Source: a virus
Direction: 5' to 3' (one strand)
Virus record (IMG/VR): IMGVR_UViG_3300050821_002033
Location: 1-29,503 of that record
Length of the DNA stretch: 29,503 bases
Positions 1 to 29,503 of this stretch are shown here, piece after piece. The notes under the pieces are model-generated. The model was not told the DNA's origin, searched no databases, and was given only the letters and a program-made list of their open reading frames with translations. Within the stretch, counting starts at the first letter, position 1. The number at the start of each line of letters is the position of its first letter. The position numbers and the translations under genes were made by a program.

Positions 1-81
1 GGCTACGGCTACGGCTACGGCTACGGCGACGGCTACGGCTCCGGCTACGGCTACGGCTACGGCTACGGCGACGGCTACGGC
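1..81 (+). repeat. GGCTAC hexanucleotide tandem repeat
   Basis: Thirteen and a half tandem copies of a GGCTAC unit cover the first 81 bases, with GGCGAC and GGCTCC variants at four or fewer positions. The repeat is in frame and encodes the Gly-Tyr/Asp/Ser tract. It probably extends beyond the window edge. Being a multiple of three, copy-number change by slippage would lengthen or shorten the tract without a frameshift. Confidence 0.95.
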
Positions 82-435
82 TTGAAAGAAGCTACTGTCT
101 GCTTCCTGGCTATGCTGCCGAAAGAACGTCGCGCTCGCGCCAAAAAGCTCATCCGAGAAGGCGCGAAACTTGCCTATTGGAAATCCGACAAAGATGCAAA
201 ACCTGCAAACGGCGGTAGTGGTTCCGCTGTCCACGTCGGCCTTGTCCAGACCGTTCCCGGCCCACTGAATCTTTGCAATGCTGGAACGCTCCACGCGACT
301 TACAGACTCGACAAATGGAAAGGTCAACGTATCTGGCTTGTGGCCATGATTGGCGAAATTGCCGAGCAAGAAGACAAACTAGGCGCCCTGCAACGCGAGT
401 TTCTCGCCGAACTCACTGACGGGAAAATCCGATGA
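1..435 (+). CDS. Gly-Tyr repeat phage protein, 5'-truncated
   Basis: The reading frame is open from the first base, so the true start lies outside the window; 144 codons are visible. Residues 1-27 are an alternating Gly-X repeat in which X is mostly Tyr, sometimes Asp or Ser. A folded domain of about 117 residues follows, with a Lys/Arg-rich start, an AYW motif and a C-terminal block that includes LHATYRLDKWKGQ and EQEDKLGALQREF. I recall similar C-terminal blocks (Leu-His-Ala-Thr, Lys-Trp, then Asp-Lys and Leu-Lys/Gln-Arg-Glu) in uncharacterised phage proteins that also carry long Gly-Tyr-Asp-Ser tracts. The function is unknown. The stop overlaps the next start as ATGA, so the two genes are probably co-translated. 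The TTG at 82 could initiate a repeat-free form, but no Shine-Dalgarno sequence precedes it. Confidence 0.75.
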   Translation, partial: GYGYGYGYGDGYGSGYGYGYGYGDGYGLKEATVCFLAMLPKERRARAKKLIREGAKLAYWKSDKDAKPANGGSGSAVHVGLVQTVPGPLNLCNAGTLHATYRLDKWKGQRIWLVAMIGEIAEQEDKLGALQREFLAELTDGKIR

Positions 436-602
436 GCGAAAACCGGAAAGGCTATATCGGCGTTTACGAATTTTCCCGGCAGACTGGCCTATCGCTGAGT
501 TACATCTACCAACAAATCTATCTTGGCAAGATTAAGGCTGAGAAACTAGGTCGCAAATGGCAAATCCCTCTCAGCGAATTACGCGAGAAAAACGCTACAT
601 GA
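432..602 (+). CDS. excisionase/MerR-like helix-turn-helix protein
   Basis: This 56-residue protein starts at the ATG of an ATGA overlap with the upstream gene. The central part, VYEFSRQTGLSLSYIYQQIY followed by GKIKAEKLGRKWQIP, has the look of the winged helix-turn-helix of excisionase and helix_turn_helix_17 proteins: a helix, a turn at Thr-Gly-Leu-Ser, a recognition helix Ser-Tyr-Ile-Tyr-Gln-Gln, then a Gly-Lys-Ile wing and the Gly-Arg-Lys-Trp strand. Such proteins bind DNA and act as excisionases or small regulators. No integrase is visible here, so an excisionase role cannot be tested from context. No strong ribosome-binding site is seen; translational coupling is likely. Confidence 0.7.
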   Translation: MSENRKGYIGVYEFSRQTGLSLSYIYQQIYLGKIKAEKLGRKWQIPLSELREKNAT

Positions 603-627
603 CCGGGCGGATTGAGGAGGCTGGCCA

Positions 628-966
628 GTGCCAGTGAATCAAAAGAAATATCCAAAGAACTGGAAGGAGATTGTCGCTGAGATTGCCAAACGCGCTGGAG
701 GGCGGTGCGAGTGTATTGGAGAATGCGGATTGCATAAGACAGGAGGGCCAAGGCGTTGCGTGGAGCGGAATGGCGAACCTGCCGTCTGGGCTAGAGGACG
801 AATCGTGCTCACTACCGCTCATCTTTGCCACAATCCCCGCTGCGCTCGCAGAAAACATCTCAAGCATATGTGTCAGCGGTGCCATCTTCGCTATGATGTC
901 CAGCTTCACAAGCAGCACCGGCGAGAACGGCGAGAACGGGAAACTGGGCAACTGCGGCTAATTTGA
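628..966 (+). CDS. HNH endonuclease family protein
   Basis: This is a 112-residue protein beginning with GTG, placed seven bases after a full GAGGAGG Shine-Dalgarno sequence at 614-620; a second in-frame GTG follows at 634. The N-terminal YPKNWKEI block is followed by a Cys-rich segment (RCECIGECGLH), then TTAHLCHNP, and finally MCQRCHLRYD. The spaced Cys pairs suggest a zinc-stabilised fold, and the Ala-His-Leu, Asn-Pro and CxxCHxxYD elements match small phage HNH nucleases. Products of this family may nick DNA during packaging or replication or act as homing enzymes; nothing here tells which. The C-terminus is rich in Arg and His. Confidence 0.8.
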   Translation: MPVNQKKYPKNWKEIVAEIAKRAGGRCECIGECGLHKTGGPRRCVERNGEPAVWARGRIVLTTAHLCHNPRCARRKHLKHMCQRCHLRYDVQLHKQHRRERRERETGQLRLI

Positions 967-972
967 GCAGTC

Positions 973-991
973 GGGGCAGGAGCACTGCCCC
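973..991 (+). promoter_or_regulatory. RNA hairpin before a ribosome-binding site
   Basis: GGGGCAG at 973-979 pairs perfectly with CTGCCCC at 985-991 around a five-base loop. It lies in the short gap after the HNH gene and just upstream of the AGGAGG at 997-1002 that serves the next gene. There is no T-run after the stem, so it is a poor intrinsic terminator; an mRNA-stabilising or translation-affecting hairpin is more likely. Confidence 0.5.
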
Positions 992-1012
992 TAGCCAGGA
1001 GGAAAGGAAATT

Positions 1013-1168
1013 ATGAGCAGACCGTTTGGACCGATTAAGCCATATTGCCGAGGCGAGCACACGCCCTATGCGGGATTAACGAGTGCCCAGCAAGGCCGCG
1101 TTATCAAAGCAGCAGAAGATAAGCGAGCAAGGCGCAACGCTCGCAGGCTGGCAGAGAAACGCCCTTAG
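1013..1168 (+). CDS. small basic protein, unknown
   Basis: A 51-residue protein starting at ATG, ten bases after AGGAGG (997-1002). The N-terminal MSRPFGPIKPYCRGEHTPYA is followed by a helical, strongly basic C-terminal half rich in Arg, Lys and Ala. I do not recognise the family. The basic helix could bind nucleic acid, but that is a guess. It is the last plus-strand gene before the late genes arrive from the opposite direction, and its TAG stop shares bases with the TAA stop of the minus-strand neighbour. Confidence 0.6.
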   Translation: MSRPFGPIKPYCRGEHTPYAGLTSAQQGRVIKAAEDKRARRNARRLAEKRP

Positions 1169-1623
1169 CTGTTCTGAACGAAAGAAAATCCAGTTGCCGG
1201 GACAGGCGGCGGAGCCACAAACGCCATGTTCTGCGTGTTGCTGATGGTCACGCCCGCCGAGTTGATGCCCGTCAGCGTGAGATTGAAGCTCTTTGCCGTG
1301 TCGGTCGCCAGCGTGGTCCCGTTGATGCTGAGGCCAGACGGGTCGGTCGGCACGGGCAGCAAAGTCACGCTCGTGTCATCGACGGTCCAGACTGGAACGC
1401 TTCCAGGCTGCAAAAGCCCTCCTGTCGGGACTACGGACGCTTGGACCTGAAACGGCTGGCCCGGTATTACCGTGAAATTAGTTGCCATACTTCCTCCTGT
1501 ATTTTTGAAAACAAAACCCATTGCCGGTCGTGGTTCACTTGCTTCTAAAGCCGTTGCGATGCGTTCGACAGCATTAGCGATTCTCCCGAGGTCGTAGTCC
1601 GCCAGCTTGTCCCATTCGCTCAT
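1165..1623 (-). CDS. Ig-like domain protein with internal start
   Basis: The 152-residue frame starts at an ATGA overlap with the upstream membrane-protein gene. Residues 1-34 are a charged helix (MSEWDKLADYDLGRIANAVE...). From Met46 (ATG at 1486-1488) the sequence becomes a beta-rich module with PVWTVDDTSVTLLPV and a later GTTLATDTAKSFNLTLTG strand pattern, typical of bacterial Ig-like (Big_2-type) domains found on phage virion proteins. Met46 is preceded at four bases by AGGAGG (1493-1498), a better ribosome-binding site than that of the first ATG, so a separate 107-residue protein is probably made as well or instead. It probably decorates the virion or binds a surface; this is inferred from the fold only. 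Confidence 0.7.
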   Translation of the reverse strand: MSEWDKLADYDLGRIANAVERIATALEASEPRPAMGFVFKNTGGSMATNFTVIPGQPFQVQASVVPTGGLLQPGSVPVWTVDDTSVTLLPVPTDPSGLSINGTTLATDTAKSFNLTLTGINSAGVTISNTQNMAFVAPPPVPATGFSFVQNS

Positions 1624-1802
1624 CTACGCGGTCCGTACCAGCCCGGACTCACCAGCCCAGAGAACCCTAGCAGCCAGATTATGCAGATGAGGATGAACAA
1701 AACGAGGACAATCTTCTTGAAAGGCTCGGGAATGGGCAACATCGTAAGCAGCCACCAAATGAGGCCTGCGACAATCACGGCTACCAGAAGTTCTATGAGC
1801 AT
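1620..1802 (-). CDS. small Thivi_2564-like membrane protein
   Basis: A 60-residue protein with two hydrophobic helices, roughly residues 4-22 and 31-50, joined by a short loop containing PIPEPFKK, and a short polar tail ending in two Arg. This plan (an MLI start, a Pro-rich loop, a second helix ending in WLL) matches small two-helix membrane proteins of the Thivi_2564 type, which occur on phages and in bacteria. In this lysis region a holin-like role is possible but unproved. A purine-rich GGGAAGAGA precedes the ATG. The stop overlaps the Ig-like gene start as ATGA. Confidence 0.65.
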   Translation of the reverse strand: MLIELLVAVIVAGLIWWLLTMLPIPEPFKKIVLVLFILICIIWLLGFSGLVSPGWYGPRR

Positions 1803-1845
1803 GATTCATTCTCTTCCCGGACTGGGCGCGTGTCTGTTCAAAACA

Positions 1846-2031
1846 CTACTGGGGCTGCGCTTCCGCGTGAGCCGTGGCCACTACCGCAGTCAAGGTATCG
1901 GCGTCCGCTGCCAATATTTCCGCATCCGTCTTGCCTTGCAGGCCATGAATGAACGAGGCCACCAGGCTAAAGCCGATAGGCTCCAGTGTCGCAATCTCAT
2001 TTAGAATGGCGATGATTGCCGCGACAGTCAT
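1846..2031 (-). CDS. small phage protein, unknown
   Basis: A 61-residue protein whose ATG overlaps the lipoprotein gene stop as TAATG; GGAG lies seven bases upstream. The N-terminal half is moderately hydrophobic and helical; a GLQGKTDAEILAADADTL motif follows, and the tail is Ala-rich. Similar short proteins with a GKTDAEIL-type element occur in podovirus lysis regions, but I know of no function. Its tight coupling to the lipoprotein gene suggests that the two products act together. Confidence 0.6.
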   Translation of the reverse strand: MTVAAIIAILNEIATLEPIGFSLVASFIHGLQGKTDAEILAADADTLTAVVATAHAEAQPQ

Positions 2032-2522
2032 TAGTTTGCTCCTTTCGTTGCCGGAACCGCAGTTATGGGAGTGGTAGTCTGGACGCTTAGCGACAACCCG
2101 ATATTTTGCAAGATGTCTTGGATGCTTTTTACCAAGATCGCCAAGAGGTTCTGACTTTGGGCATTCTTGACGCTAAAAACTCCATCAACCACCAGGGAAT
2201 TGAGCGCATTCTCTATAGCCGTGAATTCGCCCTGAATGGTGACGGTACCGGCGTTGGCTTGGAGGCCAGCGACTAGCACCTGTGCGACGTTTCCAACCTT
2301 TTCAACTCCGGCCTCCAGTTTTTGATGCTCCGCTGCATCAATTCTTCCATTGGTGTGTTCAGCCATCTCCGCTTTCTGGAAATTGCTCAGGACAGTCGTG
2401 AAGTCATGCTCCGCCGTCACGGCATCATGGTATGGCCCCTTCGTTGGGCAGCCCGCCAATGTGACAGCCAATGCGAAAGTTACGATGACGGCTAGGCCTG
2501 TATTACTGCGTTTTCGATACAT
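2031..2522 (-). CDS. phage-encoded lipoprotein
   Basis: A 163-residue protein with a classic lipoprotein signal: basic MYRKR, a hydrophobic stretch, then LAGC with the acylated Cys at residue 25. The mature part is mainly helical, with an EHQKLEAGVEKVGNVAQ segment and an Ala/Gln-rich middle, and ends in a Thr/Pro-rich tail. AAGGAG lies a few bases before the ATG. The expected place is the inner leaflet of the outer membrane or the outer face of the inner membrane. In a lysis region a lipoprotein could act as an outer spanin or as a superinfection-exclusion factor, but 163 residues is long for a classical outer spanin, and no partner inner spanin is certain. Confidence 0.75.
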   Translation of the reverse strand: MYRKRSNTGLAVIVTFALAVTLAGCPTKGPYHDAVTAEHDFTTVLSNFQKAEMAEHTNGRIDAAEHQKLEAGVEKVGNVAQVLVAGLQANAGTVTIQGEFTAIENALNSLVVDGVFSVKNAQSQNLLAILVKSIQDILQNIGLSLSVQTTTPITAVPATKGAN

Positions 2523-2532
2523 TGTTTCTCCT

Positions 2533-2778
2533 TCATATGCTTGTCAGTAGCCCTAGAATCATGCCAGCCATGTAGAAACTCCAATCGAGCAGGCTTGAGC
2601 CTCGGTCGGCAGGCGACTCGTATTTTTCGTCATACCAGCCTTCTTTGACCGTGGCCCAGAGGAGCATTCCCACCGCCCCAACGATTAGCCCCTTGTGGCC
2701 CCATCGCCCACATTGCGAGACGAGATAGGCGGCTGTGAAGAAGTGAGCAAATTGAGCGCTAATTTCCGAGACGCTCAT
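2533..2778 (-). CDS. small membrane protein
   Basis: An 81-residue protein starting at an ATGA overlap. Hydrophobic helices lie around residues 8-22, 29-44 and 64-80. Between them is a conserved-looking polar segment, KEGWYDEKYESPADRGSSLL, followed by a second hydrophobic stretch. The Glu-Ser-x-x-x-Arg-Gly-Ser-Ser-Leu-Leu-Asp pattern resembles uncharacterised phage membrane proteins, some labelled VanZ-like. The position among other small membrane genes supports a role in lysis or in changing the host envelope. Which of these proteins is the holin cannot be decided from sequence alone. Confidence 0.65.
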   Translation of the reverse strand: MSVSEISAQFAHFFTAAYLVSQCGRWGHKGLIVGAVGMLLWATVKEGWYDEKYESPADRGSSLLDWSFYMAGMILGLLTSI

Positions 2779-3071
2779 GGCTTTGGAACCGCAACCACAG
2801 TGATAGGCGCGACGCCGGCCAAGTCGGTTTGCTTTGTGACTGCCGCTTGGAAGTTGGGGCTGCTTTCAACAGACACATTCCTTGCCCTTGATGGATTCTG
2901 AGCTAAAATGGCGGTTACAAACTTAAAAAAAAATCGATAGTATGGGCTTGATGTGGCTGTCGGAGCATCCAGAGCACTTGTGAATGCCGATATGCCATAG
3001 TTTGAAATCCATGTAAGAATTGCGGTCGCCCAATATGGATGTTGGCTGAAAAAGTTAGCTATTGAGGTCAT
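2775..3071 (-). CDS. holin-region small protein with T9 tract
   Basis: The 98-residue form begins at MTSIANFFSQHPYWATAI; the frame stays open to an ATG at 3135-3137, giving 120 residues. I prefer the shorter form because residues from HPYWATAILTW onward match a family of short phage proteins (His-Pro-x-Trp-Ala, then SSPxYxFxFKF, then a C-terminal ESSPNF segment) that begin only a few residues before this motif, and because the extension would overlap another small gene. One hydrophobic helix lies near residues 12-32. The codons for Phe-Phe-Phe form a run of nine T (2925-2933 on this strand), a possible slippage site. The stop overlaps the next start as ATGA. Confidence 0.65.
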   Translation of the reverse strand: MTSIANFFSQHPYWATAILTWISNYGISAFTSALDAPTATSSPYYRFFFKFVTAILAQNPSRARNVSVESSPNFQAAVTKQTDLAGVAPITVVAVPKP

Positions 3072-3094
3072 TGGCTGGCTTTTTATGCCATCTC

Positions 3095-3235
3095 CTAGGT
3101 CTGCGATTTGTTGGCTTGCTCTTTTCGGGTAGCCCATCGGCGCCAGCGATTTCCCTTATGCCCTTGGTCCGTTTGCTGAAAGAGAGCTATGGGTGTCCAG
3201 TTTCCAAACTTTTCTTTTGGTAGGTAGGCTTTCAC
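3095..3235 (-). CDS. 46-residue small ORF, unknown
   Basis: This frame fills the gap between the DUF5675 gene and the next protein. It starts at GTG (3233-3235), six bases after AAGGA at 3242-3246. It encodes a basic, Trp-rich peptide: an N-terminal KAYLPKEKFGNWTPIALF part, then GNRWRRWATRKEQ. I do not recognise it. Support is the spacing of the ribosome-binding site, the fit to an otherwise empty 119-base gap, and a non-random composition; there is no homology evidence. If the neighbouring gene really starts at 3137, the two would overlap by 43 bases. Confidence 0.4.
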   Translation of the reverse strand: MKAYLPKEKFGNWTPIALFQQTDQGHKGNRWRRWATRKEQANKSQT

Positions 3236-3256
3236 GCTGCTTCCTTATAGCACAGT

Positions 3257-3646
3257 TCACTTCACCGTGATAGTGCATTCTCCCGCTTCCAGCGGTCCTT
3301 GCGCCTGTTCCCAGAAATCGTCGAAGGCTTGCCGACTGTCGCCGATGAAGTCCTTGCCGGGCATGGAATTGCCGAGCAGGATGCAGCCTTCGGTGTTCTC
3401 CGGCTCGTTGCCCCAATGCATTTCAATGTTGCTGCGCCCTGGCACACCCACGAGAAGAGGCATGAGCCTGCCAAACTTCGGGCTTGGGTAAGTCACGACC
3501 TTGTAGGTTCCTACGGGAATGGCGCTGCCCGGCCCACCGTCGCCCAAAGGCAATTCCAGCGTCCAGCAAAAGCTCTTGCCGTCTATAGCCAGCGAGCCAA
3601 TCGTGCTTTTGTCCGTGAAGTTGAAGCGTTCGACTGTGAGAATCAT
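3257..3646 (-). CDS. DUF5675 family protein, candidate cell-wall enzyme
   Basis: A 129-residue protein starting at an ATGA overlap. It carries the DUF5675 pattern: MILTVERF at the start, FCWTLELP near residue 27, IPVGTYKVVTYPSPKFGR near 43-60, and IEMHWGNEPENTEGCILLG near 74-92. His77 and Cys88 sit in an HxGN...TxGC arrangement like the catalytic His and Cys of YkuD-type L,D-transpeptidases, so an action on peptidoglycan is plausible, though this is inferred. No other endolysin-like gene is visible in the window, which makes this the best candidate for the wall-active lysis protein. No signal peptide is seen, so it would need holin-mediated release or act inside. Confidence 0.75.
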   Translation of the reverse strand: MILTVERFNFTDKSTIGSLAIDGKSFCWTLELPLGDGGPGSAIPVGTYKVVTYPSPKFGRLMPLLVGVPGRSNIEMHWGNEPENTEGCILLGNSMPGKDFIGDSRQAFDDFWEQAQGPLEAGECTITVK

Positions 3647-3798
3647 GGTTTCTTCCGCTTATCTTTTGGCGTGGCGGCTTTGTAAGCCGCCTTGGCCTTG
3701 TCTTCGCACTCCTGGCAGGCCCTTGGAATCTTTAGCATGCCGCGCTCATAATACAGCTGTTCCTCGTCCTTGACCTTCCCGCATTCGGGGCATTTCAT
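3643..3798 (-). CDS. zinc-ribbon protein
   Basis: A 51-residue protein starting at MKCPECGKV. Two CxxC pairs, CPEC near residues 3-6 and CQEC near 29-32, flank a helix-forming YYERGMLKIPRA segment; this is a typical four-Cys zinc ribbon as found in small phage proteins. The C-terminus is rich in Lys and Ala. A TTG at 3828 would add ten residues, but it lacks a ribosome-binding site. GGAGG lies 13 bases before the ATG, rather far. The gene overlaps the upstream membrane-protein gene by 53 bases and the DUF5675 gene by four (ATGA). The function is unknown. Confidence 0.65.
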   Translation of the reverse strand: MKCPECGKVKDEEQLYYERGMLKIPRACQECEDKAKAAYKAATPKDKRKKP

Positions 3799-4366
3799 GG
3801 GGCACCCGCAACCTCCAAGCCAGCACAAGGAAAGCCGCCGTCGCTACACAGGGAGGCACAAGCCAATTGAGCTTTCCCCATTCCTTGAAGTTGAGCGTCC
3901 AGCCAAAGGAATAGGCCGCTTGCACCAGCCAGAGCATCGCCAAGGGGAATAGCAGGTCTGGATGCCTCGTATAAGGGGCGGTAAAGGCCGTTAGCACGCC
4001 CGCCCAAGCGAGAATAAAGCCCTCGACGAGTGAAATGACCATGAAACGTCCCAAGGGCTTCCCTGCCCCTAGAAATGCCATTCTGGTGAGTATCCCGGCC
4101 AGCACAAAACAGATAGCGATGGGCCTCAAATGCCAGCGCCTGTCCCGGAGACAATCCCACGCAATCCGGCAGACGGCATAGAGTATCGGGACCGTGAAGA
4201 GGCAATAGACAGCCGCGTACTGCCACGACCAGACGCCGAAGCTCCATGCCGCCGAGAGCACGAACGGGATGTAGACCAGTTCGGCCCAGAGATACCGCTC
4301 GATGTTAGCTGGCGGATGAAACCTTAGAGCCAGCATCAGGGCTATAGCTGTTAGGAGTCCACTCAA
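3746..4366 (-). CDS. polytopic membrane protein, about seven helices
   Basis: A 206-residue protein with about seven hydrophobic segments separated by short basic loops such as RDRRWHLRP. I place helices near residues 2-16, 25-46, 49-70, 82-100, 107-130, 137-157 and 168-186. The start is TTG at 4364-4366, nine bases after AAAGG; the first ATG lies ten codons further in and has no ribosome-binding site. It overlaps both neighbours. I do not recognise the family. A seven-helix protein is too complex for a common holin, so roles in envelope modification, superinfection exclusion or transport are open. The Arg-rich C-terminal tail is probably cytoplasmic. Confidence 0.6.
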   Translation of the reverse strand: MSGLLTAIALMLALRFHPPANIERYLWAELVYIPFVLSAAWSFGVWSWQYAAVYCLFTVPILYAVCRIAWDCLRDRRWHLRPIAICFVLAGILTRMAFLGAGKPLGRFMVISLVEGFILAWAGVLTAFTAPYTRHPDLLFPLAMLWLVQAAYSFGWTLNFKEWGKLNWLVPPCVATAAFLVLAWRLRVPHEMPRMREGQGRGTAVL

Positions 4367-4496
4367 GCGTGCCCGCCTTTCCGACCTGCTTTTTCAGATA
4401 CTCCAAGTCCTTTGGGTCTGCCTTGAATGTCACAAACCCGCTCGCTACGCTCTGTACAGTTGCCGGGAAGCTCCCGGGGTGAGGACCGATTCCCAT
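4305..4496 (-). CDS. small phage protein, unknown
   Basis: A 63-residue protein starting at MGIGPHPGSFPA, eight bases after AAGG. A beta-like first half (ATVQSVASGFVTFKADP) is followed by a short helix (DLEYLKKQVGK) and a Ser-rich tail. I do not recognise it. Its start codons contain a palindrome (4463-4477) that may form a short hairpin and could damp translation. The 3' part overlaps the membrane-protein gene by 62 bases, so one of the two starts may be wrong; the ribosome-binding sites of both look acceptable. Confidence 0.5.
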   Translation of the reverse strand: MGIGPHPGSFPATVQSVASGFVTFKADPKDLEYLKKQVGKAGTLEWTPNSYSPDAGSKVSSAS

Positions 4497-4498
4497 AA

Positions 4499-4723
4499 TT
4501 AGCCTTCTTTCTTCCAAGTTTTGAAATTTAGCTGCCCCTTGATTCTCGCCATATCGACCCGCAAACCTACGACATGCCTATGCAAAGAAGCCACTTCCTT
4601 TTCCAGTTCGTCCGGCACCTCTTCGCGCTTCTTCCAGCGAAAAAAAGCGATCATCACAATCCAGTTGACGCACGCGCCGATGATGATGCTCCCGACCATC
4701 AGCTCGATGGCTGGCCAGTTCAC
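4499..4723 (-). CDS. single-span membrane protein with coiled coil
   Basis: A 74-residue protein starting at an ATGA overlap. A hydrophobic helix spans roughly residues 6-28, followed by RWKKREEVPDELEKEVAS and a heptad-like helix with a basic end. One N-terminal membrane span plus a coiled-coil tail is the plan of many inner-spanin-like or accessory holin proteins of phages, but here the topology would leave the basic coil in the cytoplasm by the positive-inside rule. The function is unknown. Together with its downstream-coupled and upstream-coupled neighbours it forms a cluster of small membrane genes. Confidence 0.6.
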   Translation of the reverse strand: MNWPAIELMVGSIIIGACVNWIVMIAFFRWKKREEVPDELEKEVASLHRHVVGLRVDMARIKGQLNFKTWKKEG

Positions 4724-4938
4724 TTGGTCCGGTCCTGCTCACTCTTGACGCCTTCCGCTCGACCTTCTGCAATGTCTGCCCGTTTGTTCGAGTCCAGCAA
4801 TTCTGTGAGCCGCGAGTTCACAATGACGTGCAATTCATTAATCTTCTGATGGTTCGAGATGGAGGCAATAAGCGCAGCGCCTGCCACGATCGTTGGCGGT
4901 ACAGCAGCTATTAAGGCGACTTGGATAGCTTCTATCAT
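4720..4938 (-). CDS. holin-like small membrane protein
   Basis: A 72-residue protein with an N-terminal hydrophobic span (about residues 4-26), then SNHQKINELHVIVNSRLTEL and an Ala/Glu-rich helical tail (RADIAEGRAEGVKSEQ). Proteins with one span followed by the I-x-x-L-H-x-x-V-N-S-R-L-T motif are common in phage lysis regions and are often labelled holin-like or membrane protein. It is coupled to both neighbours by ATGA overlaps. Of the small membrane proteins in this window it is one of the better holin candidates, but only by resemblance. Confidence 0.65.
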   Translation of the reverse strand: MIEAIQVALIAAVPPTIVAGAALIASISNHQKINELHVIVNSRLTELLDSNKRADIAEGRAEGVKSEQDRTK

Positions 4939-5120
4939 TTCTTCTTTCGTCTCCCGCCCTGCATCAGAATGCCTACCACGAGCTCACGGTAGGCTTTGGC
5001 GTGCGCCCCACAAAAGCGTTTCTTGCCGGAATTCCTAGCCTCTAGACCGCAAGGCACAAGCAGTGCCCGTTCCGCTACGACCGTCTCCCGGAATGCGATA
5101 CAGCGCCTCAATTTGTCCAT
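4935..5120 (-). CDS. small Cys/His protein, unknown
   Basis: A 61-residue basic protein starting at ATG inside the last codons of the upstream gene (13-base overlap). It has Cys at residues 7, 24 and 37 and a His at 40, in a pattern (LVPCGLEAR...KRFCGAHAKAYRE) that might bind zinc, and it ends in a run of Arg and Lys. The ribosome-binding site is weak (CCAGGT next to the ATG). I do not recognise a family. The stop overlaps the next start as ATGA, which supports it as a real gene. Confidence 0.5.
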   Translation of the reverse strand: MDKLRRCIAFRETVVAERALLVPCGLEARNSGKKRFCGAHAKAYRELVVGILMQGGRRKKK

Positions 5121-5989
5121 ACCTGGAACGAACGGGGCAACATGCTCGCCGCGTCAAAGCCCAATATCAGGCGCACGTTGCCCGTCACAGCCCCGCTAGC
5201 CAGCAAGGATGGAATCTCAATGGTCTGCCCGGTGTTCAGTTGCGCCCCTGCGGGATTAAGAACAATCGGCAAGAGGTTTACCATCGCGGGCGTTACGTTT
5301 ACTGGACCCGTGCAAACCGCTATGGCCGACGTGTTGAAGGTAGCCGAGCAGACGTTTTGCCCATCTTGCGAGAGTTTAAGCGTGGCCCCGGCAAAGATGC
5401 TGCCTGAGACGAGCTGCGCCGGGTCGCTGCCGTCGCATTTGGTGCAGTTCACTAGCTGGATGCCGAAGGTTAGCGTATCAAACTTGGCGGGAACAATTGG
5501 CGTGGCAGTCAGCAGTATGTCATCGAACATCACTTGCGACGGCCCGGCTAGAAGCGTGAGGACCAACTCTCCTGGCCCTGTGCACGTCATCGTTTGCTGG
5601 ACGAGAGAGGCGGCTACAAGCGGGATAGCTCCTGTCTGGGTGCAAGTGACAGCCCCGCCTAGCGAAGCTCCCCAAGTCTGAGGGATAGGGAATCTAGCCT
5701 GCGAGCCGACATAGTAGGTCAGCGTGTACTTCATTGTGGGGTCGGATGGGCCGAGGTCTTGGGAGCAGGTTGCGTTTTGCGCCCAGAGCACGGATTTTCC
5801 GTCAGGAATAACAGGTAGCTGCGCCGCTGTAGGTGTCTCAATGCCCCAATACTGGCCCGTGCAATTCCATCCAGTCGGAGTGTCGTAGGAGTAGTTTTTT
5901 GTCTGAGCAGGAGACTCGAAACTACCATTGATCAGTGTTTGTGCCCGAAGGCTGCTGGCGAGCAGGAGTAGTAGAGCTAGGCGTCTCAT
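5108..5989 (-). CDS. exported beta-sandwich, carbohydrate-binding-like protein
   Basis: A 293-residue protein. The chosen start, MRRLALLLLLASSLRAQT, follows GGAG by eight bases and overlaps the upstream stop as TGATG; it opens a clear Sec signal peptide with a likely cut after LRAQ or LRA. The mature part begins INGSFESPAQ, the Asn-Gly-x-Phe-Glu start seen in galactose-binding-like, DUF642 and CBM-type beta sandwiches, and goes on to FDDILLTATP near residue 180, a usual end for that fold. A second beta-rich domain with paired Cys follows. I infer a secreted or surface-displayed sugar-binding protein. It closes the four-gene exported cassette, in a place where a phage normally encodes tail fibres. 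Confidence 0.7.
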   Translation of the reverse strand: MRRLALLLLLASSLRAQTLINGSFESPAQTKNYSYDTPTGWNCTGQYWGIETPTAAQLPVIPDGKSVLWAQNATCSQDLGPSDPTMKYTLTYYVGSQARFPIPQTWGASLGGAVTCTQTGAIPLVAASLVQQTMTCTGPGELVLTLLAGPSQVMFDDILLTATPIVPAKFDTLTFGIQLVNCTKCDGSDPAQLVSGSIFAGATLKLSQDGQNVCSATFNTSAIAVCTGPVNVTPAMVNLLPIVLNPAGAQLNTGQTIEIPSLLASGAVTGNVRLILGFDAASMLPRSFQVWTN

Positions 5990-8034
5990 CAATTCGGCTC
6001 CGATTGGCAGGAGATGATGTAGGTGTTTCCCGCAGTCAACGCGGTTGCCACTCCCAAGATGCTGTTTGTCCATGTAACTACCGGGACCGTTGCACTGCGC
6101 GTGGAAACCTTCACGTTTGCGGTGCTCCCCCATGCTCCAGTTCCGTCCGCTAGGTCACAAGTCAGGTTCGGAAGGATGCCGCTATTGATTTGGTTCGTCC
6201 CTGCATAGGTTATCGTTGTCGTTCCCGTGCTGCCTGGAGTAGTCCCCATTGTCATTACAACATCGAAAGCATTGTTCCCTTCCGTGTTGGCTGTCGCGCA
6301 AGATTGTCCCGGCGACCCGCCGCCAGTTGTAAGCACGCAGCTTGGTAGCACCGTAGATTCTAGCGCTGCGCCAGTGAATTGGTTGCCGCCTAGATTGAAA
6401 ACTCCTCCAGTGGTTAATGTCACGCCGTTCGTGCCGATGGCGTGGGTGCTCCCATTGATGGGAGAGGAGTCGCGCAAGAACAGTTTACCTGTCGCCGTTA
6501 GCTGCACTCCATAGGCTGACCCGCTGGCGTTGTACCATGAAGTCATGTAGGCGGTTGCAGGTCCATTTATAAAGATATGGGTCCCGCCAGCACCTACAGC
6601 GCCGTAGGATTGATCGTGTAAACTTGTCCAAGTAAGCGCACTGGCATCGCTCCCAACCCACACGCCAATCGTTGAAGCCGTTGCTCCGATATAGAAATTC
6701 TCCGTTCTGAGAACCGTGCCAGAGCCATTGATTTTCAAAGGGGATAGCCGCGTTTCGCCGCAATAGCTGTCCGTCAAAATGACGTTCACGCCGTTGGCAT
6801 TGCAGGCCTGTCCGCCGAATCCGCTGTTGTACATGCCATTAAATTTGTTTGCGAACGGGTAGTTGACGCCGATGCTCGCCGCGTCAAAGCATCCGTAATC
6901 TGTCATCGTCACGTTTTGCCAAAAAGTAGACGATGCGCTTGGATTGAAGAGAACTACCGCATTCGAGCCGGTTTGACAGTGACCGCCTCCAGTGATCGTG
7001 AAATTTCCGCCACCCATGAAATTCGAGAACAGGCAGCCAACGTTTCCGGCTACGCTTGTACTTATCCCGGTACAAGCGGCATAGTTCGAGTCAGGCGGCA
7101 GAAGAAAGGTTGTGTTGGCGATACCCTGCCCCCATATATTGTTTCCACCGACAGCTTGGCGGGAAGTGTTGCCAACACCGCTTGCACCGTTAGAGACAGT
7201 GCCGCAATTCGGGCTGTTATTATTTCCGAATCCGAATGGTAGCGGAGTCGTCCCGGCAGGCACACTGACACTCACGCAACTTCCAGCTAATCCAATGTTG
7301 TAATCCACGCTTCCGACTGCGCAGCACCATTTCGCGCGGTCGTCCGTGAACCACCAGAACTGCCCACCAGTAGGAGTAAGCAGAGCGGCTGTCGAATTAC
7401 CAACAACGTTCACTGTCGTAGGACTGGCGTATGTGACTATCCCCAACGGCCTAGTGGCTAACCCTCCAGGTGACGGGAAACAAGTAAGCGGTGTTGAACA
7501 GTTCGTGCCGAAACCAAGCTTCCCTGTATCGGCGGGGACGAATGGGCCAACATTGGAATCAACGATAAGTCCATTGGTTGTTGAACTGCCATTGGCGTGT
7601 ACGTTCGCCATCGTAACGGTGTTGGCGGTGACTCCCGTCAGAGTGAACGTGCCATTGAGGTAGGTATCCGCCCCGGAAAATATCGAAACCGTGACGCTAT
7701 CCCCGGTATTCCATCCATGTGCGAGTGGGTTAAACGGCTGACTGGCCAGGTTGAAAGAGATTGTTTCCACGTTCGACGCCACGGCTCCGGTTATGGGGGC
7801 ACTGCCAGAATTGCAAGTAACCAGAGTGCTTGTGTTAGGCCATGTGACGTAGTAGCAAACCTGCCCATCGAAGCTGATGTTGTATGGAGGAGCGTTGGGG
7901 TAAATGACGAGCGGTCCAGCAAGACCGGAATTCTTTGCCGCTACTGACGTGCTCCCCCCGCCTGAGCCTCCGCCTATTTGCGTTTGGGCTGCCAGCGTGA
8001 AAGGCACAAGGAAAAATATAAGAAATTTTCTCAT
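5989..8034 (-). CDS. exported beta-helix tail-region protein
   Basis: A 681-residue protein that starts at an ATGA overlap with MRKFLIFFLVPFTLAAQTQ, a Sec signal peptide with a likely cut at LAAQ. A Gly/Ser linker follows, then a long repetitive beta-rich body with many Asn, Gly, Ser and Thr and scattered Cys, and a C-terminal beta domain ending in YIISCQSEPN. Turns such as NFTITGGGHC and FWQNVTMTDYGC recur in the middle, consistent with a right-handed beta helix as found in pectate-lyase-like and tailspike proteins. I see no clear catalytic triad. It is probably a fibre, spike or glycan-active protein; the signal peptide is unexpected for a virion part. Confidence 0.7.
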   Translation of the reverse strand: MRKFLIFFLVPFTLAAQTQIGGGSGGGSTSVAAKNSGLAGPLVIYPNAPPYNISFDGQVCYYVTWPNTSTLVTCNSGSAPITGAVASNVETISFNLASQPFNPLAHGWNTGDSVTVSIFSGADTYLNGTFTLTGVTANTVTMANVHANGSSTTNGLIVDSNVGPFVPADTGKLGFGTNCSTPLTCFPSPGGLATRPLGIVTYASPTTVNVVGNSTAALLTPTGGQFWWFTDDRAKWCCAVGSVDYNIGLAGSCVSVSVPAGTTPLPFGFGNNNSPNCGTVSNGASGVGNTSRQAVGGNNIWGQGIANTTFLLPPDSNYAACTGISTSVAGNVGCLFSNFMGGGNFTITGGGHCQTGSNAVVLFNPSASSTFWQNVTMTDYGCFDAASIGVNYPFANKFNGMYNSGFGGQACNANGVNVILTDSYCGETRLSPLKINGSGTVLRTENFYIGATASTIGVWVGSDASALTWTSLHDQSYGAVGAGGTHIFINGPATAYMTSWYNASGSAYGVQLTATGKLFLRDSSPINGSTHAIGTNGVTLTTGGVFNLGGNQFTGAALESTVLPSCVLTTGGGSPGQSCATANTEGNNAFDVVMTMGTTPGSTGTTTITYAGTNQINSGILPNLTCDLADGTGAWGSTANVKVSTRSATVPVVTWTNSILGVATALTAGNTYIISCQSEPN

Positions 8035-10061
8035 GGATGCACCCTAATATTGAAAGCAATCGTCCCGCCAGCGGAAGCTGCTACGGCACATTCGTTGATA
8101 GTGACATTGCCTGCCGAAGAAACAAAAGCTGACCATACCGCTCCAACTCCCGGCGTCGAAACTGGCGAAGCTTCAGCTACCATTGTTGTAGTCGCTCCAG
8201 CCACGGCGGTCGTGCTCTGAACGCACGTTCCCGCTGTAGTAGCCGTGGCGAAAGCCGAACTTGTGGCCGACAGATTGAACGCTAAGTTCACATTTGTCAG
8301 AGGGTCGGGAATCGATACTGCTCTAGCCGCTGCTGTGGTCCCCGGCGTGAATGTGAAATTGTTTGTAGCCGCCGTACCCAACACCAATGCGTTCCAGGGA
8401 AGCGAGCCTACGCCCAACTGGAAGCCTGTCGTTGAGGGCACGAGATGGTTGGCAAACTGGAATTGATTGCTGCCGTTTACCTGCATACAAATATCAGCAT
8501 TGTTTGCCGCATTTCTCCAACACGCTGAATCCGTATTGCCTAATCTAATTTGCCCAACCGAGGCTATGTTGGCCGCAGTGCTTCTGAATGATGGCGCCAT
8601 AAAGAAACCAGAAGATTTGCAGCCAATAGCTGCTATGCTGCTACACACTGAACCGTCGCTGTTGACCCTGTAGAGGATGGAGTCCTGAGCCGTTACTGTG
8701 TTGGTGTTTATGTCGTCCAAAACAAGATTCGTTGCTCCATTTAGCGTGGCTCCGTGAATGGAAATGTTTCTGCCGCTGGCCACGTTGCGAATATGCACTA
8801 CGTTCGTTACTGTAGAGTTCCCGCTGACACCCAGCAGATCAACTCCGGGCGTAAGCGTTGCCGCTCCGGGCGTCGAAGTACCAGCGTTAGGCTGACCATT
8901 CAATTCGATGCCGTCTACGCACTGTTCAAAGTGGACCCTGACGAACGAAGCGGCGGCGGTGTTTATCAGCCTCATGCAGCTTTGCATCTTCTGAGTTGCC
9001 GCGCCGTTGGCAGTTACGGTGATGCGTTCAGCGCTGGTGTCGGCAAAAATAGTGGAACTCGTACCAGCAATCTCAAATCCCACCGAATCTTGCGCTATGG
9101 TAGAGTTTGCGCTCATGGTGATGTCGAGGTCTTGTAAATCCCAATTCTGCGGAGAGCCTCCAGCACTCTGCACTGAGTTGGCGGCGGTCTGTTCTATTTT
9201 GATGCCACGGTATACACAGTTATTTGGAGCGATGCGGCCTGCCCCAGAAAGCTCATTGATGGAGTTGGAATAGATGCCCGTTGAACCGGGGATATTCGCA
9301 CACTCAACCACGACATCCTGCAAGCGGGAGCCGTGGTCAAACGCTCCGCCGTAATTTGGCGTATCGCCAAGCACCACGACTGGAGGAGTTACCGTGCAGG
9401 TGCCATTGCATGTATCATTGACGACCGACCCGCCATTGCCCTGGCAGGTGACCGCTGTCCCTGCAATCGCCGTCACGATGCATGTTCCATTGATCGCCGT
9501 AAAACGAGACATCTGCAAAGGTGTTCCGAGAGCCACGCCTAACCCAACGGAAGTGGTGAATGTGACTACTCCTCCGGCGCTGCGCTGAGCATTCGCGGAA
9601 GCTACCGTAGCCGTTGGAAAGGAACCTCCAGCCGTGATGTGCGCTCCGTAATCGCCCTTGATGGTGTAGCCGTTAGGGACAAGCACTGGGAAATTGACGG
9701 TGACTACGGAACTGGCTTGCAGGTAAAGAGCGCCTAAACAGGCTCCGGTATGAAATCCGGCGAATAAATCTCCTGCCGCTGTTTCGGTAAATCCTCCTTT
9801 GACTACGATAGTCGAGGAGCACCCGTTAGCGGCAAGGGCTGCTTCGATGGTTGTGTACTTCGTTCCATCCACATAGAAGATGCTGTTGAAATTACCGACC
9901 GCGTTGAAAGTCCAAACTCCGGTCACTGTGCAGGCAAGATTGGACGCACAGAAAGTGTTAGTCTGGGCGCGAGCCGCTGGCGTCATCAGAAACCACTGTT
10001 CAGCAGTCGTGACGACGAACAGGCCAGCCAGCATCAGAAGAGCAATCAGCAGTCGTTTCAT
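8031..10061 (-). CDS. exported pectate-lyase-like beta-helix protein
   Basis: A 676-residue protein whose ATG (10059-10061) overlaps the upstream stop as TGATG. It has a long signal-like N-terminus, MKRLLIALLMLAGLFVV then AEQWFLMTPAARAQ, with a likely cut after ARA. The mature protein begins with a short beta segment, then FYVDGTKYTTIEAALAANGC, the start expected for a pectate_lyase_3-type beta helix on phage spikes. A long Asn/Thr/Gly-rich repetitive body follows, including QDLDITMSANS and FVRVHFEQCVDGIEL rungs. The C-terminal domain contains LGVGSLPWNALVLG and TFTPGTTAAARAVSIPDP, a motif set I associate with fibre C-termini. I infer a tailspike or fibre protein; enzymatic residues are not identifiable. 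Confidence 0.72.
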   Translation of the reverse strand: MKRLLIALLMLAGLFVVTTAEQWFLMTPAARAQTNTFCASNLACTVTGVWTFNAVGNFNSIFYVDGTKYTTIEAALAANGCSSTIVVKGGFTETAAGDLFAGFHTGACLGALYLQASSVVTVNFPVLVPNGYTIKGDYGAHITAGGSFPTATVASANAQRSAGGVVTFTTSVGLGVALGTPLQMSRFTAINGTCIVTAIAGTAVTCQGNGGSVVNDTCNGTCTVTPPVVVLGDTPNYGGAFDHGSRLQDVVVECANIPGSTGIYSNSINELSGAGRIAPNNCVYRGIKIEQTAANSVQSAGGSPQNWDLQDLDITMSANSTIAQDSVGFEIAGTSSTIFADTSAERITVTANGAATQKMQSCMRLINTAAASFVRVHFEQCVDGIELNGQPNAGTSTPGAATLTPGVDLLGVSGNSTVTNVVHIRNVASGRNISIHGATLNGATNLVLDDINTNTVTAQDSILYRVNSDGSVCSSIAAIGCKSSGFFMAPSFRSTAANIASVGQIRLGNTDSACWRNAANNADICMQVNGSNQFQFANHLVPSTTGFQLGVGSLPWNALVLGTAATNNFTFTPGTTAAARAVSIPDPLTNVNLAFNLSATSSAFATATTAGTCVQSTTAVAGATTTMVAEASPVSTPGVGAVWSAFVSSAGNVTINECAVAASAGGTIAFNIRVHP

Positions 10062-11506
10062 CAATAGGGGCCTTCTAAACGGATATGAAGCGCATATTGC
10101 ATCGAAGTCGCTCCACTCGTCGCGTAGCCGGAAGTCGAGTAGCTGATAGCCACGCCGGATTTGGCATAGAAATTTTGTGGGGCAAATGGAACAATCGCTC
10201 CTACTGTATTCGCCGTACTGTTCGTAACAAGCGCGATAGTCTCCGAAACACCTGTGTCGGCATCAGTATAGAGCACATTGCAAAGAGGAGATGTGGAACT
10301 GACCGTTGCTGCTTGAGTCACAACTACATAGCAAGAGAAGCGATAGAAGCCATTTCCCCCAGGCGTAAGGATTGGGGTTGAGGTGATGTTTGCTCCTTGG
10401 GAAGTCAAGTTTACCGCCGTGGACAGTCCAGGAGTCCTGATTTCCGGGCCAAATAAATCAACCAAATAAGTTCCAGCACCCACGTTGGTAAGTAGGACTC
10501 GCCCCATGACTTGGCCGCCGCTTATGGGATAGGTTGCCGAGCCGATGTCGTGGCAATTACCTATGACCGTGGAACTGATTTGCACGTAATCTCCGGCTGT
10601 CGTGCTCCCATCGCAGGTCCAAAGAACTTGCCCACTTGTCTGGACCACGGCAACCCCAGAAGTTCCCGCTCCAGCGATGACCACGCCGATGGCGCCGCCA
10701 GTATCCGTGATGGCCGTAGACTGGATGAAACTTCCCCCTCCTGACGGCGCAAGCTTCGCCAAGAGGTTGAGACCTGTTCCCCCTGCTCCATTTGTATAGG
10801 CTTGGAAATTTGTAGGATTGCCGGAAGAGACTGTATCGCCGCCAAGCGACAAGCCATTAATCGTCGGACTATTCAGCGTTGGACTCGTCGCAGTTAGTCC
10901 CGTCGCCGCGCCAGTAAAAGCAGGGCTGGCCAAGGTTTTGTTCGTCAGCGTTTGCGTCCCCGTTAGCGAAACCAGGCAATCCCAGAATGTCGTAAACGCT
11001 CGAAAGCAAGAAATGTCCGTGCGGTAGGCCAGTTCCCCAGCTGTACCCGAAGGGTCGGAGGATGCGCCGAGCACAAACAGATTAGACGCTTGATTGAGGA
11101 TGGTCCAAGCCGAAACATAGTCCACCGTGCGCACAAGCGTTCCCGTTGCGCAGTTATCATTTGAGCCATCGTAGGCCACGATTTTGAAGCGGTAGGACGC
11201 ATTTGATAGCCAGATAGACCCGTAGCCGCCAGAATCTAATATCACGGGATTGCTATTCACGAAATTACCCGTACCATCGGTGTAGGTTGCGAGCGGCGAA
11301 CTGGTTCCGCTTGCGTATGTCCAGACGCAACCAGATGCCAATGGCACCCCTGTTTGAGAGAAGAACGGTTGAGCGATAGGCGTCAATGGACTCATGGCAA
11401 CGGGGACTTGAGAAAATAAAGGAAGTGGCAACAAAAGAATGGTAAGATAGCGGCTGAATCTCAGTGCATTAGAGGTGCACCGATGAAAAAACGCATGAAG
11501 CGACAT
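10061..11506 (-). CDS. tail fibre with virion-binding-type N-terminus
   Basis: A tail-fibre protein of up to 481 residues. After a signal-like stretch (RYLTILLLPLPLFSQ) comes PIAQPFFSQTGVPLASGCVW, then SPLATYTDGTGN, PVILDSGGYGSIWL and YRFKIVAYDGS. This series is the N-terminal fold of many podovirus tail fibres and spikes, which attaches them to the tail. A Gly/Thr-rich shaft follows with TLTNKTLASPAFTG, and then a beta-rich C-terminal domain. The start is uncertain: ATG at 11504-11506 (used here), a CTG nearer the hydrophobic core, or an ATG at 11393-11395 that drops the signal. The same frame stays open up to 12028 through the antisense of the HNH gene. The 5' end overlaps that divergent gene by 24 bases. 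Confidence 0.7.
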   Translation of the reverse strand: MSLHAFFHRCTSNALRFSRYLTILLLPLPLFSQVPVAMSPLTPIAQPFFSQTGVPLASGCVWTYASGTSSPLATYTDGTGNFVNSNPVILDSGGYGSIWLSNASYRFKIVAYDGSNDNCATGTLVRTVDYVSAWTILNQASNLFVLGASSDPSGTAGELAYRTDISCFRAFTTFWDCLVSLTGTQTLTNKTLASPAFTGAATGLTATSPTLNSPTINGLSLGGDTVSSGNPTNFQAYTNGAGGTGLNLLAKLAPSGGGSFIQSTAITDTGGAIGVVIAGAGTSGVAVVQTSGQVLWTCDGSTTAGDYVQISSTVIGNCHDIGSATYPISGGQVMGRVLLTNVGAGTYLVDLFGPEIRTPGLSTAVNLTSQGANITSTPILTPGGNGFYRFSCYVVVTQAATVSSTSPLCNVLYTDADTGVSETIALVTNSTANTVGAIVPFAPQNFYAKSGVAISYSTSGYATSGATSMQYALHIRLEGPY

Positions 11507-12019
11507 GCTGTAATCCAGCCGCTTGACCAATCTATAAAACTTATCCCGCTTACGCAAGGACAGAATGCCATCGTGGACGCCGCCGACTTCGAGTGGCTTT
11601 CGCAATGGAACTGGTATGCCATCTGGTCTAATTGCACGAAAAGCTTCTACGCTACCAGGGCAATCGCTGGACGGCACACGTCCATCTCCATGCAACGGCA
11701 AATCCTTGAATGCGGACCGCTCGAAGAAGGGGATCACGAGAACAGAAATACGCTGGACAATCGACGTCAGAATCTTCGCAAATGCACGCACGTACAAAAT
11801 TGTCGGAATCGTAAAGCCCGCGTTAACAGTTCTACTGGATTCAAGGGAATCCGCTGGCGCAAGAGTAGGCGGTGTTGGGAAGTGCGCATTCAATACAACG
11901 GAAAAAGGACTAGCTTCGGAGGCTCTTTTGATTCTCCCGAAGAAGCGGCGCGCGCTTACGATAAGGCTGCAATAAAGTTCTTTGGTCCATTCGCTCATCT
12001 TAATTTCCCTAATCCTTAG
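11483..12019 (+). CDS. HNH/AP2 homing endonuclease
   Basis: A 178-residue protein starting at ATG, five bases after GAGGTG (11472-11477). Residues about 80-112 form an HNH_3-type core (EEGDHENRNTLDNRRQNLR, then KCTHVQNCRNRK), with His and Asn in the usual places. Residues about 118-175 are an AP2 DNA-binding domain: FKGIRWRKSRRCWEVRI, GKRTSFGGSFDSPEEAARAY and KFFGPFAHLNFP. This is the standard plan of free-standing phage homing endonucleases, which cut an unoccupied site and copy themselves in. It is the only plus-strand gene inside the minus-strand late operon, fitted between an ejection gene (11-base overlap at its 3' end) and the tail fibre, as expected of a recent mobile insertion. Confidence 0.92.
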   Translation: MKKRMKRHAVIQPLDQSIKLIPLTQGQNAIVDAADFEWLSQWNWYAIWSNCTKSFYATRAIAGRHTSISMQRQILECGPLEEGDHENRNTLDNRRQNLRKCTHVQNCRNRKARVNSSTGFKGIRWRKSRRCWEVRIQYNGKRTSFGGSFDSPEEAARAYDKAAIKFFGPFAHLNFPNP

Positions 12020-13175
12020 GTCCCCCATAAATCACAGTAGGTCTACCAGATTCCAGCAAATACTTCGAGTTCGGCACCGCCGAGGCCACATCAATGCCGC
12101 CCGGATTCCGAATCAGTTCCCGTAAGGCGTTCAAATCTCCGCCACGAGCCATGTGCACAAGCAAATCCCGGTCGTAGCTTACCAGTGTCCGGTTAATAGG
12201 CGGAGGCGGCGAAAGCGCAGTTTGAATCTTGCTTGGCTCTGGTGCTTGGAAGCCCCCGCCTTGCGCAAAGAGCTGTGGCGAGCTTTTTGGAATATCTCCC
12301 GCGGGCGGAAGTTTCAAGTCTGAGAATGTGGCCTTGGCGCTGGAAGTCATGCCTTCAAACGGGGATGGTTGAGGCGTATTCTTGGCAGCCAATCTAGCGG
12401 CTGCCTGCTGACGCTTTACGGCGGCAGCTTGTTCTGTGGCATCTTGCATTTCTAGCTTGGCTTTATCGGTAATAGCTTGCTGGCGAGCCGCTTCAGTCTC
12501 TTTCATTTGCGATTCGAGTTTGGCCGCATTGGTCTCTCCCGCCTGTTTTGCGGCTGCGGCAGCTGCTTCTGGCGGTGGAGGAACAGTCGCCCGTAGAACA
12601 TTTTCAGGGAGTTGCGTTGGATGTAAAATGGACCGTCCCACTTTGGAAAGTTCAGCCGTGCCATCGGCGGCTACTTCTCCTGTATACATCATGCGGCTAA
12701 GAGCACTGCGAAGGGCAGGAAGACCCGCACCAAAGGCCTCTCCAACCCCTTGCCCTGCGGCCATTCCAGCTCCGGCAGGTAGAATCTCGGAAGGATTTAC
12801 TTTACCAGTTCCTGCGGCTTGACCGGCAACGTTTCCAGCCGCTCCTCCAACTCCTGCGCCAAGCATTCTGGCTAGAACTCCAACGATTCCACGCATTCCA
12901 GAAGCAACTTCCCCGCCAATCGTCCCGCCTACCATCTCTAATCCAGTTTTTCCGCCCTCGGCATATCCAGCCTTACCAGCCGCCTCGAACTTAGCTCCTT
13001 CGCCAGCGGGAACATCGGTGAACATGGGAGGGCCGCCCATTGTTTGCTGCATAGCCCGTTCCGTCTTTGGTGCTCCCAACTGTTTTTTGATAACCGCAGA
13101 AATATCCGCGTCGGCCATCGAATCAGGGAAGGCCACGATTCGCCCATCAGGAAGTTGTACGTTCTTGTCGGGCAT
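12009..13175 (-). CDS. ejection protein candidate (gp16 position)
   Basis: A 388-residue protein starting at a TGATG overlap. The N-terminal NVQLPDGRIVAFPDSMADAD motif followed by a short helix (ISAVIKKQLG) is shared by many phage internal proteins. Residues about 70-150 are Gly/Ala-rich and hydrophobic (MVGGTIGGEVASGM, GAGVGGAAGNVAGQAAG), a likely membrane-insertion segment. A long Ala/Gln/Glu helix follows (EAAAAAAKQAGETNAAKLES), and the C-terminus is Pro-rich with a short ordered tail. By place (third of three in front of the fibres) it corresponds to P22 gp16, one of the ejected proteins that carry DNA across the cell envelope. The direct sequence match to P22 is not evident, so the role is inferred from order and composition. 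Confidence 0.65.
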   Translation of the reverse strand: MPDKNVQLPDGRIVAFPDSMADADISAVIKKQLGAPKTERAMQQTMGGPPMFTDVPAGEGAKFEAAGKAGYAEGGKTGLEMVGGTIGGEVASGMRGIVGVLARMLGAGVGGAAGNVAGQAAGTGKVNPSEILPAGAGMAAGQGVGEAFGAGLPALRSALSRMMYTGEVAADGTAELSKVGRSILHPTQLPENVLRATVPPPPEAAAAAAKQAGETNAAKLESQMKETEAARQQAITDKAKLEMQDATEQAAAVKRQQAAARLAAKNTPQPSPFEGMTSSAKATFSDLKLPPAGDIPKSSPQLFAQGGGFQAPEPSKIQTALSPPPPINRTLVSYDRDLLVHMARGGDLNALRELIRNPGGIDVASAVPNSKYLLESGRPTVIYGGPKD

Positions 13176-14491
13176 CAGGGCTTAATCTCCTCAATCTGGC
13201 CTGTCGTTGGGTTGTAACGATGCGTGGCCGCCTGTGATGGCTTGGCTGCTCCTTCTTGCGCTTTGTCGAGCGTCGTAATTACTCCAGAACGGTCCATAAC
13301 TACAGTCTTTTTCGGGTCAAGGCCTGCGTTGGCCGCTACCATGTTCGCGCCATTCACCAAACCGTGATACTTAGCGTCAATCAGGCCATCCACGATAGCC
13401 CCAGCTTCTTTCAAAGTGTCCTCTGGGACTGCTCCTGACCCAGCCTTGCTCATAATCGAATCCAGCCGCCTGTAGAGACTCCCGGCCTCTGGCCCTGCTG
13501 CATTTACTTCAGTTTGGTTGATGCGATGGACTCCAGCAAAGGAAGTGACTCCAAGAGCCAGCATGAGAGGCTCAAGATTGGAAGCCAGTTCATTGCCGTT
13601 CTTCGACTGCATGATGGTGTTCTTGGTGCTCTGGGCTTGCGATAGAAACTGTACATAGCCGTGCTGCGGATCGCTGAACATCTTGTCCAGGTTCGACAAA
13701 CCGCCCTTTTGCAGCTCGTTGGCGAATGTAGTCTGGCGCTGAATTGTGGCCCGGTAGTTGGCCTGCTGCTCTTTGTAGGTGTCTTCCGCCGTCACGGTGC
13801 CAAGTTGCCGCTGGCGTTCTGCTGCCAAAGATGCCTCATTCGTCGCTTGCAGGGTCTTGGCTTCCGTCTCTTGCAAACTTGCTTGCCGCTGGGCAATGAC
13901 ATCGGCATCGGACGGTGCTTGGCGCTGCTCGCGCTGAGCCTTCTCGTTTTGTGCCAGCCATTGTGAACCTTTCAATCCAGTCTCCACTTGGTTCAGGCTT
14001 TTATCGGAGAAGTCCGGTAAGTTGGTCAGCGATGGAACGATTTTAGATATATCCACATTTTCATTCGCCAGACGGCCAAGGGCGTCTTTGATGCCTTGAG
14101 GACGCTGCTCAATGGGGAGCTGCTTAACGCCTTCTAGTTCATTCGCCGTTAAATCATGTTGTTTTATCAAAAGATCGACTTGCTTCTCCGAAAGATTGGC
14201 CATTGCCGTTTGGGCTGCGATGCTTTGCGTCCTGAAGTTTAGGAGCATGGACGGCGTGACCTGGCCGGTCGCTGCGGCGTCAGCATAGGTTTTGTTCAGG
14301 TCGCCATTGTTCTCGCTGAACTTCTGCATCAAGACTTGCTGGCTGGTTTGGTTCTGGCGAGCCTCTTGCAGCTGAATCTCGCCAAGTTGCTGCTGTTGCA
14401 TCGCTCCTTTGATCTGCAAAGCTCCGCCGAGTTCCTGAAGGGGAGATTCAGGGGGCCTGATTTGAAGCGCGGGAAATCCAGCGGTAGCCAT
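13175..14491 (-). CDS. ejection protein candidate (gp20 position)
   Basis: A 438-residue, mostly helical protein beginning at a TAATG overlap. It is rich in Gln, Ala and Leu with long heptad-like stretches (QLQEARQNQTSQQVLMQKF; AQREQRQAPSDADVIAQRQA; NEASLAAERQRQLGTV). No membrane span or enzyme motif is seen. The C-terminal TTGQIEEIKP tail is a common end of phage internal proteins. By position between gp7-like and gp16-like genes it corresponds to P22 gp20, which is ejected with the DNA. The assignment rests on position, size (P22 gp20 is about 470 residues) and composition, not on a recognised motif. Confidence 0.65.
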   Translation of the reverse strand: MATAGFPALQIRPPESPLQELGGALQIKGAMQQQQLGEIQLQEARQNQTSQQVLMQKFSENNGDLNKTYADAAATGQVTPSMLLNFRTQSIAAQTAMANLSEKQVDLLIKQHDLTANELEGVKQLPIEQRPQGIKDALGRLANENVDISKIVPSLTNLPDFSDKSLNQVETGLKGSQWLAQNEKAQREQRQAPSDADVIAQRQASLQETEAKTLQATNEASLAAERQRQLGTVTAEDTYKEQQANYRATIQRQTTFANELQKGGLSNLDKMFSDPQHGYVQFLSQAQSTKNTIMQSKNGNELASNLEPLMLALGVTSFAGVHRINQTEVNAAGPEAGSLYRRLDSIMSKAGSGAVPEDTLKEAGAIVDGLIDAKYHGLVNGANMVAANAGLDPKKTVVMDRSGVITTLDKAQEGAAKPSQAATHRYNPTTGQIEEIKP

Positions 14492-15387
14492 TATTCTGGT
14501 ATCCCATTGGATGGAGCAAATGCTGGTCCGCTTAGAATGCCCGCCGTAGTATCACCAGGGTTAGTGCCCGGAGCAAGGCCGGGAATACCGCCAGTCGGCC
14601 CTGCGCCTTGCGGATTGAGAATCGAATTCAGTAGGGCGTATTGACTTAGGTTATTGATTCCGCCAGAAAGTGCATTGGCTACGCCTGCATAACCGGAAGC
14701 ATTGGCCGCTCCGGTGTAGAGAAGCGAGTTTCCAACCTGTCCGCCAATCGTGCCTGAAATGCTGGCATTGGTGTTGGCGTTCTGCTGGCCAAGCTGGCCT
14801 AGACTCGTCGCCGCCTGCTGTCCTAACCCACTCACGGAAGCCAGCCGGTTAAACTCATTGGTCTGATTGTTCTGGAACTGGTTGTATTGCTGCAAGTACT
14901 CGTTGAAAGCGTTCTGATAGGTTTGCTGGTAGGTCGTGGAAGCTAGGCCTTGATTGAATTGGTCGAGCGTCTTGAGGGTGCCAGTCGAAAGCAGATTCCC
15001 AGACCCGGCTGCGCTGTTCTGAATTGCTCCAGAACCTGCTCCGGCAGTGAACTGATAGCCCGGCGTAGCTTGTGCCTGAGCCACGGTCGGCGCGGCAAAA
15101 GTGCTCGTCCAAGGCGTTAAAAGACCGGAACCGGGAGTAGAAAGCAAGTTCGACAGGGTTCCAATGGCGGAAGTTCCTGCTCGGAGCCACGGCGCTTCAT
15201 TGGCTTGTGTCGTATTGAACTGGTTTTGGTTCTGCTGGAGTTGCTGCTGGCCAAGCATGTACTGAAGCTGGGCGGCGTTCTTCCCGGCGCTGGCCTGCGT
15301 CCCCGCTGCCGCAAGAGACCCTGCCGCGCCAATACCTGCGCTTGCCACTGCTCCGCCGATGATTGCCACTGGCAGGCTGATCGGCAT
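14491..15387 (-). CDS. gp7-like DNA transfer/ejection protein
   Basis: A 298-residue protein starting at a TGATG overlap. Residues 6-28 are a hydrophobic, small-residue helix (VAIIGGAVASAGIGAAG). Then come NAAQLQYMLGQQQLQQ, EAPWLRAGTSAIGTLSNLL, and TPGYQFTAGAGSGAIQNSAA followed by LLSTGTLKTLDQFNQGLAS. The PW/Y-x-x-AG-x-x-A-x-x-x-L element, the DPGY/TPGYQF element and the GTLKxLxxFxQxLAS element are the hallmarks of P22 gp7-like DNA transfer proteins in many podoviruses. The rest is Asn/Gln-rich and helical. It is expected inside the virion and is ejected first to help DNA cross the envelope. Confidence 0.8.
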   Translation of the reverse strand: MPISLPVAIIGGAVASAGIGAAGSLAAAGTQASAGKNAAQLQYMLGQQQLQQNQNQFNTTQANEAPWLRAGTSAIGTLSNLLSTPGSGLLTPWTSTFAAPTVAQAQATPGYQFTAGAGSGAIQNSAAGSGNLLSTGTLKTLDQFNQGLASTTYQQTYQNAFNEYLQQYNQFQNNQTNEFNRLASVSGLGQQAATSLGQLGQQNANTNASISGTIGGQVGNSLLYTGAANASGYAGVANALSGGINNLSQYALLNSILNPQGAGPTGGIPGLAPGTNPGDTTAGILSGPAFAPSNGIPE

Positions 15388-15869
15388 CAGTCACCAATCC
15401 ATTTCGAGTACATGCGGTCGGTCGGTGTCCAGTCGAGATACTCAAACAGTTTGCCGATGTCGAAGTGCTCTTTCGTCCCGCCGATGAGCTTTTTGACGCC
15501 CAATTTCTTCGATTCCGATTCAAAGAACTTCAGGAAGCGAATTCCGTTCCGGCCCTTGCGGTAAGACTGCTCCATGAACATGATGTCAATCTGCGCCATC
15601 GGCGTGGACTTGTAGTGTATGTGATTGAAAATGGTGAAGATGTTGTAGCCCACCAGTTCATTAACCTCATTGCGGGCCGTCAGGAAATGCATCATCCCCA
15701 GCTTCTCAAGTTCCTGATATTTGTCATAGTCCGGGTCGAGCGGAATCTTATTCTTGAGAAGGGCAATTTCCTCCCAATGAAGTTCCAGGAGCCGCTTGAT
15801 TTCAGAGATGACTTCGGCGTAGGTTTCCTTGGCGAAGGTCACGCTAGTTCCGATTTCGAGAGCCTTCAT
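15387..15869 (-). CDS. GNAT-family acetyltransferase
   Basis: A 160-residue protein starting at ATG 15867-15869 in an ATGA overlap; an earlier in-frame start at 15899 lies inside the upstream gene. The fold order fits GNAT: an N-terminal helix with LLELHWEEIALLKN, a strand-helix region, ELVGYNIFTIFNHIHYKST, then AQIDIMFMEQSYRKGRNGIR near residues 92-111. The last segment matches motif A, where Arg/Lys-x-x-Arg-x-Gly-x-Arg binds acetyl-CoA. GVKKLIGGTKEHFDIGKLFE follows, and the C-terminus forms the last strand. Acetyltransferases of this type occur between hub and ejection genes of several podoviruses. The substrate is unknown; a virion protein or a host protein met on entry are possible. Confidence 0.75.
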   Translation of the reverse strand: MKALEIGTSVTFAKETYAEVISEIKRLLELHWEEIALLKNKIPLDPDYDKYQELEKLGMMHFLTARNEVNELVGYNIFTIFNHIHYKSTPMAQIDIMFMEQSYRKGRNGIRFLKFFESESKKLGVKKLIGGTKEHFDIGKLFEYLDWTPTDRMYSKWIGD

Positions 15870-16132
15870 ATCAGCTGCACCCAAGTCTTTCCGTTCCACA
15901 GGTCTACGTGCCCGCTGTCCGTCTCATACACTATAGACCCTATTGTCAAGTTGCCTGTGGCTAAAGCGAGACGCTGACTGTGGGTAAGTGTATACGCTTT
16001 GGGGCTAGAGGCCATGAAAGAAATGATCGACTGGAAGAATTGCTGCCAGGCAAGGACAAAGTTCCCATCCGAGCCGATGGGCTTGGTCTGGAAGATGGCC
16101 AGTTGCGCGTTTTGTGTCGTAGTTGTTGGCAT
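15866..16132 (-). CDS. small tail protein
   Basis: An 88-residue protein starting at a TGATG overlap with the gp10-like gene. The N-terminal half is helical (FVLAWQQFFQSIISFMAS), and the C-terminal part, GSIVYETDSGHVDLWNGKTW, resembles the Tyr-x-Thr-Asp...Trp-x-Gly-x-x-Trp beta motif common at the ends of phage tail and fibre proteins. Its place directly after the tail hub gene is that of the P22 gp26 tail needle or gp14. It is far shorter than gp26 and has no long coiled coil, so I call it only a small tail or tail-completion protein. Confidence 0.65.
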   Translation of the reverse strand: MPTTTTQNAQLAIFQTKPIGSDGNFVLAWQQFFQSIISFMASSPKAYTLTHSQRLALATGNLTIGSIVYETDSGHVDLWNGKTWVQLI

Positions 16133-18051
16133 CAGCTAACCTTTTGGTATTGCCGGACCAGTCTCTCGCTTGGCTTGTAGCCAGGTTCGGCGTTGATGTA
16201 GCCATTGACGATGCGGATGGGCACAGACTCTGAACAAGTGACTTCAAGAGTCCTAATCCTCGCCGCTCCCAGCCTGTACCAGATTACGCGCGTCTTCCAT
16301 TGCCCGGCTTGCCCCGCGTCTCGTGACTGGGCATTTGACCACGTATGTCCAGCGTCGTCTGACCATCTGAGCCAGACGAGCGGCCCGCGAGCAAACAGGC
16401 TGAAATTCTGCGAAGTCTGCAAAAGCCCCGTTGCCGTTACGCTCAAATTCCAAGCATTCGTCGGAGAAACCATTGGGATGGTCGAGGGATTGGCAGCGTT
16501 GAATGTAACCACGGTTGTGGTCAGCAGTCCGGCAATCGTGACGCCTAGCTGCCAGGTCGCCGCGCCGACATTCAGAAAGATGGTTTGGGCCGCTCCGAGT
16601 GAACCTGAAGTTGTTTGGAGCAGGCCAGCCGAGGTAACGGTCACGCCCCACAGGATGCCATTGGCATCTTTCAGCGTCAGGATCGTAGGACTTCCCCCGC
16701 CAGTCTGGAGAGGCGGCTCAGGCCCAAGCCCTGTCTCCATATCCAACGTGAACTTGTCGAAGCGCGTCATTTCCAGCTCTGTCGAGATGTGCGGCGCACG
16801 GCGTAGCTTGATGATTGGCACGCCGGCATTGCTGTAGAAACTTGTGCTCATCTGGTAGAGGTTCGCTGACCGCCAATCGCCTACTACGTGGAAACCATTC
16901 CAGTAAGCATGGTTCCAGCTTGGATGGCCGAGACTTCCTCCGGTCGCCTCACTGAGCAAATCCCTTTCATGCCAAAGTCCCGTCGCCACGTCATAGACCC
17001 AAGTAGCCCCGTTTCCATTGTTAGCCGAGGGGAACAGCACGACCCAGAAAGCGTGGCCTTGGTCCTGATAGGCATAGCTGACCGCATCGCTGCGCTTGGG
17101 GTAGCTTTTCCAGGCCAGTTCCACGGCGTGCGTCGTGATTCTCTGAGGCGTCAAGCCATTCAGCCGGAAGCCCATGCCATCGCCTTTGTCGTCGCCTGAA
17201 ACCCAGAAAGGCGAGTTGTCCAGCTTGCTCATCGCAAACGTAGCGATAGCGCCTTGCTCGACAAAGGAACCTGGCTGAACAGTGAAAATATTGATCGGGT
17301 CGCCAGAGCTGTAAGCAACAGTCGCTTTGCGGCCCAGGAGCCAAAGATTCCGGTGGTCTACGATCATGCCAACCACGTTTTCAGGATAGACGCTGACGAT
17401 GATCTGACTGGAGACGCCTCCGGTATAGACTCCGCCGACTATCGAGCCGCCAGGAATCCAGTTGTAGCCGTCGAGGACATTCGAGATTTGAATGCTCTGG
17501 CTATTGGCAATCAGGGCTAGAAAGAACGAATCGCAGAAGGCCACTTGTTTGACAGGGGCATTGCCTCCGGCAGTCGTGAAGTTTGAGGCTGGCACTTGCT
17601 TAAACGTTCCTGCTGCAATCGGCAGCCCAGTCACGGAATCGTTTATCTTGTTCAGGTAGTAGATGTAGACGTTTCCCGCGCTAGAAATGAGCAGCTGATT
17701 TTCGTTGGCGGCAATCGAGGCTGGCAACCCATCGTTGGCCATTGGTGCGCCGGGATTGAGCGCCGTGAGGGAAACGACCGCGGGGCTGGTCAGCGTCGGG
17801 GGCGAAACAAGGATGACTTGATAGAAATTCACCCCGCCTACAACATAAAGCATCCCGTTGAATTCAAGCTCCGCTCTCGAAGCAGCGTCCAGTTGGGCAA
17901 GGATGGCCAAGCCGGGCGTGTTCAGCAAGGTCATCTTTGACCGGCCATCGCCAGACTCGACTATTTCGGGATATAGGTTTAGCGTGCGCTGATTGTCAGC
18001 GTTGATTGTGGAGAGGGTGTAACTTCCTGAGCAAAAATCGAACTGTGCGAT
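16132..18051 (-). CDS. gp10-like tail hub / packaged-DNA stabilisation protein
   Basis: A protein of about 639 residues in the P22 gp10 position after gp4. Repeated FW, YW and Trp-Asp motifs suggest a beta propeller, as in gp10-like hub proteins that plug the portal and hold fibres. The annotated-looking ATG at 17932-17934 is too far downstream: the frame upstream of it encodes AQFDFCSGSYTLSTINADNQ, then RTLNLYPEIVESG, the conserved N-terminus of this family. No ATG, GTG or TTG lies in that part. The family usually begins M-A-Q-F-D-F, and the codon in the Met position is ATC (18049-18051), seven bases after AGGAG. I therefore place the start at ATC. The gene is in the same frame as gp4, divided from it by one TAA and one GGT codon. 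Confidence 0.8.
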   Translation of the reverse strand: MAQFDFCSGSYTLSTINADNQRTLNLYPEIVESGDGRSKMTLLNTPGLAILAQLDAASRAELEFNGMLYVVGGVNFYQVILVSPPTLTSPAVVSLTALNPGAPMANDGLPASIAANENQLLISSAGNVYIYYLNKINDSVTGLPIAAGTFKQVPASNFTTAGGNAPVKQVAFCDSFFLALIANSQSIQISNVLDGYNWIPGGSIVGGVYTGGVSSQIIVSVYPENVVGMIVDHRNLWLLGRKATVAYSSGDPINIFTVQPGSFVEQGAIATFAMSKLDNSPFWVSGDDKGDGMGFRLNGLTPQRITTHAVELAWKSYPKRSDAVSYAYQDQGHAFWVVLFPSANNGNGATWVYDVATGLWHERDLLSEATGGSLGHPSWNHAYWNGFHVVGDWRSANLYQMSTSFYSNAGVPIIKLRRAPHISTELEMTRFDKFTLDMETGLGPEPPLQTGGGSPTILTLKDANGILWGVTVTSAGLLQTTSGSLGAAQTIFLNVGAATWQLGVTIAGLLTTTVVTFNAANPSTIPMVSPTNAWNLSVTATGLLQTSQNFSLFARGPLVWLRWSDDAGHTWSNAQSRDAGQAGQWKTRVIWYRLGAARIRTLEVTCSESVPIRIVNGYINAEPGYKPSERLVRQYQKVS

Positions 18052-18054
18052 ACC

Positions 18055-18786
18055 TTATCTCCTGTCAACATACGTATCGCTGCGCCAATCGTAGTATCCA
18101 TCCCTGCCAGTAAGCCCTGAATCACATGTCAGGATAGGCGCCGGAAGGTTCAATTCCTTGAGAGCTGCCAAAGAGTTTTGCGCGATGCCGAGTACGAGCT
18201 GGTCGGGCGTCAATTTGTATTCCGCCATCAAAGCAATGGCCAGATTGTATTTCAGCGCGCGCGCATAGGCTGGTGGAAAGGTGACGTTTGTTGTGTTCAG
18301 GTCTGGGAACGTCGAGAGCGGATTCCAGCAGTAGAGAACCAGAGAACACGCAAGGCTCGGAATCTGGTACACGTACAGGTTCATGTTGGGGTAGGCATAA
18401 TCCGGGTAGACGTTTAGCGGATAGTTGCCCTGGATGTTCTTGACCCGGATATTGGCCCAGCCTTCGTAGTCGAGCAAGGAAATGGGGATTTCTGGCGGCT
18501 GCGTGGGGTTGGAGCCTGTCAGAAGCATCCCAGCCCGTTGAATCTTCGCTGGACGGATGTAGGCAAAAGTGCCTGTAGGCCCGAGCGTGTAGACTTGCTG
18601 GCCGATGACAAGCGGCAATGTCAGGATGTTTTCTTGGAAGACTTTTAGCCCGTCAGCCTGCCACTCATCAATCATGTCCTGCGCGATGACAAGACATTCT
18701 TGGGGCATGTTGCCTTGCAGGACATCGCCGCTGGCCAAAAGCCCTGCAAGCCTGGCGGCTGCATTGAGCAGGTCTTGGCCAAGCAT
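18055..18786 (-). CDS. gp4-like tail accessory factor (head-tail connector)
   Basis: A 243-residue protein. The N-terminal helix (LGQDLLNAAARLAGLLASGD) and the following MIDEWQADGLKVFQENIL, then QQVYTLGPTGTFAYIRPAKI, ISLLDYEGWANI, NVYPDYAYPNMNLYVYQIPS and FPPAYARALKYNLAIALMAE form the well-known pattern of P22 gp4-type connector proteins (P22_AR/gp4-like tail accessory family). These bind under the portal after DNA packaging and receive the hub. The gene starts three bases after the upstream stop and ends with TAA in the frame of the gp10-like gene. It carries the ribosome-binding site of that gene in its last codons. Confidence 0.8.
   Translation of the reverse strand: MLGQDLLNAAARLAGLLASGDVLQGNMPQECLVIAQDMIDEWQADGLKVFQENILTLPLVIGQQVYTLGPTGTFAYIRPAKIQRAGMLLTGSNPTQPPEIPISLLDYEGWANIRVKNIQGNYPLNVYPDYAYPNMNLYVYQIPSLACSLVLYCWNPLSTFPDLNTTNVTFPPAYARALKYNLAIALMAEYKLTPDQLVLGIAQNSLAALKELNLPAPILTCDSGLTGRDGYYDWRSDTYVDRR
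18058..18063 (-). promoter_or_regulatory. Shine-Dalgarno that fixes the ATC start
   Basis: The minus strand reads AGGAGA here, inside the last codons of the gp4-like gene. The AGGAG core ends seven bases before the ATC at 18049-18051, an ideal distance. No other usable start codon in the gp10-like frame lies near enough to use it. It is the main sequence argument for initiation at ATC. Confidence 0.7.
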
Positions 18787-18789
18787 CGC

Positions 18790-19353
18790 TTAGGGTCTCG
18801 CTTCTGGCCTCTTTGCCTTGGGTGCGGGAATCGGGTCGAACTCTTCCTCGACATGCTCCTCGGGTAGTCCTTCGAGGTCGTTGATGTTGCTGACCCAGCC
18901 TTCGGCTTCGAGTTTCTTTTCAAGGGCAGCCGAGGCTTTATAGTCAATAGCCCCGTTCGGGTCATCGTTCACAAAGACAGCCACGCTCTTAGTCAGGTAG
19001 GGATGCTTTTGCAAGATATACCCGCCGCTATCCCTCGTCTTCCCCAGCACTTTGAACCCCCTATCCGAAATGCCGAGCGATTGCGCCAAGTCGAATGGCA
19101 GCGGGTAGCTGGGAGCGATTTCATCCCCGGCAGGCACGCCTTTACGGAGAGCAAGCCGATACATGACCTTGGGATAGCTGGCGCATTCCTTTTTGACTCG
19201 TTCGGCGTAGGCTTTGTCGCGCTTCGAGATGCGCGGGGGGCGAATCTCATTCTTCTCCATAGCTTCGATCTGCTCTGGAGTGCGGCCCATCGAATCCGTC
19301 TCCACGACATACATAACCTGCTCGTCGCGGGGACGGCTGAGAATCTGCGTCAT
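18790..19353 (-). CDS. head/structural-region protein, unknown
   Basis: A 187-residue protein starting at an ATGA overlap. It is charged and mostly helical, with GRTPEQIEAMEKNEIRPPRI, then DKAYAERVKKECASYPKVMY in the middle, followed by PFDLAQSLGISDRGFKVLGK. The tail is acidic and then Lys/Pro-rich. I do not recognise a family. It sits among the small genes between coat and gp4-like connector, where head completion or virion-associated proteins are expected. Confidence 0.6.
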   Translation of the reverse strand: MTQILSRPRDEQVMYVVETDSMGRTPEQIEAMEKNEIRPPRISKRDKAYAERVKKECASYPKVMYRLALRKGVPAGDEIAPSYPLPFDLAQSLGISDRGFKVLGKTRDSGGYILQKHPYLTKSVAVFVNDDPNGAIDYKASAALEKKLEAEGWVSNINDLEGLPEEHVEEEFDPIPAPKAKRPEARP

Positions 19354-19631
19354 GGCTTCACCTCTTGGACTGGCTGGACGGGATGTGGTGCAGGCGGCTG
19401 AGGCGGCGCAGGCGGCTGAGGTGCTGGCGGCTTGGGAGCCGGTGCAGGAGGCTTGACGGGCTTTGGCCCAGCCGTCAGCGTGAACTCCTGGCCAATCTCG
19501 TACAAAAAGACTTCCTTTTCAGGCGGAGGCACGGGCAGGAAAATCTCTCCCCGCAAGCCATCTTCCCCGGTTAGGGTCAGCGTAAAGTCGCCATTCGGCG
19601 TTTGCGTGTTCTTTGTGACTTTCAGTTTCAT
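19350..19631 (-). CDS. small protein with Pro/Ala-rich tail
   Basis: A 93-residue protein starting at MKLKVTKNTQTPNGDF, eight bases after GGAG. The first 58 residues alternate polar and hydrophobic residues in a way that suggests a small beta barrel (FTLTLTGEDGLRGEIFLPV; YEIGQEFTLTA). The last 35 are almost only Pro, Ala, Lys and Gln in PPAP-type repeats, encoded by a GC-rich repeat at about 19360-19460. Such a tail is extended and may span a distance on the capsid surface. The function is unknown. The stop overlaps the next gene as ATGA. Confidence 0.6.
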   Translation of the reverse strand: MKLKVTKNTQTPNGDFTLTLTGEDGLRGEIFLPVPPPEKEVFLYEIGQEFTLTAGPKPVKPPAPAPKPPAPQPPAPPQPPAPHPVQPVQEVKP

Positions 19632-19633
19632 GG

Positions 19634-20071
19634 TTAGCTCCAAGTTCCTATGCCTGTGGTTTGAATGTTGACGGCTCCGCTGTTTACGATGGTCACTACG
19701 AAATCCCGAAACGTTTGGGGGCCTACAGTGTAGGTGCCTGGAGCCACAAAGGTAACGCCCGTTCCAGCTGCTAACGTCAGCGTGTTGGTGATAACCGTAT
19801 TCGTGATTCGCAAGGTGAAAGCAAAGCCGTTGACGTTTTGCGTTCCCACTAAGGCAACAACATCGGCATACATCTGCGCCGCTGTGCGGGTGGTCATAGT
19901 TCCCGGAGTGGCTGCCGTCGTCAGCAGGAAAACATCGTCTGTTCCCGTGATGGCGTTGGCTGGGAAAACAATCGGCCCAGCCGTGGCAAGGGTGGAAACT
20001 GTAGAACCGAGCGTTATCAGAACGTCGTTGACAGCAGACTCATCAAGTGCTCCGCGATGCGTGATAGCCAT
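19634..20071 (-). CDS. structural-region beta protein, unknown
   Basis: A 145-residue protein whose ATG at 20069-20071 follows AAGGAG by four bases; longer forms from 20230 would run over the upstream gene. It begins MAITHRGALDESAVNDVLIT and is rich in Thr, Val and Ala with beta-strand alternation (TGVTFVAPGTYTVGPQTF, RDFVVTIVNSGAVNIQT). The C-terminal part repeats short Thr/Ile strands, like a small beta barrel or virion decoration protein. No family is recognised. The position between coat and connector genes suggests a head-associated role. Confidence 0.65.
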   Translation of the reverse strand: MAITHRGALDESAVNDVLITLGSTVSTLATAGPIVFPANAITGTDDVFLLTTAATPGTMTTRTAAQMYADVVALVGTQNVNGFAFTLRITNTVITNTLTLAAGTGVTFVAPGTYTVGPQTFRDFVVTIVNSGAVNIQTTGIGTWS

Positions 20072-20079
20072 GAGTCTCC

Positions 20080-20718
20080 TTACAAGCGGGATGGAATCCA
20101 CTTCTGAATGTTCAGGTCGAGAATGAAGGTAGCATAGTTCCCGGTCTGTACCGCGGTGCTCGAGGCGTTGAACGGGTAGAACGTGCCCGGTGCGCCAACG
20201 GTGCCGGATACCGCTCCGCCTGTCGCCCAAGACGCCGCGCCATCGAACACGATGTTGATTTCTCCGCCCTGCTCATACCCTGCCGGGGGAGCCATCGTGG
20301 TTAAGGCTGTAGTGCCGCTGACATGGAAGAACGCGCTTGGAGCGGTAATGGCAGCCGCCGAAGCCACCACGCCAGAGAATCCTTGGAACTTATTGGGTAG
20401 CGCAGGAACAGCGGTCTGTTCTGCCGGGGAGAATGCCGGGAAGTCGGTTGTAAGTCCCGCGGTCACTGTGGAGTTGACGGTGTGCGCTGAGGCCTGTGAG
20501 CCAAGCTCTCCGCGCGCCACGCTGATAACCGTGCCGTTTACGCCCGTCACCTTCATCATTTCCTGCTCGATCAAAAGGTAGGTCACGCCGCCAGAGATGC
20601 CTTTCGTCGGGTCGCCAATCTGGTAGTTGGGAGCCGTAATGCCAGTTGCGCTCGTGACGTTGACAACCGTGTCCGTGAGGAGCACCGCAGCTGAAAGAGT
20701 GGTTACAGTGATAGCCAT
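20080..20718 (-). CDS. head-region structural protein, unknown
   Basis: A 212-residue protein starting at ATG, four bases after AAGGAGA and nine bases after the coat stop. Its N-terminal half (MAITVTTLSAAVLLTDTVVN; YLLIEQEMMKVTGVNGTVIS; VARGELGSQASAHTVNSTVT) matches a short module common in phage structural proteins, where an Ile-Asp/Glu-x-E-xMx-V strand is followed by an R-G-x-x-G-(T/S)-x-A-x-x-H loop. The C-terminal half is Gly/Ala/Thr-rich and beta-like. The exact role is unknown; head decoration or completion is likely from its place directly after coat. Confidence 0.65.
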   Translation of the reverse strand: MAITVTTLSAAVLLTDTVVNVTSATGITAPNYQIGDPTKGISGGVTYLLIEQEMMKVTGVNGTVISVARGELGSQASAHTVNSTVTAGLTTDFPAFSPAEQTAVPALPNKFQGFSGVVASAAAITAPSAFFHVSGTTALTTMAPPAGYEQGGEINIVFDGAASWATGGAVSGTVGAPGTFYPFNASSTAVQTGNYATFILDLNIQKWIPSRL

Positions 20719-20727
20719 CGTTTCTCC

Positions 20728-21945
20728 TTAGCTCATAATCCGGCAGGCCGTCTCTCCGTAGAGAGTGACCCAGCCATACAGAACGTCGAAACGCCCTGGC
20801 AGACGGTCTTGGTTGTAGTCGTAGGCTTTAAGGTAGCGCACGGAAAGCCCTAGTTGGTCGCTGGCCTTGCGCTCGCACATCTCAGCAGACCGGATAATGG
20901 GAAGGTCGGCCATTCCGAGAGCAAAGCTACCTTTGTGGAAGCAAAGCCCTTGCGGAGAGACGGTCGAAGCCGCGCCGCTGATGTTGATGCTTGCACCGGC
21001 TTGAGGAGCTGCGTTGACGTTCTGGAAAGGCCCGGAAAGCACGATAGCCGGGAAGATAGGCGCTGTGGCCGCGCCGCCAGAGCTGGTTACATCGGCGGTG
21101 AAAGTGAAAGACTGCAAGGAGTTGATTTGCGTCTTTTCCTGCGGGTTGACGGCGTAGACCCCCGTGGCCCCTGAGCCAATCGTGAATGTATTGCCCTTTT
21201 TATACAGCGCGGTCACCGACCCGGCATTGGAGAGCACAAGCGAAGCGCCGGACTGTCCACCGGCATTGACAGTAACCTGCGTTGCGCCGTTCAAAGCCCC
21301 TACAGTGTTGTTGGCTACGTTCTGGTCCATCTCCCAGACAGCGCCAATGGCCTGACGCATGTAGCCGGATTCGTACTGCTCGGAAATCGAGCTGCCCGGC
21401 TCAAGCAAGCCCTTCAAAGCGTCAACGATCTGCGGTTCCATCGCCTGCGAGATGATGATGGCGCGAGGCTCGAGAGCTGCCGCGTTATCATTCAATTTCT
21501 GCATGGCTTGGAGGTAAGTCAGGAGGGCATTGGGAACGGTGCCCGGCACGCCTACAAAGTTCGCTACGTTGGCGTACTGCAAGAGGCCATCGGAATCAAT
21601 CTTGTTGGCGATGCGCGCCATGCCGGGGTCGAGGAAGCGTTCCGTGAAGTTCTCAATATTGAGAGCGAAGTCTTTCGAGGAGAAGAACGTGTCAACGCCG
21701 AACTGCGTGGTGAGCGTCAGCTGCACGCTGGTTTCGGTCGCATCCTCAGCGTTGAAACCTTGACCGGATCGGCCTACAAAGCGGGGCGGCTTGCGGATGG
21801 CCAGAGTATCGCCAATCTGCGCGCCTTCGTCGCCAAAGTCGCGGTCGTAATCTCGGCGTACATGTTTGGTGAATTTTAGCTGGTTTTCAAGGACCGGCAA
21901 CCCTTCCATCGTGACCATCCCGATGGTAAGTAGCTGATTTGCCAA
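20728..21945 (-). CDS. P22-type major capsid (coat) protein
   Basis: A 405-residue coat protein of the P22 gp5-like family. The N-terminus ANQLLTIGMVTMEGLPVLEN, then RKPPRFVGRSGQ, TTQFGVDTFFSSKDFALNIE, RFLDPGMARIANKIDSDGLL, AAIGAVW/MDQNV-type central strands, AASTVSPQGLCFHKGSF and the C-terminal LDVLYGWVTLYGE-like end (RFDVLYGWVTLYGETACRIM) follow this family in order. It forms the shell with the HK97 fold plus an inserted domain. The start codon is TTG (21943-21945), seven bases after AGGAGG (21953-21958). A dedicated candidate promoter lies upstream, and the encoded GroES-like protein may assist folding, as P22 coat is a GroEL client. Confidence 0.93.
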   Translation of the reverse strand: MANQLLTIGMVTMEGLPVLENQLKFTKHVRRDYDRDFGDEGAQIGDTLAIRKPPRFVGRSGQGFNAEDATETSVQLTLTTQFGVDTFFSSKDFALNIENFTERFLDPGMARIANKIDSDGLLQYANVANFVGVPGTVPNALLTYLQAMQKLNDNAAALEPRAIIISQAMEPQIVDALKGLLEPGSSISEQYESGYMRQAIGAVWEMDQNVANNTVGALNGATQVTVNAGGQSGASLVLSNAGSVTALYKKGNTFTIGSGATGVYAVNPQEKTQINSLQSFTFTADVTSSGGAATAPIFPAIVLSGPFQNVNAAPQAGASINISGAASTVSPQGLCFHKGSFALGMADLPIIRSAEMCERKASDQLGLSVRYLKAYDYNQDRLPGRFDVLYGWVTLYGETACRIMS

Positions 21946-21961
21946 GTGGATTCCTCCTGTT

Positions 21962-21989
21962 TGGATTTACAGGTAGGAATCGCACCTAC
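21962..21989 (-). other. tRNA T-arm-like hairpin in the coat leader
   Basis: On the minus strand GTAGG and CCTAC (21985-21989 and 21973-21977) form a five-base-pair stem around the seven-base loop TGCGATT, one base from a normal T-loop TTCGATT. Seven bases (CTGTAAA), then T, then CCA (21962-21964) follow, in tRNA-like order. No matching acceptor strand, D-arm or anticodon arm was found upstream, so it is not a whole tRNA. It may be a remnant, a mimic or chance. Confidence 0.4.
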
Positions 21990-22078
21990 GAATTCTCATT
22001 TACTGCGCGCCGGATGACGCTCGGACGATGCGGCTTGCTTCCAGCGGTTGCCCACTACGGTGCAAGTAACCTGTGGTG

Positions 22079-22106
22079 AAGATACAACAAAATTGTGGCT
22101 TGTCAA
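22079..22106 (-). promoter_or_regulatory. candidate sigma70-type promoter for the coat gene
   Basis: On the minus strand a perfect TTGACA (22101-22106) is followed after 16 bases by TATCTT (22079-22084), four of six matches to TATAAT. It starts directly after the scaffold gene stop (22110-22112) and would give a leader of about 125 bases before the coat TTG. This would allow coat protein to be made at higher levels than the co-transcribed scaffold. No experimental proof can be read from the sequence. Confidence 0.55.
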
Positions 22107-22109
22107 GCC
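22097..22109. promoter_or_regulatory. 13-base palindrome over the -35 box
   Basis: GGCTTG-T-CAAGCC is a perfect inverted repeat around one base and includes the TTGACA box. It could be a small operator, letting a dimeric protein block the promoter. As RNA it could also fold into a stem of about five base pairs with a tiny loop after the scaffold stop, but no good T-run follows. Either reading is tentative. Confidence 0.4.
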
Positions 22110-22967
22110 CTATCTTCGGCGCAGACCTGCTTTGATGTCTGCCCGCCGCTTTTTCAGATATTCGTCTACATCCATTTCATCTGGCCTGCGTGTATCTACG
22201 GCGCTATTGCCGTTCAGCCGCTGCCCCGGCCTGCCAGCATTAGATACAAAGTCGTTTGGATGCACTGCCAATCGTTCCTGAATTCTGCCTACTTCGGCTA
22301 CTTGCTGGATGCCGTCCATTTGCATGAACTTGCGGGCGGTCGTTTCATTTTCTGGCTTAGCGAGGTAATAGGCTACTTCCGGGGCTTTCAGGCGAATAAT
22401 GGCTACCATCGCCTGATTATCCATCGTTAGGCCGCGCTCGCTGGCCTTCTGCAAGGTCTCGTTGAAGTCAGGGTACTGCACCATGAAAGCTTTACCCTTT
22501 TCAAGGAACCCATCAAACTCTTCTTTGCGCATTTGGTGCGCGGCAGGGTCGGGAACCGGAGTGACTGGAGCCGCTACTTTCGGCGTGATCTTGTCTTGCT
22601 GGCGGATAACCCACTCGGCCATCTTTTGCGAGAAGTCGGCATCTGTCTGGCCTTCCACCTTTTCAGGGCGTTTGTCATCTGCTGCAGCTTGGGCTTTGCG
22701 CCGGTCCAGCTCGGCTTGAATGTTCTTTTCGTTCTGCTGGGCAAGCTTGGATTCAAGCTCGGCCTTATCTTTGGCGGCTTTCTCCTCGATGGCGGCGTTC
22801 TTTTTGGTCAGCTCGGCTATGCGGGCTTCGACGGGATGCTTTTTCTTCTTCTTGTCGTTGAGGACTTCCGAGACGCGCTTGTCGGTCTCGGCATTGGGCG
22901 ATACTGGCGCTTCCACTACCGGCACTACAGCTTTCGGGTCAACAACTGGCGTGGCGGGTGTGCTCAT
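22110..22967 (-). CDS. scaffolding protein
   Basis: A 285-residue, highly charged helical protein starting at an ATGA overlap (ATG 22965-22967). It has a disordered Pro/Val-rich start, a Lys-rich segment and long coiled-coil helices (VEARIAELTKKNAAIEEKAA; ELDRRKAQAAADDKRPEKVE), a middle domain (FDGFLEKGKAFMVQYPDFNE), and a basic C-terminal helix (DEYLKKRRADIKAGLRRR) like the C-terminal coat-binding helix-turn-helix of P22 gp8. Length (P22 gp8 is 303 residues), position between portal and coat, and charge pattern all agree. It directs coat assembly and then leaves the procapsid. Confidence 0.82.
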   Translation of the reverse strand: MSTPATPVVDPKAVVPVVEAPVSPNAETDKRVSEVLNDKKKKKHPVEARIAELTKKNAAIEEKAAKDKAELESKLAQQNEKNIQAELDRRKAQAAADDKRPEKVEGQTDADFSQKMAEWVIRQQDKITPKVAAPVTPVPDPAAHQMRKEEFDGFLEKGKAFMVQYPDFNETLQKASERGLTMDNQAMVAIIRLKAPEVAYYLAKPENETTARKFMQMDGIQQVAEVGRIQERLAVHPNDFVSNAGRPGQRLNGNSAVDTRRPDEMDVDEYLKKRRADIKAGLRRR

Positions 22968-23233
22968 ATCCAATCCACGTCCAATTCTCCGCCTGCGCCG
23001 CCTATGACGATCTGCAAGCCATCGCGGAAGATGATTGGGTCAAAGATGAGTATGCCGGTCGTGAGCGTGGCCGGCGTGGCGCCATACTTCGCCACCACCC
23101 CGCCTGTCACGTTTGGCCCATCGTTGATTTGCAGGGTAAAGGTTCCGGCTACCGGGCAACTAAGCCCCAGCACCCGGCCCGTTCCCTGTTTTAGATTATA
23201 CGTTCCCGCCGCCGTTAGAACCGTTATTGCCAT
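22964..23233 (-). CDS. small beta-rich head protein
   Basis: An 89-residue protein starting at MAITVLTAAGTYNLKQGTGR, four bases after GGAGGA inside the 3' end of the portal gene (38-base overlap). Upstream in-frame starts would extend it through the portal gene and are less likely. It is rich in Gly, Thr and Val with beta-strand alternation (RVLGLSCPVAGTFTLQINDG; TLTTGILIFDPIIF), ending with GGELDVDWI. Short proteins of this kind lie next to portal or coat genes in many phages and may be decoration or head-fibre parts. The stop overlaps the scaffold start as ATGA. Confidence 0.7.
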   Translation of the reverse strand: MAITVLTAAGTYNLKQGTGRVLGLSCPVAGTFTLQINDGPNVTGGVVAKYGATPATLTTGILIFDPIIFRDGLQIVIGGAGGELDVDWI

Positions 23234-25451
23234 TCGCTCCTCCGGCCGCTTGTGCGGCCTGTTCCTTGGCGGCGTCCTGTGCCGACTCCGCCAAATCCTT
23301 TTCGTGTTCTTCTTGCGAGGCCGATGATGCTCTTTCGTGAGCCATTGTACTGATATGCACGAACTTATCAAAGTCTAGTTTCGCCGCGTCTATCTTGGCT
23401 GTCAGCCCAGCCACCTCAACCGATGCCGCTGCACGGATGTTTGCAATCTCAATGTCCTTGGCCGCCTGAATCTTTTCCTCTTTGATGGTCTGCATCATCT
23501 GCGAGTTTTGCTGCATCAGCTGCTGGTTGTGCTGCTCAAGGTTGCGGATGGTCGAGACGGCTTGCTGCAAGGCTACCTTGGGATCGGTGTTGCTATCATC
23601 GGCCAAGACATCGGGCGGAATGGTCTTCTTGAGCCGCGCCGCTATCTCGCGCGCGCCTGGCATGTCGCTATTGGCTACGATGATGTCCGAGGCCACTTTC
23701 ATTACCGTGCCAGTCTTGTCGGCTTCGGCCAGCTGGAGTTGCAAGGCAAAAGCTTCCTGGCGCTTCGTCTGATACGTCGGCCCAACGTCCACCACCACAT
23801 CATAGACGCCTTTCGATAAGTCGTAGACATCCTGTATCTCCGGGCTTTTCAGCTGGTTGGCGGCATTCGCCCGGCCAGAGTGGACGATGACATGCTGCAC
23901 TTCGCCGTCTGGCTTGATGATGCGCTGAATCCGGGGGGCATCATAAACATAGGGCGCCGCATCGAGCAACACCCGCCCTACAGCTCGAAGGAATCGACTG
24001 AGGTTGTCTGTGTAATTCAGGTTGGCTAGTTGGCTTTGCTGCTGGAGCGAGGCAATGGCTTTGCCTGATTGGTCGCTCTTGTTTTGCCCGAGGCTTGGCT
24101 CGTAAATGCCCGTAGTGGATTTGAAGTCTTGATCTGCCGCCACATTGAACTGCAACGCTGACTGAATCGGCGGCTCGAATTGATTCCTTTGCGGCAAGCT
24201 CGGCGCAGGCTGTCCTGTAGTAGTAACCAAATCGGCTTCAAGGTAGGCATAGTTGATGACGTTCGCTGTCTTCCACTTTGGGTCTTTGAACTGCCCTTTC
24301 CAGCCAATCCAAGGAGCCTTCGGAGCCAGTTGCATAATCTCGGCTCCGTAAGACCGGGTGTAGTTTATCTCTCGCTGGGCGTCCTTCGAGTTTCTGACAA
24401 TGCCATAAATCTTGCGGTCGCCATTCACATCAAAGTCTTCGCCAATTAGCGGGACAAGTGGGATGAAGCCGATCTTGCCGGGAAACGTGTAGCTGTACAT
24501 CCCGTCTTTGTATTTGTCGATGATCTCAACGGCATTGATGAGTGCGCAGCAAACCTTGCATTTCTTCCAAGGCCGCTTATCCACTGGCTTTGGTCGGTCT
24601 TCCGCCTTCTTGCCGCTGTGCCGCAAGTCATACAAACTCTTGCGGATAGACGTGCCATCGGCCATCAGGTACAGCTCATCGTACTCCCAGTCCTTGTACC
24701 AGTATTCGGCTACGCGGATGGTCTTTTTATCGCCCCAGAAGGGGAACTGGTCGCCAATCGATTGGAAATCCACCGCGCTGGCCAGCTGACTGCCTGGGAA
24801 CTGCGCCAGATACTCCGAAGTCGGATAGTCCACGACCTTGAACTTCCAATTGGCGTCCGATTCGTCCGGCAGCTGGCTCGACGGGTCGCAATAGATGGTA
24901 AATGGGTTCTTTACACGCCGGATGTAGAGTTCCTGGTCAAACGTCTCGCCAGAAAGGTAATCCCGGCAAATCTCGGCATAGCCCTTGCCTGCAAGGACCA
25001 TGTGCTCAAAGCCGCAGTCGTAGGCTATCTCGGCATCGCTATTGACCTGGATGTGCCGAAGCAGCCCTTCCAGCATATCCGCGTCATCCACATCAGCGCC
25101 ATCGCCCACAGGCTTAACAACAATCGAAGGTCGTTGCGCTCTCTGCTCATTGACGATTTGCCCCTTGACTGCCGGATAGCGGTTGATGGTCATGCAGGGC
25201 CGGTTGGAAGCGTCCCTGATGCGCTTGGTTTCTTGCGGCCACTGGTCGCCAGTCGCAAACCGCAAGTCAGATAGCCGGTCTTCGCGTTCTCTCGATTCGG
25301 CATCCACAGCCAGCTTGAAGCGTTCACGCGCTTGCGCTAGAAACTCTGTCAGGTCGTCTGGGGTGCCTACAACGATATCGCGGACGCGGATAGCACGCTT
25401 GCCGATGTTCTTTGAGGCTGTTTCGGCGTATTTGGCTGTGGATTTAGCCAT
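23196..25451 (-). CDS. P22-type portal protein
   Basis: A 751-residue portal (P22 gp1 has 725). The start ATG at 25449-25451 overlaps the previous stop as TAATG; the TTG at 25490 lies inside that gene. Recognisable blocks in order: REDRLSDLRFATGDQWP, RPCMTINRYPAVKGQIVNEQ, GFEHMVLAGKGYAEICRDYL, VKNPFTIYCDPSSQLPDESD, WKFKVVDYPTSEYLAQFPGS, KIYGIVRNSKDAQREINYTR and TTGIYEPSLGQNKSDQSGKA. The C-terminal 150 residues are a long helical barrel-type region (IRNLEQHNQQLMQQNSQMMQ) with a Gly/Asn tail. It forms the dodecameric ring at the packaging vertex, where terminase docks and the gp4-like protein later binds. Confidence 0.93.
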   Translation of the reverse strand: MAKSTAKYAETASKNIGKRAIRVRDIVVGTPDDLTEFLAQARERFKLAVDAESREREDRLSDLRFATGDQWPQETKRIRDASNRPCMTINRYPAVKGQIVNEQRAQRPSIVVKPVGDGADVDDADMLEGLLRHIQVNSDAEIAYDCGFEHMVLAGKGYAEICRDYLSGETFDQELYIRRVKNPFTIYCDPSSQLPDESDANWKFKVVDYPTSEYLAQFPGSQLASAVDFQSIGDQFPFWGDKKTIRVAEYWYKDWEYDELYLMADGTSIRKSLYDLRHSGKKAEDRPKPVDKRPWKKCKVCCALINAVEIIDKYKDGMYSYTFPGKIGFIPLVPLIGEDFDVNGDRKIYGIVRNSKDAQREINYTRSYGAEIMQLAPKAPWIGWKGQFKDPKWKTANVINYAYLEADLVTTTGQPAPSLPQRNQFEPPIQSALQFNVAADQDFKSTTGIYEPSLGQNKSDQSGKAIASLQQQSQLANLNYTDNLSRFLRAVGRVLLDAAPYVYDAPRIQRIIKPDGEVQHVIVHSGRANAANQLKSPEIQDVYDLSKGVYDVVVDVGPTYQTKRQEAFALQLQLAEADKTGTVMKVASDIIVANSDMPGAREIAARLKKTIPPDVLADDSNTDPKVALQQAVSTIRNLEQHNQQLMQQNSQMMQTIKEEKIQAAKDIEIANIRAAASVEVAGLTAKIDAAKLDFDKFVHISTMAHERASSASQEEHEKDLAESAQDAAKEQAAQAAGGANGNNGSNGGGNV

Positions 25452-25651
25452 TATTGGACAGCGAGTTTGCGGTTGACCTGCCTGCCGCAAATCTCCAGTA
25501 ATTCCTTAGTCTGCTTGGCTTTAGCCTGCTGTTTGAGTTCGTCTAGAACATCGGAGACGTTCTCCAGGTCGGGCGACACCATTCCAGCCCAATACTTGCC
25601 ATTTTTACAGAAGACGAGCACAACGCCGTCTTTAGGCCAAGATGCCTGCAA
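25451..25651 (-). CDS. small protein before portal, unknown
   Basis: A 66-residue protein starting with TTG (25649-25651), six bases after a full AGGAGG (25658-25663). It begins MQASWPKDGVVLVFCKNGKY, continues with a helical part (ENVSDVLDELKQQAKAKQTK) and ends in CGRQVNRKLAVQ. I do not recognise it. The excellent ribosome-binding site and the TAATG junction with the portal gene support it as a real gene, perhaps also serving to couple portal translation. It overlaps the end of the GroES-like gene by 20 bases. Confidence 0.6.
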   Translation of the reverse strand: MQASWPKDGVVLVFCKNGKYWAGMVSPDLENVSDVLDELKQQAKAKQTKELLEICGRQVNRKLAVQ

Positions 25652-26174
25652 TGTCGGCCTCCTGTACTAAGTGGATTCGTTCATCAAAACGGTAACTCAA
25701 TGGGCGCTCAAGCGGTGCGCTGCGGCTATAACGGTCTGAGCCAATGGGCCGCAACTCGCCATGCCGCAAATCGTTCCAGCGAGCATTGAAGATGACGAGC
25801 TGGCCGGGCTTAACGGCTGGAGTCTCGCGGTAGCCATCGAACCAATCCCAGAAATCGCCTATTCGCGTATGCCTGAACCGCCACGTCCCAGGTATCCACT
25901 TGCCCGGCCCCACAGCCAACACCCTGCCTTTGCGCAGCAGCATCTTATTGTCCGCTGTCGCTAAGTCAGTGATAACAATGGGGCTTTTGCGCCCTTGCTG
26001 GATTGGCTCAAGACGCTCGATGAAGACTTGGTCTTCCATCGGCTGCCAGTCGCAGGCGTTCCAGCCATGATGCTCTTCTGGGCCGTTTGGCTTAGGTAAG
26101 CAGCCACTAGCTACCTGGCTGGCGGCATGACTGCCGCGTCCGCTGCCCGCGCCTGCTCGGTCAGTTCTTCTCAT
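25632..26174 (-). CDS. GroES-like co-chaperonin
   Basis: Up to 180 residues. From MEDQVFIERLEPIQQGRKSP the chain follows the Cpn10 fold: first strand with V-x-x-E-R-L, a segment in the mobile-loop position (PIVITDLATADNKM), GRVLAVGPGKWIPGTW matching the GEVLAVGxGR element, KPGQLVIFNARWND matching VGDIVIFN, and a terminal IHLVQEADIAGIL matching the EVLIMSESDILAI end of GroES. About 24 extra residues, rich in aromatic and charged residues (RFRHTRIGDFWDWFDGYRE), are inserted before KPGQ. The first 45 residues (from ATG 26172-26174) have no GroES counterpart; ATG 26037-26039 is the alternative start. It probably works with host GroEL, possibly in coat folding. Confidence 0.78.
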   Translation of the reverse strand: MRRTDRAGAGSGRGSHAASQVASGCLPKPNGPEEHHGWNACDWQPMEDQVFIERLEPIQQGRKSPIVITDLATADNKMLLRKGRVLAVGPGKWIPGTWRFRHTRIGDFWDWFDGYRETPAVKPGQLVIFNARWNDLRHGELRPIGSDRYSRSAPLERPLSYRFDERIHLVQEADIAGILA

Positions 26175-26182
26175 GGATGGAA

Positions 26183-26329
26183 TTAAGGAGCCTTTCTGCC
26201 ACTGGCTCGAATCTTGAAATAGCTGGACTTGTTGTCACGCGCAAACCTCGATTGCGTCCTTGCTTCTTGGCCTAGCCGTGAAGTCGTGGACTGCTTTATG
26301 GCCTTCGGAATGAATGACTTGGGCTTCAA
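26183..26329 (-). CDS. 48-residue basic small protein
   Basis: This frame fills the otherwise empty stretch between two genes. The TTG start at 26327-26329 lies four bases after GGAGG (26334-26338) and overlaps the upstream TGA stop as TTGA, the same arrangement as the ATGA junctions elsewhere. It encodes a strongly basic peptide: KPKSFIPKAIKQSTTSRLGQ, then EARTQSRFARDNKSSYFKIR. I know of no family. Support is the junction, the ribosome-binding site and the exact fit to the gap; no homology evidence. Confidence 0.45.
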   Translation of the reverse strand: MKPKSFIPKAIKQSTTSRLGQEARTQSRFARDNKSSYFKIRASGRKAP

Positions 26330-26547
26330 TGCACCTCCGAGGAAAGATAGCAAGGCTTGTGCTTGAAACGCTGCGCTGCCTGTTCCAGTTGAGCTTCGGC
26401 CTGCAAAGTCTCGATGGCCTTGTTTAGTAGCAAGTCCTTGAAACTGAACTCCGTAGCCGGCAAGTCTAGGTCCTCGGGGTCAATATCCGCTGTGACTTGC
26501 GTAATGAACTTGCCTTGGTCGGTTGTGAGTGTGAGCAAGAGCTTCAT
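26326..26547 (-). CDS. small acidic protein after terminase
   Basis: A 73-residue protein starting at the ATG (26545-26547) that overlaps the terminase stop as TGATG; a TTG five codons earlier is less likely. It begins MKLLLTLTTDQGKFITQVTA, then an acidic DIDPEDLDLPATEFSF and a helix (NKAIETLQAEAQLEQAAQRF). No signal peptide or known motif. The function is unknown; the coupling to terminase suggests co-expression with packaging genes. Confidence 0.6.
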   Translation of the reverse strand: MKLLLTLTTDQGKFITQVTADIDPEDLDLPATEFSFKDLLLNKAIETLQAEAQLEQAAQRFKHKPCYLSSEVH

Positions 26548-28019
26548 CAGACAGCCATCCAACTTTGCGGGCCAGAAGGCAGTTCCGGCCGATCGTCATC
26601 GTGAGTATCTGCGTCAGGCGGCGCTACGTCAACAGCAAAAGTGAGACAAAGCGTGTCTGCGAGGTCCGGCGAGCGCAATCCGCGCTTTTTCATCATCTCT
26701 TTAGCTTCGATAACCACGCTTCCATGCGCTCGCTTGCCCTGGGCGTAATGAAACTGCGGACCTGTCAGGTCCGAGGCTAACTCTTCGTCGTCAGGGATTT
26801 GCGCGCCAGCTTCTAACCAAGATTTACATTTGCCCCACACCTCAGCTCTCCGGTTAAAGTACTTGACTGCATCAAAGGCTGATTCCGCTCCATCAAAACC
26901 CAAGCAGTCATAGCCCAATGCCCGTACATAATCAACGACGCCGCCGCCAACTCCTCCCGCGTCAACCACCGTGGCTTGCGGTTTGAGTTCCCCCATGCGA
27001 GTAATAAGCCTGTTAGCCGTAAACTGCGTGTCCCGGTTTCTGAACTTCTCAAGCTGGACATACTTCCTCCCCTGCCGGCAGCCGATTACAGTCTGGTCGT
27101 CGCCGAAACGTGCCACATCACACGCGAGGATTTTGGGCAGATATTCAAAACCTTCAGCTCGATAACGTCTGGCTCGCTGCACGACTTCTGAGGAGATAAA
27201 CTGGGTGTCACCCTGACGCGGGAAAACTCCACGTACACGTACCCTGAAGAAGTCCGAATTTTCGCCTTCATCTTCTTCCCATTGCTCATAAAGGGCCTTG
27301 TTAGTCCCTTCCACGGTCCTGCTATCAATGTGTCTATGACGCCAACGATGAGACTGGCTTCCGAAGCACTCAAAAAACGGTCCGTCATTAAGCGTTGGAT
27401 TTCCAAAGACAAGCCAGAGAATGACGGTGTTTTCATCGGTTAGCGCCCCTTTCGTGACTTCCCAGATGGGCCGGTTGATGGCCGATGCTTCATCGAATAT
27501 GACCAGGATGAGCTTCCCAGCATTGTGCAGGCCAGCAAAAGCCTCTGTGTTGTATTCCGACCACGTTTCGAAGTCAGCGCGGTAGGTAGCGCGATATTCA
27601 GCGTCTTTAACAGAGATACGGGTTGCTTGCACTTCCCAGAAGTCTTTATCATAGGCTAACCTGAACCATTTGCTGACCTCCGGCTGGGTCTTTGAGCTGA
27701 GTTGATTGCCCGTATTGGCTGTGATGATGCATCTTGCGCCAGGCCAACAACTTAGTGCCCACTTCAGAATCATGGCCACGAGAGCCGATTTGCCAATATC
27801 GTGCCCCGACGCGACCGCGGACTGGTAGGGCATATAGCGAGTCTCGGGATTCCTGATGTGCTCGCCAATGGCTTTGAGTTCTTCCGCTTGCCACGCTCTT
27901 GGCCCTTGGCTATTCGCCAGCTCGCCTTCGCCCCAAGGAAAGATAGCTTTTACAAGCCCCAGAGGATCATACGCATAACTGGCAATCTCCTCAACAAGTT
28001 CCAGTGCTTGGCTATTCAT
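26547..28019 (-). CDS. terL: terminase large subunit
   Basis: A 490-residue packaging motor protein starting at an ATGA overlap. The ATPase domain has Walker A SGHDIGKSA at residues 71-79, Walker B ILVIFDEAS at 171-179 with catalytic Glu177, and a coupling motif FGNP at 205-208. The nuclease domain has the RNase H-like acidic set: Asp301 in DVARFGDDQT, Asp353 in VVDAGGVGGG, and Asp455 in SPDLADTL. It cuts concatemeric DNA and drives it through the portal. Its length and domain order are complete. Whether packaging is headful or by cohesive ends cannot be told from the window. Confidence 0.95.
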   Translation of the reverse strand: MNSQALELVEEIASYAYDPLGLVKAIFPWGEGELANSQGPRAWQAEELKAIGEHIRNPETRYMPYQSAVASGHDIGKSALVAMILKWALSCWPGARCIITANTGNQLSSKTQPEVSKWFRLAYDKDFWEVQATRISVKDAEYRATYRADFETWSEYNTEAFAGLHNAGKLILVIFDEASAINRPIWEVTKGALTDENTVILWLVFGNPTLNDGPFFECFGSQSHRWRHRHIDSRTVEGTNKALYEQWEEDEGENSDFFRVRVRGVFPRQGDTQFISSEVVQRARRYRAEGFEYLPKILACDVARFGDDQTVIGCRQGRKYVQLEKFRNRDTQFTANRLITRMGELKPQATVVDAGGVGGGVVDYVRALGYDCLGFDGAESAFDAVKYFNRRAEVWGKCKSWLEAGAQIPDDEELASDLTGPQFHYAQGKRAHGSVVIEAKEMMKKRGLRSPDLADTLCLTFAVDVAPPDADTHDDDRPELPSGPQSWMAV

Positions 28020-28213
28020 GATCGCCAGCGAGCAATAGGCATATCAGTTGAGACGGTATAAACCCCATCAGGCCAGAGGCAGATAATGGTGCCATCTTCT
28101 AAGCACAAATCTTTGCGATGATTGGTCCCGCCGCGCACCATGACCTTAACTATCGGCAAATTATGGACTTTTCCCAATTTGCGAGTTCTCTTTTCACTAA
28201 GTCTCTGTCGCAC
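28016..28213 (-). CDS. small basic protein between terminase genes
   Basis: A 65-residue protein with a GTG start (28211-28213), overlapping the small terminase stop by 17 bases and the large terminase start as ATGA. It begins MRQRLSEKRTRKLGKVHNLP, goes on with VMVRGGTNHRKDLCLEDG and ends DGVYTVSTDMPIARWRS. The N-terminal half is very basic, and the rest is beta-like. I do not recognise it; a DNA- or RNA-binding role is possible. A weak GAGAG precedes the start. The ATGA junction with the large subunit supports expression. Confidence 0.55.
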   Translation of the reverse strand: MRQRLSEKRTRKLGKVHNLPIVKVMVRGGTNHRKDLCLEDGTIICLWPDGVYTVSTDMPIARWRS

Positions 28214-28568
28214 GCTTAGCTCTCATTTTAGTCAGGGCTTCGGTGTAATTCAGCGTTACATTGGCGTCGAGCGTCTGGGTGGGCATGCCATGCTTGTAGT
28301 TCATCAGCACGCGCCAGATATTTGCTGCAATCTCGGCTGCTTTGAGGCGAGCCGCCCAATTCACTACATCGCGCTGGTCAGTAACTTGGCCTTCATGGGC
28401 AAAGAACTTTGTTTCGAGCGCTTCATTGGCGGGATGGGTCATCAGTCGGCAGGCGAGTCGTTCCAAGCTGTCAGTATCCGGGTTAGCCTTCTTGAGCATC
28501 TTCTCGATGCGCTGGACAAATAGCTTAGCTTCGGGAAGTATGTTTTGTGACCCTTTTGGGCGTCCCAT
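28197..28568 (-). CDS. terS: terminase small subunit candidate
   Basis: A 123-residue protein. The N-terminal MGRPKGSQN is the Arg-Pro-Lys-Gly-Ser element that opens many small terminase subunits and binds DNA like an AT-hook. The rest is helical (EAKLFVQRIEKMLKKANPD; VVNWAARLKAAEIAANIWRV), and the C-terminus is basic (LTKMRAKRATET). Its place two genes before the large subunit fits. It would recognise the packaging site and feed the DNA to the motor. No Shine-Dalgarno sequence is seen before the ATG, and the upstream frame is closed by a stop six codons back. Confidence 0.65.
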   Translation of the reverse strand: MGRPKGSQNILPEAKLFVQRIEKMLKKANPDTDSLERLACRLMTHPANEALETKFFAHEGQVTDQRDVVNWAARLKAAEIAANIWRVLMNYKHGMPTQTLDANVTLNYTEALTKMRAKRATET

Positions 28569-28701
28569 ACGGGTATTTAGGCACTATTTCTGGGTATCCG
28601 CAAGTAAATTCGGCGGTTTAGTACCAGGATTCATGCAAGCCTCGCAGGAGTAGACCGTCTCTCATTTCTGCTCCTCCGACTGTTTGCCCGTGCCTGCTGG
28701 C
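28569..28701 (-). other. 133-base gap before small terminase
   Basis: This stretch holds no gene I can support. On the minus strand a GGAGGAG lies five bases before an ATG at about 28661, but the frame closes after 15 codons; a second 16-codon frame follows. It may be a leader region or a place for a packaging site close to the small terminase gene. I found no convincing promoter in it. Confidence 0.4.
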
Positions 28702-28860
28702 TCACTCGTTAGCTGCTAGGCCGCGCACTCGTTTAACGCTCTGTCCGCTCGGTGCGCCCCCGGACAACTGCGTACCTGGAGTAGTGGTTTGTGGACACGT
28801 CCAGATAGTAGGCAGCACCTCCAATCCGCTGAGCAGCAATGTCAGCACAATTTTAATCAT
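28702..28860 (-). CDS. small protein with signal-like N-terminus
   Basis: A 52-residue protein starting at MIKIVLTLLLSGLEVLPTIW, seven bases after GGGAG. The hydrophobic N-terminus is followed by a Cys at residue 22 and a Thr/Pro/Gly-rich segment (PQTTTPGTQLSGGAPSG), then a basic stretch. The plan (short hydrophobic leader, one Cys, Pro-rich tail) recalls outer-spanin (Rz1-like) lipoproteins, but the residues before the Cys are not a good lipobox. Its place near the terminase genes is also unusual for a spanin. A longer frame up to 29091 is closed off by the better-supported upstream gene. Confidence 0.45.
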   Translation of the reverse strand: MIKIVLTLLLSGLEVLPTIWTCPQTTTPGTQLSGGAPSGQSVKRVRGLAANE

Positions 28861-28886
28861 CAAACCGCTCCCTCTCTGCCCCGCGC

Positions 28887-29228
28887 TCAGGACTGCTTGG
28901 GCGGGCGCTCCGACTCTCTCCAATCCGGCAATGCGCAGAACATATCGAACCGTCTTACGATTGGACAAATAGCCGGACTCGTCTTGGTTTGAGTATTCGG
29001 AATCGGTGCGCAGATAACATCTGGATGGATGCGCATGAAAAGCGGCGGCTCTATTCGATGCTCCGCTTGAGCCATGACCACTTGCAACCAATCAAGGCAT
29101 TGTTTGTCAGACGGCTTCGGCTCGTCGTTTTTTATGCTCATCTTGGTGTAAAGAAAACACCGATACATCGCCAACAGGTCACCGTCTGTCATCTCAACCT
29201 TCTTGCTACGCTTAGTTTTGTCGCTCAT
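28887..29228 (-). CDS. unknown protein upstream of terminase
   Basis: A 113-residue protein. The start at ATG 29226-29228 is set by AAGGAGG (29240-29246) and an ATGA overlap with the upstream gene; the longer frame to 29306 runs antisense to nothing useful and lacks a site. It begins MSDKTKRSKKVEMTDGDLLA, then MYRCFLYTKMSIKNDEPKPS, and has a C-terminal part with ICPIVRRFDMFCAL. I do not recognise a family. It may belong to the end of the DNA-metabolism region before packaging genes. Confidence 0.65.
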   Translation of the reverse strand: MSDKTKRSKKVEMTDGDLLAMYRCFLYTKMSIKNDEPKPSDKQCLDWLQVVMAQAEHRIEPPLFMRIHPDVICAPIPNTQTKTSPAICPIVRRFDMFCALPDWRESERPPKQS

Positions 29229-29503
29229 CCGGCTTTCGCCTCCTTGTCTGGCTCCTGGCTGGCGAGGGCGGCGCGAATTAAATCTTCTGCTTTTGTAGCC
29301 AGCCACTTTTCTTGCTCCGCATAGGACAAGGCCGTCACAATCGGATTACGATGCTCGCTTGCGGAAGCAATTTCGTTTGCCAGTTTGTGCACCCACTGCT
29401 CGCTTGGCTGGCGGGCTGCGGCCAGCGCGTGTGACAACCTGACTGCCTTGCACAGATTGGCTGGCATCCCACAGCAAAAGTGGTCGCAGAATTCTACGCC
29501 GCT
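29225..29503 (-). CDS. unknown protein, cut by window edge
   Basis: The frame is open to the right edge, 92 codons in view. An ATG at 29465-29467 lies inside it but has no good ribosome-binding site, and the twelve codons before it (SGVEFCDHFCCG) look like coding sequence, so the start is probably outside the window. The visible part has three Cys near the edge, then LCKAVRLSHALAAARQPSEQ, and a helical, charged rest ending in EPDKEAKAG. The function is unknown. The stop overlaps the next start as ATGA. Confidence 0.55.
   Translation of the reverse strand, partial: SGVEFCDHFCCGMPANLCKAVRLSHALAAARQPSEQWVHKLANEIASASEHRNPIVTALSYAEQEKWLATKAEDLIRAALASQEPDKEAKAG

Follow-up and report, generated by a model that had tools for sequence, protein, structure and literature searches.

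Genomic context

The window, meaning the whole stretch of DNA analysed, corresponds to an IMG/VR virus record of 29.5 kb, whose minus strand holds a P22-like podovirus module. Genes of this module specify the terminase, portal, scaffold and coat proteins, together with a closure protein resembling gp10 and a protein for DNA ejection. Four large genes, designated D, C, B and A, come after the ejection genes on the same strand and together span 5108-11506 (Table 1). The gp10-like hub protein is the neighbour expected for a docked spike. At the opposite end of gene D from C, an HNH-AP2 gene lies on the plus strand, and at the same junction before the spike gene a different HNH endonuclease gene is found on the opposite strand in L003 (9481-10074, minus); both HNH genes overlap the 5' end of the spike gene. 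Elsewhere in the window, a small protein (2031-2522, minus) with a lipobox-like leader (TLAGC) is conserved in L004 (63%) and is perhaps a lysis lipoprotein.

Table 1. Coordinates of the features discussed in the text
Feature	Position	Strand	Remarks
Gene D	10061..11506	-	tailspike; predicted N-terminal signal peptide, then P22-type head-binding domain
Leader of D	11411..11506	-	residues 1-32; predicted cut LFS/Q33; start codon uncertain
Head-binding domain of D	11093..11410	-	mature residues ~1-106; Cys pair of GCVWTY and DNCATG
Gene C	8031..10061	-	fibre-like, predicted exported; 18 Cys
Leader of C	9966..10061	-	residues 1-32; predicted cut ARA/Q33; TTA/E21 a possible earlier cut
Gene B	5989..8034	-	fibre-like, predicted exported; 18 Cys
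Leader of B	7987..8034	-	16 residues; predicted cut LAA/Q
Gene A	5108..5989	-	predicted exported; HpiC1-like domain; 8 Cys
Leader of A	5942..5989	-	16 residues; predicted cut LRA/Q
P22 gp10-like head closure/hub protein	16132..17934	-	phrog_578, E 1.6e-67; without leader
DNA-ejection protein	14491..15387	-	phrog_598; no Cys; cytoplasmic virion control
HNH-AP2 gene	11483-12019	+	overlaps 5' end of D

N-terminal leaders of the four proteins

All four proteins open with basic residues and a hydrophobic run leading to a small-residue cut site of the signal peptidase I (SPase I) type, after which comes Gln. The features of Sec/SPase I substrates are thus present: a basic n-region, a hydrophobic h-region and small residues at -3 and -1. 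The predicted leaders are MSLHAFFHRCTSNALRFSRYLTILLLPLPLFS in D (start 11506), MKRLLIALLMLAGLFVVTTAEQWFLMTPAARA in C (start 10061), MRKFLIFFLVPFTLAA in B (start 8034) and MRRLALLLLLASSLRA in A (start 5989), each followed directly by Gln, which confirms the four leaders and cut sites of the original prediction. Q33 of C is invariant in alignment A4, and the mature N-terminus of this protein is predicted to be QTNTFCASNLACTVTG.

Genes C, B and A each begin where the gene before them ends, through start-stop overlaps of TGATG, ATGA and TGATG, respectively, and the leaders of these three genes are therefore very probably translated; GGAG lies 12 bases upstream of the A start. The start of D is less certain because of the overlapping HNH-AP2 gene, but in five relatives the D reading frame opens at the leader's first residue, through an ATGA overlap. 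True starts located after the hydrophobic segments are contradicted by these start-stop overlaps, which precede the leaders, and by the lack of an internal start conserved among the D relatives examined. As the leaders were called with a crude rule-based caller, which also flags membrane segments and sets some cuts a few residues early, we gave weight to aligned families.

Gene D encodes a variant P22-type tailspike

The N-terminal domain profile of D (A2) matches the tailspikes of the cyanophages Pam1 (PDB 7eeq, E 5.4e-12) and Pan3 (PDB 9vyg, E 7e-12). The AlphaFold model of D is usable in the head-binding domain only and unreliable past residue 106; the 14 best structural matches of the mature model are head-binding domains of podovirus spikes, with Z scores of 10.3 to Pan3 (9vyg), 8.9 to P22 (1lkt) and 8.6 to in-situ P22 and Pam1. 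One of the four proteins had been expected to have the tail-attachment fold of podovirus fibres, and D bears this out. Like the tailspikes of P22 (gp9), Sf6, Pam1 and Pan3, D combines this N-terminal fold with a position downstream of the ejection genes in a P22-like structural operon, where the spike of Xanthomonas phage PBR31 is also found.

Based on the head-binding domain and the genomic place, we identify D as a tailspike, and because a leader of ~32 residues precedes that domain we regard it as a variant of the P22 type. P22-type tailspikes usually begin directly at the head-binding domain, although the family does not strictly require this, and in the solved spike structures the region aligned with D begins at chain residue 2-15. 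D differs from them in its predicted signal peptide and in being Cys-rich.

Conservation of the leaders

Relatives were gathered from viral contigs, GTDB genomes and phage records. Among relatives of D the leaders are only 25-38% identical, against 55-78% for the mature N-terminus, and yet the n-h-c pattern and the cut site are kept. With cut sites assigned by eye, the -1 residue is Ala, Gly or Ser in 20 of 21 D leaders and the +1 residue is Gln in 18 of 21, the other three lacking it. Gln is likewise residue 1 in all eight aligned mature spikes (the alignment being trimmed to begin there). In L092, a relative of B keeps the mature N-terminus but has another leader in front of it, and a relative of A in L004 is also leadered.

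In the same phages, no leader was called in the terminase, portal, scaffold, gp13175 and gp12009 families. The few calls in other families sit at internal starts, and a hydrophobic N-terminus occurs in 2 of 12 ejection proteins. Since the pattern is kept at 25-38% identity and the five families just named are without a leader call, the leaders go beyond chance, and their conservation indicates that they are under selection as signal peptides. In a crude scan of Acidicapsa host genes, Gln was the commonest +1 residue (10/38), and the phage leaders therefore resemble those of the host. Pyroglutamate formation as an obligatory step at this Gln was unsupported by a glutaminyl cyclase search limited to PF05096, which found the family in one of five host genomes.

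A motif like HDYTLYxPxxP was observed after the signal peptide in five predicted exported proteins (L003, 11518 and 13528; L008, 12084; L091, 8001; L095, 7995), including two different proteins of one phage. It could represent either a docking peptide or a propeptide.

Distribution of the leader by host lineage

Acidobacteriota genomes harbour all five of the nearest proviruses, the isolate Acidicapsa dinghuensis being among these hosts, and the host of the window virus is, judging from these relatives, most likely a member of the class Terriglobia in that phylum. A sweep of 399 Terriglobia genomes recovered the head-binding domain in ten, with a leader before the domain in all ten, and a sweep of 398 Pseudomonadota genomes recovered it in six, none with a leader. 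The domain is likewise leaderless in five phage records (PBR31, P26218, DSL-LC05 and two podoviruses from metagenomes); in these records, as in the six Pseudomonadota genomes, it begins 5-11 residues after Met. A later sample of viral contigs, overlapping the earlier contigs in part, was bimodal: seven proteins were leadered and 37 had the domain 5-11 residues after Met. The new leadered cases in this sample are L104, L147 and L160; the scan used A5, A2 being too divergent for such a scan. A tree of the 75-residue domain requires approximately four changes of label, of which strongly supported branches force only one, leaving repeated gain of the leader as no more than a possibility. The search for such leaders in related phages found them in all D relatives of the lineage, related viral contigs included, and a leadered spike appears from these sequences to be the rule within the Terriglobia-linked group. 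An exported set of this kind had been called unusual; this holds against textbook phages but not within the lineage.

The sole leaderless head-binding-domain protein found in any Acidobacteriota genome is L050 1111-1803 (minus). Its genome came from the phylum sweep and is absent from the class sweep; L050 is possibly a mis-binned contig.

In three Acidobacteriota proviruses the protein after the coat is leadered (L025, 7443-8477; L026, 7289-8356; L027, 6337-7134). Perhaps in one sublineage the exported set includes a head-surface protein too. The protein after the coat protein in the window (20080-20718) has no signal peptide.

Cysteine content

Cysteine density is 1.88% in leadered spikes versus 0.60% in leaderless ones. 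The later sample gave 2.1% versus 0.25% (p 4e-5, an indicative value, as the sequences are related and not independent). The difference extends to the head-binding domain itself, which has no Cys in 11 leaderless spikes; in the later sample, Cys was present in this domain in 7/7 leadered proteins versus 5/37 leaderless ones. The cysteines of GCVFTY and NCASG make up a pair absent from leaderless spikes: of eight aligned leadered spikes, seven carry both and one carries neither. Several Terriglobia spikes also lack the first (GCVFTY). Mature A, B, C and D contain 8, 18, 18 and 8 Cys, and the ejection proteins of the window contain none. DsbA-like proteins were present in all five host genomes tested. 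Such enrichment is what an oxidizing compartment would allow, and we infer that the spikes form disulfides.

Genes C, B and A

The remaining three proteins are less well characterized. Protein A matches Pfam PF22825 (HpiC1-like) at 31.8 bits against a cut-off of 27, which supports the earlier reading of one protein as a sugar-binding type of sandwich. The AlphaFold model of C is unusable (pLDDT 32), and the beta-helix fold earlier suggested for two of the four proteins is tentative. No virion-attachment domain was recognised in C, B or A, cultured phage records gave no match to C or A, and no muralytic family was among the Pfam and PHROG matches of the four proteins.

The last ~130 residues of C (window 8031-8423, minus) are a swapped module: they recur, at up to 82% identity, at the C-termini of proteins that are otherwise unlike C in three other viral contigs (L005, L006 and L007). 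In L005, a phage whose structural genes differ, the module is part of a leadered protein. L091, a phage whose putative coat protein is of another kind, also encodes a relative of C.

Comparison with known systems

The cultured phages PBR31 (Xanthomonas) and BcepC6B (Burkholderia) share the gene order of the window around the spike, and in both a leadered fibre-like protein directly follows the spike or fibre gene (PBR31 orf035, L010 8154-8963; BcepC6B gp19, L097 3001-4074). Leadered fibre-like proteins therefore extend beyond the Terriglobia-linked group. In contrast to the window, however, the PBR31 spike (orf034) and the BcepC6B fibre (gp18) are leaderless and each phage has a single leadered protein. 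The C-terminal domain of orf035 and gp19 is common to leaderless fibres of Autographiviridae.

Exported phage endolysins, namely Lys44 of fOg44 and the SAR endolysins, are late proteins that use the host Sec machinery and then wait on the far side of the membrane for the holin to act (PMC6116005). These are lysis enzymes, whereas the window proteins are putative virion parts. The Gln at +1 in 18 of 21 D leaders and in all four window proteins is reminiscent of the Q-rule of Bacteroidetes, in which Gln stands directly after the SPase I site (PMC5837995), and which is obeyed by five Porphyromonas gingivalis phage genes of unknown function (PMC10367356). The present case differs in that the linked hosts are Acidobacteriota (for the window virus, by way of its relatives) and in that one of the protein types is a recognizable virion tailspike.

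Proposed assembly route and alternatives

Tailed phages are taught to finish their virions in the cytoplasm. For the window virus we think it probable, on sequence grounds, that the spikes are instead exported by Sec, trimmed and disulfide-bonded in the periplasm, and docked onto cytoplasmic capsids at lysis. Together, the four proteins would form the receptor-binding apparatus of a P22-like podovirus. Their precursors would pass through the host Sec machinery, signal peptidase I would cut them directly before the Gln, and the mature spikes would fold and acquire disulfides in the periplasm. Capsids bearing the portal and the gp10-like hub would meanwhile be built in the cytoplasm. Opening of the inner membrane at lysis would then let the spikes dock via their head-binding domain, and the virion would be finished. 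For P22, tailless particles can take up added spikes in vitro. A counter-point is that a spike exported before lysis must meet its capsids within the short lysis window. The export signal is well supported; actual export, cleavage, disulfide formation and docking at lysis are inferred from it and from the accompanying features.

The proteins may alternatively act mainly free of the virion, for example as polysaccharide depolymerases, decoys or adhesins before or during lysis, with attachment secondary or absent. Secretion would account for the leaders and the Cys content just as well, no attachment domain is recognised in C, B or A, of which A carries the HpiC1-like domain, and the exported endolysins are phage proteins able to wait outside the membrane (PMC6116005). 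This explanation leaves unaccounted for, however, that D keeps a conserved head-binding domain right behind its leader. D moreover occupies the tailspike position, as in relatives such as PBR31, and these phages show no second, leaderless spike gene at the same place. We accordingly consider a free-acting role rather unlikely, and because the head-binding domain of D is genuine a late addition to the virion is more likely in our view than a role in secreted form only.

Hydrophobic N-terminal segments can also anchor proteins, and uncleaved leaders could serve membrane-bound assembly or act as hydrophobic plugs in the virion. Nothing about an anchor, however, would explain why unrelated leaders conserve a small residue at -1 and Gln at +1, and solved virions have the head-binding domain at the very N-terminus of the chain; retention of the leader is thus very unlikely. 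Of the two roles envisaged in the original prediction, export or membrane-bound assembly, the latter is disfavoured and export with cleavage is strongly favoured, given the conserved SPase I site and Gln, the cysteines that track the leader and the split by host lineage.

We regard it as highly improbable that an internal start also yields a leaderless cytoplasmic spike for the virion, leaving another job to the exported form: D in the window does have an ATG six codons past the cut site, but no internal start with a ribosome-binding site was conserved among the nine D relatives examined. It is barely credible that the leaders reflect chance hydrophobicity or misassigned starts, the uncertain D start beneath the HNH gene notwithstanding, as this is contradicted by the start-stop overlaps before the leaders, the conserved leader pattern and the clean lineage split.

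Implications

That short-tailed viruses linked to soil Acidobacteriota put a secretion signal before their tail-spike proteins is well supported by the sequences compared here. Whether Terriglobia podoviruses in general follow a two-compartment assembly, in which cytoplasmic capsids and Sec-exported, disulfide-stabilized periplasmic spikes are joined when the inner membrane opens, we judge to be evenly poised. An open-access literature search, with subscription journals mostly outside its scope, found no account of Sec-exported tail spikes, which is weak evidence of novelty.

If spikes are indeed exported, the final assembly step would shift to the moment of lysis and the receptor-binding proteins would acquire disulfides. 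The phage would rely on the host Sec machinery, on SPase I and probably on Dsb, and parts of its virion would be exposed outside the inner membrane before lysis. Because the trait tracks host lineage closely in our sample, the leader may also help to link such phages to their hosts.

Follow-up and report, generated by a model that had tools for sequence, protein, structure and literature searches.

A probable AUC start codon in a phage gp10-like head-closure gene, and near-cognate starts in the virion genes of its relatives

To our knowledge, few bacterial genes, most of them regulatory, have documented AUC, AUU or AUA (AUH) start codons, and the Escherichia coli infC gene begins with ATT. Streptomyces infC starts with ATC (PMC5472188) and that of Staphylococcus aureus with AUA (PMC13009471), and conserved near-cognate starts accompanied by an extended Shine-Dalgarno (SD) sequence are found in S. 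aureus cvfC1 (AUU) and ccpN (AUA) (PMC13009471). The original prediction for the locus described here, which cited AUU in infC as the known bacterial case, was therefore drawn too narrowly. In S. aureus, AUH starts with a strong SD sequence give about 10% of the output of AUG in poor medium (PMC13009471). As regards phages, no convincing AUC or AUU start was found in the literature of the open PMC subset; the announcement of f18SE lists ten coding sequences with AUU starts, without evidence (PMC4599075).

We describe here a gp10-like gene of an uncultured phage, in a 29,503-nucleotide stretch of viral DNA (IMG/VR record IMGVR_UViG_3300050821_002033; hereafter the window), for which initiation at AUC had been predicted.

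The gp4-gp10 junction and the conserved N-terminus

The gp10-like gene sits directly downstream of a gp4-like adaptor gene (Table 1). Its phrog_578 match spans residues 2-468, and a profile made from the window protein and its relatives in annotated phages finds the P22-type gp10 structures 8eap (2.8e-22) and 8tvr, as well as 7eeq and 9vyg, two other solved stabilisation/needle-head proteins. The gp10 relatives measure 525 to 841 aa, the length varying through an insert before the conserved C-terminal part; in the window this insert covers residues about 443-556 and contains repeated GLLQTT/TWQLGVT-like segments. Elsewhere in the window, where the structural region draws to its end, a predicted protein (5108-6133, minus strand) matches PF22825 (HpiC1-like; 2.9e-7), and a Pfam search with the large proteins at 5989-13175 gave no match.

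Table 1. Positions of the genes, start codons and signals discussed (window coordinates unless a contig is named)
Feature	Position	Strand	Match or remark
gp10-like head closure/tail hub gene, 639 aa counted from ATC	16132..18051	-	phrog_578 (head closure Hc3), E 2.3e-76
gp10 codons 2-39, 5' of first ATG, under protein constraint	17935..18048	-	residue identity and third-position differences
Predicted ATC initiation codon, gp10-like gene	18049..18051	-	aligned with family Met column; relatives ATT/ATA/TTG/GTG/ATG
gp4 TAA stop	18055..18057	-	between SD and ATC; TAG in L015/L020
Shine-Dalgarno AGGAG	18059..18063	-	inside last two gp4 Arg codons; 7 nt 5' of ATC
gp4-like adaptor gene (SU10 adaptor/P22 gp4 position), ATG to TAA	18055..18786	-	PF24175, E 6.8e-8; phrog_12985, E 6.2e-34
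gp4-like adaptor, ATC at family start column	L143 2664-2666; L150 1601-1603; L154 11576-11578	-	
Major capsid gene	20728..21945	-	phrog_283, E 3.4e-54
Major capsid start TTG	21943-21945	-	preceded by AGGAGG; TTG/GTG in orthologues, ATC in one, ATG in none
Major capsid start, relatives	L133/L157 1594-1596	+	group MCP starts never ATG

From 18063 to 18034 the minus strand reads AGGAG ATAAGGT ATC GCA CAG TTC GAT TTT, and the codons across the junction are GAC AGG AGA TAA GGT ATC GCA CAG TTC GAT TTT TGC. The two genes share a frame, with the gp4 TAA and a single GGT codon (18054-18052) alone between them. The AGGAG duplex amounts to -7.4 kcal/mol, and an AGGAG at 5-9 nt spacing is met at 0.5% of random minus-strand positions. 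Within the stop-to-stop frame of gp10 (18054-16132) the first ATG, whose first base is 17934, falls at residue 41, or codon 40 if counting begins at the ATC, and upstream of it the frame contains neither GTG nor TTG. These readings agree with the original prediction, which had described an ATC seven bases after AGGAG, a shared frame interrupted by TAA and one codon, and a conserved N-terminus with no ATG, GTG or TTG ahead of it; the site itself is as placed, the only amendment being that plus-strand numbering had been given for a minus-strand site.

The ATC had also been said to occupy the position of the family's Met. In annotated phages the gp10 gene starts with ATG in 12 of 13 cases and with GTG in the other, and alignment puts these codons in the same column as the ATC, the N-termini matching IAQFDF of the window (Rhodoferax phage P26218, for example, has MAQFPFVGGSYTARS where the window has IAQFDFCSGSYTLST); L004, whose annotated ATG is internal, was left out of this alignment. 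Over codons 2-40, between 25 and 28 of the 39 residues are identical in comparisons of the window with four relatives, and the differences are mostly at third positions; against the sister-phage contig L020, considered below, they number 14, 12 and 23 by codon position. This third-position bias, together with the residue identity, indicates that the region 5' of the first ATG is protein-coding. Initiation at the internal ATG at 17934, the first canonical start in frame, would leave the 39 upstream codons untranslated and the N-terminal stretch AQFDFCSGSYTL absent from the product. It would thereby drop the conserved N-terminus common to all homologues, against the constraint just described, and the solved homologue 7eeq aligns from its residue 1 with position 1 of the gp10 profile. 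We consider such an internal start extremely unlikely.

A perfect 7-bp inverted repeat, GCGATAC/GTATCGC (18079-18046, minus strand), encloses the SD sequence and includes the ATC. As a start-site hairpin it was rejected, since the region folds no better than shuffled sequences (z 0.67) and the repeat is absent from the ATT-bearing relative L020. An out-of-frame ATG near 18072 in gp4, which opens another frame, was likewise set aside, not being conserved in L015, and an Rfam search matched no known RNA element.

Start codons among relatives of the phage

A scan of viral contigs with gp10 as a single protein returned no relatives; those discussed here were recovered by portal, adaptor, aligned gp10 and major capsid protein (MCP) queries. 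No relative was found in the genome collections searched, where pattern matches proved unrelated by tblastn, and the MCP was absent from the three sampled genomes in which it was looked for.

Contigs L015 and L020, recovered by the portal and adaptor searches respectively, are two independent assemblies of one sister phage, 99.5% identical over 3.7 kb, which shares 75% identity with the window in the portal, 72% in gp4 and about 60% in gp10. Their junction reads GAC AGG AGA TAG GCC ATT TCC AGA ATT GAT TTT TGC: AGGAG and the seven-base spacing are identical to those of the window, the stop is TAG, and ATT, preceded by AGGAGATAGGCC, stands at the position of the window's ATC. It had been suggested that related phages be searched for ATC or ATT at this place, and the sister phage supplies the latter. 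Other gp10 relatives start with GTG (L022), TTG (L023, L024) or ATG (L025-L030). In trees the window and L020 form a clade (support 97/97 in a tree of 16 rows and 88/90 in one of 10), with the GTG and TTG members as its sister and the ATG members as outgroups. At four-fold degenerate sites the window and L020 are 37-39% identical, which is about saturated, and neither has ATG; the near-cognate start has therefore outlasted near-saturating synonymous divergence, or else arose twice. Initiation at AUC, the first choice of the original prediction, is favoured by the relatives, the orthologous codon in this column being ATT, ATA, TTG, GTG or ATG, and translation of gp10 very probably begins at the ATC codon at 18051-18049.

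The MCP search added further members to the group, which came to about 15 contigs, several of them only fragments, and whole contigs were then screened for open reading frames whose conservation extends 5' of the first canonical start codon. AUH starts were found in gp10 of the window and L020, in gp10 of G014 (ATA), in gp4 of G006, G012 and G015 (ATC) and in the MCP gene of G008 (ATC); each of the five in G contigs stands at the family start column and has an SD-like site of the GGAG, GAGG or AGGTG type. The non-canonical starts, spread over three virion genes, are AUH in 7/7 cases, with a chance probability of about 1e-9 if they are independent and about 7e-6 for four independent events. On our reading of the trees, AUH starts would have had at least four separate origins. 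Overall, the starts are ATC 1, ATT 1, ATA 1, TTG 2, GTG 1 and ATG 4 for gp10; ATC 3, GTG 3, TTG 2 and ATG 2 for gp4; and TTG 11, GTG 3, ATC 1 and ATG 0 for the MCP gene in 15 contigs, these totals using starts set by eye, one codon shifted, for gp10 of G006 and G010 and the MCP of G005 and G007. Portal, scaffold and ejection genes that had seemed to lack a start were discarded as candidates, these having variable N-termini with ATG, GTG or TTG further upstream. In wider relatives and annotated phages, gp10 and gp4 starts are canonical wherever the N-terminus is present.

A sequencing or assembly error concealing a true ATG had been raised as a possibility, and the window is indeed a single metagenome contig whose ATC lies one base away from ATG. 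Against this, the independent sister-phage assemblies read ATT there despite their low four-fold identity to the window, and another five contigs carry AUH starts, never other random codons, the genes concerned being three. The suggestion is contradicted by these observations and we find it barely credible; AUC starts seem to be a recurring feature of the phage group.

The other alternative raised was readthrough of the gp4 TAA, producing a gp4-gp10 fusion and leaving gp10 without a start of its own. The in-frame arrangement, with TAA and GGT between the genes in the window and TAG and GCC in the sister phage, permits a fusion in this one genome, and an ordinary Ile codon would likewise be expected to change between ATC and ATT. 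However, sister lineages have GTG or TTG at exactly this codon, and the register is not kept among relatives: in G012 the genes overlap out of frame at TAATG, in G006 and G009 other sequence intervenes, and in G007 gp10 follows a spacer of about 135 nt, has a GGGAG and a TTG to itself and would therefore be initiated independently there. The stop varies between TAA and TAG with no leaky UGA-C type context, readthrough leaves unexplained why gp4 and MCP genes in other contigs start with ATC, and the gp4 and gp10 proteins of P22 are separate (PMC5850374). Since several relatives have the two genes in different frames or apart from each other, the family, judged from these comparisons, does not make gp10 by readthrough, and for the window we think readthrough very unlikely; the shared frame would be accounted for by a start placed right at the stop.

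Gene specificity and possible reasons for weak starts

Initiation at AUC could proceed as follows. AGGAG would hold a 30S subunit, which might be freshly recruited or remain from gp4 termination three bases upstream, and initiator fMet-tRNA would pair with the first two bases of AUC, leaving a third-base mismatch, so as to initiate next to the gp4 stop at a reduced rate and give a product starting fMet-Ala-Gln-Phe. We infer that ribosomes do initiate at the ATC, that fMet is used and that the rate is limited by IF3. With reconstituted E. coli translation, IF3 was seen to exclude AUC strongly when the anticodon is mismatched; it tolerates only Watson-Crick pairing at the first two codon positions and disfavours a mismatch at the third (PMC10158994); this counts against AUC initiation. 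Re-initiation is also sensitive to IF3, less so with an SD sequence present (PMC2268962). Help from a phage-borne modified initiator tRNA or a phage-borne IF3 was considered and rejected, there being no tRNA in the window or the relatives' contigs and no IF3 domain in the 12 contigs examined.

The weak starts are confined to particular genes. Four neighbouring families in the same contigs have ATG in 40/40 cases (orf20718, 15/15; orf20071, 5/5; orf19353, 12/12; orf14491, 8/8), and the weak starts are therefore specific to MCP, gp4 and gp10, where ATG accounts for 0/15, 2/10 and 4/10 starts, respectively. Taken together, ATG is found in 6/35 starts of these three genes against 40/40 in the controls (Fisher 3e-15) and AUH in 7/35 against 0/40 (p = 0.003), both p-values ignoring relatedness and L015 and L020 being counted separately in the controls. 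Every weak start codon is accompanied by an SD-like site, with median SD pairing in these genes of -7.4 kcal/mol for AUH, -8.7 for GTG/TTG and -5.6 for ATG starts; ahead of the MCP gene a strong AAGGAG-type SD sequence is present in all 15 contigs. The leader of the window's capsid gene (22110-21946, minus strand) contains a small hairpin, GTAGG-TGCGATT-CCTAC, also seen in L016 and L017, and a promoter-like sequence, TTGACA-16-TATCTT, also seen in L015.

From these distributions MCP, gp4 and gp10 may have been selected for weak starts. We tentatively propose that, in this group of uncultured tailed phages, the UUG, GUG, AUC, AUU and AUA codons of the capsid, adaptor and head-closure genes, the capsid never having AUG, are deliberate and backed by strong SD sequences. 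An equally tentative explanation, which concerns the reason for the AUC start rather than the AUC start itself, is that AUC is used without regulation, host ribosomes readily accepting AUH codons and starts drifting under a strong SD sequence. The interchange of UUG, GUG, AUC, AUU, AUA and AUG among orthologues and the strong SD sequence at most weak starts are consistent with such drift, and the uniform ATG of the four neighbouring families in the same contigs argues against it. Either selection for weak starts or drift tolerated in strong-SD genes could lie behind them. At a guess, the likeliest purpose would be setting relative output within the operon, or making that output responsive to the condition of the initiation apparatus.

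A lowered dosage of gp10, proposed originally as the role of the AUC start, is plausible but unproven. It fits the stoichiometry of P22, in which gp4 is present in 12 copies and gp10 in 6 (PMC5850374); simple low-level expression is weakened as an explanation, since weak starts, one of them AUC, are also found on the capsid gene, and it is the capsid protein that is in greatest demand. The strong SD sequence of the capsid gene may offset its weak codon.

Significance and comparison with known systems

Within a single phage group, near-cognate starts are here seen repeatedly in genes for essential virion proteins, once in that for the major capsid protein, and gene callers restricted to ATG, GTG and TTG truncate or miss such genes. 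The orthologue series of ATC, ATT, ATA, TTG, GTG and ATG offers natural variants for testing selection on, and yield of, near-cognate phage starts. If the weak starts are deliberate, the initiation-fidelity machinery of the host would tune virion protein output, which would in turn be sensitive to it.

In gene content the locus resembles the gp4-gp10 module of P22, an adaptor followed by the gp10 stabilisation/head-closure protein, and the profile matches solved gp10 chains; it differs in its start, the gp10 relatives examined in annotated phages all beginning with ATG or GTG. The Streptomyces pair sigR (GUC start) and rsrA offers a parallel in which a rare start sets the ratio of two partner proteins (PMC5472188), although the codon there is GUC rather than AUH, and control of the gp4/gp10 ratio in the phage is a hypothesis only. 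The S. aureus genes cvfC1 and ccpN differ in being cellular genes with experimentally shown starts and in their extended SD sequences, that of the phage being AGGAG. With infC, whose AUH start has a functional SD sequence and is discriminated against by IF3, the locus shares a predicted AUH start with an SD sequence and the variation in AUH codon among orthologues, and it may share the discrimination by IF3; infC, however, encodes IF3 itself, giving feedback, whereas the phage genes encode virion proteins.

Follow-up and report, generated by a model that had tools for sequence, protein, structure and literature searches.

The window, by which we mean the whole stretch of DNA that was analysed, is a virus record from IMG/VR, 29,503 bases long. 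Its late genes, from the TerL-like gene through coat and the genes further downstream, all lie on the minus strand. In listed order the late region holds the TerL-like gene (26547-28019), a Cpn10-like gene, a P22-like portal gene (23196-25490), the scaffold gene (22110-22973; phrog_8865 head scaffolding protein, E 3.1e-15) and the coat gene, a P22-like major capsid gene with a TTG start (20728-21945; PF11651, E 3.1e-28; phrog_283, E 3.4e-54). Judging from its sequence, the scaffold gene probably starts at an ATG two codons inside its open reading frame (LDMSTPAT). The scaffold stop codon ends at 22110 and the coat TTG lies at 21945, leaving a gap of 164 nt. An initial annotation of the window had singled out this gap as the exception among the late-gene junctions, and it is the sole long non-coding gap found between TerL and position 5108. 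The stretches between TerL and portal contain small ORFs (one of ~50 aa, by eye), and what looks like a gap of 120 nt (17935-18054) can be read in frame from an ATC right after the preceding gene. The phrog_578 (Hc3) gene at 17935-18051 likely uses this ATC as its start codon.

Directly after the scaffold stop, the minus strand reads GGCTTGACAAGCC at 22109-22097, with a TTGACA hexamer inside it at 22106-22101. A TATCTT hexamer is located 16 nt further on, at 22084-22079. The initial annotation had reported both these boxes, between scaffold and a long coat leader, and the palindrome GGCTTG-T-CAAGCC around the TTGACA, and all are present. The boxes match the sigma-70 consensus TTGACA/TATAAT at 10 of 12 bases, and the spacer falls within the 15-19 nt range of sigma-70 promoters. 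Scored with an approximate sigma-70 matrix, the site reaches 13.8, the top score of the 29.5 kb with both strands counted. When the 215 nt ahead of coat were shuffled with dinucleotides preserved, 2 of 1,000 shuffles reached this score. A site in the 3' part of the portal gene, TTGATA-16-TACAAT at 23371-23344, equals the coat site to one decimal, so that the score alone is not decisive and conservation has to decide. A consensus scan of 14000-29503 found no overall enrichment of promoter-like sites (9 found, 6.7 expected).

RNA made from these boxes would start near 22072, a position guessed as ~7 nt past the -10 box, giving a predicted coat leader of ~127 nt (21946-22072, minus strand). A long leader had been noted in the initial annotation, but its main feature, a predicted hairpin that buries the ribosome-binding site, had been missed. 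This hairpin, of 6 + 7 + 5 bp, extends over 21943-21988 on the minus strand and includes both the coat Shine-Dalgarno (SD) sequence AGGAGG (21953-21958) and the TTG start. Its predicted energy is -23.3 kcal/mol (52-nt segment folded), the unpaired probability of the SD core is 0.002 and the fold of the window leader has a z-score of -3.43 against shuffles. Two further hairpins are predicted in the leader: H1 (CUUGC:GCAAG with inner UAGUGG:CCGCUG; 22034-22066), which appears in the folds of both the window and its relative L002, and H2 (GCGUC AUCC GGCGC; 22007-22020). By eye, the inner helix of H1 has one two-sided change between the window and L002 (A-U to G-C), and GC-rich hairpins occur at a like place to H2 in several relatives. 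A short alternative hairpin, GUAGG-7-CCUAC, can be drawn at 21973-21989 (-4.5 kcal/mol vs -23.3 kcal/mol for the SD hairpin). Because it shares sequence with the 5' arm of the SD hairpin, only one of the two can form at a time; the same short hairpin is readable by eye in L004 and L015. The T-arm-like GUAGG-UGCGAUU-CCUAC was considered as part of a tRNA in the leader, and no tRNA was found. Rfam gave no match at the gathering score in the window or in 10 of the 13 relatives described below, and window positions 21850-22250 gave none even at E up to 1.

Scanning viral_contigs with the window coat protein yielded 14 loci, and the coat alignment added L026, a near relative, and L029, which is distant and partial. 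Further scans with the coats of L012, L009, L004 and L026 brought up new contigs only at 40-43% identity. The set used for comparison consists of the 14 loci, window included, that have DNA upstream of coat; the coat proteins of the relatives are 72-99% alike. Left out were L003/L017 and L046, without DNA upstream of coat, L013/L027, which hold the 3' part of coat and come from the same contig as L014, L029 (25% identity, partial), and repeats of earlier contigs (L016, L018-L025, L028, L041, L042, L058, L066). In the coat tree the window falls into clade A with L002, L004 and L015 (support 100/99), and L005-L012, L014 and L026 form group B, with support of only 84/70; L015 and L014 entered this tree as fragments of 87 and 171 residues, respectively. 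In the contigs L043, L044, L045 and L047 (41-43% identity), the upstream stop codon lies within ~25 nt of the coat start by eye, and no promoter boxes were seen by eye. A scan of genome_contigs gave 148 candidate stretches and no relatives, and a near DNA search of window 20000-25000 in phages gave no match. A pattern scan of viral_contigs with a leader piece returned 18 matches; one (L058) is the L011 contig, and the other 17, next to which no coat start was seen by eye, were read as chance.

The SD core was located within a predicted hairpin in all 14 loci, in each case one that is long, imperfect and located at the junction of the genes. Its unpaired probability was at most 0.013 in 13 loci and 0.26 in L002. 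When the part from SD to start was kept fixed, shuffles reached the observed pairing in 0-15 of 200 cases in 13 loci and in 62 of 200 in L002. The coat SDs were more paired than 54 mechanically picked SDs from the same loci (Mann-Whitney p 4e-6, with related loci counted apart), and in 7 of the 54 controls pairing was no weaker than in the coat SD from the same locus. The z-scores of whole-leader folds, computed for 13 of the 14 loci with L009 left out, ranged from -1.30 to -3.71 and were not all strong.

In all nine distinct group B sequences (10 loci), the fold is a hairpin whose outer stem contains the SD. Two-sided changes occur in this outer stem (U-A to G-C in L011, U-A to C-G in L012) and in the apical helix of L026 (C-G to G-C and G-U to U-A). 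Exceptions among the folds are the outer stem of L026, which has four core pairs only, an unpaired position in L009 and a bulge in L006. RNAalifold on an automatic alignment gave 11 pairs, of which two changed on both sides; its covariation term of 0.11 is no support, and the covariation evidence therefore comes from the comparison of single folds. It was read from group B; a model-made alignment still had one-column shifts, and the members of clade A were too few. A model of the group B hairpin (R2) found no match at E up to 10 in 18 sources comprising the window, clade A and 14 distant loci, so that the covariation comes from the relatives and not from the window. Another hairpin model (R1) gave a single weak match (window 6693-6749, E 0.024) that was not seen again with R2. 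As predicted by these folds, burial of the SD is common to the window and clade A on the one hand and group B on the other; the sequence of the hairpin is not. Separately, group B leaders (e.g. L010:5911-5955) carry, ahead of the first hairpin, a C-rich motif (CCCC, UCCC, UCUCC or UCCG) complementary to the G-rich strand (GGGG, GGGA, GGGGA or CGGA) on the 5' side of the middle helix. By eye this complementarity is present in all nine distinct sequences and may reflect long-range pairing or a switch.

Coat starts, assigned from the SD and the conserved N-terminus, are TTG in ten loci, GTG in three and ATC in one (L008:1594-1596). The scaffold ORFs of these loci, listed mechanically, begin with ATG in 13 of 14 cases, and coat starts with ATG, as annotated, in all 11 distant phage records. 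Since portal ORFs start with TTG or GTG in all four clade A loci, non-ATG starts are not confined to coat. Ten of the 11 distant records with a P22-type coat have an upstream gene annotated on the same strand, and in these only 6-59 nt lie between it and coat. These data bear on an alternative that we consider unlikely, in which only the promoter matters, the leader hairpin stabilises the RNA or is processed by RNase III, and coat is translated freely once the hairpin has been cut or melted by ribosomes. It would fit the long imperfect junction hairpin predicted in every locus and the need for coat in bulk. However, the SD itself is paired and the coat starts are all non-ATG, which points to initiation rather than stability.

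A site comparable to that of the window was found upstream of coat in 12 of the 14 loci, with scores of 10.8-15.2. The -35 hexamer is TTGACA in 11 of these and TTGACT in L012, and the -10 box follows after 16 nt in nine, 17 nt in one and 18 nt in two, all within the sigma-70 range. Among all sites on the two strands of its locus, the coat site scores highest in 9 of the 14 loci and comes second in L006, third in L009 and sixth in L005. The lowest scores (10.8-11.5) belong to L005, L008, L009, L012 and L014. Shuffles of the local upstream DNA reached the coat-site score in 1-46 of 1,000 cases across the 12 promoter-bearing loci. In the group B alignment, which is gappy in this stretch, TTGAC is invariant in 10 of 10 rows and none of the spacer columns is.

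Additional ORFs are present between scaffold and coat in L002, L006, L010, L012, L014 and L004, and in the first five of these the boxes still adjoin coat. In L006 and L014 they lie within the 3' end of an ORF with a T5orf172/MUG113 domain (L006:5366-5869; L014:5329-5841), the -10 box overlapping its stop codon, and their homology to the other boxes is doubtful for this reason. A similar small ORF after scaffold, with no Pfam match at E 0.01, is found at L002:4970-5404, L010:5405-5860 and L014:4861-5316. L005 has a terminator-like hairpin of 10 pairs with a T-rich tail, whose end is 11 nt ahead of TTGACA. The stretch L005:5770-5857, just ahead of the coat promoter, holds a promoter-like site, ~35 nt and then this hairpin, and could encode a short RNA. 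The scaffold-coat gap of Xanthomonas phage PBR31 (L031:2442-2500) also contains, by eye, a terminator-like hairpin, CCCCGCCAAGTGCGGGG-TTTTG.

Two loci, L004 and L015, have no boxes (best scores 4.5 and 4.6), yet retain gaps of 130 and 125 nt. The initial annotation had named loss of the boxes in close relatives that keep the gap as an observation against the promoter; it is seen in these 2 of 14 loci, and the other 12 keep the boxes. L004 and L015 are sisters in the coat tree, and their lack of boxes is most simply explained by one loss rather than taken as a refutation. The predicted SD hairpin is kept where the promoter was lost, which suggests that the functions of promoter and leader are separable.

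The portal end provided a control, for which 11 of the 13 relatives were used (L008 and L009 left out). Their best sites scored 4.7-11.1, compared to 13.8 for the portal site of the window. The site with 11.1, in L014, is 36 nt away from the place of the window portal site, which thus has no equal among the 11. It is very unlikely that the boxes before coat arose by chance and lack function, with the late genes transcribed from far upstream. The equal-scoring portal site, the missing boxes in L004 and L015 and the absence of an overall enrichment in the region are in keeping with such a view, but a high-ranked site right before coat in 12 of 14 loci, compared with portal-end sites that do not exceed 11.1 in any of the 11 relatives examined, argues against it. 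Even less probable is that the boxes were inherited and not selected, in relatives too close for their conservation to count: the coat proteins are indeed alike, but the gap DNA of group B aligns poorly (mean column identity 52%) and the boxes begin anywhere from 124 to 188 nt ahead of the aligned coat start, yet they recur. A separate coat promoter is well supported by these sequence comparisons. The arrangement is kept in most close relatives, which suggests that coat is controlled separately from the other late genes.

The initial annotation had also proposed that transcription of coat is repressible through the palindrome, and had suggested conservation of the box spacing and of the palindrome as a check. 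The spacing is conserved, as described above; the palindrome is not. The 13-nt GGCTTG-T-CAAGCC over the -35 box (22097-22109) has its perfect form in the window alone. Of the six arm positions, one to five match in the other 11 promoter-bearing loci (L012 1; L007, L008 and L009 2; L005 and L026 3; L002, L010 and L014 4; L006 and L011 5), and TTGACAA by itself supplies three of the six. L002, a clade A relative with 96% coat identity, retains the -35 box with four arm positions. In the window, perfect 6+1+6 palindromes occur six times and six-bp inverted repeats (centres of 0-8) 44 times. Binding of a repressor from phage or host over the -35 box would be favoured by a perfect palindrome lying exactly there and by the recurrence of its CTTG-N-CAAG core once more in the window, at 522-530 besides 22099 (with one more G, on the plus strand, only at 22099). 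We regard such a repressor as highly improbable, since none of the 11 other loci has the palindrome in perfect form and TTGACAA accounts for part of it. On sequence grounds the palindrome is probably incidental. The claim of separate coat transcription is well supported, with the promoter adjoining coat in 12 of 14 loci, also where other ORFs intervene, and with the terminator-like hairpin ahead of it in L005; the claim that it is repressible is not supported.

Collectively, the locus is probably best explained by a sigma-70-type promoter of coat's own, combined with a leader that hides the ribosome-binding site and throttles coat translation. A host-type RNA polymerase would probably read the promoter at 22106-22079 (minus strand), and the leader of the resulting RNA would fold so as to enclose the ribosome-binding site of coat in the long hairpin, together with the TTG start in the case of the window. 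The likeliest purpose would be abundant coat mRNA that does not depend on the late operon upstream, with the leader and the weak start codon holding coat translation down. Promoter activity is strongly suggested, and the translational brake moderately so, by the matrix scores and predicted folds. A permanently hidden ribosome-binding site would be ill-suited to an abundant virion protein unless something opens the hairpin. We infer that the promoter fires, that the leader holds translation down and that some signal relieves it. Feedback from the scaffold or coat protein might limit coat translation, which is a speculative proposal that we hold only tentatively.

A local promoter of the major capsid gene is known from T7, where it is phi10. 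For the T7-like Pseudomonas phage LUZ100, a promoter just upstream of the capsid gene is described (PMC10134795). In these T7-like phages the promoter is phage-specific and the capsid gene is followed by a strong terminator. The window resembles them in having a predicted local promoter upstream of the capsid gene. It differs in that the promoter is sigma-70-like, and in that no terminator was found after coat by a strict perfect-stem search. The late operon of P22 is transcribed from one promoter, and synthesis of its scaffold is feedback-controlled. The window shares with P22 the gene order portal-scaffold-coat and the coat family; in contrast to feedback on scaffold and a single late promoter, it has a predicted coat promoter and a predicted structured leader. 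Translational operators that sequester the SD are known as riboswitch expression platforms and as ribosomal-protein and RNA-phage operators. The coat leader is similar to these in its ribosome-binding site being buried in a recurring hairpin, and unlike them has no known ligand or protein and no match to an Rfam family. Such a leader before a P22-like coat gene was described in none of the matches listed, as judged by titles and opening abstract lines in the open-licence literature.

Phages must balance coat against scaffold. If the reading of a coat promoter with a throttling leader is true, one P22-like lineage balances coat with a private promoter and a translational brake, and the coat leader is an RNA element absent from Rfam. 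It is conceivable, if doubtful, that in this lineage of P22-like phages with a private coat promoter, the leader is a new phage regulatory RNA switch that senses capsid protein or another signal and would keep coat from outrunning scaffold.
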